A stretch of DNA of 64,000 nucleotides from Streptomyces sp. H27-H5. Lineage in GTDB: Bacteria; Actinomycetota; Actinomycetes; Streptomycetales; Streptomycetaceae. The notes below the pieces were generated by a model. That model was not told the origin of the DNA and ran no database searches. It worked only from the letters and a program-made list of their open reading frames with translations. The position numbers and the translations under genes are program-made. Shown here piece after piece: positions 1-64,000 of the stretch. Positions within the stretch are counted from its first letter, which is position 1. Each line of letters opens with the position of its first letter. The stretch is from assembly GCF_026627505.1 (NCBI RefSeq), contig NZ_JAPNLK010000038.1, positions 1 through 64,000 of the forward strand, read 5' to 3'.

Positions 1-3
1 AAT

Positions 4-49
4 GGGAGCCGCCCCCCCCCCCGCAGGGGGGGGGGGTGGGCCGGCTCCC
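4..49. terminator. GC hairpin with 11-C / 11-G core
   Basis: GGGAGCC (4-10) pairs with GGCTCCC (43-49). Inside it, a run of 11 C (12-22) faces 11 G (26-36) across a 3-nt loop, with a small asymmetric bulge on the 3' side. It lies about 60 nt beyond the stop of the minus-strand sigma factor gene, where a terminator is expected. There is no U-tract, as is common for actinobacterial terminators. It could also serve a plus-strand gene ending left of the window. Confidence 0.5.
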
Positions 50-107
50 TTCGTGTGGACACCTTTCTCGGCGGCGCTTTCGCGTGGGTCTCCCGTTCAC
101 CACCCGG

Positions 108-950
108 TCACAGGCCCGCGGCCAATCTCGGGGGGCCCGCGCGCAGTGCGGCGTTGAGATCGGTCAGCTCCCGGTAGGCCCGCGCGCAGGAGCGGCAGGA
201 CGAAAGGTGGCGGGCGAGGCGGCGGGAGACCCCGCGCCGCCTGACCGCGGCGCCGAGCAGGGTGGCGAAGTGGCGGCAGCGCGCGTCGTCGGCCGGGTCC
301 ACGTGGGCGCCCAGGTACGCCTCGCGCAGTCCCTCGCGGGCGCGAAAGGCCAGCGAGGTGACGGCGCTCTGGGTGATGCCCAGCAGTGCGGGGACCTGGT
401 GTGGGCAATCGTCCTCGACGAGGGTGTGCCACAGCACGGCTCTCCACCGATCGGGCAGGGTGCGAAAGGAACGTGCGGCGAGTCGACGGTTCTCGCCGTC
501 CACCAGCCGGCGTTGCGGATCGTCCCCCGAGGGGGCCGGGCGACACCAGGACTCGACGTCCGGCGTGAGGATCACGCGTTCGTCGCCGGCCCGCCACTCG
601 ACCGCCAGGTGCCGGACGACGGTGAGCAGGTACGGGCGCCAGTGGTCCCTTGGGCCGGCGCCGGAGCGGACGGCCTGGAGGGTGCGCAGGAAGGCCTCGG
701 AGACGAGGTCCTCGGCGTCCTGCGGGAGCCGGGTACAGGCTCGGGCGCAGGCGAGGGCGGCGGGGCGGTGGCGTCGGTAGAGGAGCTCGAAGGCCTCGGG
801 GTCCAGGGCGTCGCGGGCACAGGACCGTCTGATCCGTCGGATGAGTTCCCGATCGGACGCGCCGACACGGCCGGAGGCGCCGGTGTGACCGGACGCGCCG
901 ATGCGGCCGGGCGTGCGGGCCCGGCCGGATGTGTCTGAGGGGACCGACAT
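108..950 (-). CDS. ECF-type sigma factor with C-terminal zinc-finger-like tail
   Basis: This is an RNA polymerase sigma factor of the extracytoplasmic-function family, 280 aa. After a Gly/Ser-rich head of about 30 residues comes region 2 (FELLYRRHRPAAL, then PQDAEDLVSEAFLRTL, about residues 50-90). Region 4 (ALLGITQSAVTSLAFRAREGL, about 190-215) carries the helix-turn-helix. The last 45 residues hold a HLSSCRSCARAY motif, like the H-x3-C-x2-C finger of anti-sigma factors, so the usual separate anti-sigma partner may be replaced by an in-cis regulatory tail. I chose the ATG at 950 because AGGAG lies 6 nt upstream; a GTG at 962 would overlap that ribosome site. No separate anti-sigma gene is adjacent. 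The target regulon is unknown. Confidence 0.85.
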   Translation of the reverse strand: MSVPSDTSGRARTPGRIGASGHTGASGRVGASDRELIRRIRRSCARDALDPEAFELLYRRHRPAALACARACTRLPQDAEDLVSEAFLRTLQAVRSGAGPRDHWRPYLLTVVRHLAVEWRAGDERVILTPDVESWCRPAPSGDDPQRRLVDGENRRLAARSFRTLPDRWRAVLWHTLVEDDCPHQVPALLGITQSAVTSLAFRAREGLREAYLGAHVDPADDARCRHFATLLGAAVRRRGVSRRLARHLSSCRSCARAYRELTDLNAALRAGPPRLAAGL

Positions 951-997
951 GTCGCTCCTCACGTGCTCGGGGCCGTACGGGCCCCGTTCGGGACGGT

Positions 998-1042
998 AAA
1001 AAGGGCGGTGCCGGTCCGAAGTCGGCTTCGGACCGGCACCGC
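998..1042 (-). terminator. Rho-independent terminator of the DUF4142/DUF1996 pair
   Basis: A perfect 17-bp stem (1005-1021 with 1026-1042) closes a 4-nt loop. Read on the minus strand it is followed by a T5 tract (plus-strand A at 998-1002). It lies 50 nt after the stop of the DUF1996 gene. Confidence 0.85.
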
Positions 1043-1091
1043 TCTCGGGGCGACGCGGGAGAGGTGGGAGGAGGGCGACGCCCCGAGAGTC

Positions 1092-2483
1092 TCAGCGGCA
1101 GGCGCGCCCGCCGTTGATGCACTGCACGGCCTTGTTCATCAGGTTGTTGTTCATGACGTTGATGAAGTCGCCGTGGTCGGTGACCGGCTTGTGCAGCTGC
1201 TCGGGGAAGCTGTCCACCGCGAACTTCGCGCCGGGCGCGACCCCGTACACGATGCGCTGGACCAACTGCGGGATGGCCTTGAAGCCGGCCGGGCAGGCGC
1301 CGTTGGCGGCGGCGAAGGCCACGTGGGTGCGGTGGTTGGCGCTGTCGGTGTTCTTGCCGTCCCAGCAGCTCTGGAACTTGAAGGTGCGCACCACGTCACT
1401 GCCCTTGGGGCAGATCGGGTACTTGTCCTTCAGTTGGCGGTTCTCGAAGCCCGTGCAGCTCCATGAGGCGTTCGCGTTGGCGTTGCCGTTGGTGAAGGCC
1501 TTGGCGTCACCGGTGATGATGCGCAGGAAGCGCGGCATGGCGGTGACCCGGCTGACGGGGCTGCCCTTGAAGTCGATCGTCACCTGCTTCGGCTGGAGGA
1601 TGGTGCCCACGTTGGCGTCCTGGCCGCCGCCGGGGGCGTTGGCGTCCTTCTCGGCGCGTCCGTCGCGAAGGCGCAGGACGGGCCAGTAGTAGGTGGACTG
1701 GTCGCCGTTGGTGCACGTGGTTCCGGAGGCGGCCAGGCTGTTGTTGGTGGAGAAGGCGTCCGTTGTCCTGTTGCCGACGTAGTCGTGCATGTGGTGCGCG
1801 CCGTTGCTCACACCGGGGGCGACGATGACGTTGTCGGGGTTGAAGTGCTTCTCCTGGTTGCGTCCGCACTGCACGGACAGCTGGCCCCGGGAGGCGCCGG
1901 CCTTCGCGCCGGGGTTGGCCACGTTCGGCCTCACCGTGTTGATGGCGACGAAGTCGCTGCGTGCCGGCCCGCCGCCGTTCTTGCCCTTGGCGGCCTGCTG
2001 CTGGGGGGCGGCCTGGGCGTCGACCTGGGCTCCGGGCGCGTCCGGGATGTCGGCGGCGGCGGCCTGCTTCATCTCGCAGCCACCGAGGTTCTGCAACTGC
2101 CCGGCGTTGCCTCCCGACTTGTCGATCGCCTGCGACATGTCGGCGATGGTCTTGTCGCGCTTCTGCTTCAGCTCGCCGAGGAGGGCGCCGCCCTTGGCTC
2201 TGCCGGTGGCGAGGCGCTGGTAGGAGTCGGCGATCTGTGTGTCCAACTGTGCGAGTTTGGCGTCGACTTCGGGCTTGGCCTGGTCGGGCACCGCGCGAAG
2301 TTTGTCGCCCACGTCGGGACAGTCGATGGTGGCCGTCACCGGCGCCGTCCGCGCCGAGTCCTGCCCGGCGGATGCCCCCTGCGCGACGATCACGACCCCG
2401 CCGCCGCCCAGGACCAGGGCGGACACGATGGCGAGGGCCTTGTGCGTCGGCCGCAAGCGGCGTTTGTGGCCCTTTTGACTCAT
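1092..2483 (-). CDS. Secreted DUF1996 domain protein
   Basis: A 463-aa exported protein. A basic start (SQKGHKRRLRPTHK) precedes a hydrophobic signal segment at about 17-35 ending near AQGASA. Residues 50-150 form a charged helical region with a D/K/Q-rich repeat-like pattern. The C-terminal 270 residues match the DUF1996 family: SDFVAINTVRPN, then HMHDYVGN, and several paired Cys (SVQCGRN, GTTCTNGD, SWSCTGF, FQSCWDGK, NGACPAG, VQCINGGRACR). DUF1996 proteins are common in streptomycetes and fungi and have no firm function. A 9-nt gap to the upstream DUF4142 gene and a shared terminator indicate an operon of two exported proteins. Confidence 0.85.
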   Translation of the reverse strand: MSQKGHKRRLRPTHKALAIVSALVLGGGGVVIVAQGASAGQDSARTAPVTATIDCPDVGDKLRAVPDQAKPEVDAKLAQLDTQIADSYQRLATGRAKGGALLGELKQKRDKTIADMSQAIDKSGGNAGQLQNLGGCEMKQAAAADIPDAPGAQVDAQAAPQQQAAKGKNGGGPARSDFVAINTVRPNVANPGAKAGASRGQLSVQCGRNQEKHFNPDNVIVAPGVSNGAHHMHDYVGNRTTDAFSTNNSLAASGTTCTNGDQSTYYWPVLRLRDGRAEKDANAPGGGQDANVGTILQPKQVTIDFKGSPVSRVTAMPRFLRIITGDAKAFTNGNANANASWSCTGFENRQLKDKYPICPKGSDVVRTFKFQSCWDGKNTDSANHRTHVAFAAANGACPAGFKAIPQLVQRIVYGVAPGAKFAVDSFPEQLHKPVTDHGDFINVMNNNLMNKAVQCINGGRACR

Positions 2484-2492
2484 GCGATCACT

Positions 2493-3194
2493 TCACTTCG
2501 TCGGGGGTCGGGAAACAGTGGAGGGGGTGGGACTGGCGTCCACCAGGCCGTCGAAGTCGACCAGCCCGGTGGCTTCGAGGACCGAGATGTGGTCCAGGAC
2601 AGTGGTGTTGGCGTCATTGGCCAACTCGCGGACCATGGAGTTGCGGGTCTGGGCCCGGATCTGGGCCACCAGCGCGAACACCTTGCCGTGGGCCCGGCGC
2701 AGCAGTTGGACGAACACGCGCTCGTACTCGTCGCCCTGGGCCGCGGTCATCTGGTTGAGCCAGCCCTGCTGCTGATCGCTCGGCCGGTCCGGCAGTTGGA
2801 CGCCGAGGGCGCCTCCCACCTCGATGACGCGGCGGTCGAGTTCGGTGTGGCCTTCGACGAGGTGCTCCCCGGCGGTCCGCACCGTGGGGCGCGCACCGCG
2901 TTCCTGGGCTTGGCGCCCGGCGGGCAGTTCCCAGAGTCCGGCGAGGCGCACCTTGCGGATGAAGTCGCGGTCCTGGGGGGTCAGTGGACCGAAGGCGGTG
3001 CTCAGCACCCCGGCGCCGTCGTCGTCGCCCGCCGGGGCCGAGGCGGCCGCGGAGGCTCTGCCACCGAAGCTCTGCACGGGAATCAGCAGCGCGATCAACG
3101 TGAAGGCGAGGGCCCCGATGACCATGCCCGTTCCCATCACGTGTCTCGACGCGACCGACATGCTGCCGATGGAAGACCGGCGGATTGACGGCAC
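2493..3194 (-). CDS. DUF4142 family exported protein
   Basis: A 233-aa protein with a membrane or signal segment near its start (GTGMVIGALAFTLIALLIP, about residues 18-40) and an extracytoplasmic helical DUF4142 domain (LTPQDRDFIRKVRLAGLWELPAGR, then GEHLVEGHTELDRRVIEV). DUF4142 is a ferritin-like helical bundle family of unknown role. It is the first gene of the DUF4142-DUF1996 pair. The GTG at 3194 is chosen because AAGGAGG lies 5 nt upstream; the open frame extends further to 3275 without a better site. The function is not known; a cell-envelope or stress role is only an inference. Confidence 0.8.
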   Translation of the reverse strand: MPSIRRSSIGSMSVASRHVMGTGMVIGALAFTLIALLIPVQSFGGRASAAASAPAGDDDGAGVLSTAFGPLTPQDRDFIRKVRLAGLWELPAGRQAQERGARPTVRTAGEHLVEGHTELDRRVIEVGGALGVQLPDRPSDQQQGWLNQMTAAQGDEYERVFVQLLRRAHGKVFALVAQIRAQTRNSMVRELANDANTTVLDHISVLEATGLVDFDGLVDASPTPSTVSRPPTK

Positions 3195-3582
3195 TGTGCC
3201 TCCTTGCTGGTGGACCGGGAGGGACTCAGGGCCGGAGGGGTCGTGGGCGGCGTCTGACGCGCCGCCCAGGACCACAACCGTCCGAACTCCCGGGTGGCTA
3301 GGGACGCTAGCGCCAGTTGTGGTGTTCTTTTGGAAGGGCCATCACGAATGGACAAACATCCGGGCAACGCCTCGAAAGGCTGGTACGGTTCGGGCGCCCG
3401 GGGCACAAGTGACTGCCGCCCTTGCCCCTGCCTGGGCGAACGCCGCCTGGGTTTCGGCCAGTTGTCCGGAATTGCAGTCATTCGCGAGGAGCATGGAAGC
3501 CGCCCTTCGGGATGATTCGCCCGCGGCGCGGTGTGCCACATGGTGAGCGGGAACCGTCCCTCACCGAAAGGAACGGCACTTC
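3195..3582. other. Divergent intergenic region
   Basis: 388 bp lie between two divergent genes for exported proteins. It is noticeably less GC-rich near 3310-3370. I see no convincing gene and no clear -35/-10 pair. Short frames on both strands lack ribosome sites and recognisable motifs. It must contain promoters for both neighbours. Confidence 0.5.
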
Positions 3583-5145
3583 GTGCACCTGAAGCGATTC
3601 GCACCCCTGCTCGCCGTCGGTCTCCTCGCCTCCGGCGTCCCACTGTTGTCCGCGACCGGGGCGTCCGCCGCTCCCGCGGACCCCGCCTCCGTACGCGGGC
3701 CCGCCTGGCACCGGTGCAGCCCGGACCAGCCGGCCTCGTACGAATGCGCGACCATCAAGGTTCCGCTGGATTACCAGCGCCCCCGCGGGCGCACGATCGA
3801 CCTCGCGATATCCCGCGTCAAGAGCGAGAACCCGGCGAAGCGGCACGGGGTCATGCTGCTGAACCCGGGCGGGCCGGGCGGCAGCGGCCTCGAACTGCCG
3901 TTGATGATGAAGGAGTCGATGCCCCGGGAGGTCCGCGAGAAGTACGACCTCATCGGCTTCGACCCGCGCGGTGTCGGCTCCAGCAGCCCCATCACCTGCG
4001 GCCTCACCGACGCCGAGCAGAACATCGACCGGCCCTACCGGCCGGGGACCTTCCCCTCGGACGTGGCGTGGGCGCGCACCGTCGCGGACAAGTGTCGGCA
4101 GAAGGCCGGTGCGGTCCTCCCCCACATCAGCACCCGCAACACCGCCCGCGACATGGACGCGATCCGCGCCGCGCTGGGCGAGCGCAAGATCTCGTACGTG
4201 GGTTACTCGTACGGCACGTACCTGGGCGCCGTGTACACACAGATGTTCCCGCAGCGGACGGACCGCTTCGTCCTGGACAGCGGCGTCGATCCGCAGCGGA
4301 TCTGGCGGGGCATGATCCAGGTCTGGGCGTCCGAGGCCGAGCCGGCGTTCAAGCGGTGGACGCAGTGGACCGCCGAGCGCGCGGGCGAGTTCCGGCTCGG
4401 GGACACGCCGAAGGCGGTGTCCGACACGTTCTGGGCACTGGTGGCGCGAGCCGACGCGGACCCGATCGTCCTCGAAGGACAGAAGATCACGGGGGACGAC
4501 ATCCGCGCCGCGCGCGGACTGTTCTTCTACCCGGCGCAGGCCGCTCCGCTCGTCCGGGAACTCAAGGACGCGGCCGAGGGCCGGCCGGCGGCTCCCGGCG
4601 CGGCGAACCGTTGGCGTTCCGTGCGGGCCGGCGCCGAGGAGCCCGCGTCGGACAACGGCAGCGCCGTCTTCTGGTCCGTGGTGTGTGCGGACACTGACAA
4701 CTGGCCGCGCGATGCGGAGCGTTACCGTCGGGACGCGGCCAGGGACAAGATCGCGTACCCGCTGTACGGGGACATGGCGTCCAACATCAAGCCCTGCGCG
4801 TTCTGGCAGCGGCCGTTGGAGCCGGCCACCCCGATGCGGACCCGCGCGAACGTGCTGACCGTGCAGAACGAGTGGGACTCACAGACCCCCCTCGTCAGCG
4901 GCCAGGGCCTGCACCGTGCGCTGAAGGGCTCCCGGATGGTGCTGGCGGCGGGCGGCGAGGGGCACGGCGTGTACCTCGCCGACCCGACCTCCTGCGCGAA
5001 CGCGCCGGTCAACGCCTACCTGGCCACGGGCCGGCTGCCCGCCGGGGACGTGACGTGCCGGTCCGCGCCGGGTGACGCGGACCGCCGCGAGGCGTCGGAG
5101 CGGCGCGGCCCGCTGCCGTTCCCGATCGGACCGCAGCGGTTCTGA
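3583..5145 (+). CDS. Secreted alpha/beta hydrolase, S33 tripeptidyl aminopeptidase type
   Basis: A 520-aa secreted peptidase-like hydrolase. The signal peptide (about residues 1-29) ends near GASAAPA. The catalytic domain carries the oxyanion motif LLNPGGPGGSG, the DPRGVGSS motif, and the nucleophile elbow GYSYG at about residue 208. DSGVDP follows, and the C-terminal TAP-like region has NEWDSQTP (acid) and GEGHGVY (His). This is the pattern of the Streptomyces SlpD/SlpE/Tap group, which removes N-terminal tripeptides from secreted proteins. Start: GTG at 3583 after GAAAGGAA. It stands alone, with minus-strand genes on both sides. The exact substrate cannot be read from sequence. Confidence 0.88.
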   Translation: MHLKRFAPLLAVGLLASGVPLLSATGASAAPADPASVRGPAWHRCSPDQPASYECATIKVPLDYQRPRGRTIDLAISRVKSENPAKRHGVMLLNPGGPGGSGLELPLMMKESMPREVREKYDLIGFDPRGVGSSSPITCGLTDAEQNIDRPYRPGTFPSDVAWARTVADKCRQKAGAVLPHISTRNTARDMDAIRAALGERKISYVGYSYGTYLGAVYTQMFPQRTDRFVLDSGVDPQRIWRGMIQVWASEAEPAFKRWTQWTAERAGEFRLGDTPKAVSDTFWALVARADADPIVLEGQKITGDDIRAARGLFFYPAQAAPLVRELKDAAEGRPAAPGAANRWRSVRAGAEEPASDNGSAVFWSVVCADTDNWPRDAERYRRDAARDKIAYPLYGDMASNIKPCAFWQRPLEPATPMRTRANVLTVQNEWDSQTPLVSGQGLHRALKGSRMVLAAGGEGHGVYLADPTSCANAPVNAYLATGRLPAGDVTCRSAPGDADRREASERRGPLPFPIGPQRF

Positions 5146-5214
5146 CGCGCTGCCCCGACCGTGGTCGGACGCGGCCCTGAGCATGAGGGGCGGGCCGGGG
5201 TACCGGGCCGTCCG

Positions 5215-5667
5215 TCAGCGGGGGGAGGACGCCTCCACGGCCGCCTTGATCCGGCGGCCGAAGTCGGGGGCGTCCTTGCGGGCCGCGCCCAGGGCGAGCC
5301 CGACGAGCAGCTTGCCGACGCCGTGCCCTTCGAGGGTGTTGAAGATCCGTACCCGAGTGCGATCTCCGGGCAGCGATTCGAAATCGTAGCCGCCGTTGGC
5401 GGTGACCAGGTTCCGGCTCAGCTCGGTCCAGCGGATCGAGCGGGGCGGGTCGAAGCCGTCGATCCGGAACTCCCGCCCCGTCTTCATTCCCGCGTCCTTG
5501 ACGGTGCTGCGGAAGACCGAGCCGACGGCCGTCGGGCCCTCGGGGCTGCGGGTGATCTCCTGGACGCGCGGGCTGAACTGCGGGTCGTTGCGGCCGTCGG
5601 CCAGGTAGGCGAAGACCACCTCCACGGGACGGTCGATCTCGACGCTCGCCTCGAACTTTCCGGACAT
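5215..5667 (-). CDS. SRPBCC (START/polyketide-cyclase-like) protein
   Basis: A 150-aa single-domain protein of the Bet v1-like SRPBCC fold. It starts with FEASVEIDRPVEVVFAYLAD, has the middle IRWTELSRNLVTANGGYDFE, and ends in a long amphipathic helix after GDRTRVRIFN. Such proteins bind hydrophobic ligands; many are annotated as polyketide cyclases without evidence. Start: ATG at 5667, with GAGGAG 5 nt upstream; an in-frame GTG at 5673 would overlap that site. It follows the MFS gene on the same strand after 78 nt and may be co-transcribed. No substrate can be assigned. Confidence 0.8.
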   Translation of the reverse strand: MSGKFEASVEIDRPVEVVFAYLADGRNDPQFSPRVQEITRSPEGPTAVGSVFRSTVKDAGMKTGREFRIDGFDPPRSIRWTELSRNLVTANGGYDFESLPGDRTRVRIFNTLEGHGVGKLLVGLALGAARKDAPDFGRRIKAAVEASSPR

Positions 5668-5745
5668 GCGCACTCCTCGGTGGATGATCCCCGGGACATG
5701 ATCGCAGGCAGGCCACTCCCGCGCGCGTCGGCGGCGGCCGGGGGG

Positions 5746-7095
5746 TCAGCGGCGTCGTTCCGGCTTGGTGCGCCGTGCCTTCCCCCTGGCCGGTCCGCGC
5801 CCGGGCGATCCGGTGAGGGGCTCCTTCGGGCGGCCGGGCCGGCCGGAGCGCAGCGGGGTGAACAGTCCGGCCCCGACCAGCAGCAGGCAGAAGGCACCGG
5901 CGGCCAGGCTGATGGCCGGCACCCCGTGCGCCTGGGCCAGTCGGGTGAGAGCGGCCGCCCCCACCGGGCCCGAGGCGTTGTGCACGGTCCAGAACACGGA
6001 GGTGACGCGGCCCAGCAAAGGGTCCGGTGTCACCTCCTGGCGCAGGGTCATGGAGCAGACCCCGGCGACGGTGAGCCCGAACATGAACACGGCGGCCAGT
6101 GCGGCGATGGTCGGCACGTCCCGGCTCACGCCGATGCCCGCGACGGAGAGGCCGACCAGGGCGACGGAGCCCAGCCAGCAGGCGCCGAACCCGAGGAGGC
6201 GGCGCAGCCTCCCGGCGCAGAGGGCGCCGACGAGCGTGCCGAGACCGCTGACCGCGACGACGTAGCCGAGGGTGGCGGCGCTCTGCTGAAGGTCGCTCCG
6301 GACCCGGAAGAACAGCAGGTCGGTGGCGCCGACGGTGACGAAGGTCAGCAGGGTGAAGAGCACCGTCAGCGGGCGCAGCAGTTCGTGGGCCCACAGGAAG
6401 CGGAAGCCGACGAGGAACATCTCGCGCGCCTTCCGGGCCCCGCCGCCGGGCACCTGCTCCTCCCCCAACCCGTCCGGGGTGGGGCGCGGGGTGAGCCGTA
6501 CCCACCGGAGGGTCGCGGCGGACACCAGGAAGGTGGCGCCGTCCACACCCAGGGCCCAGTCTTCGCCGACCCACGTGGCGATGGCCCCGGCGGCCACCGG
6601 CCCGACCAGGGTGCCCACGGCGAACGTGCTCATCAGTCGCCCGTTGGCGGCGGTGAGGTCCTCGGCGGGAACCAGGTTGGGGACGGCCGTCACGTACGCC
6701 ACGTCGAACAGCGTCTTCAGCACGCCGACCACGGCGGTCATCAGGTACAGCAGCCAGATCCGGGGGCCCGCGAGCCACAGGAACGGCACCGCGCCCAGCA
6801 GGGCGGCGCGCGCCAGATCGCAGACGATCATCAGCCGGCGGCGGTCCACCCGGTCGACCACGTGGCCCGCGAACAGTCCCGTGCCGACCGCGGAGACCGC
6901 CGCGACGGCGGTGATCAGGCCCATCTGGGCGAGGGACCCGGTGGCATCGAGCACGAGCAGGGGCAGTGCGAAGAGCGAGATCGACCCGCCGATCACGGAC
7001 AACGCCTGGCCGAGCCAGAAGACGTTGAAGTCCTTGTTGCGGGAGAGACGGGAGAGGTTCGACGGCCTGGTGGGTCCGGGCGCTGCCCCGCTCAC
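5746..7095 (-). CDS. MFS transporter
   Basis: A 449-aa integral membrane protein with about 12 hydrophobic segments. It begins with NKDFNVFWLGQALSVIG, the usual start of the MFS_3/enterobactin-exporter-like subgroup. The cytoplasmic loop motif HVVDRVDRRRLMIVCD after TM2 corresponds to the MFS signature. The C-terminus is a basic Arg/Lys/Gly-rich cytoplasmic tail. Proton-driven export of a small molecule is the usual role; the substrate is unknown. The GTG start at 7095 overlaps the stop of the thioesterase gene (GTGA), so the two are translationally coupled. Confidence 0.88.
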   Translation of the reverse strand: MSGAAPGPTRPSNLSRLSRNKDFNVFWLGQALSVIGGSISLFALPLLVLDATGSLAQMGLITAVAAVSAVGTGLFAGHVVDRVDRRRLMIVCDLARAALLGAVPFLWLAGPRIWLLYLMTAVVGVLKTLFDVAYVTAVPNLVPAEDLTAANGRLMSTFAVGTLVGPVAAGAIATWVGEDWALGVDGATFLVSAATLRWVRLTPRPTPDGLGEEQVPGGGARKAREMFLVGFRFLWAHELLRPLTVLFTLLTFVTVGATDLLFFRVRSDLQQSAATLGYVVAVSGLGTLVGALCAGRLRRLLGFGACWLGSVALVGLSVAGIGVSRDVPTIAALAAVFMFGLTVAGVCSMTLRQEVTPDPLLGRVTSVFWTVHNASGPVGAAALTRLAQAHGVPAISLAAGAFCLLLVGAGLFTPLRSGRPGRPKEPLTGSPGRGPARGKARRTKPERRR

Positions 7096-7505
7096 CCGAG
7101 CAGCGCGTACACGGTGGAGGCCTTGGCGGCCGGCTCGTCGGAGCCGTCCGGCGTCATGGTGATGTCCGCGAACGCCATCCGCTTGCCGAGTTTGGTGATC
7201 CGTACGTCGATCAGCACGTCGGCCCCGATCACGGGACGTTGGAAGCTGGTCGACTGCTGGACGGTGGTCATGGGCCCGTACGCGCCGCGCGCGGCGGAGA
7301 TCGCGATGACGGTGGCCGTGTCGGCGGCGGCCATCAGGGCCTGTCCGCTGAGCCCGCCGCCGTCCCGGGCCAGGTCGTCGGACCACGGCAGCCGCAGGAC
7401 GGCGTGCCGTTCGCCGGTCTCCCGGACGGTGAGGCCGAGGGCGAGCACCCAGGGGGCGAAGTGGTCGGCGAGGATCTTGTCGGCGTCTGCGGGTGTCAGC
7501 GTCAC
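7092..7505 (-). CDS. PaaI-family hotdog thioesterase
   Basis: A 137-aa single hotdog domain: HFAPWVLALGLTVRETGERHAVLRLPW, then the active-site helix GGLSGQALMAAADTATVIA, then TTVQQSTSFQRPVIG. This is the PaaI/YdiI-like acyl-CoA thioesterase pattern, probably hydrolysing acyl- or aryl-CoA in the cytoplasm. It overlaps the MFS gene by 4 nt. Start: GTG at 7505, with no Shine-Dalgarno sequence; a strong hairpin ends only 9 nt upstream. FadH is encoded upstream on the same strand, so a role in fatty or aromatic acyl-CoA turnover is plausible but inferred. Confidence 0.82.
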   Translation of the reverse strand: MTLTPADADKILADHFAPWVLALGLTVRETGERHAVLRLPWSDDLARDGGGLSGQALMAAADTATVIAISAARGAYGPMTTVQQSTSFQRPVIGADVLIDVRITKLGKRMAFADITMTPDGSDEPAAKASTVYALLG

Positions 7506-7513
7506 CCGAGGAA

Positions 7514-7541
7514 TTGTGGCGGCCCGGTCGGGCCGCCACAA
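7514..7541 (-). terminator. Perfect 12-bp hairpin between fadH and the thioesterase gene
   Basis: TTGTGGCGGCCC (7514-7525) and GGGCCGCCACAA (7530-7541) form a perfect stem with a 4-nt loop. It lies about 45 nt after the fadH stop and 9 nt before the thioesterase start. It could end fadH transcripts or limit translation of the next gene. It has no U-tract. Confidence 0.55.
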
Positions 7542-7585
7542 CACCTTTGATCCGCGCGGGATCCCGCGTCGTCGCGGGGTCGACC

Positions 7586-9696
<2,111 letters not shown>

Positions 9697-9711
9697 CCGA
9701 TACCGGGGCGG

Positions 9712-9734
9712 TTCCGGGCGTTTCGCCCCGGGAA
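9712..9734 (-). terminator. Weak hairpin after the alpha-mannosidase gene
   Basis: TTCCGGGCG and CGCCCCGGGAA flank a 3-nt loop with one bulge. It lies about 90 nt beyond the alpha-mannosidase stop, in the gap before fadH. It would end the glycan operon transcript before it reaches the fadH promoter. Confidence 0.35.
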
Positions 9735-9824
9735 TCGCGTGACGCACGGCCCGGGCTCCCTCGGGCTGTGGCACAGCTCACGAGGCGCGGCCCCGGCCCA
9801 GGGGATCGGGCCGAGGCCGGCGCG

Positions 9825-12800
9825 TCAGGCCCGACGCAGGCGGACCGTCACGATCTGGAACGGGCGCAGGGTCAACCGCACCGTGCCGTCGGCCGCCGGG
9901 GCGCCGACGGCCGTGCCCTCCAGCGGCCGCTCCAGTAGGTCGCTCTCGACGGCCGCCGAGATCGGGAAGCCCGCCGTCATCCTGGCGACGGCCCGGCCGC
10001 CCCGGGACTCGTACAGGCGGACGATCACGTCTCCGCCGCGGTCCTCGGCGAGCTTGACCGCCTCGACGACCACCGCGTCGTCGTCCACGACCACCAGCGG
10101 GGCGACCGGTCCGGCGCCGGTGACGACCCGCTCCGGCAGGTTCAGCGCGTGGCCCTCCCGTACGGCGTCCCCGAGGCTCGCGCCGGGCGCGAGCGAGTGG
10201 CGCAGGGTGTGGGTGCCCTGGTCGGTCTCCGGGTCGGGGTAGCGCGGGGCCCGCAACAGGGACAGTCGGACCGTGGTGGTCTGGCCGCCGTCGAGCCGCA
10301 CGTCCCGGGTCACGTCGTGCCCGTAGGTGGACTCGTTGAGCAGCGCGACCCCCCATCCGGGCTCCTCCACGTGGATCCACCGGTGCGCGCAGATCTCGAA
10401 CTTGGCCGCCTCCCATGAGGTGTTGACATGGGTGGGCCGGTGGACGTGCCCGAACTGGGTTTCCGAGGCGCAGCGTTCGGCCTTCACGTCGAGCGGGAAG
10501 GCGGCCTTGAGGAACTTCTCCGTCTCGTGCCAGTCCACCTCGGTGACCAGGTCCACCGTCCTGGCTCCCGCTCGAAGGGTGATCGACTGCGTCGCCCGGG
10601 AGGAGCCGAAGGAGCGGGTGACCCGTACGGTCGCCGCCTCCGGGCCGTTCTCCGTGACCTCCAGGGCGTCCCACTCCACGAGGTCGGTGACGCGGTGGCG
10701 GTAGAAGGCCTCGATGTCCCAGGCGTCCCACATGTTGGGGAAGTCGGGGTGGATCTGGAGCAGGTTGGCCGCGCTTCCCGGCGCGAGCGACTCCCGGTCC
10801 GCCTCCAGGTCGTACGCCGACACGATCAGGCCCCGGCCGTCGATCTCCACGCGCAGCCGCCCGTTGACGAGGATGTGCCCGGCGGCGGGTCGCTCCCGGA
10901 CCGTGACCGACCGGCCTGCCGGCGCCGGCAGGCCCGCGCCGCCCGCGGGGACGCCGCGTCGGGCGTGCGGGGCGCAATTGAACACCAGGCGTTCCGTACC
11001 CTCCCCCGCCAGCGCGAGCTGCGCGGCGCGGGTGATCGCCGTCAGCTCCTCCCGGACCCTCGCGTACGTCTCGCGCGCCTCGCGGTGTACCCAGGCGATG
11101 GAGGATCCGGGCAGGATGTCGTGGAACTGGTGCAGCAGCACGGTCTTCCAGATCCGCTCCAGGTCCTCGTACGGGTAGACGTGCCCCGGCACCCGCACCG
11201 CGGCGGTCGATGCCCACAACTCGGCTTCGCGCAGGAGGGATTCGCTGTGCCGGTTGCCCTGTTTGGTCTTGGCCTGGGAGGTGTAGGTGCCGCGGTGGAG
11301 CTCCAGGTACAGCTCGCCGGCCCAGACGGGGGCGTCCTCGTACTCGGCGTGGGCCTTCTCGAAGAAGGCGTCGGGCCGCTCGATCTCGACGCGCGGTGAT
11401 CCCTCCAGGTTCCGCTGGCGGCGGGCCCGGGCCAGGTGTTCGCGGGTGGGTCCGCCGCCGCCGTCGCCCCAGCCGAAGGGGGCGAGCGAGCGTGAACCAC
11501 GCCCCTTCTCACGGTAGTTGCGTGCCGCGTGCGCGAGCTGCGCTCCGCCGAGGTCGCAGTTGTAGGTGTCGACGGGTGGGAAGTGGGTGAAGACTCGGCT
11601 GCCGTCGATGCCCTCCCACCAGAAGGTGTGGTGCGGGAAGGCGTTGACCTGGGACCAGGAGATCTTCTGGGTGAGGAACCAGCGGGCGCCGGACAGTTTG
11701 ACGATCTGGGGCATGGCGGCGGTGTAGCCGAAGGAGTCGGGCAGCCAGACGTTGTGGGTCTCGATGCCGAACTCGTCGAGGAAGAACTTCTTGCCGTAGA
11801 GGAATTGGCGGGCCATGGCCTCGCCGCCGACCATGTTGGTGTCGGACTCGACCCACATGCCGCCCACCGGCACGAACTGCCCGTCCGCGATCTTCTTCTT
11901 GATCCGCTCGAAGAGTTCGGGGCGATGGGTCTTGATCCAGTCGAACTGTTGGGCCTGGGACATCGCGAAGACGAACTCGGGGTGCTCGTCCATCAGGTTG
12001 ACCATGTTGGAGGTGGTGCGGGACACCTTCCGAACCGTCTCGCGCAGCGGCCACAGCCAGGCCGAGTCGATGTGGGCGTGGCCGACCGCGCTGATCCGGT
12101 GCGCGGAGGCGTGGGCGGGCGCGGCGAGGACGGCGGCGAGCCGCGCGCGGGCCGCGCCGGCCGTGCCGGGGACGTCGCCGAGGTCCACCGCGTCCAGCGA
12201 CGCGTCGACGGCGCGCAGGATCTCGTACCGCCGGGCGTCGTCCGCGGCGAGCTGCGTCATCAGGTCGTGGAGGACTTCGAGGTCCTGGACGAGTTCCCAG
12301 ACCTCGCTCTCGAAGACGACCAGGTCCATCCGGGCGAGCCGGTAGAGGGGCCGGTCCGCGCTGGTCAGTCGGTCGCCCTCGTGGGTGGCGCGGTGATCGA
12401 CGAGCACGGGGTTGGCGGCGGCCTCGACGTACCACTCGACCCGCTCGCCGCCCTCCGCGAGGTCGGTGACGCGAACCCAGTCGTTGTAGGGGTTGAGTGC
12501 CTTGATCTCGGTGCCGTCGGCGCGGTGGACCAGGCCCTCGCACTGGAAGCCGGGCATCATCCGGTCGAAGCCGAGGTCGAGGACGGCTTCGACGGCGCGG
12601 CCCGCGTGGTCGGCCGGGACCACACCGGTGACCTTGAACCAGGTGGTGCCCCAGGCCGGACCCCACGGTTCGCCGACGCCGCAGGGCTCGTACGGCGCGG
12701 TGAGGCCTTCGGCCACGGGGACGGGCTCGCCCGGGGCGTCCCAGCGCTCGACGGTGAGCGGGACCGGGCGGGAGCGCACGGCGGGTTTGATCCGTTCCGT

Positions 12801-12848
12801 GAGGACCCGGCGGAGGCGGAGTTCGGTGACGCTGCTGTCGTCGTGCAT
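9825..12848 (-). CDS. Alpha-mannosidase, GH38
   Basis: A 1007-aa retaining glycosidase that removes alpha-linked mannose. After an N-terminal beta domain of about 250 residues, the GH38 catalytic barrel opens with the zinc motif GHAHIDSAWLWPLRETVRK (about 253-271). It continues with the nucleophile region GGMWVESDTNMVGGEAM (about 330) and HTFWWEGIDGSRVFTHFPP (about 400). The remaining 500 residues are the all-beta mannosidase C-terminal domains. There is no signal peptide, so it acts in the cytoplasm on imported oligosaccharides. It is the last gene of an operon with two ABC permeases and a binding lipoprotein, which fits uptake and cleavage of mannosides. The ATG at 12848 is preceded by GGAG. 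Confidence 0.92.
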   Translation of the reverse strand: MHDDSSVTELRLRRVLTERIKPAVRSRPVPLTVERWDAPGEPVPVAEGLTAPYEPCGVGEPWGPAWGTTWFKVTGVVPADHAGRAVEAVLDLGFDRMMPGFQCEGLVHRADGTEIKALNPYNDWVRVTDLAEGGERVEWYVEAAANPVLVDHRATHEGDRLTSADRPLYRLARMDLVVFESEVWELVQDLEVLHDLMTQLAADDARRYEILRAVDASLDAVDLGDVPGTAGAARARLAAVLAAPAHASAHRISAVGHAHIDSAWLWPLRETVRKVSRTTSNMVNLMDEHPEFVFAMSQAQQFDWIKTHRPELFERIKKKIADGQFVPVGGMWVESDTNMVGGEAMARQFLYGKKFFLDEFGIETHNVWLPDSFGYTAAMPQIVKLSGARWFLTQKISWSQVNAFPHHTFWWEGIDGSRVFTHFPPVDTYNCDLGGAQLAHAARNYREKGRGSRSLAPFGWGDGGGGPTREHLARARRQRNLEGSPRVEIERPDAFFEKAHAEYEDAPVWAGELYLELHRGTYTSQAKTKQGNRHSESLLREAELWASTAAVRVPGHVYPYEDLERIWKTVLLHQFHDILPGSSIAWVHREARETYARVREELTAITRAAQLALAGEGTERLVFNCAPHARRGVPAGGAGLPAPAGRSVTVRERPAAGHILVNGRLRVEIDGRGLIVSAYDLEADRESLAPGSAANLLQIHPDFPNMWDAWDIEAFYRHRVTDLVEWDALEVTENGPEAATVRVTRSFGSSRATQSITLRAGARTVDLVTEVDWHETEKFLKAAFPLDVKAERCASETQFGHVHRPTHVNTSWEAAKFEICAHRWIHVEEPGWGVALLNESTYGHDVTRDVRLDGGQTTTVRLSLLRAPRYPDPETDQGTHTLRHSLAPGASLGDAVREGHALNLPERVVTGAGPVAPLVVVDDDAVVVEAVKLAEDRGGDVIVRLYESRGGRAVARMTAGFPISAAVESDLLERPLEGTAVGAPAADGTVRLTLRPFQIVTVRLRRA

Positions 12849-12896
12849 GACGGCTGCTCCAGGAGGCAGAGGTCGTGTGGTGGGTGGGTGCGGCGC

Positions 12897-13772
12897 TCAG
12901 ATCTTGACGGCTCCGTCGCCCACGCCCTTGAAGAAGAAGCGCTGGAGGGCGAGGAAGAGGAGCAGCATGGGGAGGAGGGCCGCCATCGCGCCAGCGGCGA
13001 TGAGCCGCTGGTCGTTGACGGTGGTGGCGCCGGCCAGGGTCTTCAGGCCGAGTTGGAGGGTGTAGTGGTCGCTGTCGGTGAGGACGAGCAGGGGCCACAG
13101 GAAGTCGTCCCAGGCCCCCATGAAGCTGGTGATGCACACGACGGCCAGGGCGCCCTTGGCACTGGGCAGGAACACCCTGGTGAAGCGGGCCCATTCGTCT
13201 GCTCCGTCCAGTACCGCGGCTTCCTCCACCTCCCGGGGCACGGCGAGGAAGGCCGCCCGCATGACCATGATGTTGAGGACGGAGACGGCGCCGGGCAGCC
13301 ACACGCCGACGAGGGTGTCGACCAGGCCCATGTCGCGCACGGTCAGGAACATCGAGATCATCACGGATTCGAAGGGGAACATCAGGGTCGCCACGAGCAC
13401 CGTGAAGACGGTCGTGCGGCCCTTCCAGCCGGCGCGGGAGAGCGCGTAGCCGCCCATCGCGGCGAAGACGGTGTTGGAGGTGATCGCGAGGACCGCCACG
13501 ACGAGGGTGTTGCCGACGTACTGGAGCAGGGGAAACGATTCGGCGACCCGGACGTAGTTGTCGAGGGTGGGTTGTGCGGGCAACACCCCGTCGTACACGT
13601 TCTCGGTGCGGCCTCGGATCGAGGTCAGGAACTGCCAGACGATCGGCCCGAGCATGACCACGAGGACGAGGACCAGCGTCGCGTACCGGCCGGCCCGGCC
13701 GAGCAGTCGGCGCCTGCGGCCGTCCCCGGCCCTCCGGGACGGCTCCACGCCGAGGGGGCCCCGTGTGCTCAA
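12897..13772 (-). CDS. Carbohydrate ABC transporter permease, MalG type
   Basis: A permease of about 291 aa with six predicted membrane helices. The first hydrophobic segment is YATLVLVLVVMLGPIVWQFL. The EAA loop is EVEEAAVLDGADEWARFTRVFLP, the contact site for the transport ATPase. The C-terminal QRFFFKGVGDGAVK is typical of the MalG/LacG subfamily. The TTG at 13772 overlaps the previous stop (TTGA); a GTG at 13748 is an alternative start. It works with the permease and lipoprotein encoded upstream. No ATPase is encoded here; Streptomyces commonly uses the shared MsiK ATPase for such systems. Confidence 0.88.
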   Translation of the reverse strand: MSTRGPLGVEPSRRAGDGRRRRLLGRAGRYATLVLVLVVMLGPIVWQFLTSIRGRTENVYDGVLPAQPTLDNYVRVAESFPLLQYVGNTLVVAVLAITSNTVFAAMGGYALSRAGWKGRTTVFTVLVATLMFPFESVMISMFLTVRDMGLVDTLVGVWLPGAVSVLNIMVMRAAFLAVPREVEEAAVLDGADEWARFTRVFLPSAKGALAVVCITSFMGAWDDFLWPLLVLTDSDHYTLQLGLKTLAGATTVNDQRLIAAGAMAALLPMLLLFLALQRFFFKGVGDGAVKI

Positions 13773-14674
13773 CTCTCGTCCCCCTTGGAGAGGCGGCGCC
13801 CCAGCAGGCTGAACACCAGCGTCAGCAGGAACAGCAGGATGGAGATGGCCGAGGCGTAGCCGGTCTCGCCGGAGAAGCCGAGGCCGACCTGCCGGATGAG
13901 GAACGGCAGGGTACGGGCGCCGCCACCGGGGCCGCCGCTCTCGCCGCCGAGGATGTAGATCTCGGTGAACACGCGCAGCGCGGAGATGGCGGAGAGGGTG
14001 CCGACCAGCAGCATCATCGGTTTCACCTGCGGGACCGTGATGCTGAAGAAGCGCCGGACGGCGCCCGCGCCGTCCAGGGCCGCCGCCTCGTGCAGGGCGG
14101 CGGAGACGTTCCCGAGCGCGGCCAGGTAGAAGACCATGTAGTAGCCGAGGCCCTTCCACACGGTCACGATCATGGCGGAGACCAGCAACATGGAGCTGTC
14201 GGTGAGGAACGGGATCGGTTCGGAGACGATGCTCAGCTTCCGGAAGACCGTGTTGACGAGCCCGTCGCTGCGCAGCACCCACTGCCAGATCAGGCCCACG
14301 ACAACGGCGGAGGCGATCACCGGCGTGTAGAAGGCGGACCGGAAGAAGCCGATGCCGGGAACCTTGGTCCGGACGAGGACCGCGAGGGCCAGCGGCAGGA
14401 AGACCAGGCACGGCACGACGACGAGCAGGTACACCACACTGTTGCCGGTCGCGACCCAGAAGTCGGGATCGGCCAGGGCGCGCCGGTAGTTGTCGAGGCC
14501 GACGAAGCCGCCGCCGCGCAGGATCCGGGCGTCGGTGAAGGAGAGCAGGACGGTGTTGACGAACGGCCAGAGGCTGAACAGGGTCACCATCGCCAGTCCG
14601 GGGGCCAGGAAGAGGTAGGGCGTCCACCAGGTGCGGTGGAGGAGTCCCGTCTCGACCTCGGCACGGCCCTTCAC
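13769..14674 (-). CDS. Carbohydrate ABC transporter permease, MalF type
   Basis: A 301-aa inner-membrane permease. RTWWTPYLFLAPGLAMVTLF is the typical first helix of the UgpA/MalF-like group. The EAA loop reads ALHEAAALDGAGAVRRFFSITVPQ. About six membrane segments are visible. The GTG start at 14674 overlaps the stop of the binding-protein gene (GTGA), and its own stop overlaps the next permease start. It forms the membrane channel with its neighbour; the substrate is presumably a mannose-containing oligosaccharide, judged from the alpha-mannosidase downstream. Confidence 0.9.
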   Translation of the reverse strand: MKGRAEVETGLLHRTWWTPYLFLAPGLAMVTLFSLWPFVNTVLLSFTDARILRGGGFVGLDNYRRALADPDFWVATGNSVVYLLVVVPCLVFLPLALAVLVRTKVPGIGFFRSAFYTPVIASAVVVGLIWQWVLRSDGLVNTVFRKLSIVSEPIPFLTDSSMLLVSAMIVTVWKGLGYYMVFYLAALGNVSAALHEAAALDGAGAVRRFFSITVPQVKPMMLLVGTLSAISALRVFTEIYILGGESGGPGGGARTLPFLIRQVGLGFSGETGYASAISILLFLLTLVFSLLGRRLSKGDES

Positions 14675-16005
14675 CGGTTCGCCGCGTCGGCGAGCAGCTT
14701 GTTCGCCTCCTCCTGCGCCTTCCTCACCGCCGTCTTGGGGTCCGACTCGCCCTGGATGGCCCTCTGCATCTCGCGGACCACCGCGTCACCGACCTGGTTG
14801 GTCCACTGCACGGGGGTGTTGGCGTCGAGGTCCGCGCTCCTCAGCTGTTCGGCGCCGATCGCGCGGGCCACGGTCTCGGCGTCCTTGCCGTCCCCCCGGT
14901 CCGCGAAGTACGGGTCGGTGAGGCCCCGGGCGTTGGAGGGGTAGATGGTGGCCTTCCTGGCGAACGCGACCTGGTTGGGTCCGTTGGTCACCCACTTGGC
15001 GAACTCGGCCGCCGCGTCCGGGTGTTCGGTGTCCTTGCGGATGCCGAGCGACTGCGCGTAGATGCCGATGTGGCCGAGCGTGCCGGTGACGGCGCCCGCG
15101 ACCCGGGTGTGTGCGTAGACCTGCGGGGCGTTGCGCCGGATGTCCTTGACGAAGCCCGGCGAGCCCGGTCCGAAGACCAGTTTGCCGCTGCCGTACAACT
15201 GGCTGATGTCGTCCGCCTTGAGGAGGGACTCCTTCGGCATGGCGCCCTTGGCGTACAGGTCCTTCATCCGTTCGACCCACTCGACCGCCTTGGCGGTGTC
15301 GAAGGTGAACGCGCTCCCGTCCGCGTCGAGGATCGGGACGCCCATCTTCTGCCAGTCGCCGGGCAGTCGCCCCTTGGGATCCGCCATGAAGGCGGCGTAG
15401 CGGCCTCCGGACCGGGCGGCTATCCGCTCGGCACAGTCGAAGAACTGCTCGACGGTGGTGGGCGGTCGGGCCGGGTCCAGGCCGGCGCGCGCGAAGAGTT
15501 CCTCGTTGTAGGTGAGGATCTCGGGGGTCACGTACCAGGGATAGGCGAACACACCCTCGCCCCTGCCGGGGAGCTTGAACTGCTCCCAGGCGCCGGGGAC
15601 GTACTCATCGGCGACCTGCCCGTCGAGCGCGGCCACGTCGGCGAGCATGCCCCGGTCGCCCAGGAGTTGGAAGGAATCGGTGGAGAGGTTGACCACGTCC
15701 GGGAGGGCCCCTGCGCGGGCGTCGGCGACGAGCTTCTCGTTGTAGCCGTCACCCGGGACATCCTCCCATCTCACCTTCACCTCGGGGTACTTCGCCTCGA
15801 AGGCGTCGATGACCCCTTGGACGTACGAGGTGTACGCGGGTTTCAGCTGAAGGGTGCGGAAGGTGATCGCGCCCGCGACCCGGCCGGTCCTCCTCGCCTC
15901 CTTCACGTCGTCCGGGGCGGCGTTCATGCCGCATGCCGCGGTGGACAGGAGGGCTCCGGCCACAAGTGTGGCGAGGGCCGTGCGGAGCGCGGGGGAACGG
16001 GTCAT
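14671..16005 (-). CDS. Sugar-binding lipoprotein of an ABC importer
   Basis: A 444-aa extracellular solute-binding protein (SBP family 1). The signal peptide ends in the lipobox LSTAAC at about residues 20-25, so it is lipid-anchored outside the membrane. Family features include ITFRTLQLKPAYTSYVQGVIDAFEAKYPEVKVRWEDVPG near the start, AYPWYVTPEILTYNEELFARAGLDPARPP (about 165-195), and ATIYPSNARG toward the C-terminus. Start: ATG at 16005, chosen over an upstream 58-codon extension that has no ribosome site and is not signal-like. It is the first gene of the four-gene glycan operon. Confidence 0.9.
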   Translation of the reverse strand: MTRSPALRTALATLVAGALLSTAACGMNAAPDDVKEARRTGRVAGAITFRTLQLKPAYTSYVQGVIDAFEAKYPEVKVRWEDVPGDGYNEKLVADARAGALPDVVNLSTDSFQLLGDRGMLADVAALDGQVADEYVPGAWEQFKLPGRGEGVFAYPWYVTPEILTYNEELFARAGLDPARPPTTVEQFFDCAERIAARSGGRYAAFMADPKGRLPGDWQKMGVPILDADGSAFTFDTAKAVEWVERMKDLYAKGAMPKESLLKADDISQLYGSGKLVFGPGSPGFVKDIRRNAPQVYAHTRVAGAVTGTLGHIGIYAQSLGIRKDTEHPDAAAEFAKWVTNGPNQVAFARKATIYPSNARGLTDPYFADRGDGKDAETVARAIGAEQLRSADLDANTPVQWTNQVGDAVVREMQRAIQGESDPKTAVRKAQEEANKLLADAANR

Positions 16006-16301
16006 CGTCGCCGCCTTCGGGAGGTCCGGCCTCGCTGCCGGAGGGCGGCGCCCACGCTGGCTCGAAGGGCGGAGCCCGTCAACGTGCCCGAGGTCCCGCC
16101 GGCCGGGTATCCCCGCATCCCGCACCGCCCCGGCGGGCCCGCACGCAGAACCGGGGGCCCCGGTCAACACCGCCGCCACCTGGACTGATGCGCTTTACCT
16201 CGGACGCGGCGACGGATCGCGCGCGGGGAGGGCGCCGGGCGGCGATGGCCGGGATGGTGCCGGGGCCGCCGGCGGGTCGGGGGCGGCGGGGCCGTGCCGC
16301 G

Positions 16302-16661
16302 CTACTTCATGCGGTACTCGACCTTCTCCGCGAGCCTGCCGTCCTTGAAGCAGAAGCGGAACACGTCGTTGCCGTCGGAGTCCGCCGCGGAGAGGTACCA
16401 GGAGCAGACGCTGCCCGCCGGCTCGGCCGGGCCGCCCTCCTTGAGGGCCGCCTTGACGAAAGTCTCGCCCGAGGGCAGTTCGGCGCGGACCGCGTCCTCG
16501 GCGTCGCCGACCTTCACGGAGCGGTAGACCTCGGGTTCCACGAAGGTCTTCTCGGCCGCGTCCATGACCTTGCCGACGCCGAGGAAGAGTGCCACGAGGG
16601 CCCCGACGCCCAGGACGAGCACCACCCCGCAGCCGATCAGACAACCCTTGCGCTCTGCCAC
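16302..16661 (-). CDS. Small membrane-anchored protein of unknown function
   Basis: 119 aa. A basic AERKG head is followed by one strong membrane segment (CGVVLVLGVGALVALFLGVGKV, about 9-30). An extracytoplasmic domain of about 85 residues follows, with two Cys (GSVCSWYLSA and FRFCFKDGR) that could form a disulfide. Start: GTG at 16661 with GGAGG 7 nt upstream. I do not recognise the family; it resembles conserved actinobacterial secreted proteins with a KDGRL motif. It is unlinked to a clear operon. Confidence 0.72.
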   Translation of the reverse strand: MAERKGCLIGCGVVLVLGVGALVALFLGVGKVMDAAEKTFVEPEVYRSVKVGDAEDAVRAELPSGETFVKAALKEGGPAEPAGSVCSWYLSAADSDGNDVFRFCFKDGRLAEKVEYRMK

Positions 16662-16790
16662 GCCCGTTCCTCCATGCCTCGCCGCACCGCGTCGATCGTG
16701 GTGACGATCGGACTGTCGCAGGGCGGTGGGGCGGGGGGCTGTCCTCCAAAGTCTTCGACCGCGGCAACCATCGTCGTTCGAGGTCGCCAC

Positions 16791-16814
16791 CCCTCCCCGT
16801 GTATACAGGGAGGG
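16791..16814 (+). promoter_or_regulatory. Palindrome upstream of the universal stress gene
   Basis: CCCTCCC (16791-16797) and GGGAGGG (16808-16814) flank a 10-nt centre that contains the self-complementary GTATAC. The element ends 34 nt before the start codon. It could be an operator overlapping the promoter or a leader hairpin. Confidence 0.45.
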
Positions 16815-16848
16815 ACCGCGAATACGGACGAACCGAGAGGAACCCACC

Positions 16849-17298
16849 GTGAGTGAGACCGCCGAGCCCCTGATCGTCGTCGGCGTGGACGGTTCGAACC
16901 ACTCCAAGGAAGCGCTGCGCTGGGCCGTCGCCCAGGCCAAGGCCATCGGCGGCCGGGTGCACGCCGTGATGAGTTGGGACTGGAACACCAACCCCTTCGC
17001 GGTGGGACCGACATCGCAGGAGGACCTGGTCGGCGTCGAGGAGGCGGCCCGTCTCAAGCTCGCCGACACCGTCGCCGAGGCCGTCGGCACCTCGCCGGGC
17101 GTCCCGGTCTTCCGACGCGTCGAAAAGGGCGCGCCCGCCAAGGTCTTGGTCGACGCCTCGCAGGAGGCCGAGCTGACGGTCGTCGGCACGCGGGGGTACG
17201 GCGGCTTCCGGGGCGCCCTGTTGGGCTCGGTGAGCCAGCAGGTGGTCCAGTACGCGCGGAGCACCGTGGTCGTGGTCCGGGACGAGAACGAGGACTGA
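16849..17298 (+). CDS. Universal stress protein (UspA family)
   Basis: A 149-aa single-Usp-domain cytoplasmic protein. It opens with IVVGVDGSNHSKEALRWAV, which carries the ATP-contacting Asp. The nucleotide-binding signature is GTRGYGGFRGALLGSVSQQVV, followed by the terminal strand STVVVVRD. Both ATP-loop glycines are present, so this is an ATP-binding type rather than UspA proper. Start: GTG at 16849 after GAGAGGAA; upstream frame extension is excluded by the spacing of the palindrome and ribosome site. It is monocistronic, facing the convergent dehydratase gene. Confidence 0.92.
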   Translation: MSETAEPLIVVGVDGSNHSKEALRWAVAQAKAIGGRVHAVMSWDWNTNPFAVGPTSQEDLVGVEEAARLKLADTVAEAVGTSPGVPVFRRVEKGAPAKVLVDASQEAELTVVGTRGYGGFRGALLGSVSQQVVQYARSTVVVVRDENED

Positions 17299-17316
17299 CG
17301 CGGACAGTCCCGCCGC

Positions 17317-18270
17317 CTACCGCACCGCTTGTCGGTCGGGCGTCGGAGCCGTCAGGTCCGAGGGGTCCGTGTTGGCCCCGCACAGGATCACCGCGACCCG
17401 CTCCCCCAGCGGCTCCGGAGCCCCGCGGAGGGCGGCGAGGGCGGTGGCGGCGGCCGCCTCGACCACGATCCGATGCTCCTCCCAGAGCCCCCGGCGGGCA
17501 GCGACGATGGCCGCGTCGGGGACGAGCACCGAGTCCACGTCGCCCTGCCGTGCCGCGGCCAGGGCGTCGGCGGAGACCCGGGTGGCGCCGAGCGAGTCGG
17601 CCGCGACGGAATCCACCGGGACGTCCACGGGGCGCCCCGCCTGCAGGGCGGCGTTCAGGGCCCGGCAGTTCTCGGGTTCGGCCGCCACGACCCGGACGCC
17701 GTGCTCGCGCGCGGCGGTGGCCACACCGGCGAACAGCCCGCCGCCGCCCACCGCGACGACCACCGTGTCCAGGCCGGAAAGTCCCGCCCGGATCTCGTCG
17801 AGCAGGGTGCCGGCGCCCGCCGCGATCAGCGGGTGGTCGTACGCGTGGCTGCTCAGGGCGCCGCTCTCGTCCGCGAACTCCCGGCAGGCGGACAGTGCTT
17901 CGGCGTACCGGTCGCCGACGAGCCGCACGTCGGCCCCGTACCCGCGCAGCCGCTCGACCTTCACGCGGGGCGCGTTCACGGGCAGGAACACGGTGGCGGC
18001 CACCCCTTGGGCGCGGGCCGCCCAGGCGCAGGCGAGGCCCGCGTTGCCCCCGGAGGCTATGGTCACCCCGGCCGCGGGGAGGGTGCCCGCCTCACGGTGC
18101 GCGACGAGGAAGTTCCGGGCCCCGCGCGCCTTGAAGGAGCCGGTGTGCTGGAGGTGTTCCAGGGCGTACCAGACGCCCCGGTCGGCGGGCACGACGGCGA
18201 CGGGACGGATCACGTCGGCCATCCGGCCGGCGGCGGCGCGCACGGCCGCGTAGTCGAGCTGCTGCTCCAT
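17317..18270 (-). CDS. PLP-dependent serine/threonine dehydratase-like enzyme
   Basis: A 317-aa fold-type II PLP enzyme. The Schiff-base lysine lies in HTGSFKARGARN (about residue 49). The phosphate and substrate loop is IASGGNAGLACAWAA (about 72-86), and the Gly-rich cofactor phosphate loop is VVVAVGGGGLFAGVATAA (about 185). It would deaminate L-threonine or L-serine to the 2-oxo acid, or act as a related eliminase or racemase. It lacks a regulatory ACT domain, so it resembles the catabolic type. Start: ATG at 18270 after GAGGAG. Its tail faces the usp gene 18 nt away. Confidence 0.85.
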   Translation of the reverse strand: MEQQLDYAAVRAAAGRMADVIRPVAVVPADRGVWYALEHLQHTGSFKARGARNFLVAHREAGTLPAAGVTIASGGNAGLACAWAARAQGVAATVFLPVNAPRVKVERLRGYGADVRLVGDRYAEALSACREFADESGALSSHAYDHPLIAAGAGTLLDEIRAGLSGLDTVVVAVGGGGLFAGVATAAREHGVRVVAAEPENCRALNAALQAGRPVDVPVDSVAADSLGATRVSADALAAARQGDVDSVLVPDAAIVAARRGLWEEHRIVVEAAAATALAALRGAPEPLGERVAVILCGANTDPSDLTAPTPDRQAVR

Positions 18271-18306
18271 GAACGGTCTCCTCGGGGGGGCGGTGGTTGA
18301 TTCAGG

Positions 18307-18386
18307 CGGTGATGCGTCCAGCCGGTGATGCGCCCAGCCGGTGACGGGTTGGGCCGGTGACGGGTCCGGCCGGTGACGGGCCGGGG
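18307..18386. repeat. Five tandem 16-bp repeats
   Basis: Five consecutive units of exactly 16 bp run without gaps, each beginning CGGTGA. Units 1-2 share CGGTGATGCG and units 3-5 share CGGTGACGGG. They fill the gap between the TetR stop and the dehydratase start, upstream of the dehydratase ribosome site. They are non-coding as far as I can see. Confidence 0.85.
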
Positions 18387-18395
18387 CGTGCGGGT

Positions 18396-19040
18396 TCAGG
18401 CGCCGGCGGGCCGGGCGGCCTCGATCAGCTGGCGCAGGGCGCCGTGATACACCTCGTGGTCGGTCAGCGGGGGCAGTACGTCGGCCAGGCCGCCGGAGAG
18501 CACGGGGAACTCGGCCGGGTCCAGCGCGGCCAGGGCGGCCCGGGACGCGGCGGTGGCGCCGGCCGGATCGCGGTGGTCCACGAAGGCGGCGCTGCCGAGG
18601 GTGAGCAGGTACATCCGGCGGTAGACGGTCATCGCCTCGGCGGCGGTCATCCCGGCGGCGACGCTGTCGGCCAGCGCCGGTTCCACGAGGCGGGCGAGCA
18701 GTCGGCGGCCCAACCAGGGCCGGCCACCGCGCAGTACGAGCAGTCCGGGGTGCGCGGTGAGCAGTCGGTAGAACGCGGAGAACCGCTGTTCGGTGGCCTC
18801 GGCCCAGTCGGTGCCGGCGGCGATCTCGGGCAGTTGGCCGGCAAGGTGTTCGGTGCACAGGTCCAACAGCCCGGCCAGATCGGCGCAGCGGCGCTGGACG
18901 GTGGCGTGCGAGACGTCGAGCCGGTCGGCGAGGGCGCGGAAGCTGAGTGCGGCCGGCCCTTCCTCGTCGAGGATCCGCAGGGCTTCCACGGCGATCGCCT
19001 CGGGGGTCGCGCGGTCCAGGGCGGCTGATCTTCTCGGCAT
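18396..19040 (-). CDS. TetR-family transcriptional regulator
   Basis: A 214-aa regulator. The N-terminal helix-turn-helix spans IAVEALRILDEEGPAALSFRALADRLDVSHATVQRRCADLAGLLDL (about 14-60), with QRRC where many TetR proteins have LYRY/LYWH. The remainder is a helical ligand domain with TetR_C-like features. Start: ATG at 19040 (MPRRSAALD). Upstream there is a direct repeat ACACCGT-N4-ACACCGT that may be an operator. The alpha-galactosidase gene is divergent, so that gene or the downstream dehydratase is the likely target; this is an inference. Confidence 0.85.
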   Translation of the reverse strand: MPRRSAALDRATPEAIAVEALRILDEEGPAALSFRALADRLDVSHATVQRRCADLAGLLDLCTEHLAGQLPEIAAGTDWAEATEQRFSAFYRLLTAHPGLLVLRGGRPWLGRRLLARLVEPALADSVAAGMTAAEAMTVYRRMYLLTLGSAAFVDHRDPAGATAASRAALAALDPAEFPVLSGGLADVLPPLTDHEVYHGALRQLIEAARPAGA

Positions 19041-19171
19041 GAGATACACCGTAACAGACACCGTCACGTACGACGTATCACCCGAGGGTCGGCGGACCGG
19101 GCGCCCCCGGGTTCGGTCAAGCGGACGCCCGTGAAGTCAACCCTTCGCGTGAGGGCGACTACACCCATATT

Positions 19172-19209
19172 GCTGGTCATCACGTCATAACCAGCGACTT
19201 GTATTGACA
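19172..19209 (+). promoter_or_regulatory. Operator-like inverted repeat and -35 box upstream of the alpha-galactosidase gene
   Basis: GCTGGT (19172-19177) and ACCAGC (19190-19195) are perfect arms around a 12-nt centre with partial extra symmetry. The consensus -35 hexamer TTGACA follows at 19204-19209; a matching -10 is weak. The arms resemble GntR- or LacI-type sugar-repressor sites. The regulator is not known. Confidence 0.45.
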
Positions 19210-19279
19210 GTGGGTAGCCGCACCGCTGCACTGAGCGCTCGACAGACCCTCGGTACGTCCCCCACGTCAAGGAGACCCC

Positions 19280-20962
19280 GTGCCGCCTCGCCCGCGTGCG
19301 TCGCTCCCCTGTCTGACCGCGGCCGCCCTGCTCGCCCTCCTCCTGTCCCCCGCGACGGCGGCGGCCGAGCCCACCGCCACCTCGGACACCCCGCTCGCCC
19401 TCACCCCTCCCATGGGATGGAACAACTGGGCGCACTACATGTGCGACATCGACGAGGCCAAGGTGGTCGCGAACGCCGACGCGCTCGTCTCCACCGGTCT
19501 CGCCGCCAAGGGCTACGACACGGTGACCGTCGACGACTGCTGGATGCTGAAGAGCCGTGACGCCGACGGCGACCTGGTCGCCGATCCGGAGAAGTTCCCG
19601 CACGGGATGGCCTGGCTCGGCAAGTACCTGCACGCCAAGGGGCTGAAGTTCGGCATCTACCAGGACGCGGGCGCGCTGACCTGCGGGCGCTATCCCGGCA
19701 GCGGGGCGCCCGCGGGCGGGGGCGCGGACCACTACGCGCGCGACGCCCGGCTCTTCGCCTCCTGGAAGGCGGACTTCGTCAAGATGGACGGCTGCAACCT
19801 GTACGTGCCGCCCGGCAAGACGAAGGAACAGGCCTACCGCGACGCGTACAACGGCGTGGCCCGGGCCCTGCGCGACAGCGGCCGCGACATGGTCCTGTCC
19901 GCGTCCGCGCCCGCCTACTTCCAGCAGGGCGAATGGGGCGGCGCCGACTGGCACAAGGTGATCGACTGGGTCGGCGAGACCGGCCAGTTGTGGCGCGAGG
20001 GCCGTGACATCAAGGTGTACGCGCCGACCGCGCCCACGACCTCGCGGTGGAGTTCGGTCCTCGGCAACTACGGCTACAACCGTTGGCTCGGCCGGTACGC
20101 GGGCCCCGGCAACTGGAACGACCCGGACTTCCTCATCGCCGGCGCCCCCGGACTCACCGAGGCGGAGAGCCGCAGCCAGGTCGGCCTGTGGGCCATGATG
20201 GCTGCCCCCTTCATCCTCTCCTCCGAGGTCTCCGCGCTCACCCCGGCCGGGCTCGCCGCGCTCGGCAACACCGACCTGATCGCGCTCGACCAGGACCCGT
20301 TGGGCCGGCAGGGCGCGGTGGTCTCCTCGAACGGCACCTCCGACGTCCTGGTGCGGCCGCTCGCGAACGGCGACCGCGCGGTGGCCGTCCTCAACCGCAC
20401 CGGCGCGGCCATGGACGTCGACGTGCCGCTGGAGGACATCGGCCTGCCCTCGTCGTGCGCCGTCGACGTCAAGGACCTGTGGAGCGGGGCACACCGTGAG
20501 GCGACCGTCTCGCTGACCGGCAGGGTAGCCGCCCACGACACCGCGGTGTGGCGGCTCACCCCGCGCGGCTGCGGCAAGGCCGTGCCGACCGGGCAGATCG
20601 CCGGCAACGCGGCCAAGTGCGCCGACGGGGCCAACACCAGCGGTGTCGGCGCGGTGGTCATGGCAGCCTGTACCGGCGCCCCCGACCAGCGGTGGACCGT
20701 GGGCCCCGACTCCCGTCTGCGGTCGGCCGGCCAGTGCCTGACCGCCGGGGACGGCGACCTGGTGGAGCTCGCCGACTGCGTGCCCGGGCGATCCCGGCAG
20801 AGCTGGGCGCACGACCGTCCCGGCGCCCTGGTCGAGAAGAGCAGCGGGCTGTGCCTGACCGCGCCCGCGGCCGCGGCGACCCCGGACGCGCCGGCCGAGC
20901 GGCTGCGCCTGACCCCCTGTGGCGACCACCGGATCGACCAGACCTGGGCCCTGCCGGCCTGA
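19280..20962 (+). CDS. Secreted alpha-galactosidase GH27 with ricin-type lectin domain
   Basis: A 560-aa secreted glycosidase. The signal peptide (about 1-31) ends in ATAAAE. The GH27 barrel follows: PPMGWNNWAHYMC, TVTVDDCWMLKSRD, the nucleophile Asp170 in VKMDGCN, and the acid/base region LWREGRDIKV, then WNDPDFLIAG. A beta domain follows. From about residue 435 to the end is a ricin-B-type (CBM13) module with three QxW-like repeats (DQRWTVG, RQSWAHD, DQTWALP) and paired Cys. It releases terminal alpha-galactose from galactosides outside the cell, with the lectin module binding polysaccharide. Start: GTG at 19280 after AAGGAGA. The GH89 gene follows within 60 nt. Confidence 0.92.
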   Translation: MPPRPRASLPCLTAAALLALLLSPATAAAEPTATSDTPLALTPPMGWNNWAHYMCDIDEAKVVANADALVSTGLAAKGYDTVTVDDCWMLKSRDADGDLVADPEKFPHGMAWLGKYLHAKGLKFGIYQDAGALTCGRYPGSGAPAGGGADHYARDARLFASWKADFVKMDGCNLYVPPGKTKEQAYRDAYNGVARALRDSGRDMVLSASAPAYFQQGEWGGADWHKVIDWVGETGQLWREGRDIKVYAPTAPTTSRWSSVLGNYGYNRWLGRYAGPGNWNDPDFLIAGAPGLTEAESRSQVGLWAMMAAPFILSSEVSALTPAGLAALGNTDLIALDQDPLGRQGAVVSSNGTSDVLVRPLANGDRAVAVLNRTGAAMDVDVPLEDIGLPSSCAVDVKDLWSGAHREATVSLTGRVAAHDTAVWRLTPRGCGKAVPTGQIAGNAAKCADGANTSGVGAVVMAACTGAPDQRWTVGPDSRLRSAGQCLTAGDGDLVELADCVPGRSRQSWAHDRPGALVEKSSGLCLTAPAAAATPDAPAERLRLTPCGDHRIDQTWALPA

Positions 20963-21021
20963 CGGCTCCGGTCCGACGCTCCGACCCGACGGCACCGATC
21001 GACGGAATGAGGTACGGCTCG

Positions 21022-23298
21022 ATGGCACGCAGCGGGCGCCCGCGAGGGCGCCGTACGGTCGCGGTGGCGGCGCTTCCCGCGGCACTGCTCGTCCTGGTCC
21101 TGGCGGGGGCGACGCCCGGGGCGGTCGCCTCGGGCGCGGGATCACCCGCCGCGCCCGACGTACGGCAGTCCGACGTACGTCGGCTTACGCCGGCCCGGGA
21201 CTTCGACGCGCGTCCGGCGCGGGAGGCCCTGGAGCGGCTGCTGCCGCGGCACGCCGGGCAGTTCACCCTGGCGCCCGACGCGGGCGGCGCGGCGGACACC
21301 TTCACGGTGTCCGGGACGGCGGGCGCCATCACGGTGCGCGGCACCAGCGGCGCGACCCTGCTCACCGGGGTCGGCTGGTACCTCCAGCACGTCGCGGGCG
21401 CCGACATCGGCTGGCCCGGCGACAGCCTGGGGATGCTGCCGGAGCGCTTGCCGGCCGTACCGAAGTCGGTCACCCGGAGCGCGCTGGTCGCCCACCGGTA
21501 CGCGCTCAACGACACCGACGACGGCTACTCGGGCCCCTACCGCACCTTCGAGGAGCACCGGCGGCAGATCGACCTGCTGGCCCTGCACGGCGTCAACGAG
21601 GTGTTCGTGCAGGTCGGCGCCGAGTATCCGTACTACCGGGCGCTCCAGCGGTTCGGATACTCGGCGGCGGAGCTGAGGGCGTGGATCCCCGGTCCCGCGC
21701 ACCAGAGTTGGTGGTTGTTGCAGAACATGAGCGGCTTCGGCGGACCGGTCTCGGAAGGGCTGATGCGCGAGCGGGCCGGGATCGGCGGCCGGATCGCCGA
21801 GCAGTTGCGCGGCCTCGGCATGACCCCGGTGCTCCCGGGCTTCTTCGGCACGGTGCCGCCGGCGTTCGCAGCGCGCAACCCCGGTGCCACGACGGTGCCG
21901 CAGGGCGACTGGGCGGGCTTCGACCGTCCGGACTGGTTGGACCCGAACTCGGCCGCGTTCGGGAAGCTGGCCGCCGCGTACTACGCGGAACAGCGGGCGG
22001 TGTTCGGAGACAGTTCCATGTACCGGATGAGCCCGCTGCACGAGGGCGGCAAGACGGGTCCGGTGGACGTGACGGCGGCCGCCGGGGCGGTGCAGAAGGC
22101 GCTGTGGGCGGCCCATCCCGGCGCACTGTGGGCCGTGTTGGGCTGGCAGGAGGATCCGAGGAGGGAACTCCTGGCCGGGGTCGACACCTCGAAGCTGTTG
22201 GTCCTGGACGGACTGTCCGACCGGTACGACGGGTTGGACCGGGAGGCCCGTTGGGGCGGCGCTCCCTACGCGCTGGGCACGATCCCCAACTTCGGCGGAC
22301 ACACCACGATCGGCGCCAACACCCCGGTGTGGGCCGACCGGTTCGGCGCGTGGCGGTCCAAGTCGAACAGTGCGCTCGCGGGCATCGCGTACATGCCGGA
22401 GGCCACCGGGACCGATCCCGCCGCCTTCGACCTCTTCACGGATCTGGCCTGGGAGTCCGGGCCGATCGACCAGAGGAAGTGGTTCGCGGCGTACTCCGCC
22501 CGCCGGTACGGGCGCGCCGACGCCGAGGCGGCGGCCGCGTGGGAGGAACTGCGCAAGGGCCCGTACAGCACCCCCTCGGGCCTGTGGTCGGAGTCCCAGG
22601 ACGGCCTGTTCACGGCCCGGCCGAGCCTGAGCGCGGCGGGATCCGCCCGATGGAGCCCCACGTCGATGCGCTATCCGGCGGGTTCGGTGCGGCGCGCCCT
22701 GGACCACCTGTTGAAGGTGGACCCGCCGCTGCGGGGTTCCAGCGCCTACCGGTACGACCTGGTGGACACGGCCCGGCAGGCGTTGGCGAACCATTCGCGG
22801 GTGCTGCTGCCGAGGATCAAGGCGGCGTACGACGCGAAGGACGTGCGCCTGTTCCGTGAGTTGACCGCGCAGTGGCGCGACGGTGAGAGGCGCTTGGACG
22901 CCGTCACGAGCGCCGACCCGCACTTCCTGCTGGGGCCCCGCCTCTCGGCCGCCCGCTCCCGGGGCGCGGGCCGGGCGGAGGCGGACCGGTACGAATACGA
23001 CGCGCGTTCGCTCCTGAGCGTGTGGGGGCCGCGCGCCGCCTCGGAGGGAGGCTCCCTGCACGACTACGCGAACCGTGAGTGGGGCGGTCTCGTCTCGGAG
23101 CTGTACGCGCCGCGTTGGGACGCGTACTTCGCCACGCTGGAGGAGGCGCTGGTCCGGCGGGCGGTGCCCCGGCAGATCGACTGGCACGCCTTCGACGAGG
23201 AGTGGGCGCGGCGGACCACTCGCCATGCCCAGGCACCGGTCGGGGATCCGTACGCCCTGGCGGCGGGGATCGCGGCCGCGCTTCCCGCCGCGAAATGA
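21022..23298 (+). CDS. Secreted alpha-N-acetylglucosaminidase, GH89
   Basis: A 758-aa secreted enzyme. The signal peptide lies at about residues 1-40 (VAVAALPAALLVLVLAGATPG, cleavage near VASG). NAGLU-type features are RYALNDTDDGYSGPYRTFEEHRRQIDLLALHGVNEVFVQVGAEYPYYR (about 160-205), then MSPLHEGGKTG (about 338) and WAVLGWQEDPRRELL. The helical C-terminal domain covers the last 250 residues. GH89 enzymes release terminal alpha-linked GlcNAc from glycans such as gastric mucin or heparan-type chains. The ATG at 21022 has GAGG 9 nt upstream; an in-frame ATG at 21007 is the alternative. It is most likely co-transcribed with the alpha-galactosidase. Confidence 0.88.
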   Translation: MARSGRPRGRRTVAVAALPAALLVLVLAGATPGAVASGAGSPAAPDVRQSDVRRLTPARDFDARPAREALERLLPRHAGQFTLAPDAGGAADTFTVSGTAGAITVRGTSGATLLTGVGWYLQHVAGADIGWPGDSLGMLPERLPAVPKSVTRSALVAHRYALNDTDDGYSGPYRTFEEHRRQIDLLALHGVNEVFVQVGAEYPYYRALQRFGYSAAELRAWIPGPAHQSWWLLQNMSGFGGPVSEGLMRERAGIGGRIAEQLRGLGMTPVLPGFFGTVPPAFAARNPGATTVPQGDWAGFDRPDWLDPNSAAFGKLAAAYYAEQRAVFGDSSMYRMSPLHEGGKTGPVDVTAAAGAVQKALWAAHPGALWAVLGWQEDPRRELLAGVDTSKLLVLDGLSDRYDGLDREARWGGAPYALGTIPNFGGHTTIGANTPVWADRFGAWRSKSNSALAGIAYMPEATGTDPAAFDLFTDLAWESGPIDQRKWFAAYSARRYGRADAEAAAAWEELRKGPYSTPSGLWSESQDGLFTARPSLSAAGSARWSPTSMRYPAGSVRRALDHLLKVDPPLRGSSAYRYDLVDTARQALANHSRVLLPRIKAAYDAKDVRLFRELTAQWRDGERRLDAVTSADPHFLLGPRLSAARSRGAGRAEADRYEYDARSLLSVWGPRAASEGGSLHDYANREWGGLVSELYAPRWDAYFATLEEALVRRAVPRQIDWHAFDEEWARRTTRHAQAPVGDPYALAAGIAAALPAAK

Positions 23299-23345
23299 CC
23301 TACATCATCGGCCGTGGCGCTGTCCGGGACTTCCCGTGACCGTCA

Positions 23346-23377
23346 CTCTCACGTGGGTAATTCCACACTCGTGAGAG
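23346..23377. terminator. Nested palindrome downstream of the GH89 gene
   Basis: CTCTCACG (23346-23353) and CGTGAGAG (23370-23377) are perfect 8-nt arms, and an inner TGG/CCA pair flanks GTAATT. It lies about 48 nt after the GH89 stop, so a terminator is the simplest reading. Its AT-rich centre and the next gene's position also allow an operator. Confidence 0.5.
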
Positions 23378-23504
23378 GGAGAGCACATACGGCTGATCAC
23401 CACACTGGACGGGTGGTCGGTTCACTGGCCCGGACACGAACAGGGGCGGCTGTCGGAGCGATCCGGTGGCCGCCCCTTCCGACGCCCCCAGGAGCGCACC
23501 GAGC

Positions 23505-23720
23505 ATGTCCGAGACCGAGCCGGAGCGGCCCTCCCCGGCGCCGGAAGCCCCGTCCGACCTCGCGACCGCGCCGATCCGGGCCGGCGGGGACCCCGACCAG
23601 GCCGTCCCCCCGTCGCCGCGGGTCGGGGAGCCGGCGCGGGAGCCGTCGTCGCGCTCGGAGCCGTGGGACCTGATCACCGACGGGGTGGTCGAGCTGCGCA
23701 AGCGCAGGCCCCGCGGATGA
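23505..23720 (+). CDS. Small acidic, disordered hypothetical protein
   Basis: 71 aa: Pro/Glu/Arg-rich and low-complexity for the first 50 residues, then the more ordered tail EPWDLITDGVVELRKRRPRG. There is no signal peptide or membrane segment. The ATG at 23505 has AGGAG about 10 nt upstream. It precedes the SigK locus by 120 nt on the same strand. I do not recognise a family; it may be a real small protein, since codon bias fits coding sequence, but support is modest. Confidence 0.5.
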   Translation: MSETEPERPSPAPEAPSDLATAPIRAGGDPDQAVPPSPRVGEPAREPSSRSEPWDLITDGVVELRKRRPRG

Positions 23721-23758
23721 CGGGTGCGGGGCCGACGGGCACCGCCGGCGGGCGGGGC

Positions 23759-23787
23759 CAATCCAGTGGCTCGGCGGCTACGAATGG
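23759..23787 (+). promoter_or_regulatory. Candidate sigma-K-type promoter of sigK
   Basis: CCAATCC (23759-23765), 16 nt, then CGAATG (23782-23787). From memory, the mycobacterial sigma-K consensus is CCATCC and CGAATA with 16-17 nt between. The same layout occurs upstream of the fasciclin gene at 25259. The start codon is 55 nt downstream. Confidence 0.6.
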
Positions 23788-23841
23788 CTCATGAGGCGCG
23801 CGGATGCCGACGAACGACCGGGAATCCCGGAGGATCTTCCC

Positions 23842-24423
23842 GTGAACGACGTGACACGAGCGGACCGCGCCGAGGACGGCATGTCAGCCCTCCTCGGCCG
23901 GGTCGCCGAAGGGGACGAGGACGCCTTCGTCTCGGTGTACGAGGCAGTGAGCGGGTCCGTGCTGGGCCTGGCGTACACGGTGCTGCGCGACCGGGCCCAG
24001 GCCGAGGAGGTGGCGCAGGAGGTGCTCGTCGAGGTGTGGCGTACCGCCGGGCGCTACCGCGCCGACCGGGGCAGCGTGCGGACCTGGGTGCTGACGATGG
24101 CGCACCGCCGCGCGGTGGACCGGGTGCGTTCCGCGCAGGCCTCGACCGAGCGGGAGCGGCGCGCGGCGCGGCTGGAGGCCGCGCTTCCGGAGTTCGACGA
24201 GGTGAGCGAGGCGGTGGAGCACCACGAGGAGCGTGACCGGGTGCGGCGCTGCCTGGGCTCGCTGACCGAGATCCAGCGCCAGTCGGTCACCCTGGCCTAC
24301 TACCGGGGTCTGACCTGCCGCGAGGTGTCCGAGGAGCTGTCGGTGCCGCTGGGTACCGTGAAGACGCGCCTGCGCGACGGGCTGCTGCGGCTGCGCGACT
24401 GTCTCGGGGTGAACGGCGGATGA
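23842..24423 (+). CDS. sigK: ECF sigma factor, SigK type
   Basis: A 193-aa ECF sigma factor. Region 2 is ALLGRVAEGDEDAFVSVYEAVSGSVLGLAYTVLRDRAQAEEVAQEVLVEVWRTAGRY (about 15-70), and RGSVRTWVLTMAHRRAVDRVRS completes it. Region 4 (TEIQRQSVTLAYYRGLTCREVSEELSVPLGTVKTRLRDGLLRLRD) closes the protein. The QRQSVTLAYYRGLTxxEVAE motif is characteristic of the SigK/SigL clade. Start: GTG at 23842 with GGAGG 8 nt upstream; a longer ATG form at 23791 lies too close to the putative promoter. It overlaps the anti-sigma gene by 4 nt. It should direct RNA polymerase to its own locus and to the fasciclin gene. Confidence 0.9.
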   Translation: MNDVTRADRAEDGMSALLGRVAEGDEDAFVSVYEAVSGSVLGLAYTVLRDRAQAEEVAQEVLVEVWRTAGRYRADRGSVRTWVLTMAHRRAVDRVRSAQASTERERRAARLEAALPEFDEVSEAVEHHEERDRVRRCLGSLTEIQRQSVTLAYYRGLTCREVSEELSVPLGTVKTRLRDGLLRLRDCLGVNGG

Positions 24424-25208
24424 GCACAGAGGACACGGAAGGCACGGAAGGCGCGACGCGCCGCATGCACGAGGGCACGGGCGCCTACGTCACGGACGCG
24501 CTGCCCCCGGCGGAGCGGGCGGCCTTCGAGGCGCACCTGGAGACCTGCGAGGCGTGCCTGCGGGAGGTCGCGGAACTCGCGGCCACCGCGGCCCTGCTGG
24601 GCCGGGCGGTGGCCGTGGAGCCGCCGCCGGCGCTCCGGGAGTCGGTGCTGCGCGAGATCCGGGCGGTGCCCGCGCGGCCGGATCCCGTACGGGTGCCCGC
24701 GCACCACGCGCGGCCCGCCCGGCCCTGGCTCCGCTGGGCCCTGGCGGCCTGCCTCGCGGCGGCGGTCGGTTTCGGCGGGGTGGCGGCCTGGCAGTACCAG
24801 CGGGCCGAGACGGCCCGGCAGGACGCCCGACGGGTCGAGGCGCGGGCGGCGGCACTCACGGAGCTGCTGGCGGCGCCCGACGCGCGGCTGACCACGGGCC
24901 GCATGGCCGACGGCGGCACGGGCACGGTGGTGCTCTCCCGGGACCGGGACCGGGCCGTGTTCGTGGCCGACGGCCTGGCGGCGCCGCCCGAGGGGCGGGT
25001 GTACCAACTGTGGTACGCCGACCCGAAGGGCGTCATGCGTCCGGCCGGGCTGATGGACCCGGCGCGACCCGACGCGCCGGCGCTGCTCAGGGGCGAGGTG
25101 GGCCCCGCCACCGGGGTCGGGGTCACGGAGGAACCGGCGGGCGGTTCGGCCGCACCGACCACGGATCCGCTGGTGGTGCTCGCGTTCCCGGCGGCGGGCG
25201 CCGCGTAG
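24420..25208 (+). CDS. rskA: Anti-sigma-K factor, RskA type
   Basis: A 262-aa membrane-anchored anti-sigma factor. The cytoplasmic N-terminal zinc anti-sigma motif is FEAHLETCEACLREVAEL (H-x3-C-x2-C, about 36-53). One membrane helix follows (PWLRWALAACLAAAVGFGGVAAW, about 98-120), then a coiled stretch. The extracytoplasmic RskA domain (about 150-262) holds VVLSRDRDRAVFVADGLAAPPEGRVYQLWYAD. It binds and holds SigK until regulated proteolysis releases it. The ATG overlaps the sigK stop (ATGA), so the pair is translationally coupled and made in a fixed ratio. Confidence 0.92.
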   Translation: MSTEDTEGTEGATRRMHEGTGAYVTDALPPAERAAFEAHLETCEACLREVAELAATAALLGRAVAVEPPPALRESVLREIRAVPARPDPVRVPAHHARPARPWLRWALAACLAAAVGFGGVAAWQYQRAETARQDARRVEARAAALTELLAAPDARLTTGRMADGGTGTVVLSRDRDRAVFVADGLAAPPEGRVYQLWYADPKGVMRPAGLMDPARPDAPALLRGEVGPATGVGVTEEPAGGSAAPTTDPLVVLAFPAAGAA

Positions 25209-25258
25209 GAGCGGAGCCGGGAGGCTCCCTCCGGGCGGCACGCATGGGACACACCTCA

Positions 25259-25287
25259 CCAAACCGGTCGCCCGACGGCTCCGAATG
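25259..25287 (+). promoter_or_regulatory. Candidate sigma-K-type promoter of the fasciclin gene
   Basis: CCAAACC (25259-25265), 16 nt, then CGAATG (25282-25287). Both boxes and the spacing match the element upstream of sigK, and the sequence just before the -10 (CGGCT) is also shared. The start codon is 98 nt downstream. Confidence 0.6.
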
Positions 25288-25385
25288 ACCCGTGTGAAGG
25301 AAGACCCGGGACGCCCGCGACCCGCACTGTCGGGCGGGGCGCCCGGGGCGGGGGGGGGGAACGACCCGACCCGAGGAGTCACGTG

Positions 25386-25973
25386 ATGACAGCACGTCGC
25401 AACACAGGCATACGCAGGGCGGCGTTCGCCGCGTCGGCCGTGGCCGCACTGGCCCTGGGGCCGGCTCTCGCCGCGGGTTCCGCGATGGCGGCGGACGGCG
25501 AACCGTTCGGACCGGGCTGCGCCTCGGTGCCGAAGGACGGCTCGGGCTCCTTCGCCGGCATGGCCAAGGACCCCGTGGCGACGGCCGCGTCGAACAACCC
25601 GGCCCTCTCGACCCTGGTCACCGCCGTCAAGAAGGCCGGCCTGGTCGACACCCTGAACAGCGCGAAGGACATCACGGTGTTCGCACCGACCAACGAGGCC
25701 TTCGCCAAGGTGCCGAAGGCCGACCTGGACAAGCTGCTGGCCGACAAGGCACAGCTCACCAAGGTCCTCACCTACCACGTGGTGGGCCAGGAGCTGACGC
25801 CGAAGCAGTTGGAGCAGGGCTCCTTCGACACCCTGTCCAAGCAGCGACTGACCACCTCCGGTTCCGGCGAGTCCTTCAAGGTGAACGGCAACGCGTCGGT
25901 GGTCTGCGGTGACGTCCACACCGCCAACGCGACGGTCTACCTGGTGGACTCCGTCCTGATGCCGAAGGCCTGA
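25386..25973 (+). CDS. Secreted fasciclin (FAS1) domain protein, MPT70-like
   Basis: A 195-aa exported protein. The signal peptide (about 1-35) is ARRNTGIRRAAFAASAVAALALGPALAAGSAMA. One FAS1 domain follows: ASNNPALSTLVTAVKKAGLVDTLNSAKDITVFAPTNEAFAKVP (H1 box) and VLTYHVVGQELTPKQL (YH motif). Two Cys (GPGCASV and VVCGDV) are placed as in mycobacterial MPB70/MPT70. In Mycobacterium, SigK drives the mpt70/mpt83 genes, so the gene order sigK-rskA-fasciclin here is a matching regulon. A surface or adhesion role is inferred. The ATG at 25386 is 7 nt after GAGGAG; the adjacent GTG at 25383 is possible. Confidence 0.92.
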   Translation: MTARRNTGIRRAAFAASAVAALALGPALAAGSAMAADGEPFGPGCASVPKDGSGSFAGMAKDPVATAASNNPALSTLVTAVKKAGLVDTLNSAKDITVFAPTNEAFAKVPKADLDKLLADKAQLTKVLTYHVVGQELTPKQLEQGSFDTLSKQRLTTSGSGESFKVNGNASVVCGDVHTANATVYLVDSVLMPKA

Positions 25974-26018
25974 TTCTCTGAAGGCCTGCTCCCGAAGGCC
26001 TGACGCCGAGGGCCCTGA
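25962..26018. repeat. Degenerate 15-bp repeats at the 3' end of the fasciclin gene
   Basis: The last codons and stop (CCGAAGGCCTGA, 25962-25973) recur as near copies starting at about 25977, 25992 and 26006, each keeping GAAGGCCTG or GAGGGCCCTG. The copies therefore repeat the end of the gene, stop codon included, into the intergenic space. Confidence 0.65.
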
Positions 26019-26050
26019 CGCCCGAATCCCGGCCCCGCTCCCCCGCCGGG

Positions 26051-27286
26051 TCACCCCAGACGGATCGGAAGGGTCTGCACGCTGTTGCCGATGAAACTGC
26101 GCTGGTAGGGCAGTTCCGCCTCGGGCACCGCGAGGTCGAGGTCCGGGAACCGGTCGAAGAGCCGCTCCAGGGCGATGCCGGCCTCCAGCCGGGCGAGCGG
26201 GGCGCCCACGCAGTAGTGCGCACCGTGCCCGAAGGAGAGATTGCGGCTGTTCCCCCGGGTGAGGTCGAAACGGTCCGCCCCGGGACCGTACGCGGCCTCG
26301 TCCCGGCCGGCCGCGGTGTAGCCCGCGAGGACCGGGGTGCCGCGGGGGATCAGGGCGCCGCCCACGGTCACGTCCCGGGTGGGGTAGCGGAACGGGAACC
26401 AGCTGACGGGGCCATCCCAGCGCAGGGTCTCGTCGACCACGTCCGACCAGCTCGCCTTGCCCTCGCGGACCAGCGCGAGCTGATCGCGGTGGGTGCACAG
26501 GGCGCGCACGGCGTTGCTGATCAGGTTGAGGGTGGTCTCGTGGCCGGCGACGAGCATCAGCCGCATCGTGCCGCTGAGTTCGGCCTCGCTGAGCCGGTCG
26601 CCGTCCTCGTCGCGGGCCGCGATCAGGGCGCTGGTGAGGTCGTCGCCCGGTGCGGCCCGGCGGGCGGCGGCGATGGTGCCCATGAGCGCGACGAGCTCGC
26701 GCACGGCGGCCATCACCTCGGCCGGGGTGGTGTCGGTGGAGACGATCACCGTGTTGGACAGGTGGTGCAGCCGCCCCCGGTGTTCCTGGTCCACGCCGAG
26801 CAGTTCGCAGATGACGCTCATCGGCAGGGGCAGTGCGAAGTGGGTCCTGAGGTCGGCGACGCCGTCCGGGGACGCTGCCGCCGCCGCGCCGAGGTCGTCG
26901 AGCAGTCCGGAGGTCAACTCCGCGATGCGCGGCCGCAGTCGCTCGACCTGGCGGGCGGTGAAGGCGTTGCCGACCAGTGAACGCAGCCTGCGGTGGTCGG
27001 CGTCGTCGGCCGTGTGCATGCCCTGGGCGTCGGCGAAGACCCGCAGGGGCCAGTCCCGGGGGACGGTGCCGTCGCGCAGGCCGGGGAAGTGCCGGGCGTC
27101 CTTGGCGACATCGGGGTGGGCGAGGAACTCCTTCAGTGCGTCGTGGCCCAGGACGACCGCGCCGGGCACTCCGCCGGGGAGGACGACCTCCGCGACGGCG
27201 CCCTGGGACCGCAGGCGGGCGTTGAGGGCGTGCGGACACCCCCCGGCGGGATCGATGACGTGCGCGTCTGCAGTGTGGGACGACAA
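26051..27286 (-). CDS. Cytochrome P450
   Basis: A soluble bacterial-type P450 of 411 aa. The I-helix oxygen-activation motif is LVAGHETTLNL (about 240). The K-helix ExxR is DETLRW (about 280). The heme-ligand loop is SFGHGAHYCVGAPLARLEAGIAL, with Cys at about residue 360. It is a class I enzyme needing ferredoxin and ferredoxin reductase, neither of which is adjacent. Closest by eye to actinomycete CYP105/107-type hydroxylases. The TTG at 27286 is supported by AGGAG 7 nt upstream; an ATG at 27352 would add 22 residues without a good ribosome site. The substrate is unknown; it is separated from the PKS operon by 3 kb and two genes. Confidence 0.88.
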   Translation of the reverse strand: MSSHTADAHVIDPAGGCPHALNARLRSQGAVAEVVLPGGVPGAVVLGHDALKEFLAHPDVAKDARHFPGLRDGTVPRDWPLRVFADAQGMHTADDADHRRLRSLVGNAFTARQVERLRPRIAELTSGLLDDLGAAAAASPDGVADLRTHFALPLPMSVICELLGVDQEHRGRLHHLSNTVIVSTDTTPAEVMAAVRELVALMGTIAAARRAAPGDDLTSALIAARDEDGDRLSEAELSGTMRLMLVAGHETTLNLISNAVRALCTHRDQLALVREGKASWSDVVDETLRWDGPVSWFPFRYPTRDVTVGGALIPRGTPVLAGYTAAGRDEAAYGPGADRFDLTRGNSRNLSFGHGAHYCVGAPLARLEAGIALERLFDRFPDLDLAVPEAELPYQRSFIGNSVQTLPIRLG

Positions 27287-27370
27287 GCCGATTCTCCTGA
27301 CCGTGTGGAAGAGACCCGGCCAACAGTGCGGCCTGGAGGACGGGTTGTTCAAGCCCGACTCCGCGCCGTC

Positions 27371-27667
27371 TCAGAACCAGTTGAGGGTGAGGGTGAAGGT
27401 GGTGTGGGTGGTGGCGCCGGTGGGGTCGGTGGCGGTGATGGGGTGGGTTCCGGTGGTCCAGGGTGTGCCGGTGATGCGTCCGGTGGTGGGGCCGAGGGTG
27501 AGTCCCCAGGGGAGTGTGGTGGTGGTGTAGCGGATGGGGGGTGTGCCTCCGGTGGTGGTGAGTCGGATGGTGCAGGTCTGGTTGAAGCGGCAGGTCTGTG
27601 GTCCGGGGTCGACGATCCGCAGATCACCCGACGTCGGGGTCGGCGTGGGAGTCGGGGTCGGCGTGGG
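27371..27667 (-). repeat. Inverted long repeat, copy A (Ig-like tail)
   Basis: About 297 bp from the stop codon of the propeller gene into its PT linker match 48389-48691 on the opposite strand. I count one substitution (Gly versus Asp codon) and one 6-bp deletion relative to copy B. Identity ends abruptly at the stop codon on one side and inside the PT-repeat array on the other. Confidence 0.9.
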
Positions 27668-28645
27668 AGTCGGGGTCGGCGTGGGAGTCGGGGTCGGCGT
27701 GGGAGTCGGGGTTCCGGCGCAGCCCGGGGTGGCCTCCGGCGGCAGTGGCACGCGCCAGATCCGGGCGTCGTTCTCCGAACCGACCAACAGGCCGGCGCAG
27801 TCGGCGTACGTGAGCGTCTCACCCTGCGGCTGGGCCGGCAGCGCCACGTCCGCGAGCTTGTTCCCCGCGGTGTCGTACACCGTGGCGGTGTTGGCCCCGA
27901 GCGGTCCACCGCTGCGCAGGGCGTAGGAGGCCCCGGACGGGGAGAAGGCCCCGTCGGTCGTGAACACCGGGCCCGACCGGACCGGGGAGAGGGTGTTGAG
28001 CTGCCCGGACACGGGCGGCAGCGGGGCCTTGTACAGCTTGCCCGCCGCGCCGATGAGTTTGGTCGCGATGTAGAGCTGCCCGGTGACGGGGTCCGCGAGC
28101 AGGGACCCGGCGTCGTGCCGGCCGTCGGAGTAGGCGAAGCGGTGGCTGGTCGGGGTGACGGACGCGTCGGCGAGCACCTCAGGTTCGGCGAAGGCGTGGA
28201 CGGTGATCTCGGCGCGGCCGGCGAAGTTGTCCCCGATGTCGCCGACGAGGATCACGGGGGACCCCCCGGCGTCCTTGCCGAGCGCGAGGCCTTCCCAGTC
28301 GGTGTTGCCGACGCCGGTGACGGTGTAGGTCGCCACGAGCCGGCCGGATGTGGTGTTGCAGTCGACGGCGAAGACCTGATTGGTGTTGCCGCTGTCGTTG
28401 ACTGCGTAGAGGACGCCCGGGTGCCTGCGGCTCATGGCGAGACCGCTGAGTTCGGCCAGACCGCCGGGCAGGTCGCACGCGCGCGCGGGGGCCGGCGCGG
28501 CGGCCGGCGCCGCCGGGTCGGGGGGCGCCGGGGTCGCGGAAGCGGTGGCGGCGCCACCGGTCGCCCAAGCGGCGGCCGGCAGGGCGACGGCGAGGACGGC
28601 GGTGGCGAGGGCCGCCGCCCATGGTGTTCTGCGGGTGGGTGCCAT
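27371..28645 (-). CDS. Secreted propeller-like protein with PT linker and Ig-like tail
   Basis: A 424-aa exported protein. The signal peptide covers about residues 1-30 (ALATAVLAVALPAAAWA). Residues 45-300 look like a beta-propeller or esterase-like fold (LAELSGLAMSRRHPGVLYAVNDSGN, VGNTDWEGLALG, VGDIGDNFAGR). A (PT)n linker follows, then about 90 residues resembling an Ig-like/putative-Ig domain (CRFNQTCTIRLTTTGG, then ITGTPWTTGTHPIT). That tail is virtually identical, also in DNA, to the tail of the phosphoesterase gene ending at 48691. ATG at 28645; an in-frame ATG at 28654 is an alternative. Wall association is a guess. No precise function is assigned. Confidence 0.72.
   Translation of the reverse strand: MAPTRRTPWAAALATAVLAVALPAAAWATGGAATASATPAPPDPAAPAAAPAPARACDLPGGLAELSGLAMSRRHPGVLYAVNDSGNTNQVFAVDCNTTSGRLVATYTVTGVGNTDWEGLALGKDAGGSPVILVGDIGDNFAGRAEITVHAFAEPEVLADASVTPTSHRFAYSDGRHDAGSLLADPVTGQLYIATKLIGAAGKLYKAPLPPVSGQLNTLSPVRSGPVFTTDGAFSPSGASYALRSGGPLGANTATVYDTAGNKLADVALPAQPQGETLTYADCAGLLVGSENDARIWRVPLPPEATPGCAGTPTPTPTPTPTPTPTPTPTPTPTPTPTSGDLRIVDPGPQTCRFNQTCTIRLTTTGGTPPIRYTTTTLPWGLTLGPTTGRITGTPWTTGTHPITATDPTGATTHTTFTLTLNWF
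27633..27712. repeat. 18-bp tandem repeat encoding Pro-Thr
   Basis: Units of GTCGGGGTCGGCGTGGGA (plus strand) occur four times in a row with a partial fifth. On the coding minus strand they give an alternating Pro-Thr linker between the two domains. Such arrays are prone to slippage and probably vary between strains. Confidence 0.85.
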
Positions 28646-28756
28646 GCGCACCATGTGAGGGGACGTCGGGCGCGGATGCCAGGGCCAACGCCGTCCCGTT
28701 TGAGCATGGTTCAATGCCGAACCGACATGCCTCGCGGTCCGCAAGGCCTGTTCCGG

Positions 28757-29650
28757 TCAGGGTGCGGGCTCACGTACGGGGGCTTTGTGCAGGGCGTGCG
28801 CGATGAAGGCCCGGGCCGTCCGACCGAGGGGGCGCCGGGTGTGGGCGATGCCCACGGGGCGCAGCAGGGGCGGGGTGAACGAGCGGATCTCGGCGCGCGT
28901 GCCGAAGGCCCTGGAGACCACGTCCCGGTACCAGATGAGCGAGCCGCGCCCGTCCGTCACCCCGGTGACCCAGGCGAGTCGTTCGTCGACTTCCAGGCGG
29001 GGTTCGGGGCGCACGCCGAGGCAGCTGAACATGGCCTCCATCTCGGTCCGTCGGCCGGTGCCCGGGCACGGCAGCACCATGGGCAGCCCGTCGAGCAACC
29101 GGAACGGCATCGGGTCCGGCAGCCGGGAGCCGATGGGCGAGATCAGCACCACCTCCCGCTCCTGGACGTGGTGCGTGGACAGCTCCTGGTCGATCGGCAG
29201 GTCGACCAGCGCCAGTTCGGCGCTGCCGCCGGTGAGTTCCTGGACCAGGGCCTCCCGGCTGTCGCGCTGCAGGACCCGGACGTCCACCCCGGGATGCCGT
29301 CGGGTGAAGGAGGGCACCAGTTCGGCGGCCAGGTCCAGCGCCAGGGTCGGGGTGGCGACCAGGACGAGGGTGGTGCGGACGGCGTCGCCGTGACCGGTGC
29401 CGATGTCGTCGATCGCCTCGACGGCGCTCAGGACGGTGCGGGCCAGTCGTACCACCCTGGACCCCTCGGGAGTGAGGTCCACGCCCCGGCCCCGGCGGGC
29501 GAGGAGTTCCACGCCGAGATCGCGCTCCATGGCCTGGACGGCCCGGGAGAGGGCGGACTGGGCCACGAAGACCGAGGCGGCCGCGCCCGTGATGGAACGG
29601 CAGTCCGCGACGGCGACGAGGTAGCGAAGCTGCGCGAGTGTGGGGGTCAT
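28757..29650 (-). CDS. LysR-family transcriptional regulator
   Basis: A 297-aa regulator. The N-terminal winged helix is TLAQLRYLVAVADCRSITGAAASVFVAQSALSRAVQAMERDLGVELLARRGRGVDLTPEG (about 3-62). The LysR substrate-binding domain (about 90-290) includes LALDLAAELVPSFTRRHPGVDVRVLQ. It would act as a tetramer responding to a small co-inducer. It is encoded divergently from the polyketide operon across a 659-bp gap, which is the classic arrangement for a LysR regulator and its target; regulation of the operon is therefore likely but inferred. ATG at 29650. Confidence 0.9.
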   Translation of the reverse strand: MTPTLAQLRYLVAVADCRSITGAAASVFVAQSALSRAVQAMERDLGVELLARRGRGVDLTPEGSRVVRLARTVLSAVEAIDDIGTGHGDAVRTTLVLVATPTLALDLAAELVPSFTRRHPGVDVRVLQRDSREALVQELTGGSAELALVDLPIDQELSTHHVQEREVVLISPIGSRLPDPMPFRLLDGLPMVLPCPGTGRRTEMEAMFSCLGVRPEPRLEVDERLAWVTGVTDGRGSLIWYRDVVSRAFGTRAEIRSFTPPLLRPVGIAHTRRPLGRTARAFIAHALHKAPVREPAP

Positions 29651-30309
29651 GACCGGACGGTAACCGGGTGATGCCGTACCTGTAAGGGGCAGCATGGTGA
29701 ACAACTCCCGCGCCTCGGTGCGCCGTTCATGCCCGGGTGGCGAGAAGGCATACCGGCACGGCATGACCGTGCGCCTCGCCCCTCCCCTCACGCCTTCCCC
29801 GGCCCCGGCCCGAGGGGTGGACATCGCCGCAGGCCACCGGGCGGACGGGGGTGCAGGGCGGCCCGGGGGCGGAGGGTCGGGAACCGGCCGGCGGGTCCGG
29901 GAAGAGCGAGGGAACCCACTCCGCATACCGGTTGACAGTGCACGGTCATCACCGCACGATGCATCGCGGCGCCGGGGATTTTGACCACCGCTCAAGCCCG
30001 TCCGAACCGACGACGGGTCACCCGGCCGCGGCACGCACCGCGCCGGCGGAGTCGTCGACCGGCGTTGTTCTCCCGTCCTGCCCGCACGGCCCGCACCCCC
30101 ACAGCACGGCCCGTACGGCCCACGCGTCGCCCCGCACGGCACCGGCACCGCAGGCCCCCGCGCGCCTCACCGCGAGGCACCGGTGCGCGCACCACGCCAC
30201 GTGACACGGCACGACACCACACGGCACCACGGACCGCGCACCACCGCCCCACACCACCGCCCGCGCAGCAAACGCACCGCACCGGAACGCACCGGAAGAA
30301 GGAGCGCCC
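29651..30309. other. Long divergent region upstream of the polyketide operon
   Basis: 659 bp without a credible gene. Short related motifs (GCATACCGG, GGCATGACC, ATGCCGTACC) recur at 29670-29765, where LysR sites could lie. From about 30010 to 30300 the plus strand is strikingly C- and A-rich, with repeated ACGGC, GCACC and CACC words and few T. Frames open across this stretch look like composition artefacts. A ribosome site AAGGAG ends 5 nt before the GTG at 30310. Confidence 0.6.
29932..29960 (+). promoter_or_regulatory. Candidate promoter of the polyketide operon
   Basis: TTGACA (29932-29937), 17 nt, CACGAT (29955-29960). The -35 is consensus and the -10 is partial. It would give a leader of about 345 nt that includes the C/A-rich stretch. 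Confidence 0.4.
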
Positions 30310-33300
30310 GTGACCCCCCACCCCGCGCAGCCCCCCGCCACCCGTGACCTGGTCGTCGCGGCCTGCCCCTTCGAGGAGCCGCACCCCCGCATCGTCACCG
30401 CCGCCGAGCGCGCCGGGTCCCTCGGGCTGCTCGACCTCGGCCGGGACCCCGGACCCGCGCGGGACGCCTTCGCGGAGCTCGGGCGGCGGCTCGACGGCCG
30501 GCCGTACGGGGTGCGGGTACCGGTGGGCTGTCCGCTGGGCCCCGGGGAGCTTCCGGCGCAGGTGGACACGGTGTTGCTCGCCGATGTCGCGCAGCACGTC
30601 CCGGAGCGGGTGGCCGCCTGGGCGGCGGCCCCCGGTTCCCCCCGGGTCTGGGCCGAGATCACCGACCTCGGGGAGGCGCGGGCGGCGGTGGCGGCCGGGG
30701 CCGGGGCGATCGTGGCCAAGGGGCACGAGGCCGGCGGTCGGGTGGGCGCGAGCACCACCTTCGTCCTCCTCCAGCGGCTGCTGGCCGGGCCCGGACCGGG
30801 GGTGCCCGTCCTCGCGTGCGGGGGCATCGGCCCGCACACCGCGGCGGCCGCCGTCGCGGGCGGGGCCGCCGGTGTGCTGGTCGACGTACAACTGGCCCTG
30901 ACCTCGGAGGGGGTGGCCGGTCTGCCCGCGGAGGTCGTGGCCGCGCTGCGGGCGATGGACGGCTCCGAGACCCGGCTCGTGGACGGGCACCGGGTGTTCG
31001 CCCGGCCCGACCTTTCGCCGCCCGACGGAGCGGCGGCGCTTCTGCTCGGGGCCCGGGACCTGCGGACGCAGTTGCTGCCCGTCGGCCAGGACGGGGGCGT
31101 GGCGGACCGACTGGCCCGACGGCACCGCACCACGGGCGGGGTGCTCCGGGCCGTGCGGGCCGCCGTCGCCGGGCACATCGGGGCCGCCGCCAGGGAGAGA
31201 CCGCTGCTCGGATCCCGGGTGGTGGCGCAGGGCCCGATGACCCGGGTCAGCGACCAGGCGGCGTTCGCCGAGGCGGTGGCCGCGGCGGACGGCGTGCCCT
31301 ATCTCGCCCTCGCCCTGACCCGGGGCCCGCAGGCGCACCGGCTGCTGGCCGAGACTGCCGAACGGCTCGGGGACCGCCCGTGGGGCGTGGGCCTGCTCGG
31401 CTTCGCCCCGCCCGAGCTGCGCCGGGAGCAGCTCGCGGCCGTGGCGCGGGTGCGTCCCCCGTACGCGATCATCGCCGGCGGCACCCCGGCGCAGGCGGCC
31501 CCGCTGGAGGCGGCGGGGACGGTGACGCACCTGCACGTCCCCTCGCCCGGACTGCTGGAGCGGTATCTCGCCGAGGGGGCCCGGCGGTTCGTCTTCGAGG
31601 GGTCGGAGTGCGGCGGGCACGTCGGGCCGCGCGCCTCGTTCCCGCTGTGGGAGGAGCAGATCGAACGGCTGCTGTCCTGCGCCGAACCGGCCGCGCTGGA
31701 CGTCCTGTTCGCCGGCGGCATCCATGACGAGCGGTCCGCCGCGATGGCGGTCACGGCCGCCGCGCCGCTGATCGCCCGGGGGGCGCGGATCGGCGTACTG
31801 ATGGGCACCGCCTACCTGTTCACGCGGGAGGCGGTGGCGGCGGGCGCGATCCTGCCGGGTTTCCAGCGGACGGCGGTGGAGTGCGAGGAGACCGTCCTGT
31901 TGCACACGGCGCCGGGCCATGCCACCCGCTGCGCGGACACCCCGTACGCGGGAACGTTCGAGGAGACCAGACGGCGGCTCGCCGAGGGCGGGACCGAACC
32001 GCGCGAGATATGGGAGGAGTTGGAGCGGCTGAATCTGGGCCGGCTCCGGATCGCCGGCAAGGGGCTGCGTCGGGGCCCGGCCGGCCTGGAACCGGTGAGT
32101 GAGCGGGAGCAGTTGAGCGACGGACTGTTCATGCTCGGCCAGGCCGCCACCCTGCGGTCCGGGACCACGACGGTGGCCGCGCTGCACGCCCAGGTCACCC
32201 GGGGGGCGACGGAGTTCCTGGACCGGCGGGTCGCCGAGACGGCCGGGGCGGCCGAGGAGGAGGCCGGTCCCGTCGTCGAACCGCTCGACGTCGCCATCGT
32301 CGGAATGGCCTGCGCCTACCCGGGGGCGCCGGGTCTCGACGCCTACTGGTCGCAGATCCTGGCCGGCCGGGACGCCGTCACGGAGGTTCCGGTCGAGCGT
32401 TGGGACCCGGGGCTCTACTACGATCCCGACCCGGCCCGGGCCGGGGAGCGCACCCCCTCGCGCTGGGGCGGTTTCCTGGCGCCGATGCCGTTCGACGCCC
32501 TCGCCCACGGCATTCCGCCGACCTCGCTGGCCGGGATCGAACCGGTGCAGCTCCTGGCCCTGGAGATCTCGGCGCGGGCGCTCGGGGACGCCGGGTACGG
32601 CCGGGGCAGGGAGTTCGACCGCTCGCGGACCTCGGTGGTCTTCGGCGCGGAGGCGGGAACCGAGCTGGCGGGCGCGTACGGGATGCGCGCGCTGTATCCG
32701 GCCTATCTGGGCGAGCTGCCGCCCGCGTTGGACGAGCAGTTGCCCCGGCTGACGGAGGACTCCTTCCCGGGCATCCTCGCGAACGTGATCGCGGGGCGGG
32801 TCGCGAACCGTCTCGACCTGGGCGGCGCCAACTGCACCGTGGACGCCGCCTGCGCCTCCTCGTTGGCCGCGCTGGACCTGGCCTGCCGGCAACTGCGTGA
32901 CGGTGACAGCGACATGGTGGTGTGCGGCGGCGCCGACGTGCACAACGGCATCAACGACTACCTGATGTTCGCCTCGGTGCGGGCCCTGTCCCCCGGGGGC
33001 CGCTGCCGGCCGTTCGACGCCTCCGCGGACGGGATCGCGCTCGGCGAGGGGGTGGGCGCCCTGGTGCTGAAGCGTTTGACGGACGCGGAGCGCGACGGCG
33101 ACCGGATGTACGCGGTGATCAAGGCGGTCGGCGCGTCGAGCGACGGCCGGTCGCTGGGGCTGACCGCGCCCCGACCGGAGGGGCAGCGACGGGCCCTGGA
33201 GCGGGCGTACGCCCGGGCCGGCGTCTCCCCGGCCGACGTGGGACTGATCGAGGCCCACGGCACCGGGACCGTGGTCGGCGACAGCACCGAACTGTCCGTG

Positions 33301-36300
33301 CTGAGCGAGGTGTTCACCGCCTCGGGGGCCGAGCCGGGATCCTGCGCCCTGGGTTCGGTCAAATCGCAGATCGGCCACACCAAGTGCGCGGCCGGGCTGG
33401 CCGGCCTGATCAAGGCCGCATGGGCGGTGCACACGGGCATCCGCCCCCCGACCGCGCACCTGAGCACGCCGAACGCGGCCTGGCGGGCCGAGGACGGCCC
33501 GTTCGTCTTCGACACCGAGGCCCGGCCGTGGGCGGTGCCGGTGGAGCGGCGGATCGCGGGCGTCAGCGCGTTCGGTTTCGGGGGCACCAACTACCACGCG
33601 GTGGTGGCCGGTTACGGAGGCGCGGAGGAGCCGGGACACGGGCTGGAGGAGTGGCCGGCGGAGTTGTTCTGCTTCCGGGGCGAGGACCGGCGGGCCGCGG
33701 GGCGGGCGATGGCACGGCTCGCCGCCCGACTGGAGGAGAACGACGCGGCCGGCCGGCCCTGGGCCCTGCGGGACCTCGCGGCGGAGGCCTCCGCTTCGGG
33801 TACCGGGCCGGTGCGGGTGGCCGTGGTCGCCGCCGACGCGGACGAACTGGCGGTACGGCTGGAGCAGGCCCGCGGTTTCACGCCGGGCGCGGGGGTCCAC
33901 GTACGGGAGGAGGCGGCCGACCCCGGCGGGGTGGCGTTCCTCTTCCCCGGGCAGGGCAGCCAACGCGTGGGCATGCTCGGGGACTTGTTCATGGCGTTCC
34001 CCGCCCTGCGCGGGCTCCTGGACGAGGCGCCGGAGGGGGTGGCGGGCGCGATGTTCCCGCCGGCCGCGTTCACCGCGCCGGCGCGGGCCGCTCAGCGGGC
34101 GGCCGTCACCGACACCCGCGTGGCGCAGCCCGCCCTCGGGCTGGCCGGCGCCGCGGCGCACCTGCTGCTCGGCCGGCTCGGCGTGCGGCCGGACTGTGTC
34201 GCCGGGCACTCGTACGGGGAACTGACCGCGCTGTGGGCGGCGGGCGCGTACGACACGGCGAGCCTGTCACGGCTGAGCACGCGCCGGGCCGAGGCGATCC
34301 TGGCGGCGGCCGGAGCCGATCCCGGCGCGATGGCGGCGGTGTCGGCGGCGCCGGAGGAGGTCCGGGGCGTCGCGGCGCGGGCCGGGTGCGTGGTGGCGAA
34401 CCACAACGCACCCCGGCAGTGCGTGGTCTCGGGCCGCACGGAGGCGGTGGCCGAGGCGGTGGACGCGCTCCGGGCGTCCGGGCACACGGCCGAACTCCTG
34501 CCGGTGGCTTGTGCGTTCCACAGCGAGGTGGTGGCCGGGGCCGAGTCCGCGCTCGCCGCCGAGCTGGCGGCGACGGCGGTGTCCGTGCCGAGCGTCCCGG
34601 TGTGGTCGAACACCACGGCGGCCCCGTACCCGGCCGACGCCGACGGCGTACGCGGCCTCCTGGCGGGCCAGGTGGCGCGGCCGGTCCGGTTCGTCGACGA
34701 GGTGGAGGCCATGTACGCGGCCGGCGTCCGGACGTTCGTGGAAGCGGGCCCGGGCCGGGTGCTGTCCGGTCTGACGGCCCGGATCCTGGGCGATCGCCCG
34801 CACACGATGGTGCCGTTGGACATGCCCGGAGAGCACGGGCTGGTCCGACTGGTGACCGCCCTGGCCGAGTTGGCCGCGGCCGGGGTCCCGATCGCCCCCG
34901 AAGCCCTGTTCCGGGGCCGCACCGCCCCGCTCCCGGACCGGGCCCCGCGACGCCCGGGCTGGCTGGTGGACGGCCACCTGGTCCGCACCTCGGCCGGCAC
35001 CCCGATCCCGGGCGGCCTCCGCCCCGCCCACCGCATCCCCCGACCGGAGGCACCGATGAGCCCGCAGAGCGCCGCCGACCAGGACGGCTCCCCCCTTCCT
35101 CCCCTGTCCGCCCGGTCCCCCCGCCCCATCGAGACCCCGGCCCCCGCACCGAGGCCCGACACCGCGTCCGGGAACGGCCACGCGCCGATCGCGGCCCCCG
35201 GTCCCCGTGACGAGGCCGTGCTGGAGTACCTCCGCGGCTCGCGCCTGCTGATCGAGGCCCAACGCGAGGTTCTGCTGGGCTACCTGGGCCGCACCGGGCC
35301 CGGCGCGGGCGCGCCGGCCGCACCGGAGCCGCATCTCCCCGCCCGGCCCGCACCGGGCACGGCGTGGGGCGACGGCCCCGTCTGGAGCGACGGTCCGGCG
35401 TGGGCCACGGCCGGGCCCGACGGCCACCCGCCGGCGTCGGGGAGCCCGGGCCGTTCACCCGACCCGTGGGGGTCGGCACCGGTCAACGGCCGGGAGCCGG
35501 CGCACGCGACCCCGGCGCCGGGGCCTGCGAAGCGCGGCGGCGGAGCGGCGATCGAGGCGCCGGCGCCCCCCGATCCGTGGCGGGCGGCCGGCCCCGACAC
35601 CCCCTACGACGGTCCGGTGGACGGGCCGACGGACCGGCCGGACGCCCCGGCCGCGCCGCTGACCGCAGGCGGGGTGATGGACGTCGTCCTGGACATCGTG
35701 CACACCCGGACCGGCTATCCCCTGGACATGCTCGACCCCGGGCTGGACCTGGAGGCCGACCTGTCCATCGACTCCATCAAGCGGGTCGAGATCATCGGCG
35801 CCCTCGCCGACCGGATCGGCCTCCCCCGGGACCCGGGCGGCTCCGCCGAGTCGGCCGTCGAGGAGCTCTCCCGCCTCAAGACCCTGCGCGGCGTCGTCGA
35901 CTGGGTCGTGTCCCACACCACGCCCTCCGCCGGCGGGTCCGACACCACGATCGCCGACCTCACGCCCGCCGAGACCGCGACCACCGGCGCCGCGGCCCAC
36001 GACACCGACACCCCGGCCGGTGTCTCGGCGTCGACCGGCGCACGGTACGACGGGCCCGGCATCCGCCCCGCCGGGCCGCGGCCGCGCCGGATGCGCGTGG
36101 ACCTCGTACCCGTCGCACCGCCCGCCGGGGATCCGGCCGGACTGCGCGGGCTGCGGATCGGGATCGTCGACGACGGGCAGGGGGTGGCGACCGCACTGAG
36201 CGGGGCGCTGGAGTCCCACGGGGTCGAGGTGCGGTTGCTGTCCGGGCCCGAGGCCGGCCACGACGGGCTCGTCGACCTGTCCGCGCTCCGGGCCGCTCAG

Positions 36301-37656
36301 GGCGCGGGGCAGGAACCCGTCCTGCCCGGCGCCTTCGCCGGGCTCAAGGGGGCCCTCGTCGGCGGTGTGGGCCGGCTGATCCTCGCCGCCACCCCCGACT
36401 CGGGCCTGCACGGCTTCGCCCGCAGCGCCGCCCTGGAGTTTCCCGGCGCCCTGATCCGGGCGGTGGGGGTGCACCCGAAGGAGGACCCGGCCCGCGTCGC
36501 CGCTCAGCTGCTCGCCGAGTTGAGCGACGGCGCCGAGGCCCGGGCCTGCGACTCCGCTGACGAGAGCGGCAGGAGCGGGCACGACCATGACGGTCACGGC
36601 CCGGGCGCCGACCCCGCCGCCGCGCCTCTCCACTCCGTCGTCTACACCGCCGACGGAGCCCGCGTCACGGCCCGTCCGGTGCCGGCGGACCTCACCTCCA
36701 CGGGATCGGCGCCACCCCTCGGCCGCGACTCCGTCGTCCTGCTCACCGGCGGCGCCCGCGGGATCACCGCCCGGACCGCGCTCGCCCTCGCCCGTGCCAC
36801 CGGCTGCCACGTCGAGCTCGTCGGACGCACTCCCGAGCCGACGGCCGCGGAGGACGAGCGGTACGGGCAGGCCACGGACCGGGTGGCGCTGCGCGCCGCG
36901 CTGGTGGCGGCGGGGTTGCGCACTCCCGCCGAGATCGAGGCCGCCGCCTCCCGGATCCTCGCCGAGCGCGAGGTGCGGGCCACGCTGGCGGCCCTCGCCG
37001 GCGTCGCCGCCTCCGTCCGCTACCACCGCGCCGACGTCACCGACGAGCGGGCGGTACGGGCCGTCGTGGCGGCCGTCCGGGCCCGGCACGGCCGGCTCGA
37101 CGGCATCGTGCACGGCGCCGGCGCCCTCCGCGACGGTCTGCTGCGGGACAAGCGGCCGGAGGCCTTCGCCGAGGTGTTCACCACCAAGGTGGCCGGCGCC
37201 CGGCACCTCGCCGCGGTCGCCGCCGACCACGGCGACACGCCCGCCCCCGCCTTCCTGGCCCTCTTCGCCAGCGTGTCCGGGGTGTACGGCAACCGCGGCC
37301 AGAGCGACTACGCCGCCGCCAACGACGCCCTGGACGGGCTCGCCCACACCTGGTCGGCCCGCTTCCCCGGCCGGGTGCTGTCCCTCGACTGGGGCCCTTG
37401 GGCGGCCGAGGCGGGTGGCATGGTCACCCCCGAGTTGGAGCGTGCGTACGGCCGCCGCGGCATCGCGGTGCTCAGCCCCGAGGCGGGTACCGCCGCCTTC
37501 CTCGCCGAACTCTCGGACGGCCACGACGTACAGGTCGTCCTGACGGCGGCGCGGGACGAGGGGCACGGTGGTACCGGAGGCAGAGCGGGAACCGCGCACG
37601 AAGCCGGAACCGGTGGCGGCGGGACCGGCTTCGGGACCGGGGAGCGCCGTGACTGA
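30310..37656 (+). CDS. PUFA-like iterative type I PKS subunit: tandem flavin barrels-KS-AT-ACP-KR
   Basis: A 2448-aa megasynthase. Two nitronate-monooxygenase/PfaD-like TIM barrels come first: about 1-230 with HEAGGR144VG, and about 310-640 with the full SECGGH437VGP signature. A complete ketosynthase follows (about 655-1100; Cys848 in DAACASS, His983 in EAHGTGT, His1023 in IGHTK). The acyltransferase (about 1195-1510) has Ser1301 in GHSYGE, the PUFA-type motif. A Pro-rich linker leads to one ACP (Ser1822 in LSIDSIKRVEI, also PUFA-type), then a ketoreductase (TGGARGI, FASVSGVYG, SDYAAAND). It would extend a chain with malonyl units, reduce ketones, and probably reduce enoyl groups with its own flavin domains. 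In PUFA synthases the enoyl reductase PfaD is a separate protein, so the fusion is notable. GTG start with AAGGAG upstream. Confidence 0.93.
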   Translation: MTPHPAQPPATRDLVVAACPFEEPHPRIVTAAERAGSLGLLDLGRDPGPARDAFAELGRRLDGRPYGVRVPVGCPLGPGELPAQVDTVLLADVAQHVPERVAAWAAAPGSPRVWAEITDLGEARAAVAAGAGAIVAKGHEAGGRVGASTTFVLLQRLLAGPGPGVPVLACGGIGPHTAAAAVAGGAAGVLVDVQLALTSEGVAGLPAEVVAALRAMDGSETRLVDGHRVFARPDLSPPDGAAALLLGARDLRTQLLPVGQDGGVADRLARRHRTTGGVLRAVRAAVAGHIGAAARERPLLGSRVVAQGPMTRVSDQAAFAEAVAAADGVPYLALALTRGPQAHRLLAETAERLGDRPWGVGLLGFAPPELRREQLAAVARVRPPYAIIAGGTPAQAAPLEAAGTVTHLHVPSPGLLERYLAEGARRFVFEGSECGGHVGPRASFPLWEEQIERLLSCAEPAALDVLFAGGIHDERSAAMAVTAAAPLIARGARIGVLMGTAYLFTREAVAAGAILPGFQRTAVECEETVLLHTAPGHATRCADTPYAGTFEETRRRLAEGGTEPREIWEELERLNLGRLRIAGKGLRRGPAGLEPVSEREQLSDGLFMLGQAATLRSGTTTVAALHAQVTRGATEFLDRRVAETAGAAEEEAGPVVEPLDVAIVGMACAYPGAPGLDAYWSQILAGRDAVTEVPVERWDPGLYYDPDPARAGERTPSRWGGFLAPMPFDALAHGIPPTSLAGIEPVQLLALEISARALGDAGYGRGREFDRSRTSVVFGAEAGTELAGAYGMRALYPAYLGELPPALDEQLPRLTEDSFPGILANVIAGRVANRLDLGGANCTVDAACASSLAALDLACRQLRDGDSDMVVCGGADVHNGINDYLMFASVRALSPGGRCRPFDASADGIALGEGVGALVLKRLTDAERDGDRMYAVIKAVGASSDGRSLGLTAPRPEGQRRALERAYARAGVSPADVGLIEAHGTGTVVGDSTELSVLSEVFTASGAEPGSCALGSVKSQIGHTKCAAGLAGLIKAAWAVHTGIRPPTAHLSTPNAAWRAEDGPFVFDTEARPWAVPVERRIAGVSAFGFGGTNYHAVVAGYGGAEEPGHGLEEWPAELFCFRGEDRRAAGRAMARLAARLEENDAAGRPWALRDLAAEASASGTGPVRVAVVAADADELAVRLEQARGFTPGAGVHVREEAADPGGVAFLFPGQGSQRVGMLGDLFMAFPALRGLLDEAPEGVAGAMFPPAAFTAPARAAQRAAVTDTRVAQPALGLAGAAAHLLLGRLGVRPDCVAGHSYGELTALWAAGAYDTASLSRLSTRRAEAILAAAGADPGAMAAVSAAPEEVRGVAARAGCVVANHNAPRQCVVSGRTEAVAEAVDALRASGHTAELLPVACAFHSEVVAGAESALAAELAATAVSVPSVPVWSNTTAAPYPADADGVRGLLAGQVARPVRFVDEVEAMYAAGVRTFVEAGPGRVLSGLTARILGDRPHTMVPLDMPGEHGLVRLVTALAELAAAGVPIAPEALFRGRTAPLPDRAPRRPGWLVDGHLVRTSAGTPIPGGLRPAHRIPRPEAPMSPQSAADQDGSPLPPLSARSPRPIETPAPAPRPDTASGNGHAPIAAPGPRDEAVLEYLRGSRLLIEAQREVLLGYLGRTGPGAGAPAAPEPHLPARPAPGTAWGDGPVWSDGPAWATAGPDGHPPASGSPGRSPDPWGSAPVNGREPAHATPAPGPAKRGGGAAIEAPAPPDPWRAAGPDTPYDGPVDGPTDRPDAPAAPLTAGGVMDVVLDIVHTRTGYPLDMLDPGLDLEADLSIDSIKRVEIIGALADRIGLPRDPGGSAESAVEELSRLKTLRGVVDWVVSHTTPSAGGSDTTIADLTPAETATTGAAAHDTDTPAGVSASTGARYDGPGIRPAGPRPRRMRVDLVPVAPPAGDPAGLRGLRIGIVDDGQGVATALSGALESHGVEVRLLSGPEAGHDGLVDLSALRAAQGAGQEPVLPGAFAGLKGALVGGVGRLILAATPDSGLHGFARSAALEFPGALIRAVGVHPKEDPARVAAQLLAELSDGAEARACDSADESGRSGHDHDGHGPGADPAAAPLHSVVYTADGARVTARPVPADLTSTGSAPPLGRDSVVLLTGGARGITARTALALARATGCHVELVGRTPEPTAAEDERYGQATDRVALRAALVAAGLRTPAEIEAAASRILAEREVRATLAALAGVAASVRYHRADVTDERAVRAVVAAVRARHGRLDGIVHGAGALRDGLLRDKRPEAFAEVFTTKVAGARHLAAVAADHGDTPAPAFLALFASVSGVYGNRGQSDYAAANDALDGLAHTWSARFPGRVLSLDWGPWAAEAGGMVTPELERAYGRRGIAVLSPEAGTAAFLAELSDGHDVQVVLTAARDEGHGGTGGRAGTAHEAGTGGGGTGFGTGERRD

Positions 37657-40600
37657 CGGCCCGCGGCGCGGGCCGCGACCGATCGACGCGGCCATCGTCG
37701 GGATGGGCGCGGTCTTCCCGGGGGCCCCGGACCTGGCCGCCTACCGCCGCAATCTGCTCGCCGGAACGGATTCCATCGGCGAGGTCCCGCCCGACCGCTG
37801 GGATCCCGAGGTGTACTACGACCCCGCCGGGGCCACCGGGCCGGCGCGCGGGGACCGTTTCTACTGCCGGCGGGGCGGCTTCATCGACGGGCCGGCCGCC
37901 TTCGATCCGACCCGTTTCGGGATCATGCCGTCGGCGGTCGAGGGAGCCGAGCCGGACCAGCTCCTGGCTCTGCACGTGAGCGCCGAGGCGGTCGCCGACG
38001 CGGGCGGCGAGGAACGACTGCCGGCCGACCGCTCGCGGATCGGGGTGGTGCTCGGACGCGGCGGTTTCATGGGCGTGGCCACCGCCCGGTTGGACCAACG
38101 GGTGCGGACCGCGCACCAGTTGACCCAGACCTTGCGGGAGGTGGCGCCCGAGCTCGGGGAGCGGCGCATCGCGCAGGTGCGCTCCGCCTTCCAGGACGCG
38201 CTGGGACCGGATCGACCCGATGCCTCGATCGGGCTCGTGCCGAGCTTCACCGCCGCCCGGACGGCGAACCGGTTGGACTTCCGGGGCCCGGCCTACACCC
38301 TGGACGCGGCCTGCGCCTCCTCGCTCCTCGCGGTGGACCAGGCGGTCGGGCTGTTGGCGGGCGGGCGCTGTGACGTGGTGGTCGCCGGGGCGGTGCACCA
38401 CTGCCACATCGCCACGCTCTGGAGCGTGTTCACCCAGTTGCGGGCGTTGAGTCCGACCGAGCGGATCCGCCCCTTCGACCGGCGGGCCGACGGAACGCTG
38501 CTCTCGGAGGGCACCGGCGTGGTGCTGCTGAAGCGGCTCGCGGACGCGGAGCGGGACGGGGACCGGATCTACGCGGTGATCCGGGGCACGGGGGTCGCCG
38601 GTGACGGGCGCGCGGCGAGCCTGATGAGCCCGCTCGTCACGGGGCAGGTACGGGCGCTCGAACGGGCGTGGCGGGAGGCCGGTCTGGATCCCCGCTCCCC
38701 CGGGGCGCTGGGGCTCCTGGAGGCGCACGGTACGGGCACGCCGATCGGGGACGCGGCCGAACTGGACACACTGACGAGAGTCTTCGGGACGTCGGACGAG
38801 GGTGCGGGGTCGGCGGGGATCGGCTTCGGGTCGGTGAAGTCGATGCTGGGGCACACCATGCAGGCGTCGGGGATCGCCGGGTTGATCAAGGCGGCGCTGG
38901 CGGTGCACGAGGGCGTCCTGCCGCCCACCCTGCACCTGGAGGAGCCGCACCCGAACCTGGCCCGGACGCGGATGCGGCCGGTGACGGTGGCCGAGCCGTG
39001 GGAACGCGGTCCCGAGCCCCGGCGGGCCGGTGTCAACGCGTTCGGGTTCGGCGGGATCAACGCCCACGTGGTGCTGGAGGAGGCCCCGGGTGCCTCCGCG
39101 CACCCCGGCGGCGGCGCGCCGAGACCCGCGCCGCCGGTGCGCCGCTTCCTGCCGATGGGCTCGCCGCCCCCGACCTCGACTCCGGCCTCGACGGGGGCGG
39201 GGGCGCGGGAGGACGTGCTCCTGCTCGCCGGGGAGAGCACGGCCGACGTGGCCGAACTCCTGGCCGCCGGGGCGCCCTCGGATCCGTTGGGCATGTCGTC
39301 CGGGGACGGCCCGTGCCGGCTCGCGGTGGTCGGGCCCACGCCGCAGCGGCTCGCGCTGGCCGCGAAGGTGCTGGCGCGCGGGCGGACGTGGCACGGCCGG
39401 GGGGACGTGTGGTTCACACCCGAACCCCTGGGCGGCCGGCTCGCGTTCCTCTACCCGGGCCTGGAACCGGAGTTCGCACCGGTCGCCGACGACGTCGCGG
39501 ACCTGCTCGGCCTGGACCGCCCCCGGCTCGGACGGGGCGGGGAGTTGATGGAACGGGCGTTGGACGCCATCGAGGCGGGCCGGTTCTTCGGCCGCGCCCT
39601 CGGTGAACTGGGCATCGAGGCGGACGTGTCGGCCGGTCACAGCCTGGGCGAGTGGGCGGCGATGGTGGCGGCCGGCATGTACCCGCGGGAGGCCGTCGAC
39701 ACCTTCCTCGCCTCGCTGCGGCCGGGCTCGCTGAAGGTACCGGACCTCGTGTACGCGGCACTGGGCTGTGGGGCGCCGCGGGCCGAGGCGGCGCTGCACG
39801 GCGAGGACGGGGTGGTGGTCAGCCACGACAACTGCCCGCACCAGTCGGTGGTGTGCGGGGATCCCGCCGGGGTCGCCCGGGTCGTGGCCCGGCTGGGGGC
39901 CGAGGGGGTGCTGTGTCGGGAGCTCCCGTTCCGTTCGGGGTTCCACACGCCGATGTGGGAGCCGTACCTGGGTCAGGTCCGGGCGGCGTTCGATCGGCTT
40001 CCGTTGCGTCCGGCCGCGGCAGGGCGGGTCTGGTCGGCGACGACGGTGTCCCCGTTCCCGGCGTCGACCGAGGAGGTACGGGAGTTGGTGGTGCGGCACC
40101 TCCTGGAACCGGTGCGCTTCCGCGCGTTGACGCTGCGGATGTACGAGGAGGCGGGGGTGCGGCACTTCGTGACGCTGGGCCCGGGGAGCCTGCCGGGGTT
40201 CGTCGAGGACACCCTGCGGAACCGGCCGCACCTGTCGGTGGCCGCGTCCTCGCCCCGCCTGACGGGCGTGGCCGCACTGCGTCGGGCGTGTGCGGCGCTG
40301 TGGACGCAGGGGCAGGCGCCGAAGTGGGACCGGCTATCGCAGGACACCCCGCCCGACCCGACAGGGACTCCGGCCCCGAGCACGAAGCTCACGGCCCCCG
40401 CGGCCCCCACCCCGACCATGCCGGCGGGCCCGACCGCGCCGGTGGGCCGGCCGGCGGTGTCCCGCGCGGTACCGCTGGACCTGGGCTCCCCCCTGGTGCG
40501 TCTCTCCCCCGCCGCCCTGGCCCGACTGCGCGCCCCCGGCCCGGCCGGGGCCGAGGTCCCGACGGGGAGCGCGGCCCGGGCCCCGTACCGCGGTGGCACG

Positions 40601-42190
40601 GAACGCGGCGGCACGGAAGGCGGCGGCGGTGACGGCGCGGGGCAGGCCCCGGGGCGGGCGGTCCTGCGGCTCGGTCTCGACACGCTGCCCTACGTACGGG
40701 ACCACCGGGTCTACCTCCAGCCGGCCGGCTGGCCGGAGGAGTCCGACTGGTTCCCCGTCGTCCCCATGACCACCATGCTGGAGCTGGCCTCGCAGGCCGC
40801 CCTGGCCCACATCGCCCGCACCGACCACGGCCGGGACGCCGTCGAGGTCGTCGGGTACGAGGACGTCCGCGCCCTGCGGTGGCTCCCCGTCGAGCCCGCC
40901 CACGACATCGAGGTCCGTGTCCGCGCGGACGGCCCCGGGCGCGTCCACGTCGCTCTGGGCGAGTACGCCGGCGTCGTCGTCCTGCTCGGCCGGTCCTTCG
41001 ACCCGGCGCCGGCGCCCGACCCCACGCCGCTGCGCGACCCGGGCCCCGCCCCCGTCAGCGCGGACGCGCTCTACCGTGACCGGTGGATGTTCCACGGCCC
41101 CCGCTTCGCCGGGGTGCACGAGGTCCGAACGGTGGCCGCCGACGGCATCCGGGGCGTGCTGCGCGCCCTCCCGGACCCCGGGGCGCTGCTCGACGCCGCC
41201 GGGCAGTTGTTCGGGCACTGGATGCAGCTCCGGCTGCCGGTGGACCGGCTCGTGTTCCCCTCCACCGTCGAACGGGTCCGCTTCCACGGGCCGCCGCCCC
41301 CGCCGCACGCCCTGGTGGCGGCCACCGCCCGGATCCGGGAGGTCCGCGGGACCACCGTGCGGGGCGATCTCGAACTGTGCCGTCCCGACGGCCGGGTCTG
41401 GGCCCGGATCGACGGCTGGACGTACCGGCGCTTCGGCGCCGACGAGCGGGTGTGGCCGATGAAGTTCACCCCGGAGGTCTGCGGGATCGGTGAGCCGCAG
41501 CCCGCCGGGTGGTGCCTGGCCCGCCGCCGGTGGACGGATCCCGCGTCGCAGGAGCTGGTGATGCGCCGCTATCTCGGGGCGGCCGAGCGGGCCGTGTACG
41601 AGCGGCGGTCACCGCGGGAGCGGCCCGCCTGGCTGCTCGGCCGGATCGCGGCCAAGGACGCGCTGCGGGGCCTGCTGTGGGACGGCGGCGCCGGTGCGGT
41701 GTTCCCGGTGGAGGTGCCGGTCGGCAACGACCCGTCGGGGCGTCCGGTGCCGGAAGGGCCGCTGGTCACGGGAGTTCACCTCTCGATCGCCCACAAGGAC
41801 CGGCTGGCGGTCGCCCTGGCCCACCGCGCCCGGCCCGTCGGGGTGGACGTCGAGACGGTGACCACCGATCCCGACGCCCTGGCGCGGATCGCCCTCGGTC
41901 AGGGTGAACGGGCCCTGGCCGAACGGCTGGCGGCCCTCGACGGGAGCACGCTGTCGGCCGCGCTGACCACGCTCTGGTGCGCCAAGGAGGCCGCCGCGAA
42001 GGCCGAGGGCACCGGTCTCGCCGGCCGCCCCCGCGACTGGCGGGTGTCGGGCGATCCCGGATCCGGTGTCCTGCGCGTGGTGTCCCCCGCGCGCGTCGCC
42101 CACACGGTCCGCCACGACACGATCCCCGCGAGCCACCCCACCCCCCTCGACCACCTCGTCGCCTGGACGGAGCCCCACCATGACCACTGA
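37649..42190 (+). CDS. PUFA-like PKS subunit: KS-AT-DH-phosphopantetheinyl transferase
   Basis: About 1513 aa. Ketosynthase (about 10-450): Cys222 in DAACASS, EAHGTGTPIGD and LGHTMQASG all present, so it is not an obvious inactive chain-length factor. Acyltransferase (about 580-880) has Ser665 in GHSLGE and the LYPGLEPEF opening. A double-hotdog dehydratase region (about 1005-1265) has YVRDHRVY and LLDAAGQLFGHW. A C-terminal Sfp-type phosphopantetheinyl transferase (about 1275-1510) has GRIAAKDAL, HLSIAHK, GVDVE and WCAKEAAAKAEG. It would dehydrate intermediates and activate the ACPs of this system in cis. The GTG at 37649 has GGGGAG upstream and overlaps the previous stop by 8 nt; an open frame from 37568 exists but overlaps further. 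Partner of the upstream subunit. Confidence 0.92.
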   Translation: MTDGPRRGPRPIDAAIVGMGAVFPGAPDLAAYRRNLLAGTDSIGEVPPDRWDPEVYYDPAGATGPARGDRFYCRRGGFIDGPAAFDPTRFGIMPSAVEGAEPDQLLALHVSAEAVADAGGEERLPADRSRIGVVLGRGGFMGVATARLDQRVRTAHQLTQTLREVAPELGERRIAQVRSAFQDALGPDRPDASIGLVPSFTAARTANRLDFRGPAYTLDAACASSLLAVDQAVGLLAGGRCDVVVAGAVHHCHIATLWSVFTQLRALSPTERIRPFDRRADGTLLSEGTGVVLLKRLADAERDGDRIYAVIRGTGVAGDGRAASLMSPLVTGQVRALERAWREAGLDPRSPGALGLLEAHGTGTPIGDAAELDTLTRVFGTSDEGAGSAGIGFGSVKSMLGHTMQASGIAGLIKAALAVHEGVLPPTLHLEEPHPNLARTRMRPVTVAEPWERGPEPRRAGVNAFGFGGINAHVVLEEAPGASAHPGGGAPRPAPPVRRFLPMGSPPPTSTPASTGAGAREDVLLLAGESTADVAELLAAGAPSDPLGMSSGDGPCRLAVVGPTPQRLALAAKVLARGRTWHGRGDVWFTPEPLGGRLAFLYPGLEPEFAPVADDVADLLGLDRPRLGRGGELMERALDAIEAGRFFGRALGELGIEADVSAGHSLGEWAAMVAAGMYPREAVDTFLASLRPGSLKVPDLVYAALGCGAPRAEAALHGEDGVVVSHDNCPHQSVVCGDPAGVARVVARLGAEGVLCRELPFRSGFHTPMWEPYLGQVRAAFDRLPLRPAAAGRVWSATTVSPFPASTEEVRELVVRHLLEPVRFRALTLRMYEEAGVRHFVTLGPGSLPGFVEDTLRNRPHLSVAASSPRLTGVAALRRACAALWTQGQAPKWDRLSQDTPPDPTGTPAPSTKLTAPAAPTPTMPAGPTAPVGRPAVSRAVPLDLGSPLVRLSPAALARLRAPGPAGAEVPTGSAARAPYRGGTERGGTEGGGGDGAGQAPGRAVLRLGLDTLPYVRDHRVYLQPAGWPEESDWFPVVPMTTMLELASQAALAHIARTDHGRDAVEVVGYEDVRALRWLPVEPAHDIEVRVRADGPGRVHVALGEYAGVVVLLGRSFDPAPAPDPTPLRDPGPAPVSADALYRDRWMFHGPRFAGVHEVRTVAADGIRGVLRALPDPGALLDAAGQLFGHWMQLRLPVDRLVFPSTVERVRFHGPPPPPHALVAATARIREVRGTTVRGDLELCRPDGRVWARIDGWTYRRFGADERVWPMKFTPEVCGIGEPQPAGWCLARRRWTDPASQELVMRRYLGAAERAVYERRSPRERPAWLLGRIAAKDALRGLLWDGGAGAVFPVEVPVGNDPSGRPVPEGPLVTGVHLSIAHKDRLAVALAHRARPVGVDVETVTTDPDALARIALGQGERALAERLAALDGSTLSAALTTLWCAKEAAAKAEGTGLAGRPRDWRVSGDPGSGVLRVVSPARVAHTVRHDTIPASHPTPLDHLVAWTEPHHDH

Positions 42191-42503
42191 CATCCTCGCC
42201 GAGATCACCGACATGCTCGTGGAGATCGTCGGCGACGAGTTCCTCGTCGCCCAGGAGGTCACGATGCGCACCACCTTCAACGAGGACCTCGCCTTGGAGA
42301 GCATCGAGTTCGTCGCGCTCGCCGAGTCGCTGCACCACCGCTACGGCGCCGAGGTCGACCTGATGGGCTTCCTCGCGGAGAAGGACATGGACGGCATCCT
42401 CGCCATGTCGGTGGGCGAGATCGTCGAGCACATCGCCCGGGTCACGCACGGTTCCCTCGCGCGGGCGACCGGCTCCCCCGCCTCCGCCGCCTCGGCCGGC
42501 TGA
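42180..42503 (+). CDS. Free acyl carrier protein
   Basis: A 107-aa discrete ACP. The phosphopantetheine serine is Ser41 in DLALESIEFVALAESLHHRYG. ESIEF replaces the usual DSLE/DSIK, so it differs from the integrated ACP. A flexible Ala/Ser-rich tail ends the protein. ATG at 42180, 7 nt after GGAG, overlapping the PKS stop by 11 nt; a longer frame from 42066 is a shadow of the PPTase. It may carry a starter or deliver the finished chain to the tailoring enzymes. Confidence 0.9.
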   Translation: MTTDILAEITDMLVEIVGDEFLVAQEVTMRTTFNEDLALESIEFVALAESLHHRYGAEVDLMGFLAEKDMDGILAMSVGEIVEHIARVTHGSLARATGSPASAASAG

Positions 42504-42509
42504 GCCGCC

Positions 42510-43334
42510 GTGTCCTTCGTCCGCGCGAACGGCCTGCGCTTCCACGTCCAACGGCTCCCGGCCGACGCCGGGTCCGACGCCGGCCGCCGACCCGTGGTGG
42601 TCTTCCTGCACGGCCTCGTCGTCGACAACCTGTCCTCCTTCTACTGCCCCCTGGCCGTGCCGGTGGCCCGGTCCGGGTTCGAGACCGTGCTGTACGACCT
42701 GCGCGGACACGGCCGTACGGAGCGGCCGGCCGGCGGGTACGACAGCGCCACCGCGGTACGCGACCTCGTGGCGATGCTCGGCGCCCTGGGCCTCGGGCAC
42801 CGGCCGGTCCACCTCGTCGGCAACAGTTACGGCGCGACCCTCGCCGTGCACGCCGCGCTGGCCCGCCCCGACGTGGTCGTCGGGCTGACCCTCCTCGAAC
42901 CGCCCCTCGCCGGGGCCTGGGTGGAGAACATGGTGGACACCCTGTCGGCCGCCGCGTTGAGCCTGGAGGACAGCCCGGTGCTGGCCGAACTGCTGACCCT
43001 TCGGCTGCGGAAGGCCGCGAACCTGACCGCGATCGCGGACGACCTGCTCAACCGGACCAGCCTGATCGACGACATCGCGGCCAGTCGCGTCTTCACCCCG
43101 GCCGACTACGCCAGGCTGGACTGCCCGACCCTGACGCTGTGCGGGGAGCACTCCGAACTGCTGCCGGGTGGGCGGACGTTGGTACGTCATACCCCGCGGG
43201 CGACGCTGACGGTCCTGCCGGGTCTGGGGCACGACGTACTCAAGGAGAGCAGTGGTGTCCTGCGGGAGACCGTGCTCGCCCACCTCGAAACGACGGCCGC
43301 GTCGCGGGTGCGGACGGGAGCTCTGATCCGATGA
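42510..43334 (+). CDS. Alpha/beta hydrolase (possible chain-release enzyme)
   Basis: 274 aa. Oxyanion strand VVFLHGLVVDN, DLRGHGRTERP, nucleophile Ser106 in GNSYGATLAVHAAL, and catalytic His in LPGLGHDVLKE with LCGEHSELL as the probable acid region. No signal peptide, so cytoplasmic. GTG start at 42510, 6 nt after the ACP stop; its end overlaps the glycosyltransferase start (ATGA). Since neither PKS subunit has a thioesterase domain, this protein is the best candidate for releasing or editing the chain. A general esterase is the alternative. Confidence 0.85.
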   Translation: MSFVRANGLRFHVQRLPADAGSDAGRRPVVVFLHGLVVDNLSSFYCPLAVPVARSGFETVLYDLRGHGRTERPAGGYDSATAVRDLVAMLGALGLGHRPVHLVGNSYGATLAVHAALARPDVVVGLTLLEPPLAGAWVENMVDTLSAAALSLEDSPVLAELLTLRLRKAANLTAIADDLLNRTSLIDDIAASRVFTPADYARLDCPTLTLCGEHSELLPGGRTLVRHTPRATLTVLPGLGHDVLKESSGVLRETVLAHLETTAASRVRTGALIR

Positions 43335-44497
43335 GGGTGCTGTTCACGGTTCCGCCGCTCGCGGGGCACGTCAATCCGACCGCCGCCGTCGGGGCGGAAC
43401 TCGCCTCGCGGGGCCACGAGGTCGCCTGGACCGGGCCGCCCGGGGAACTCGCCCGACTGCTCCCCCCGCACGCCCGGATCCTCCCCGCGGGGGAGCACGT
43501 CGCGGGCGGCTACGCCGGGCTGCACGAGCGGTGGCGCGACCTGCGCGGGGTGGCCGCGCTGCGCTTCCTGTGGGAGGAGGCGCTGATACCGCTGGCCCGG
43601 GCGATGGAACCGGGGGTGCTCGCCGCGGCCGCCCGGTTCGCGCCGGACGTGCTGGTCGCCGACCAACAGGCCCTGGCCGGGCCGATTGTGGCCCGTCGGC
43701 TCGGCATCCCGTGGGTGACGTCGGCCAGCACCTCCGCCGAACTCACCCGTCCCTTCGCCGGATTCCCCAAGGTCGGGGAGTGGGTGTCGGAGCGGATCGG
43801 CGCGCTGCTGAGCGAGTACGGCGCGGACGACGGGGACTGGGATCCGCGGTTCTCCGAACGCCTGGTGTGGGTGTTCTCCACGCCCGAGTTGGTGGGGACG
43901 GGCGCCGAGGTTCCGCCGCACCACGCCTATGTGGGTCCGGCCTTCGGGGCCCGGCCGGCGGCGCCCGATTTCCCCTGGCGGCGGCTGGACCCGGCGCGCC
44001 GGCGGGTCCTGGTGTCGTTGGGCACGCTCAACCAGGAGGCCGGCATCCGATTCTACCGCGCGGTCCTCGGCGCCGCCGAACGCCTTTCCGATGACGTCCA
44101 GTTGGTGCTGTCCGCCCCCGCCTCCACGATCGGGGGTCGGACGCCGGCGAACGTGCTGGTCCAGGACGGCGTTCCCCAACTGGAGCTGCTGCCGCACCTG
44201 GACGCGGTGGTCAGCCACGGCGGCCACAACACCGTGTGCGAGGCACTCGCGCACGGGCTGCCGCTGGTGGTCGCGCCCATCCGGGACGACCAGCCGATCG
44301 TGGCCCGCCAGGTCGTCGAGGCGGGCGCCGGCGTCCGGGTGCGCTTCGGTCGGACGGGGCCCGAGGAACTGCGCGACGCGCTCACGGCCGTGCTGGACGA
44401 TCCCGGCCCCCGCCGGGCCGCCCGCCGCATCCAGGCCTCCTTCGCCGCGGCCGGCGGGGCCGCCGCCGCGGCCGACCGGTTGGAGAAGCTGTCATGA
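43331..44497 (+). CDS. GT1-family glycosyltransferase
   Basis: A 388-aa GT-B glycosyltransferase of the MGT/UGT type. The N-terminal acceptor domain starts MRVLFTVPPLAGHVNPTAAVGAELASRGHEV. The C-terminal donor domain has RVLVSLGTLNQ and the PSPG-like box LLPHLDAVVSHGGHNTVCEALAHGLPLVVAPIRDDQ (about 290-325). Such enzymes move an NDP-sugar onto small hydrophobic acceptors, including polyketides and rhamnolipid-type acyl chains. It is coupled to both neighbours by ATGA overlaps, so glycosylation of the PKS product is a strong inference. The sugar is unknown. Confidence 0.92.
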   Translation: MRVLFTVPPLAGHVNPTAAVGAELASRGHEVAWTGPPGELARLLPPHARILPAGEHVAGGYAGLHERWRDLRGVAALRFLWEEALIPLARAMEPGVLAAAARFAPDVLVADQQALAGPIVARRLGIPWVTSASTSAELTRPFAGFPKVGEWVSERIGALLSEYGADDGDWDPRFSERLVWVFSTPELVGTGAEVPPHHAYVGPAFGARPAAPDFPWRRLDPARRRVLVSLGTLNQEAGIRFYRAVLGAAERLSDDVQLVLSAPASTIGGRTPANVLVQDGVPQLELLPHLDAVVSHGGHNTVCEALAHGLPLVVAPIRDDQPIVARQVVEAGAGVRVRFGRTGPEELRDALTAVLDDPGPRRAARRIQASFAAAGGAAAAADRLEKLS

Positions 44498-46428
44498 CGC
44501 CATCCCCTTCGCACCGGGTCCGGTGGACCTCCGTCGCGGTCCTGGTCGCTCTCGGCGCGGGCACGGTCCGCTCCCACCGCAGGCTGCGGTCCCTCCCGGT
44601 GCTGCCCACGATCCCGCCGGCCGCGTCGACCGGGGTGCCGCGCGCCGCCGGCTGGCGGCTGCTGACGGCGCGCGGCGTCGAGCCCGATCCGGCGACCTTC
44701 CTGTCGGCCTGCGCACACGCCGACCGGGAAGGCCTGCGGGTGCTCGACCTGCTGCCCGGCGACCTGGCCGTCGAGCGGGCCCTCGGGCTGCTGCGGTTGG
44801 TCGATCCGACCCGGTACGGGGCCGACCGGCTGGGCGAGGGCCGCGGCGCCGGGTTCGCCGTGCTGGTCGCGGAGGAGGTGCTGACCCGGGCCGGGGTGGA
44901 GGCGGGTGACACGCCCCGGGAGCCGGCGGAACTCCTCGCGCTGACACGCCGCTTGAAGGAGTACGCGCCCGCCGCGGCGGGGTTGGCCGTCGCACCGGCG
45001 CTCCGCGCGGGCCGCCGGCCGGAGCCGACCGGTGCGGTACGGGCCGCCGAGCTGCGGGCGCAGGGCCTGCCGCCGGGCACGGTCGTCGCGGCGCAGCTCG
45101 CCGGGCTCGGCCTGCTCGCGGCCGTCGCCGCACGGCAGGGGCGGTGGGGCGCCGCCGCGGCGGGGCTGTACTGGCTCCAGCCGTACCTGGTCCTCGCCGG
45201 CCCGGGATCGCCCCTGCGTCCCGCCGACCTCGCCGCCGCCGGCGCACTCCGGCCGGCGCGCGCGCTCGGCGCGGCCCTGCGGACGGCCGCCGACCTCGCC
45301 CGGACCTCCCCGGCGGCCGACGACACGGACCGGGCGGCCGCCTACCGGGCCGAACTGGCCGACGGCACCGACCGGTTCCTCGAGGCACTCCGGCCGGACT
45401 GTCCGTGGTGCGGCTCCCGGCGGCTCACCGTGCGGCTGCGGGTGCCGGACCTGCTCCAGGGCAAACCGGGCCGCTTCACCCTGGAGGAGTGCGGGGACTG
45501 CGAGCACGTCTTCCAGAACCCCCGACTGACCGTGGAGGGGCTGGAGTTCTACTACCGGGACTTCTACGACGGTCGCGGGGGCGAGAGCGCGGGATCCGTG
45601 TTCGGGCGGCTCGGCGACTCGTACCGCAAGCGCGCCGGGATGCTCGAACCGTACGGCGAACCGGCGTCCTGGTTGGACGTGGGCACCGGGCACGGCCACT
45701 TCTGCAACGCGGCGCGCGCCGTGTGGCCGAACACCCGCTTCGACGGGCTGGACATGGGTGACGGGGTCCGGGACGCCGAGCGGCGCGGCTGGGTGGACTC
45801 CGGGTTCCAGGGCCAGTTCCCCGAGTTCGCCGCGAAGTTGGCCGGCCAGTACGAGGTGGTGAGCATGTACCACTACCTGGAGCACACCCGGGATCCGCTC
45901 GCGGAGCTGGACACGGCGGCCGCCGTGCTGGCGCCGGGCGGGTTCCTCGCAATCGAGCTCCCCGATCCCCGGTCGCGGATGGCCCGCCTGCTGGGGTCGG
46001 CCTGGCTGCCCTGGTTCCAGCCCCAGCACCAGCACCTGATCCCGGCGGCGAACCTGCGGGAGGCCCTGGCCGACCGCGGGTTCACGGTCCTGGCCGAGGA
46101 ACACGGTCAGGCCCACCAGGGCAACGACTTCGTCGGCGCGGTGGCCCTGACCACGACCCGGCTGGCCCCCGATCCGGACCGCCCGTGGGCTCCCCCGACG
46201 GGGCCCGGGCGGCGGGTCCTGGCCCGCGCGGTCAGGGCGGCCGCACTGCCGTGCCTCGCGGGCGCGGTGGTGCTCGACGCTCTCCGCACGGTCGCGGCCC
46301 GCCGCACGGACGGCGGCAACGCGTACCGGATGCTCGCGCGCAAGGACGGCGGCGACCCGTACGCGATGCCGGCCCGCACGGACGGCGACAACCCGCAGCG
46401 GGTCCCGGCCCGCGGGGACGAGCGGTGA
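44494..46428 (+). CDS. Zinc-ribbon SAM methyltransferase with unrecognised N-terminal domain
   Basis: 644 aa. Residues 1-30 include a short hydrophobic segment (WTSVAVLVALGAGTV). About 30-300 is an Ala/Leu-rich domain I do not recognise, with possible membrane-associated helices (VAAQLAGLGLLAAVAARQGRW). From about 305 comes a zinc ribbon (CPWCG ... CGDC) followed by a class I SAM fold: SWLDVGTGHGHFCNAA (motif I), VVSMYHYLEHTRDP and LAPGGFLAIELPDP. The ribbon-plus-methyltransferase layout recalls sugar C-methyltransferases and SAM-dependent class 23 enzymes. The tail carries short DGG/DGD-type repeats. ATGA overlap with the GT gene. Methylation of the sugar or of the lipid is an inference. Confidence 0.83.
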   Translation: MTPSPSHRVRWTSVAVLVALGAGTVRSHRRLRSLPVLPTIPPAASTGVPRAAGWRLLTARGVEPDPATFLSACAHADREGLRVLDLLPGDLAVERALGLLRLVDPTRYGADRLGEGRGAGFAVLVAEEVLTRAGVEAGDTPREPAELLALTRRLKEYAPAAAGLAVAPALRAGRRPEPTGAVRAAELRAQGLPPGTVVAAQLAGLGLLAAVAARQGRWGAAAAGLYWLQPYLVLAGPGSPLRPADLAAAGALRPARALGAALRTAADLARTSPAADDTDRAAAYRAELADGTDRFLEALRPDCPWCGSRRLTVRLRVPDLLQGKPGRFTLEECGDCEHVFQNPRLTVEGLEFYYRDFYDGRGGESAGSVFGRLGDSYRKRAGMLEPYGEPASWLDVGTGHGHFCNAARAVWPNTRFDGLDMGDGVRDAERRGWVDSGFQGQFPEFAAKLAGQYEVVSMYHYLEHTRDPLAELDTAAAVLAPGGFLAIELPDPRSRMARLLGSAWLPWFQPQHQHLIPAANLREALADRGFTVLAEEHGQAHQGNDFVGAVALTTTRLAPDPDRPWAPPTGPGRRVLARAVRAAALPCLAGAVVLDALRTVAARRTDGGNAYRMLARKDGGDPYAMPARTDGDNPQRVPARGDER

Positions 46429-47378
46429 CCGCCGGTCGGGTGGGCACGGTCGGGCCGGACCTGGCCCGCCGGGCCACCGCCGATCCCCTGTTCCGGCTGG
46501 TGGCGTACGCGTTGGAGGCGGCGCACGGCCGGCCCCCGACCGCCGTCTGGAGCGCCCCGTACGCCTTCCACCTGGACCGCGGCGCGTGGCCGGTGGGCTC
46601 CCCGGGCGGCCCGCACCCGGGCCCCGGCTCGGTCGCGGGCGCCGGCTGGCCGGTCGCCGCGGCCGCCGCGCCGCGTGACGACGGGCTGGTCCGACTCAGC
46701 TCGCTCGCCCACCCCGCCGACGGCTGCGATCTGCCGCTCACCCCGGCGGGGCCCGCGCCGACCCCGCCGGCCTGGGCGGTCCGTCCCTACGCGGTGCTGC
46801 GGGCGCTGGCCCGCGCCGGGTACGGGCGCGGCGGGACCGACCTGCACGTCCAGGGCTCGCTGACGGAGGCCTCCGGGCTGGACACGTCGGAGCCGGCGGA
46901 CTGCGCGGTGGCGCTCGCGGTGGCCGACGCGCACACGCCGCCGGGCGTGGATCCGGACCGGGCGGAGCTGGCCGGGCTGCTGGCCGAGGCGCTGCCGGAC
47001 GGGGACACGGCCCTTCGCCGGGCGGCCCTGTTCGCCCGCCCCGGGCAGGCCCTGCTGCCGGGGGGCTCCGACGCTCCCCGGTACGCCGTCTTCGACCCGG
47101 CGGCCTCGGGCGCGCGGCTGGTGCTCCTGGTCGTACGCGGCGATCCGGCCCGGTGGGCGACGGAGTCGGCCCGGGCCGTGGCCCGGGCCCGGGAGGCCGG
47201 GGCGCTGCGGGCCTGGCCGCCGGGGAGGCTCCCGGGACGGAGCGTGCTGATGCTGCTGCCCGAGGAGCGCAACACGGCCGTCCGGGCCGCCGTGGCACGG
47301 GAGTTCCGCGATCGGGCGTGCCCGGCGCCCCGGTTCCTGAACATCGCCGTGGCCGGTGGGGCCCGGCGCGAGGACTGA
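46425..47378 (+). CDS. Degenerate galactokinase-like (GHMP) protein
   Basis: 317 aa. Its order of segments matches galactokinase, but the three GHMP motifs are lost. Motif 1 (APGRVNLIGEH in GalK) is APYAFHLDR here. Motif 2 (GAGLSSSAAL) is ASGLDTSEPADCAVALAV. Motif 3 (GGGFGGS) reads PGRLPGRS. Flanking GalK features survive: RPGQALLPGG, YAVFDPAASGARLVLLVV and the ending APRFLNIAVAGGARR. ATP and Mg binding are therefore unlikely. GTG at 46425 (GTGA overlap with the methyltransferase). A regulatory or scaffolding role, or binding of a sugar without phosphorylation, is possible. Last gene of the coupled operon. Confidence 0.68.
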   Translation: MTAGRVGTVGPDLARRATADPLFRLVAYALEAAHGRPPTAVWSAPYAFHLDRGAWPVGSPGGPHPGPGSVAGAGWPVAAAAAPRDDGLVRLSSLAHPADGCDLPLTPAGPAPTPPAWAVRPYAVLRALARAGYGRGGTDLHVQGSLTEASGLDTSEPADCAVALAVADAHTPPGVDPDRAELAGLLAEALPDGDTALRRAALFARPGQALLPGGSDAPRYAVFDPAASGARLVLLVVRGDPARWATESARAVARAREAGALRAWPPGRLPGRSVLMLLPEERNTAVRAAVAREFRDRACPAPRFLNIAVAGGARRED

Positions 47379-47437
47379 ATACCCGCATCCCACCCACCAC
47401 CCTGTCGGCGTCCCGCCGCATCGAGGAGGAAACGTCC

Positions 47438-48691
47438 ATGCCCATCACCGCGAGACAGCGGACCCGAAGGTCCGCGCCGATCGCCGCACTCGGCGCGTTC
47501 GTGTTGCTCGCCGCCTTTACCGTCGCCAACTCTCAGGCAGCGGAAGGGGGTTCGAAGACAGTGCGGACGCGTTCCGTGGCGACCGCCGACGCCGCCGCGC
47601 TGCCGAGCTACGACCACGTGGTGGTCGTCGTGTACGAGAACAAGCAGTACGGGGAGATCATCGGCAGCGCGAACGCCCCGTACATCAACCAGTTGGCGAA
47701 GGGCGGCGCGAGCCTGACCGGCATGAAGGCGCTGACCCATCCCAGCCAGCCGAACTACTTCAACCTCTTCTCCGGCGCCACCCAGGGCATCACCGGCGAC
47801 GGTTGCTACACCCCGCAGTCGATGTCCGCCCCCAACCTGGGCCAGGAGGTCCTCGCGGCGGGCAGGACGTTCGCCACGTACAACGAGGACCTGCCCGGCC
47901 AGGGCTCCACGGCCTGCACCAGCGGGCAGTACGCGCAGAAGCACAACCCGTGGTTCGCCTTCAAGAACGTCCCGCTCGACACCGGGAAGACCTGGGCGCA
48001 GTTCCCGCAGGGCGATTTCGCGTCGCTGCCGAACCTGTCCTTCGTCGTGCCGAACCAGTGCAACGACATGCACTCCTGCCCGGTGGCCACGGGCGACACC
48101 TGGACCAGGAACAACCTCGATGCGTACGCGCGGTGGGCGAAGGCCAACAACAGTCTGCTGGTGCTGACCTGGGACGAGGACAACTACCTCGGCTCGAACC
48201 GGATCGCGACGGTCTTCCACGGCGCGAACGTGAAGACCGGCGCGTATGCGAGCACCTACAACCACCATCACCTGCTGCGCACCCTGGAGGATCTGCTCGG
48301 GACGGCGACGCACGCCGGCAACGCGGCCAACGTCGCACCCGTCACGGAGGTGTTCGGGGGCTCCACGGAACCCACGCCAACTCCCACCCCCACGCCGACC
48401 CCGACTCCCACGCCGACCCCGACGTCGGGTGATCTGCGGATCGTCGACCCCGGACCACAGACCTGCCGCTTCAACCAGACCTGCACCATCCGACTCACCA
48501 CCACCGGAGGCACACCCCCCATCCGCTACACCACCACCACACTCCCCTGGGGACTCACCCTCGACCCCACCACCGGACGCATCACCGGCACACCCTGGAC
48601 CACCGGAACCCACCCCATCACCGCCACCGCCACCGACCCCACCGGCGCCACCACCCACACCACCTTCACCCTCACCCTCAACTGGTTCTGA
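47438..48691 (+). CDS. Secreted acid-phosphatase-like phosphoesterase with Ig-like tail
   Basis: A 417-aa exported protein. The signal peptide (about 1-35) ends in NSQAAEG. The phosphoesterase domain (PF04185/AcpA type, about 50-300) has DHVVVVVYENKQYGEIIG, the nucleophile region HPSQPNYFNLFSG, and LLVLTWDEDNYLGSNRIATVFHG with HHHLLRTLEDLLG. A (PT)n linker and a 90-residue Ig-like tail follow, shared almost exactly with the protein encoded at 27371-28645. ATG at 47438 after GAGGAGGA. It starts 59 nt beyond the GHMP-like gene and may be read through from the PKS operon, or stand alone. Hydrolysis of phosphate esters outside the cell is expected. Confidence 0.85.
   Translation: MPITARQRTRRSAPIAALGAFVLLAAFTVANSQAAEGGSKTVRTRSVATADAAALPSYDHVVVVVYENKQYGEIIGSANAPYINQLAKGGASLTGMKALTHPSQPNYFNLFSGATQGITGDGCYTPQSMSAPNLGQEVLAAGRTFATYNEDLPGQGSTACTSGQYAQKHNPWFAFKNVPLDTGKTWAQFPQGDFASLPNLSFVVPNQCNDMHSCPVATGDTWTRNNLDAYARWAKANNSLLVLTWDEDNYLGSNRIATVFHGANVKTGAYASTYNHHHLLRTLEDLLGTATHAGNAANVAPVTEVFGGSTEPTPTPTPTPTPTPTPTPTSGDLRIVDPGPQTCRFNQTCTIRLTTTGGTPPIRYTTTTLPWGLTLDPTTGRITGTPWTTGTHPITATATDPTGATTHTTFTLTLNWF
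48389..48691 (+). repeat. Inverted long repeat, copy B (Ig-like tail)
   Basis: About 303 bp matching copy A at 27371-27667 on the opposite strand. It contains two extra codons (Thr-Ala) and Asp where A has Gly. Outside the PT linker the two host proteins are unrelated. Confidence 0.9.
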
Positions 48692-48765
48692 TCCCCCCAC
48701 CGGGTGACGCCGGGGCCCCGCCGCCGTGCCCGCCGATGGGCGTGCCCCGCGCGACGCGGCGTCGT

Positions 48766-48771
48766 AGGCTC
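48766..48771 (+). promoter_or_regulatory. -10 box for a leaderless SDR transcript
   Basis: TAGGCT ends 5 nt before the ATG at 48777. That spacing places the transcription start on or next to the start codon. There is no Shine-Dalgarno sequence, which supports a leaderless mRNA. Confidence 0.5.
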
Positions 48772-48776
48772 GGGGC

Positions 48777-49700
48777 ATGGCGGACGCAGAGCAGACCCTC
48801 CGGGGCAAGGTCGCCCTGGTGGCGGGTGGGACACGGGGCGCGGGCCGGGGCATCGCGGTGCAACTGGGCGCGCGGGGCGCGACCGTGTACGTGTCGGGGC
48901 GCAGCACGACCGGCAAGCGGTCGGAGTACGACCGGCCGGAGACGATCGAGGAGACGGCCGCGCTCGTGACGGCGGCCGGCGGTCACGGGATCGCGGTGGT
49001 GGCGGACCATCTGGTGCCCGAGCAGGTCGAGGCGCTGGTCCGGCGGATCGATTCCGAGCAGGGCCGGCTGGACGTCCTGGTCAACGACATCTGGGGCGGC
49101 GAGCTGCTCTTCGAGTGGGAGAGCACGGTCTGGGAGCACGACCTCGACAAGGGGCTGCGCCTGATGCGCCTCGCGGTGGACACCCACGCCATCACCAGCC
49201 ATCATGCGCTGCCGCTGCTGCTGCGCGGTCCGGGCGGTCTGGTGGTGGAGATGACGGACGGGACGGCCGAGTACAACGCGAGCCGCTACCGGGTGTCGTT
49301 CTTCTACGACATCGCGAAGTCGGCGGTGTTGCGCATGGCGTTCACCCTCGGCCACGAGCTGGGGCCGCGCGGCGCGACGGCGGTGGCGTTGACCCCGGGC
49401 TGGCTGCGGTCGGAGATGATGCTGGAGCACTTCGGTGTGACCGAGGCGAACTGGCGGGACGCGCTGGAGAAGGTCCCCCACTTCGGGATCTCCGAGACCC
49501 CGGCCTACGTCGGGCGCGCGGTCGCGGCGCTCGCCGCCGACCCCGAGGTGTCGCGCTGGAACGGGCAGTCCCTCTCCAGCGGGCAACTGGCCCGGGTCTA
49601 CGGGTTCACGGACCTGGACGGCAGCCGGCCGGACGCCTGGCGGTACATGGTCGAGGTCCAGGACCCGGACCGCCCGGCGGACACCACCGGCTACCGCTGA
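48777..49700 (+). CDS. Short-chain dehydrogenase/reductase
   Basis: A 307-aa SDR. The cofactor loop is VALVAGGTRGAGRGIAVQLG (TGxxxGxG variant with Ala). The basic residue after strand 2 (VSGRSTTGKRSEYDRPETIEET) favours NADP(H). The catalytic Tyr and Lys lie in FYDIAKSAVLRMA. The family acts on alcohols and ketones. The long insert RSTTGKRSEY.ETIEETA matches a subgroup of uncharacterised SDRs common in streptomycetes. It converges with the TetR gene, with 13 nt between stops. The substrate is unknown. Confidence 0.9.
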   Translation: MADAEQTLRGKVALVAGGTRGAGRGIAVQLGARGATVYVSGRSTTGKRSEYDRPETIEETAALVTAAGGHGIAVVADHLVPEQVEALVRRIDSEQGRLDVLVNDIWGGELLFEWESTVWEHDLDKGLRLMRLAVDTHAITSHHALPLLLRGPGGLVVEMTDGTAEYNASRYRVSFFYDIAKSAVLRMAFTLGHELGPRGATAVALTPGWLRSEMMLEHFGVTEANWRDALEKVPHFGISETPAYVGRAVAALAADPEVSRWNGQSLSSGQLARVYGFTDLDGSRPDAWRYMVEVQDPDRPADTTGYR

Positions 49701-49713
49701 GCGCCGGCCCGCC

Positions 49714-50478
49714 TCACTCCGGGTCTTGGCGCCCCTCCACCCGTCGGGCGAGGCCGTCGAGCACGCAGGCAAGCCCGAAGTCCCAGACGGTCTCGGGTCG
49801 GTAGCCGCCGACCGCGCTGCCGACGCGTCCGGCGAGCGGATAGCGCTCGGCGTCCATGGCCCGCTCCAGCAGCGGGGCACTGACGGCCCACCACTCGTCG
49901 TCGCTCTGGCGGTCGTTGTGGGCCGCGGCATCGGCGGCGGCCAGGGCGTTGGCGTGGACGAAGCCCAGCAGGTGGGTGAGGGCGGCGTCCATCTCGACGT
50001 CGGTCAGGCCGATGCCGTCGAACGCCGCCAGTTCGTGCTCGTACTTGCCGATCACGCCGGGCCCCAGCGGGGGCCGGGTGACCGGGAGGTCGGCGATCCA
50101 CGGGTGGCGCAGGAGCAGGTCCCGGTTGTCGTCGGCGACCCGTGCGACCCGGGCCCGCCAGGGGTCGTCGGCGTGCGTGTCCCGGCGCGCCATGCGCCGG
50201 TACGCCTCGTCGAGCATCAGGTCGAGCAGCTCCGCCTTGCCCGGCACGTAGGTGTAGAGGGTCATCGGGGTCACTCCCAGCCGGCCGGCCAGGGCCCGCA
50301 TGGTGAGGGCCGCCAGGCCCGCCTCGTCCGCGAGCGCGAGCGCGGCCTCGACGACCGCGGTGACGGTCAGCCCCTGGCGGGGGCCGCGCCGGCCGCTCGG
50401 GGCCCCTTGCCCGGGCTCCCTCCACAGCAGCTCCAGGGTGCGGACGGGGTCGCCCGCACCGCTCCGGTCCTTCGCCAT
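49714..50478 (-). CDS. TetR-family regulator of the divergent VOC/UvrA-like operon
   Basis: 254 aa. After a 37-residue leader, the helix-turn-helix spans LTVTAVVEAALALADEAGLAALTMRALAGRLGVTPMTLYTYVPGKAELLDLMLDEAY (about 37-93). The C-terminal TetR_C_1-like domain contains GLTDVEMDAALTHLLGFVHA, as in tetracycline-repressor-type drug sensors. ATG at 50478 with AAGGAG upstream. It is divergent from the VOC gene with a TGTACA inverted repeat between them. It probably represses both directions and is released by a small ligand. Confidence 0.9.
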   Translation of the reverse strand: MAKDRSGAGDPVRTLELLWREPGQGAPSGRRGPRQGLTVTAVVEAALALADEAGLAALTMRALAGRLGVTPMTLYTYVPGKAELLDLMLDEAYRRMARRDTHADDPWRARVARVADDNRDLLLRHPWIADLPVTRPPLGPGVIGKYEHELAAFDGIGLTDVEMDAALTHLLGFVHANALAAADAAAHNDRQSDDEWWAVSAPLLERAMDAERYPLAGRVGSAVGGYRPETVWDFGLACVLDGLARRVEGRQDPE

Positions 50479-50517
50479 GCCCGGCTCCTTCCAGCCCGCG
50501 TCGAAATCCTTCTACGC

Positions 50518-50543
50518 TGTACAGAATACTATGTACAATGTAC
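50518..50543. promoter_or_regulatory. TetR-type operator overlapping divergent promoters
   Basis: TGTACA (50518-50523) and TGTACA (50532-50537) form an inverted repeat with an 8-nt spacer, and a third half TGTAC follows (50539-50543). A -10 candidate TACAAT (50534-50539, plus) and minus-strand -10 candidates (TATTCT, TAGTAT) fall inside the element, so binding would block both promoters. Confidence 0.65.
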
Positions 50544-50572
50544 GGCAGAGCCACCGAGCCGCGAGGAGTTCC

Positions 50573-50983
50573 GTGCAGATCGCCAGTTCCGCCATATCCC
50601 TCAACGTTGACGACGTTCACGCCTCCGCCACCTTCCTGACCGGCCATTTCGGCTTCCGGGAAGCCATGTCCGCCGACGGCTTCGTCTCGCTCTCCCACCC
50701 GGACGGCCCGCAGGTGATCTTCCTGCGCCGGGGACTCGAACTCCTCCCCGAAGACTTCCGTGACGAGCGCGCGGCCGGCCTGATCCTGGTGTTCACCGTG
50801 GCCGACCTGCCGAGCGAGCACGAACGACTGCGCGCGGCGGGCGTCCCCATCACCATGGCGCTGCGCGAAGAGCCCTGGGGCGAGAGGCTGTTCCAGGTCA
50901 CCGACCCGAACGGCGTGATCATCGAACTCGTCGACTGGATCACCGCCCCCGGCGCCGGCGAGCCGGCCGACAACCACCAGTAG
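50573..50983 (+). CDS. VOC/glyoxalase-bleomycin-resistance-like protein
   Basis: 136 aa with paired beta-alpha-beta-beta-beta modules: ISLNVDDVHASATFLTGHFGFRE, then IFLRRGLELLPEDFRDERAAGLILVFTVADL, and the closing VTDPNGVIIELVDW. Members bind metals or drugs; several sequester or modify antibiotics. GTG at 50573, 4 nt after GAGGAG. It lies 9 nt before a UvrA-like gene and is therefore in its operon, which favours a protective role. Metal ligands cannot be assigned firmly. Confidence 0.88.
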   Translation: MQIASSAISLNVDDVHASATFLTGHFGFREAMSADGFVSLSHPDGPQVIFLRRGLELLPEDFRDERAAGLILVFTVADLPSEHERLRAAGVPITMALREEPWGERLFQVTDPNGVIIELVDWITAPGAGEPADNHQ

Positions 50984-50992
50984 GGAGCCCCC

Positions 50993-53266
<2,274 letters not shown>

Positions 53267-53279
53267 CGACGGGTGAACT

Positions 53280-53324
53280 GTCGGGCCGCCGCCCGCCGCC
53301 GTGCGCGGGAGGCGGCGGCCCGAC
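53280..53324. terminator. Bidirectional terminator
   Basis: Arms GTCGGGCCGCCGCC (53280-53293) and GGCGGCGGCCCGAC (53311-53324) are perfect 14-bp complements around a 17-nt loop. It sits between the convergent stops of the UvrA-like gene (53266) and the enoyl-CoA-hydratase-like gene (53329). Confidence 0.8.
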
Positions 53325-53328
53325 GCGC

Positions 53329-54411
53329 TCAGCCGGTGACGCGCTCGTCCCGCGCCTCCGGGAAGATCGGTTCGTGATCCGCCCCGAGCGGGGCGAAGAA
53401 GCGGGCCACGTCCGCCTCGGTGACCTCTTCGAGGGTGGCGGGCGACCAACGGGGCCTGCGGTCCTTGTCGATCACCTGGGCCCGGACGCCCTCCACCAGG
53501 TCGGGCGATGTCAGGGCGTTGCAGGAGACCCGGTACTCCTGCTCCAACACCCATTCGAGGGGACCGAGTTCACGCGCCCGGCGCACGGCGGCCAGGGTGA
53601 CCTTGAGTGCGGTCGGCGACTTGGCCAGGATGGTCTCGGCGGCCGCCTTGGCCTCGGGCTCGTTGGTCGCGAGGAGCCGCTCGACGATCTCCTCGACGGT
53701 GTCGGCCGTGTAGCAGGGGTCGATCCACCGCCGGTGCTCCGCCAGTTCGGCGTGTCCGGGGGTGCCGACGTGATGGGGAAGCACCTCGTGGACCGGGGCG
53801 AGGAGCAGTTCGGCGGTCAGCTCCGGCAGCCGTCCGGCTGGTACGAAGTGACCGGCGAGCCCGCACAACAGGGCGTCGGCCGCCCCGACGGCCGTTCCGG
53901 TCAGGGCCAGGTGAAGCCCCAGCTCCCCCGGGGCGCGGCCCAGGAGGTAGGTGCCGCCAACGTCGGGGACGAAGCCGATGCCGGTCTCGGGCATGGCCAC
54001 GCGCGAGCGTTCGGTGACGATGCGGACGTTGCCGTGGGCCGAGATCCCGACCCCGCCGCCCATCACGATGCCGTCCATCAACGCCACGTACGGCTTGGGA
54101 TACCGGGCGATGAGCGCGTTCAACCGGTACTCGTCCCGCCAGAAGTCCGCCGACGCCGAACCCCCGGCCCTGGCATCGTCGTGAATGGCCCGGATGTCAC
54201 CCCCCGCACACAGCCCCCGCTCGCCGGCGCCGCGCAGGAGGACCTGGGTCACTCCCGGATCCCGTTCCCAGTCCGTCAGCGCCTCGGTGATCCGCAGCAC
54301 CATGGGGTGGGTGAGCGCGTTGAGGGCCCTGGGCCGGTTGAGGGTGATCACCCCCGTGTGGCCGTCGATCTCGATCAGGACCGTCTCGTCTGCGGCGTCT
54401 TCGCTCTTCAC
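53329..54411 (-). CDS. 3-hydroxyisobutyryl-CoA hydrolase-like (enoyl-CoA hydratase family)
   Basis: 360 aa, crotonase superfamily. The first oxyanion loop is GAGERGLCAGGDIRAIHDDA. The second is KPYVALMDGIVMGGGVGISAHG. Then MPETGIGFVPDVGGTYLLGRAPG follows. Length and the extra C-terminal region (WVLEQEYRVSCNALTSPDLVEGVRAQVIDKDRRPRW) match HIBYL-CoA hydrolases of valine breakdown rather than 260-aa hydratases. GTG at 54411; no ribosome site, but CATACT lies upstream, so a leaderless transcript is possible. Monocistronic as far as I see. Confidence 0.88.
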   Translation of the reverse strand: MKSEDAADETVLIEIDGHTGVITLNRPRALNALTHPMVLRITEALTDWERDPGVTQVLLRGAGERGLCAGGDIRAIHDDARAGGSASADFWRDEYRLNALIARYPKPYVALMDGIVMGGGVGISAHGNVRIVTERSRVAMPETGIGFVPDVGGTYLLGRAPGELGLHLALTGTAVGAADALLCGLAGHFVPAGRLPELTAELLLAPVHEVLPHHVGTPGHAELAEHRRWIDPCYTADTVEEIVERLLATNEPEAKAAAETILAKSPTALKVTLAAVRRARELGPLEWVLEQEYRVSCNALTSPDLVEGVRAQVIDKDRRPRWSPATLEEVTEADVARFFAPLGADHEPIFPEARDERVTG

Positions 54412-54532
54412 ACCGGCCAGTATGCTGCGTGGCCCGCCCCGCGGAAGATCATCCCATGGTGTCCGCGCCCCCGGACGGCCCGTTCGAGGGGCCCGCCCCC
54501 GGCGCCCACGGCACGGTCGACATACTTCCGTG

Positions 54533-55186
54533 ATGGATGATTCGAGTACGCCCTGGCGCAACACCACGCACGACTGGGCGAGATCCGTGGACCCGGAGCA
54601 CCTGGCCCTCATCCGTCGGGATCCGGCCGGTTTCGCTCCCGGCGGGCTACGGCACCTGATCCTGGAAGTCCTCGCCTACGCGGCCGACGAGGCGGAGTCC
54701 AGGGGCGCGGGCCGCTGTACCGTGACGCTCCGCCCCGACGGGTCGGTGTCCGTCGCGGACAACGGGCGGGGCACCGACACCCGCTTCGACGAGCAGGGCC
54801 GGCCGGTCCGCAAGCCCGTCATGGCGACGAAGGACCTGCGGTTCTTCGACCACCCCGACGCCGAGTCACTGCCCGACGGGCATCCGCGCCGGGGCATGTC
54901 CGTGGTCGCGGCGCTGAGCGAGTGGCTCGTCCACATCAACCGCCGTGCGGGCGGCGCCTGGAGCCAACGCTACGAGCACGGTGTGCCGGCGACCGGTCTG
55001 ACGCCGATCGCGGACGACGGCACCACGGGCACGGTCGTCCACTTCCGCCCCGCCGGAGCGACGGCCACGACCGACGCCGCGGGCACGACCGATGCCGCGT
55101 GCGACCTGGTCGTCGAGCAGCCCGCCGGCTTCGCCGCGGCCTGGCCCTTCCTGTCCGTCGCCTTCGACGACCGCCGCGCCGACTGA
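54533..55186 (+). CDS. GyrB-like ATPase-domain fragment with altered N box
   Basis: 217 aa resembling only the N-terminal GHKL domain of DNA gyrase B. ILEVLAYAADEAE aligns with YEVVDNSIDEA, but the Mg-binding Asn is Tyr and the preceding Asp is Ala. VSVADNGRGTDTRFDEQG keeps the DNGRG motif. RRGMSVVAALSEWLVHINRRAGGAWSQRYEHG corresponds to the gyrase G2 region without GxHGVG. There is no transducer, TOPRIM or C-terminal part. CATACT 6 nt before the ATG suggests a leaderless transcript. Loss of the Asn predicts weak or no ATPase activity. Its role is unknown; small GyrB-like proteins of this kind are seen in streptomycetes. Confidence 0.75.
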   Translation: MDDSSTPWRNTTHDWARSVDPEHLALIRRDPAGFAPGGLRHLILEVLAYAADEAESRGAGRCTVTLRPDGSVSVADNGRGTDTRFDEQGRPVRKPVMATKDLRFFDHPDAESLPDGHPRRGMSVVAALSEWLVHINRRAGGAWSQRYEHGVPATGLTPIADDGTTGTVVHFRPAGATATTDAAGTTDAACDLVVEQPAGFAAAWPFLSVAFDDRRAD

Positions 55187-55218
55187 CCGTGCGGGCGCGC
55201 CAAGACCCGGCGGCCTGG

Positions 55219-55701
55219 CTACAGGTGTGTGCCCGGCGTGTGGCCGAAGGCGCGTCGGAACACGTCGATGAACGCGCTCGTGGACGACCAGCCGCAGCGG
55301 TGCGCGACCGCCGTCACCGGCGTTCCCACGGCGAGCAACCGCAGCGCCTGGTGCAGCCGCAACTGCGTGCGCCACTGCGGGAACGTCATGCCCAGGTCGG
55401 CGCGGAACAGCCGGCTCAGCGTCCGTTCCCCCGCTCCCGCGCCGGCCGCCGCCCCGCCCTCGCCGACGCCTCCTCGCTGCGCACCGCGCTGCTGCCGCTG
55501 CGCGCTGCCGCTCCTGGCGTGGGCCCCGGCCCGGCGCCTGCCCGAGCCCGCCCTATCGAAGCCCGCCCTACAGAAGGACGCCCTACCGAAGGCCACCCCG
55601 CCGGAGGCCACCCCGCCGGACGCGGCCGCAACCGACTCGGCCGGGACGGAATCGACGGCAACGGGGTCCGCGGGCCACGCGTCGAAAAGCCATAAGGCCA
55701 C
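55219..55701 (-). pseudogene. AraC-family regulator remnant
   Basis: Only the last 70 residues are clearly AraC-type: ERTLSRLFRADLGMTFPQWRTQLRLHQAL with the second helix-turn-helix LLAVGTPVTAVAHRCGWSSTSAFIDVFRRAFGHTPGTH. The frame stays open for 90 residues upstream to a GTG at 55701, but this part is low-complexity (GGVGEGGAAAGAGAG, FGRASFCRAGFDRAG) and contains 15-bp tandem repeats. It has no cupin or ligand domain and part of the first HTH is missing. Codon 3 is TTA. I read this as a decayed regulator, perhaps once controlling the divergent isochorismatase unit; expression of a short HTH protein cannot be excluded. Confidence 0.6.
55546..55620. repeat. Five tandem 15-bp repeats
   Basis: Five gapless 15-bp units: GCCCGCCCTATCGAA, GCCCGCCCTACAGAA, GGACGCCCTACCGAA, then two identical GGCCACCCCGCCGGA. 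On the minus strand they would encode pentapeptides such as FDRAG, FCRAG, FGRAS and SGGVA. They sit in the decayed part of the AraC frame. Confidence 0.8.
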
Positions 55702-55731
55702 CTTGCAAGTTTGACTGTATGTCCCTATCGT
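55702..55731 (+). promoter_or_regulatory. Leaderless MarR promoter with palindromic -35
   Basis: TTGCAA (55703-55708), 17 nt, TATCGT (55726-55731), then 6 nt to the ATG at 55738. The -35 is embedded in the perfect palindrome CTTGCAAG (55702-55709), a possible MarR autoregulatory site. The spacing implies that transcription starts at the ATG. Confidence 0.6.
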
Positions 55732-55737
55732 GGCGAC

Positions 55738-56190
55738 ATGTCCCCCTATTCGTCCACCACCCCCCGAGCCCCTCGGTCCCGTGAGACGGCCGAGGAACTG
55801 CAACTCGCGCTCGGCATGCTGGTGCGGCAGATGAGGGCCGCCGCCGGTGGCGGGATCAGCCTGTCGCAGATGTCCGTGCTCAAGCGGCTCGACCGGCTCG
55901 GGCCCTGCACGGCGTCGGAGCTGGCCCGGGCGGAGAAGATCCGCCCCCAGTCCGTCATCGCCACCGTGAACTCCCTCCAGGCCGAGGGCCTCGTCGTCCG
56001 CACCCCGCACCCCACGGACGGGCGCAGGCTGCCGATCTCGCTCACCCCCGAGGGCCGGGCCCTCGTGAGCGAGCGCCGCGAGGCGGGCCACGACCGGCTC
56101 GCCGAGCTGATCGCCGAGCGTCTGAGTCCGGCGGAGCAGCGGATGGTGGCCGATGTCGTGCCACTGCTGCGGCGGTTGGCCGAGGACTGA
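55738..56190 (+). CDS. MarR-family transcriptional regulator
   Basis: 150 aa. Winged-helix core: GGGISLSQMSVLKRLDRLGPCTASELARAEKIRPQSVIATVNSLQAEGLVVRTPHPTDGRRLPISLTPEGRALVSERR, with the DGR wing intact. Helical dimerisation ends flank it. ATG at 55738; the frame extends upstream to 55711 but would overlap the promoter. It lies 30 nt upstream of the isochorismatase-like gene, so it probably controls both. A phenolic or oxidant ligand is typical of the family. Confidence 0.9.
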   Translation: MSPYSSTTPRAPRSRETAEELQLALGMLVRQMRAAAGGGISLSQMSVLKRLDRLGPCTASELARAEKIRPQSVIATVNSLQAEGLVVRTPHPTDGRRLPISLTPEGRALVSERREAGHDRLAELIAERLSPAEQRMVADVVPLLRRLAED

Positions 56191-56220
56191 ACACCCCACG
56201 ACCCGAGGAGACCGACCCCA

Positions 56221-56834
56221 TGACCGCGCCCGCGTCGCCCGACCGCCCCGAGCCCGACCTGACCCTCGATTCCGCCACGGCGCTGGTCCTCGTCGACCTC
56301 CAGAACGGGATCCTGGCGCTGCCCACCACCAGGCCCGCCCCCGAGGTCCTGAAGAACGGCATCGCCCTCGCCGAGGCCTTCCGCGCCCGCGGGCTGCCGG
56401 TGGTGCTGGTGCGGGTCGCCTGGTCTCCGGACGGCGGCGACCTGCCCGTTCGCCGGGTCGACCGGCCCGGCCCGGCATCGGCCCCGCCCGCTGCGTTCTC
56501 GGAGATCCCCGCCGAGCTGGCCGCGCTCGGGACCGTGATCGTCACCAAGCGGCACTGGGGCGCGTTCACCGGCACGGAACTCGATCTGCAACTGCGCCGC
56601 CGCGGCGTCCGTCGGATCGTCCTCGCCGGCATCTCCACCAGCATCGGCGTGGAGTCCACGGCCCGCACGGCCTGGGAGCACAGTTACGAGCTGGTCTTCG
56701 CCGAGGACGCCACCGCCGACACGGATCGCGACGCGCACGCCCACACCTTCGGCAAGATCTTCCCGCGCATCGGCCGGGTGAGCGCGACGGGCGAGGTCCT
56801 CGCGGCGCTCTACGCCCTCAGCCCGAAGGACTGA
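56221..56834 (+). CDS. Isochorismatase-family hydrolase
   Basis: 204 aa. Asp of the triad in TALVLVDLQNGI, Lys in VTKRHWGAFTGTELD, and the cis-peptide/nucleophile region GISTSIGVESTARTAWEH. Cysteine hydrolases of this superfamily have Cys where this protein has Gly (SIGVES versus NVCVES), as in true isochorismatases that hydrolyse vinyl ethers. It may therefore act on an isochorismate-like or other non-amide substrate. ATG at 56221, 9 nt after GAGGAG. Co-transcribed with MarR. Its 3' end overlaps the convergent HATPase gene by 17 nt. Confidence 0.88.
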
Positions 56835-57252
56835 GGGGCCCGTCCACTCCGTCGGGTCCGACCTCCAGCCAGACGCACTTCCCGTCCGGGCCCGGCCGTG
56901 AACCCCAGGACCGGGCGAGCCGTTCCACGATCAGCATCCCGTGCCCGCCGGGCCGCCCCGGTTCCGCGGAGCCCGCCGGCACCGGGACCGGCGGGGCGGG
57001 GTTGCCGTCGGTCACCTCTATCCGCAGCCGCTCCGGCGTGCGGTCGAGGACGAGCACGCCCGGCCCGCCGCCGTGCAGGCAGGCGTTCGACACGACCTCG
57101 GACACCAGGAGCAGCACGTCGTCGGTCGCGTCCGCGGACCACCGCCAGGTGTCGAGCGCCATGCGGGTGAAGTCCCGGCTGCGCGTCACCGGGTTACGGG
57201 CGCCCGCCAGCTCCAGGAGCCAGGTCCGGTCGGACGACCCACGCTGCTCCAT
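56818..57252 (-). CDS. Anti-sigma-factor-like ATP-binding protein (HATPase_c_2)
   Basis: 144 aa, single GHKL ATPase domain of the RsbW/SpoIIAB-like type: ALDTWRWSADATDDVLLLVSEVVSNACLHGGGP (N box with Asn intact), RIEVTDGNPAPP (G1) and GRPGGHGMLIVERLARSWG (G2). Streptomycetes have many such small kinases; they bind STAS proteins or sigma factors and tune stress or development. ATG at 57252. The STAS gene follows upstream on the same strand (87-nt gap), so they may be partners in one transcript. Confidence 0.88.
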   Translation of the reverse strand: MEQRGSSDRTWLLELAGARNPVTRSRDFTRMALDTWRWSADATDDVLLLVSEVVSNACLHGGGPGVLVLDRTPERLRIEVTDGNPAPPVPVPAGSAEPGRPGGHGMLIVERLARSWGSRPGPDGKCVWLEVGPDGVDGPLSPSG

Positions 57253-57339
57253 GGCGCTCAGACTCCTCGCGTCCGTATCCGTGTCCGTGTCTCTGTTCCT
57301 GTACGAACCGTCGGGCCTCCGCCCGTCGGGGTCGACCGT

Positions 57340-57705
57340 CTAGCCGGGCTGTCGCCCACTGAGCGCCTGCTCCACGTCGGCGTGCACGGGGAAGACCCCG
57401 TCCGCGCCGGTGATGCGGAACATCCGTGCGACGGGTCCGGTCAGGCCCGCCAGCTCCAGGGTGCCCTCGGCCTCCTGGGCCGAGATCCTGCTGTGCAGCA
57501 GCACGTTCAGTCCGGTGGAATCGCAGAACTCCAGCTTCGAGAGGTCCACCAGCAGGCGGACGCCCGGGCTGATCGCCGCGTCGAGGGCATCCCGCAGGGG
57601 CTGGGCGGTGTCGTGGTCCAGCTCCCCGGTGAGAGCCAGGATCACGGCGCCGTCCGCGGCCCGCTCCACCACGGTGAACCGCTCTTTCTCCACTCCCGGC
57701 ACCAT
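57340..57705 (-). CDS. STAS-domain anti-anti-sigma factor
   Basis: 121 aa. FTVVERAADGAVILALTGELDHDTAQPLRDALDAAI and VRLLVDLSKLEFCDSTGLNVLLHSR; the Ser in CDSTGLN is the site normally phosphorylated by the partner kinase. ATG at 57705. In the usual partner switch, the unphosphorylated form traps the kinase/anti-sigma and frees the sigma factor. The downstream HATPase gene is the plausible partner. No sigma-B-like sigma gene is adjacent. Confidence 0.9.
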   Translation of the reverse strand: MVPGVEKERFTVVERAADGAVILALTGELDHDTAQPLRDALDAAISPGVRLLVDLSKLEFCDSTGLNVLLHSRISAQEAEGTLELAGLTGPVARMFRITGADGVFPVHADVEQALSGRQPG

Positions 57706-57970
57706 CCGCCATCATCCTTCCGTCCTGCTGCCGATGCGTCTGCCCGGATACCGCCGGGATACGCGCCACGGCATGAAGTCTGTCGGACCGGGCGGGCACA
57801 TCCCCGCAACCGGTCGGGAACCACACCGTACGCGGATGAGAGCACGGCCCCACAGGCACCCGCACCACCCGGCCGGCACGGCCGGCGATCCGCCTGAACA
57901 GCGCCCGGCGTCACGGCACTTGACCCCGCACGGCACACGACGAGTGCGCGCGGCCGGAGGCGGAGGACGG
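57706..57970. other. Intergenic region before the tRNA terminator
   Basis: About 265 bp holding the STAS gene's upstream sequence. A direct repeat GTATCC-N5-GTATCC (minus strand) lies near 57748-57765. I see no gene and no clear promoter boxes. Confidence 0.4.
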
Positions 57971-58014
57971 AAAACGAAAGAGAGGCCGTATCGGGTGAAT
58001 CCGATACGGCCTCT
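57971..58014 (-). terminator. Rho-independent terminator of tRNA-Pro
   Basis: A perfect 14-bp stem, AGAGGCCGTATCGG (57981-57994) with its complement (58001-58014) and a 6-nt loop. On the minus strand it is followed by a T-rich tail (plus A-rich 57971-57980). It lies 20 nt after the 3' end of the tRNA. Confidence 0.85.
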
Positions 58015-58033
58015 GCTTTACGACTCTGTCGAG

Positions 58034-58107
<74 letters not shown>

Positions 58108-58222
58108 TTCTGCTTTGCGCCTTCCACCTGGGGTTTCCCCCTCGTGCCGGGCACATGCAGAACATTACCCCACGCCGAGGGGTACGCGTGCACCGGTGAT
58201 CGGCGGGAGAGAGGATGTGCGG

Positions 58223-58714
58223 GTGAACGCACGGGATCGGGATGGCGAGGGGCGGGCGCGGAGCGCGCGGCCGCGGGACGGACTCGGGCGGCCGTTGCCG
58301 TACGGGGCACCGGGTGTCGAGCGGCAGCCCGAGGGGGTGGTGCGGACGCCCGCCGCGACCGTCGCGGAGGCGCAGCGGCTGCTGGACGCCGGGATGCCCT
58401 TCCACGCGCACGAGGTGTTCGAGGACGCCTGGAAGTCGGGTCCGCCGGGCGAGGCGGCGATGTGGCGGGGGCTCGCCCAGTTGGCGGTGGGGCTCACGCA
58501 TGCGGCGCGGGGGAACGCCACCGGTGGGGCCCGGTTGTTGCGGCGCGGCGCGGGCGTCCTGGCCGGGCTGGACGCGCCGTACGGGATCGACCTGCCCGGG
58601 CTGGCGGAGTGGGCCGGGGCGCTGGCCGGTCGGGTCGAGGCCGGCGCGGTGGTGGACGCGGCGGCCGAGGCGCCCCGGCTCGCCACGACCCCGGACGGAC
58701 CGCCGACGGCCTGA
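58223..58714 (+). CDS. DUF309 family protein
   Basis: 163 aa. After about 45 variable, Arg-rich residues, the DUF309 helical core starts: AEAQRLLDAGMPFHAHEVFEDAWKSGPPGEAAMWRGLAQLAVGLTHAARGNATGGARLLRRGAGVL. The HxxHExxExxW pattern is characteristic and might bind a metal. The function is not established. GTG at 58223; GTG at 58217 is equally possible. It follows the tRNA gene, which is on the opposite strand. Confidence 0.82.
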   Translation: MNARDRDGEGRARSARPRDGLGRPLPYGAPGVERQPEGVVRTPAATVAEAQRLLDAGMPFHAHEVFEDAWKSGPPGEAAMWRGLAQLAVGLTHAARGNATGGARLLRRGAGVLAGLDAPYGIDLPGLAEWAGALAGRVEAGAVVDAAAEAPRLATTPDGPPTA

Positions 58715-58732
58715 CCGTCCCGCGCCCGGGGG

Positions 58733-59122
58733 CTACGCCGGCTGGAGCAGGTCCCAGCGGTTGCCGTACAGGTCCTCGAAGACCGCGACGGAGCCGTACG
58801 TCTCGTGGCGCGGCTCCTCCAGGAAGCGGACCCCCTCGGCGGTCATCCGGGCGTGGTCGCCGGCGAAGTCGTCGGTGTGGAGGAAGAACCCGACGCGTCC
58901 GCCGGTCTGGTCGCCGACCCGGGCACGCTGGGCCTCGTCCTTGGCCCGGGCCAGCAGCAGGGCCGCTTCGGTGGCGCCGCGCGGGCGGACCACGACCCAG
59001 CGGGAGCCGTCGGGTCGGGCGGTGTCCTCGACGAGGGTGAAGCCGAGAGCGCGGGTGTAGAAGTCGATGGCCTCGTCGTAGTCGTGGACCACGAGGGCGG
59101 TGAGGGCGATGTGTGCAAACAT
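58733..59122 (-). CDS. VOC-superfamily protein (glyoxalase-like)
   Basis: 129 aa: FAHIALTALVVHDYDEAIDFYTRALGFTLVEDTARPDGSRWVVVRP, then GFFLHTDDFAGDHARMTAEGVRFLEEPR and VAVFEDLYGNRWDLLQP. One first-half and one second-half beta-alpha-beta module; His4 and a Glu near FEDLYG could bind metal. Dioxygenase-, lyase- and antibiotic-binding roles all occur in this superfamily, so none is assigned. ATG at 59122; it follows lutC closely on the same strand but runs away from the operon promoter and may be its last gene. Confidence 0.85.
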   Translation of the reverse strand: MFAHIALTALVVHDYDEAIDFYTRALGFTLVEDTARPDGSRWVVVRPRGATEAALLLARAKDEAQRARVGDQTGGRVGFFLHTDDFAGDHARMTAEGVRFLEEPRHETYGSVAVFEDLYGNRWDLLQPA

Positions 59123-59127
59123 GGGTC

Positions 59128-59760
59128 CTATTGTGCGGACCCGCCGAGCAGGACGACCTCCAGGGTCCGGGGGCCGTGTACGCCCTCCACCCGGTCGAGC
59201 TCGATGTCGCTGGTCGCCGAGGGGCCGGAGATCCAGGTCAGCGGGCGGGTGGGGTCCAGCCGCTCCAGGGCCTGCGGGACCGAGTCCACCAGCCGGTCGG
59301 GGATCCGGACGACGCAGACGTGGTGGTCGGGGATCAGGGTGATCCGGCGCCGACCCTGTTCGGGTCCGCCGTCGAGGACGAGGGTGCCGGTCTCCGCGAC
59401 GGCCAGGGCGCAGCCGGTCACGACGCTGTCCACCGCGTCGAGTTCGAGCGGGGTGGACGCGGCCAGGTCGTGGACGAGGGTCACGTCGGCGTCGGCGAGC
59501 CAGTGCGGGGGCAGGTCGGGCGGCACGAGCACGGTGGTGGAGCCCCGTCGGGCGAGGAGTCGTGCCAGGAGCGGCGGCAGGCCGTCCTCGTCGGCGCGGT
59601 GCACCGTCGCCCGGTACTCGGTGAGGTGGGCGGCGAGCAGGTCGGCGCTCTGCTCGGGGGTGCGGGCGCCGTGGTGGCGGAGGTAGTCCCGGCGCACTTG
59701 CGTGTCGGGGCCGTCGACGGCCCGTCGGATGCGGCCCAGGATGCGGTCCCTGGTGCTCAT
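59128..59760 (-). CDS. lutC: Lactate utilization protein C (LUD domain)
   Basis: 210 aa. LUD/YkgG fold: TRDRILGRIRRAV at the start, then TTVLVPPDLPPHWLAD, ALAVAETGTLVLDGGPEQGRRRITLIPDHHVCVV (the AETGT motif) and the ending ISGPSATSDIELDRVEGVHGPRTLEVVLL. LutABC together oxidise L-lactate to pyruvate. ATG at 59760 overlapping the lutB stop (ATGA). A 5-nt gap separates it from the VOC gene. Confidence 0.93.
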   Translation of the reverse strand: MSTRDRILGRIRRAVDGPDTQVRRDYLRHHGARTPEQSADLLAAHLTEYRATVHRADEDGLPPLLARLLARRGSTTVLVPPDLPPHWLADADVTLVHDLAASTPLELDAVDSVVTGCALAVAETGTLVLDGGPEQGRRRITLIPDHHVCVVRIPDRLVDSVPQALERLDPTRPLTWISGPSATSDIELDRVEGVHGPRTLEVVLLGGSAQ

Positions 59761-61238
59761 CGCCGTTCCTCTCCCCGGTCGCCGCGTTCCCGGGCCCACC
59801 AGTCGCGGAAGGGTTCGGCGGGCGGGCGCGGCAGCTCGCGGCTGTCGGTCCAGGCCCGGCCGGGCCCGGGCAGTCGGCGTGGTCGCAGGCGGCGTGCGCG
59901 GGACAGCAGTCGCTCCCCCGCGCGGAGGGCGCCGGGGCGGTCGAGGAGGAGGCGGGCGGCGCGCATGGCGGCCCGTTCGGCGGTGTGACCGCGGGCGGGA
60001 CGGATGCGTACGCGGATGCCCTCGCGGGTCACGGGGCCGCCTTGGGCGACGCGTTCGCGGAGGTGGACGAGGACCTCGGGGATGTCGATGGCGACGGGGC
60101 AGACCTCGTAGCAGGCGCCGCACAGGGTGGAGGCGTAGGGCAGCGAGGCGTCGATCTCGCTGCCGGTGCCGCGCAGTTGGGGGCTGAGGATGGCGCCGAT
60201 CGGGCCGGGGTAGACGGAGCCGTAGGCGTGGCCGCCGGCGCGTTCGTAGACGGGGCAGACGTTCAGGCAGGCGGAGCAGCGGATGCAGCGCAGGGCCTGG
60301 CGGCCGACGGCGTCGGCGAGGGTGTCGGTGCGGCCGTTGTCGAGGAGGACGAGGTGGAAGGCGGTGGGGCCGTCGCCGTCGGTGATGCCGGTCCACATGG
60401 TGGTGTAGGGGTTCATCCGCTCGGCCGTGGAGGAGCGCGGCAGCGTCTGGAGGAAGATCTCCAGGTCCCGGAAGGTCGGCACCACCTTCTCGATGCCCAC
60501 GACCGAGATGAGGGTGTCGGGGAGGGTGAGGCACATCCGGCCGTTGCCCTCGGACTCGAAGACGACCATGGTGCCGGTCTCGGCGACCATGAAGTTGGCC
60601 CCGGACACGGCGACTTTGGCGCGCAGGAACTTCTCGCGCAGGTGCAGGCGGGCGGCTTCGGCGAGTTCGCGCGGGTCGTCGCCGAGACCGTCCGGTGCGG
60701 GCCTGCCCCAACTTCCCATCTCGGCACGGAAGATGTCCCGGATCTCGGCCCGATTGCGGTGGATGGCGGGGACCAGGATGTGGGAGGGCCGGTCGTGGCC
60801 GAGTTGCACGATGAGTTCGGCCAGGTCGGTCTCGTACGCGGCGATCCCGGCGGCTTCCAGGGCCTCGTTGAGGCCGATCTCCTGGGTGGCCATCGACTTG
60901 ACCTTGACCACCTCGCGCTCGCCGGTGGCCAGGACCAGTGCGGTGACGATCCGGTTGGCCTCGTCCGCGTCGGCGGCCCAGTGGACGGTGCCGCCGGCCG
61001 CCGTGACCGACTCCTCCAACTCCAGCAGGTAGCGGTCGAGATGGCGGAGCGTGTGGTCCTTGACCGCCTTGCCGGCCGCCCGGAGCCGGTCCCAGTCCGC
61101 CAACTCCGCTACGGCGCGGGCCCGTTTGTCGCGGATGGTGTGCGTGGCGTGCCGGAGGTTGGCGCGCAGGACCTCGTCGTGCACGCCGTCGCGCGCCGCG
61201 GTGGGGAAGGCGGGCATGCCGAGCGGGATGGCGGTCAT
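59757..61238 (-). CDS. lutB: Lactate utilization iron-sulfur protein B
   Basis: 493 aa. N-terminal LUD region (AVAELADWDRLRAAGKAVKDHTLRHLDRYL ... VAETGTMVVFESEGNGRM). Two [4Fe-4S] motifs: CIRCSACLNVCPVY (about 323) and CGACYEVCPVAIDIPEVL (about 377). C-terminal Arg-rich region with GPGRAWTDSRELP. Electron transfer in lactate oxidation, cytoplasmic. Overlaps lutA and lutC by 4 nt each. Confidence 0.93.
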   Translation of the reverse strand: MTAIPLGMPAFPTAARDGVHDEVLRANLRHATHTIRDKRARAVAELADWDRLRAAGKAVKDHTLRHLDRYLLELEESVTAAGGTVHWAADADEANRIVTALVLATGEREVVKVKSMATQEIGLNEALEAAGIAAYETDLAELIVQLGHDRPSHILVPAIHRNRAEIRDIFRAEMGSWGRPAPDGLGDDPRELAEAARLHLREKFLRAKVAVSGANFMVAETGTMVVFESEGNGRMCLTLPDTLISVVGIEKVVPTFRDLEIFLQTLPRSSTAERMNPYTTMWTGITDGDGPTAFHLVLLDNGRTDTLADAVGRQALRCIRCSACLNVCPVYERAGGHAYGSVYPGPIGAILSPQLRGTGSEIDASLPYASTLCGACYEVCPVAIDIPEVLVHLRERVAQGGPVTREGIRVRIRPARGHTAERAAMRAARLLLDRPGALRAGERLLSRARRLRPRRLPGPGRAWTDSRELPRPPAEPFRDWWARERGDRGEERR

Positions 61239-61990
61239 CGCAGGGGGTCCTCCTCGGTCGCGGCGAGGATCTCCGCGAGGTGCAGGGCGCGCAGCGGGAC
61301 GTCACGGCGGCGGAGCATGCCGTCGAGGTGGGCGAGGCAGGAGTTGTCGGCGCCGCACAGCACCTCGGCGCCGGTGGAGGCGGCGCCGCGGATCTTGTCG
61401 GCGCCCATCGCGGCGGACACGTCCGGGTTCTTGACGGCGAAGGTCCCGCCGAAGCCGCAGCATTCCTCGGCCCCGGGGAGTGCGACGAGTTCCAGGCCCT
61501 TGACGGCGGCCAGCAGCCGCCGGGGGCGGTCCCCGAGGCCCAGGGTCCGCAGGCCGTGGCAGGAGGGGTGGTAGGTGACGGTGTGCGGGAAGTACGCGCC
61601 GACGTCGGTCACGCCGAGGACGTCGACGAGGAACTCGGTCAACTCGTACACGCGGGGTGCGAGGTCGTCGGCGAGCCGGGCCAGTCCCGGGCCGCGTCCC
61701 TCGTCCTGCGCTCTGCGGCCGATCCGGGGGTAGTGCTCGCGGATCATGGCGGCGCAGGACGCCGAGGGGGTGACCACGTACGCGTGGCCCGCGAAGGCCT
61801 CGGCGGTGCGCCGCATCAGCGGTTCGCTCTCGTGGCGGTAGCCGGTGTTGTACTGCGGTTGTCCGCAGCAGCTCTGGGTGGCGGGGAAGTCCACGTGGAC
61901 GCCGAGCCGCTCCAGGAGACGGACCACGGCGATGCCGGTTCGGGGGTACAGCGCGTCGTTGACGCAGGTGACGAACAGGGCGGCGCGCAT
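61235..61990 (-). CDS. lutA: Lactate utilization protein A (CCG domains)
   Basis: 251 aa with two cysteine-rich CCG domains: DFPATQSCCGQPQYNTGY and LPGAEECCGFGGTFAVKNPDVS, plus TYHPSCHG and LCGADNSCLAHLDG, which bind an unusual Fe-S centre in this heterodisulfide-reductase-like family. First gene of lutABC. ATG at 61990 preceded by TATTCT 7 nt upstream and no ribosome site, so the transcript is probably leaderless. Divergent from cobF by 18 nt. Confidence 0.92.
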   Translation of the reverse strand: MRAALFVTCVNDALYPRTGIAVVRLLERLGVHVDFPATQSCCGQPQYNTGYRHESEPLMRRTAEAFAGHAYVVTPSASCAAMIREHYPRIGRRAQDEGRGPGLARLADDLAPRVYELTEFLVDVLGVTDVGAYFPHTVTYHPSCHGLRTLGLGDRPRRLLAAVKGLELVALPGAEECCGFGGTFAVKNPDVSAAMGADKIRGAASTGAEVLCGADNSCLAHLDGMLRRRDVPLRALHLAEILAATEEDPLR

Positions 61991-61996
61991 GACGGG

Positions 61997-62003
61997 CAGA
62001 ATA
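61997..62003. promoter_or_regulatory. Shared -10 for divergent leaderless lutA and cobF
   Basis: CAGAAT (61997-62002) lies 6 nt before the cobF GTG on the plus strand. TATTCT (62003-61998, minus) lies 7 nt before the lutA ATG. The two -10 hexamers overlap by 5 bp, so one site would serve both directions. Clear -35 boxes are lacking. Confidence 0.5.
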
Positions 62004-62008
62004 GCCGG

Positions 62009-62761
62009 GTGAAGAAGTTCTACGTGATCGGCATCGGCGCGGGCGACCCGGACCACCTGACCCTCCAGGCGGTCAAGGCGATCGGCGCCTCGGACGCATT
62101 CCTCATCCTGGAGAAGGGCGAGGAGAAGTCGGACCTGACCGGGCTCCGGCGGGCGATGTTGGACGAGTACGCCCGGCCCGGCCACCGGCTGGTGGAGGGC
62201 CGCGACCCGGACCGGGACCGCACGCCGGCGGACTACGCCCCGACCGTGGACGGCTGGCGCAGCGCCCGGGCGGAGATCTTCGAGCGGTTCATCGCCGAGG
62301 ACCTGGCGGACGGCGAGACCGGGGCGTTCCTGGTGTGGGGCGACCCCTCGTTGTACGACTCGACGCTCGCGATCCTCGACGAGGTGCTGGAGAAGGGTCG
62401 GGTCGCCTTCGACCACGAGGTGGTGCCCGGCATCAGCAGCATCTCCTCGCTGCTCGCCCGGCACCGGACCACTTTGAACCGGGTGGGTCGCCCGGTGCAG
62501 ATCACCACCGGGCGGCGGCTCGCGGAGGGCTGGCCGCAGGACGTGGACGACGTGGTGGTGATGTTGGACGCGCGGCACGCGTTCACGGCCCACCTCGACC
62601 AGGACCTCTACATCCATTGGGGCGCCTACGTCGGCACGCCCGACGAGATCCTGGTCTCGGGGAAGCTGGCGGAGGTGGCCGGCCGGATCGAGGAGCTGCG
62701 GACCGAGGCCCGCGCCCGCAAGGGTTGGATCATGGACACGTACCTGCTCAGGCGCCCTTGA
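62009..62761 (+). CDS. cobF: Precorrin-6A synthase (deacetylating)
   Basis: A 250-aa tetrapyrrole methylase. KKFYVIGIGAGDPDHLTLQAVKAI (SAM loop 1), GAFLVWGDPSLYDSTLAIL, and FDHEVVPGISSISSLLARHRTTLNRVGRPVQITTGRRL. The length and the LILEKGEEKSDLTGLRR insert fit CobF, which methylates C1 of precorrin-5 in aerobic cobalamin synthesis. It is isolated from other cob genes here. GTG at 62009. Its end overlaps the convergent aminotransferase-like gene by 14 nt. Confidence 0.93.
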   Translation: MKKFYVIGIGAGDPDHLTLQAVKAIGASDAFLILEKGEEKSDLTGLRRAMLDEYARPGHRLVEGRDPDRDRTPADYAPTVDGWRSARAEIFERFIAEDLADGETGAFLVWGDPSLYDSTLAILDEVLEKGRVAFDHEVVPGISSISSLLARHRTTLNRVGRPVQITTGRRLAEGWPQDVDDVVVMLDARHAFTAHLDQDLYIHWGAYVGTPDEILVSGKLAEVAGRIEELRTEARARKGWIMDTYLLRRP

Positions 62762-63896
62762 GGTAGTCGGGCAGGGCGGCGGCCAGGCGCTCGTACTCCT
62801 CGGGCCGGTTGTAGATCTGGCCGCAGACCCGGATGCCGCCGCCGCCCGGCCAGGGCCAGATCAGTACGCGTACGCGCAGCTCGGCGGCGATCCGTTCGCG
62901 CAGGGCGCGGGCGCTCTCCTGGGTTTCGGCGATGCCCGGCGGCAGGCGCAGGGCGCGCATGGCGAGCCCCTCGGTGTGCGGGAGCGGGGTGAGTCCGGGG
63001 AGCTCGGCGAGCAGTGCGGCGCCGTGGGCGGCGAGCGCGGCGTTGTGGGCCCGTACGGCGGCCGCGTCGAGGCGTGCGAGGAGGTCCAGGCCCTCGGGTG
63101 CGGCCAGCCAGCCGGTGTAGTCGACGGTGGCCCGGTTCTCGACGGAGCGGGGGAAGCCGTGCCGGTCCTCCCACGAGGGGACCAGGGCCCGGATCCGGGA
63201 CCGGTGGCGCGGGGCGACGGCGAAGACGGCGCTGCCGGAGGGCGCGTACCCCCACTTGTGCAGGTTCCCGAACCAGAAGTCGGCGCCGCCGGCCAGCGGG
63301 TCGGCGAGCATGCCGGGGGCGTGGGCGCCGTCGACGATGGTGGTGACGCCGCGGGCGGCCAGGTCGGCGAGGAGCGCGGGGCCGGCGATCAGCCGGGCGG
63401 TCGGCGAGCTGACGTGGTCGAGGACCGCCACCTTGGTGCGGGGGGTGAGTGCGGCGAGCACGGTCTCCCGTACGGCGTCCTCGTCGGGGAGGTACGGGTC
63501 GAGGGTGACCGTGGTGAGGGGTGCGCGGCGGGCCGCCGCCTCGACCACCGTGCCGTAGCCGTGGTCGGTGACCAGGATCTCGTCGCCGTCGGCGAGGGTG
63601 ACGGCGTCGAGGGCGAGATTCGCCCCCTCGGTGGCGTTGGCGATGAAGCCGATGCCGTCGGCTTCGGTGCCGAGGTGGGTCGCGACCCGGGCGCGGGCGT
63701 CGGCGATACGTTCCGGCACCCCGATGAAGAACACGTCGGGGTCGTGGTGGACCTCTGCCTGGAGTGCGGCGTGCGCCTGCTGCACGGGGACCGGTACGGC
63801 GCCGAACGATCCGTGGTTGAGGTGCGCGACGTCGGGGTCGAGCCGGAACAGGGCGCGCCCGCCGGGGAACTCCGCCAGGGCTTTCGGCTCGGTCAC
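62748..63896 (-). CDS. Class V aminotransferase-like PLP enzyme (isopenicillin-N-epimerase type)
   Basis: 382 aa. HLNHGSFGAVPVPVQQAHAALQAEVHHDPDVFF at the start; cofactor-binding FIANATEGANLALDAV; VDGAHAPGMLADPL; PLP lysine in FGNLHKWGYAPSGSAVF (about residue 222); YTGWLAAPEG near 270. The NHGSFG and HKW motifs mark the isopenicillin N epimerase / egtE-like group. The true reaction may be C-S lyase, desulfurase or epimerase. GTG at 63896, 4 nt after GGAGG. No linked pathway genes are visible before the window ends. Confidence 0.88.
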   Translation of the reverse strand: MTEPKALAEFPGGRALFRLDPDVAHLNHGSFGAVPVPVQQAHAALQAEVHHDPDVFFIGVPERIADARARVATHLGTEADGIGFIANATEGANLALDAVTLADGDEILVTDHGYGTVVEAAARRAPLTTVTLDPYLPDEDAVRETVLAALTPRTKVAVLDHVSSPTARLIAGPALLADLAARGVTTIVDGAHAPGMLADPLAGGADFWFGNLHKWGYAPSGSAVFAVAPRHRSRIRALVPSWEDRHGFPRSVENRATVDYTGWLAAPEGLDLLARLDAAAVRAHNAALAAHGAALLAELPGLTPLPHTEGLAMRALRLPPGIAETQESARALRERIAAELRVRVLIWPWPGGGGIRVCGQIYNRPEEYERLAAALPDYLKGA

Positions 63897-64000
63897 TGGA
63901 CCTCCGTGAGTGGAACGGCTGGTGCGCCGATCATCCCCCGGGGCGGGTTCGGACCGGAAGACCGCCCCGGCGGCCGGAGGACCGCCCCCGGAGCTGAGGA

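Follow-up and report, generated by a model that had tools for sequence, protein, structure and literature searches.

A probable two-protein synthase of the Type M secondary lipid kind in Streptomyces sp. H27-H5 carries a tandem of FabK-like barrels in front of a PfaA-like ketosynthase

A single long gene in the window (the whole stretch of 64,000 nucleotides that was analysed, from Streptomyces sp. H27-H5) raises the question of whether a polyunsaturated fatty acid (PUFA) synthase has taken up its own enoyl reductase, and of what such a machine would make. The preliminary description read the encoded protein, called protein A here, as two flavin barrels followed by ketosynthase (KS), acyltransferase (AT), ACP and KR, that is, as PfaD fused to PfaA, which are separate subunits in known PUFA synthases, and suggested that the fusion could let one iterative machine choose in each cycle between enoyl reduction and a retained double bond. 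The source genome has 9.13 Mb in 380 contigs. The gene starts with GTG, with AAGGAG ahead of the start codon, and Pfam finds NMO (two stretches, the best at residues 372-544), KS, AT, PP-binding and KR in this order (Table 1). The domain order proposed at the outset is therefore borne out by the open reading frame, Pfam and the structure models, while the flavin character of both barrels is not, as barrel 1 lacks the His and the MGT motif discussed below. The length of protein A is kept at 2252-2575 aa in all 20 fetched relatives, which have the same architecture length, so the frame is more than a chance one.

Table 1. Coordinates of the synthase genes, their domains and the neighbouring genes in the window
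Feature	Coordinates	Strand	Evidence
LysR-type regulator, divergent, only in close relatives	28757..30148	-	domain search; 6/20 loci
Protein A, barrel 1 - barrel 2 - KS - AT - ACP - KR	30310..37656	+	ORF, 2448 aa; Pfam
Barrel 1 (residues 13-235), FabK-like TIM barrel without catalytic His	30346..31014	+	PDB profile E 1.8e-23 to FabK; model; alignment
EAGGR (residues 140-144), barrel-1 counterpart of ECGGH	30727..30741	+	alignment
Barrel 2 and C-terminal helical part (residues 301-645), FabK-like reductase	31210..32244	+	PDB profile E 2e-14 to FabK; model
His437 of ECGGH, proposed catalytic residue (barrel 2)	31618..31620	+	101/101 rows, 100 distinct
KS of A (residues 660-1051), PfaA-type, Cys848/His983/His1023	32287..33462	+	Pfam, KS tree, alignment
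AT of A (residues 1210-1491), malonyl-type CAFH motif	33937..34782	+	Pfam, alignment; motif meaning as in section 2.3 of PMC12895367
In-line ACP of A (residues 1792-1838), Ser1822	35683..35823	+	Pfam PP-binding 20.2 bits, alignment
KR of A (residues 2142-2365)	36733..37404	+	Pfam, alignment
Protein B, KS - AT - PKS-type DH - PPTase	37649..42190	+	ORF, Pfam; open frame from 37568, GTG 37649 preferred
KS of B, Cys/His/His present	37691..38941	+	Pfam, alignment, KS tree
AT of B (GHSLGE, SGFH)	39608..40258	+	Pfam, alignment
Dehydratase of B, PS-DH type, His1046 and Asp1209	40667..41446	+	Pfam, alignment
PPTase of B	41834..42070	+	PF01648 47.2 bits; residues conserved
Free ACP	42180..42503	+	PP-binding 18.0 bits, below cut-off; open frame from 42066, ATG 42180 preferred
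Alpha/beta hydrolase, possible thioesterase	42510..43334	+	domain search; 19/20 loci
GT1 glycosyltransferase	43331..44497	+	domain search; open frame from 43139, ATG 43331 preferred; 19/20 loci
N-terminal part of about 280 aa and class I methyltransferase	44494..46428	+	PF13489 98 bits; conserved part 45325-46347

In an alignment of 21 proteins (the window and 20 relatives), GHSYGE, starting at residue 1299, and SIDSIKR, starting at residue 1819, are identical throughout, except for I or V at position 1820. GHSxGE is general to AT domains, so GHSYGE alone is not specific to PUFA synthases. The active-site residues that were checked in A and B are invariant in all 21 as well, save one PPTase Glu (20 of 21). 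The match of the in-line ACP to PP-binding is slightly below the Pfam cut-off of 20.8 bits.

The genes of A and B overlap by 8 bases if B starts at GTG 37649, and an identical overlap exists in one relative (G119). Across the 21-protein alignment, the AT of A has the malonyl-type xAFH motif, while the AT of B has GHS[VLA]GE and SGFH and lacks the Tyr of bacterial PfaB (for the meaning of these motifs, see section 2.3 of PMC12895367). No FabA-like family was matched at E <= 0.01 by protein B or at E <= 1 by its dehydratase (DH) part, and no chain-length factor (CLF) domain was seen in B, whose sole KS has the Cys/His/His residues. For the PPTase, the hShxH motif (P1b') reads LSIAH in the window and was found by pattern in 20 of the 21 proteins, two of them as a possibly misplaced WSLVH, and in G020 none was found; P0 (hRxhLS) and (F/S)NxSH were each found in 0 of 21.

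This pair of fusions has a published precedent. Type M secondary lipid synthases were named in 2011 for Actinosynnema, three Frankia, Renibacterium and S. avermitilis, with no product given in the account of Type M in PMC3098273. In 2026, fused pfaDA and pfaBC-PPTase genes that closely resemble those of Renibacterium were described in Aquimarina and Flavobacterium, together with a pfaD-pfaA fusion in Ottowia (PMC13291983). The window carries the same traits, namely a pfaD-pfaA-like fusion and a pfaBC-like fusion with a PPTase, as described for Renibacterium (PMC13291983, PMC3098273), and it fits this published type as a further member; the arrangement is not a new one. Type M (PMC3098273) shares with the window the Pfa-like character, the lack of a known product and agreeing PPTase motifs, and Frankia members belong to the family of relatives found here. 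The Aquimarina, Flavobacterium and Ottowia systems have the same two fusions with the PPTase on the second protein, but they sit in hybrid PKS-NRPS clusters, whereas in the window a glycosyltransferase (GT), a hydrolase and a methyltransferase come after the synthase (PMC13291983). The S. coelicolor cluster, which had been named as related, belongs to Type L, has its pfaD as a gene apart and is only a cousin (PMC3098273). No description of the tandem as FabK-like, of the missing His in its first copy or of the conserved GT was found in the open-licence literature searched, which is no proof that these are new.

To what product does the neighbourhood point? From B through the methyltransferase, the genes are joined by overlaps or a short gap. 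Homologues of A, B and the ACP exist in all 20 fetched loci of the order (in G146, where the top match to A in the neighbourhood comparison is its B gene, the presence of A rests on other searches), and the hydrolase, the GT and the methyltransferase part in 19 each. The hydrolase and the GT were missing from G005, of which only 20 kb was covered, and the methyltransferase from G132; the latter gene runs in the opposite direction in G003, G005 and G113. The N-terminal part of the methyltransferase protein is confined to the close group among the fetched loci, and high-identity homologues of the P450, LysR, phosphoesterase and SDR genes are restricted to the seven closest ones.

The linkage extends beyond the order. 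Among 16 named genomes, picked by hand out of the 80 best loci, all have a B homologue, and in 15 the GT homologue that matches best is found on the contig of B, 12.0-16.1 kb downstream of where A starts; these are 14 Actinomycetota and one Acidobacteriota. A methyltransferase is near the synthase in 10 of the 16 and absent or not near in 6. Because the GT accompanies the synthase in the 14 Actinomycetota genomes and the Acidobacteriota one, we propose a glycolipid or a glycosylated polyketide as the product. The heterocyst glycolipid synthase (Type F, hgl) is likewise Pfa-like and has a glycolipid as its product, but it differs from the window in having KS-CLF-AT in hglC and no DH/I domains, while the window has no CLF and carries its DH in B (PMC3098273). 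A possible link to bisenarsan, an arsenic polyketide whose PKS forms a trimethylnonenoic acid (PMC12159101), was considered and set aside rather than excluded.

The product could also be a diffusible glycosylated polyketide of the antibiotic type rather than a membrane or envelope glycolipid. The GT is closest to oleandomycin and other macrolide glycosyltransferases, and a P450 and a UvrA-type ABC protein are encoded near the synthase, which would suit an antibiotic. We nevertheless think this unlikely, since only the close group has the P450 and the ABC gene, whereas the GT follows the synthase in 15 of the 16 named genomes.

Two observations count against parts of the glycolipid proposal. 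The resemblance of the GT to macrolide glycosyltransferases means that its acceptors are not necessarily lipids, and in a Planctomycetota MAG (G301, locus L133) the best GT and methyltransferase homologues are located on contig C335 and not on C445, the contig of A and B. Besides, a rhamnolipid-like reading of the hydrolase and the GT was considered and dropped, as the hydrolase matches a range of esterases and epoxide hydrolases and the GT matches macrolide-type enzymes first, with rhamnosyltransferases at best at 1.2e-13.

For the N-terminal part of protein A, we built an AlphaFold2 model of residues 1-648 with 24 relatives in the input (mean pLDDT 87.6, pTM 0.91), which supports two (beta/alpha)8 barrels. 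Barrel 1 modelled alone has eight strands alternating with helices (pLDDT 78.2, pTM 0.79). The best structural match of model residues 296-647 is FabK 2z6i (Z 35.2, rmsd 2.4, 308 aligned), ahead of the trans-AT reductase MlnA (Z 31.0) and PfaD (Z 29.8), and FabX was matched too. For barrel 1 alone, the best match is FabK 5gvh (Z 18.8, rmsd 2.5, 187 aligned), followed by PfaD at Z 15.8 and many IMP dehydrogenases at Z 15-17.

The sequence searches point the same way. FabK was found by both barrels in PDB sequence-profile searches (E values in Table 1), while neither found a bacterial PfaD chain at E <= 1; barrel 1 matched the thraustochytrid ERc chain at E 0.15. The PfaD model TIGR02814 matches neither barrel at E <= 0.01, and so the initial assignment of PfaD fused to PfaA is not supported. 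By sequence, the barrels are FabK/nitronate-monooxygenase-like and not PfaD, though the same fold and a weak profile match of barrel 2 to two actinobacterial PfaD proteins (probability 50.8, E 1.6e-4) make the kinship with PfaD distant rather than nil. TIGR02814 exceeds its cut-off in two of 149 genomes of the phylum, with two more strong partial matches, and finds no PfaD in the source genome, where its best match scores 21 bits. The corresponding reductase of Aquimarina and Flavobacterium is named pfaD in PMC13291983, in difference from the FabK-like reductase that sequence suggests here.

Barrel 2 shares with FabK the TIM barrel, the ECGGH-type His and the FMN-site motifs, while protein A differs from FabK in having two copies per chain, the first without His, in being fused to a megasynthase and in scoring below the NCBIfam cut-off. 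The term "enoyl reductase" is itself one that we infer, because both barrels (34.5 and 52.7 bits with the FabK model TIGR03151) are far below the curated cut-off of 453.1. Nitronate-monooxygenase-like enzymes have the same fold and a different chemistry.

Barrels 1 and 2 are homologues by profile comparison (probability 95.9) and have diverged at the presumed active site. We aligned the window with 20 fetched genomes and 80 named loci, giving 101 rows, of which 100 are distinct over residues 110-560, as G020 and L081 are identical there. The counts that follow were taken from this alignment, since lists of motifs compiled by regular expression for the 80 named loci leave variable motifs blank. 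The position of His437 in barrel 2 is His in all 101 rows, in agreement with its being singled out in the preliminary description, while the matching barrel-1 position (Arg144) is Arg in 88, Pro in 4, Leu in 4, Ala in 3, Trp in 1 and Val in 1, and His in none of the 101. In FabK, the His of the ECGGH-type motif is the one proposed to be catalytic (PMC13311796, section 2.5; PMC9260719). Barrel 2 retains GPMT, ECGGH and MGT, the last strand reading MGT in 100 rows and VGT in one; barrel 1 has no GPM motif and carries D-x-Q at the MGT site, where three rows show E or H. The MGT motif makes contact with the FMN phosphate. As barrel 1 lacks both the His (0 of 100 distinct sequences) and the MGT motif, the label of two flavin barrels is doubtful for protein A.

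Could both barrels nevertheless be active flavoenzymes, e.g. one reducing and the other isomerising or oxidising? FabX, a dehydrogenase/isomerase of the same fold, is among the structural matches of barrel 2, and barrel 1 shows strong conservation, with a mean pairwise identity of 0.576 and 41 of its 223 columns at >=95%, and is nearer to FabK by profile than barrel 2. However, barrel 1 is without the His in all 101 rows and without GPM and MGT, keeping D-x-Q instead, and we consider two active barrels to be quite unlikely. The simplest reading of the tandem would be a covalent pair in which one member has been disarmed. TIM-barrel enoyl reductases are said to require dimerisation, and thraustochytrid ERb/ERc form a heterodimer (PMC13311796). 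This related TIM-barrel couple is proposed to be unequal, like the one in the window; unlike it, ERb and ERc are PfaD-like, are on two proteins and both have the catalytic His (PMC13311796). A bolder version of the covalent pair, in which the conserved Arg144, Asp192 and Gln194 of barrel 1 would sense the acyl chain and act as a gate for enoyl reduction, the tandem being an ancient module by which the two-protein machine programmes the saturation of a glycolipid common to several phyla, seems rather unlikely to us.

The KS of protein A shows kinship with PUFA synthases. In a tree of 74 rows, where long branches were flagged and group labels were assigned from neighbourhood and score, the A ketosynthases (24 rows) form one clade with support of 100/99, sister to three PfaA-type KS found beside PfaD matches (100/97), and the B ketosynthases (19 rows) form a clade of their own (100/99); the forks that unite B and PfaC with A and PfaA are weak (93/61, 94/66). 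The A and B rows were picked by hand. Of the source genome's 41 PF00109 matches, 25 are in the tree; among the 30 genome loci supplied, those of A and B went in under different names and three had no KS of sufficient length. The 19 other PKS-type KS of the source genome fall outside the A clade. The tree thus supports, at the level of sequence, a PfaA-like KS in protein A that is separate from the genome's own modular PKSs. The best NCBIfam model for protein A is PfaA (TIGR02813) with 871.7 bits, below its cut-off of 1010.1. Of the phylogenetic check attached to the proposed PUFA-type KS, the part on modular PKSs has come out as expected, the KS of A lying outside the modular PKS clades in a tree built from A and B rows, rows labelled PfaA-type or PfaC, and KS of the source genome. 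A row labelled PfaC (L202) grouped with the source genome's own PKS rows.

Does a PfaA-like KS mean a PUFA product? A genuine EPA/DHA-like synthase with PfaD fused on would account for the sister position of the KS, for PfaA being the best model and for the PfaD fold of the barrels. PUFA synthases combine KS-CLF with two FabA-like DH/I domains in PfaC and have 4-6 ACPs (PMC3098273), against which protein A has a single PP-binding stretch by Pfam where PfaA has 4-6 ACPs in tandem. With PfaABCDE the window shares the PfaA-type KS and the KS-AT-ACP-KR order, and it differs in its single in-line ACP, its PKS-type DH and the absence of CLF and PfaD. The lack of a PfaD model match, of a FabA-like domain and of the PfaB Tyr in the AT of B, together with a B KS that has Cys/His/His and no CLF domain seen beside it, makes a PUFA synthase very improbable. 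A methylene-interrupted PUFA would be unlikely because the dehydratase is PKS-type, the in-line ACP is one and there is no chain-length factor; the ancestry is PUFA-like, and the product probably is not a PUFA.

For the reading that we prefer, A and B would together act as an iterative type I synthase of the Type M secondary lipid kind, split over two proteins and making the acyl part of a glycolipid. Malonyl units would be loaded by the AT of A and condensed by its KS on the in-line or the free ACP, the carriers being activated by the PPTase of B. The beta-carbon would be processed by the KR of A, the PKS-type DH of B and the FabK-like barrel 2 of A, which presumably uses FMN and His437. Barrel 1 would be a His-less and probably flavin-free copy serving as the covalent dimer partner of barrel 2, so that the tandem would replace the homodimer otherwise formed by TIM-barrel enoyl reductases. 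Release of the chain may fall to the alpha/beta hydrolase or to the AT of B. The GT1 enzyme would then add a sugar and, in most members, methylation would follow, to give a glycolipid or glycosylated polyketide and not EPA or DHA. Catalysis, the role of barrel 1, the order of steps and the product are all inferred here, and we give this reading as a whole about an even chance of being right.

The family is common. At least 585 relatives of protein A exist (591 stretches in the contig scan), of which the best 80 were used, which are not a random sample and of which several are cut by contig ends. Of the genomes sampled from the taxonomic family, 21 of 101 have the architecture, and so do 46 of 147 genomes of the order (E below 1e-50), the source genome being included in both counts, and relatives of protein A occur in other phyla too. 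No product of the fused family was found in the open-licence literature; a degenerate or silent cluster without a present product, with which this would agree, is barely credible, as frames and active-site residues are intact across 21 loci. We therefore see the locus as part of a widespread fused-synthase family whose architecture was named in 2011 and for which that literature gave no product. Its interest lies in a common orphan family with an unusual reductase pair and a product class that can be tested: the conserved glycosyltransferase narrows the search to a concrete class of product, and the pair of an active and an inactive barrel allows a simple mutant test of how enoyl reduction is controlled in an iterative synthase.

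Frankia members are found among the best 80 of the at least 585 relatives, and one of them (L110) falls within the A clade of the KS tree. A type I PKS is described as common to all Frankia strains (PMC3848822), and it may belong to the same family as protein A. The closest named locus among the matches listed is that of Streptomyces sp. WM4235, with 94% over residues 1-640.

The fused lipid synthase cluster may be arranged in other ways in some relatives. In L102, a relative from a MAG, one open frame of 3365 aa contains the GHSxGE motif twice, which suggests, from sequence, that synthase gene A is joined there to part of B. In addition, the genome of L127, another relative, carries a second B-like gene with an adjoining GT homologue on a separate contig (C20 of G299), and therefore this species may have two such clusters.

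For the genes downstream, the fusion of a part of about 280 aa to the methyltransferase is found in the close group only (the nearest of 20 fetched loci). The open frame following the methyltransferase shows 50-71% conservation across seven close relatives; its product had no Pfam match at E <= 1 and looks GHMP-kinase-like by eye only.

The ORFs on both sides of the cluster have the He_PIG Ig-like C-terminal domain in common, and such a pair recurs in five close relatives. The UvrA-type ABC protein, with a weak match to the UvrA DNA-binding domain, shares 91-93% identity with its counterparts in two close relatives. Further upstream, the glycosidase pair consists of an alpha-galactosidase with a ricin-type lectin domain and an alpha-N-acetylglucosaminidase.

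Features within and around the cluster (window positions)
Feature	Position	Strand	Remark
Adjoining secreted-type glycosidases	19280-23298	+	
ORF, He_PIG Ig-like C-terminal domain	27371-28744	-	cluster-flanking
Part of ~280 aa, one hydrophobic stretch	44494-45324	+	N-terminal to methyltransferase
397-aa open frame	46185-47378	+	kept in close relatives
Phosphoesterase/phospholipase-C-like protein, He_PIG Ig-like C-terminal domain	47153-48691	+	cluster-flanking
UvrA-type ABC protein	50993-53266	+	adjoins TetR regulator
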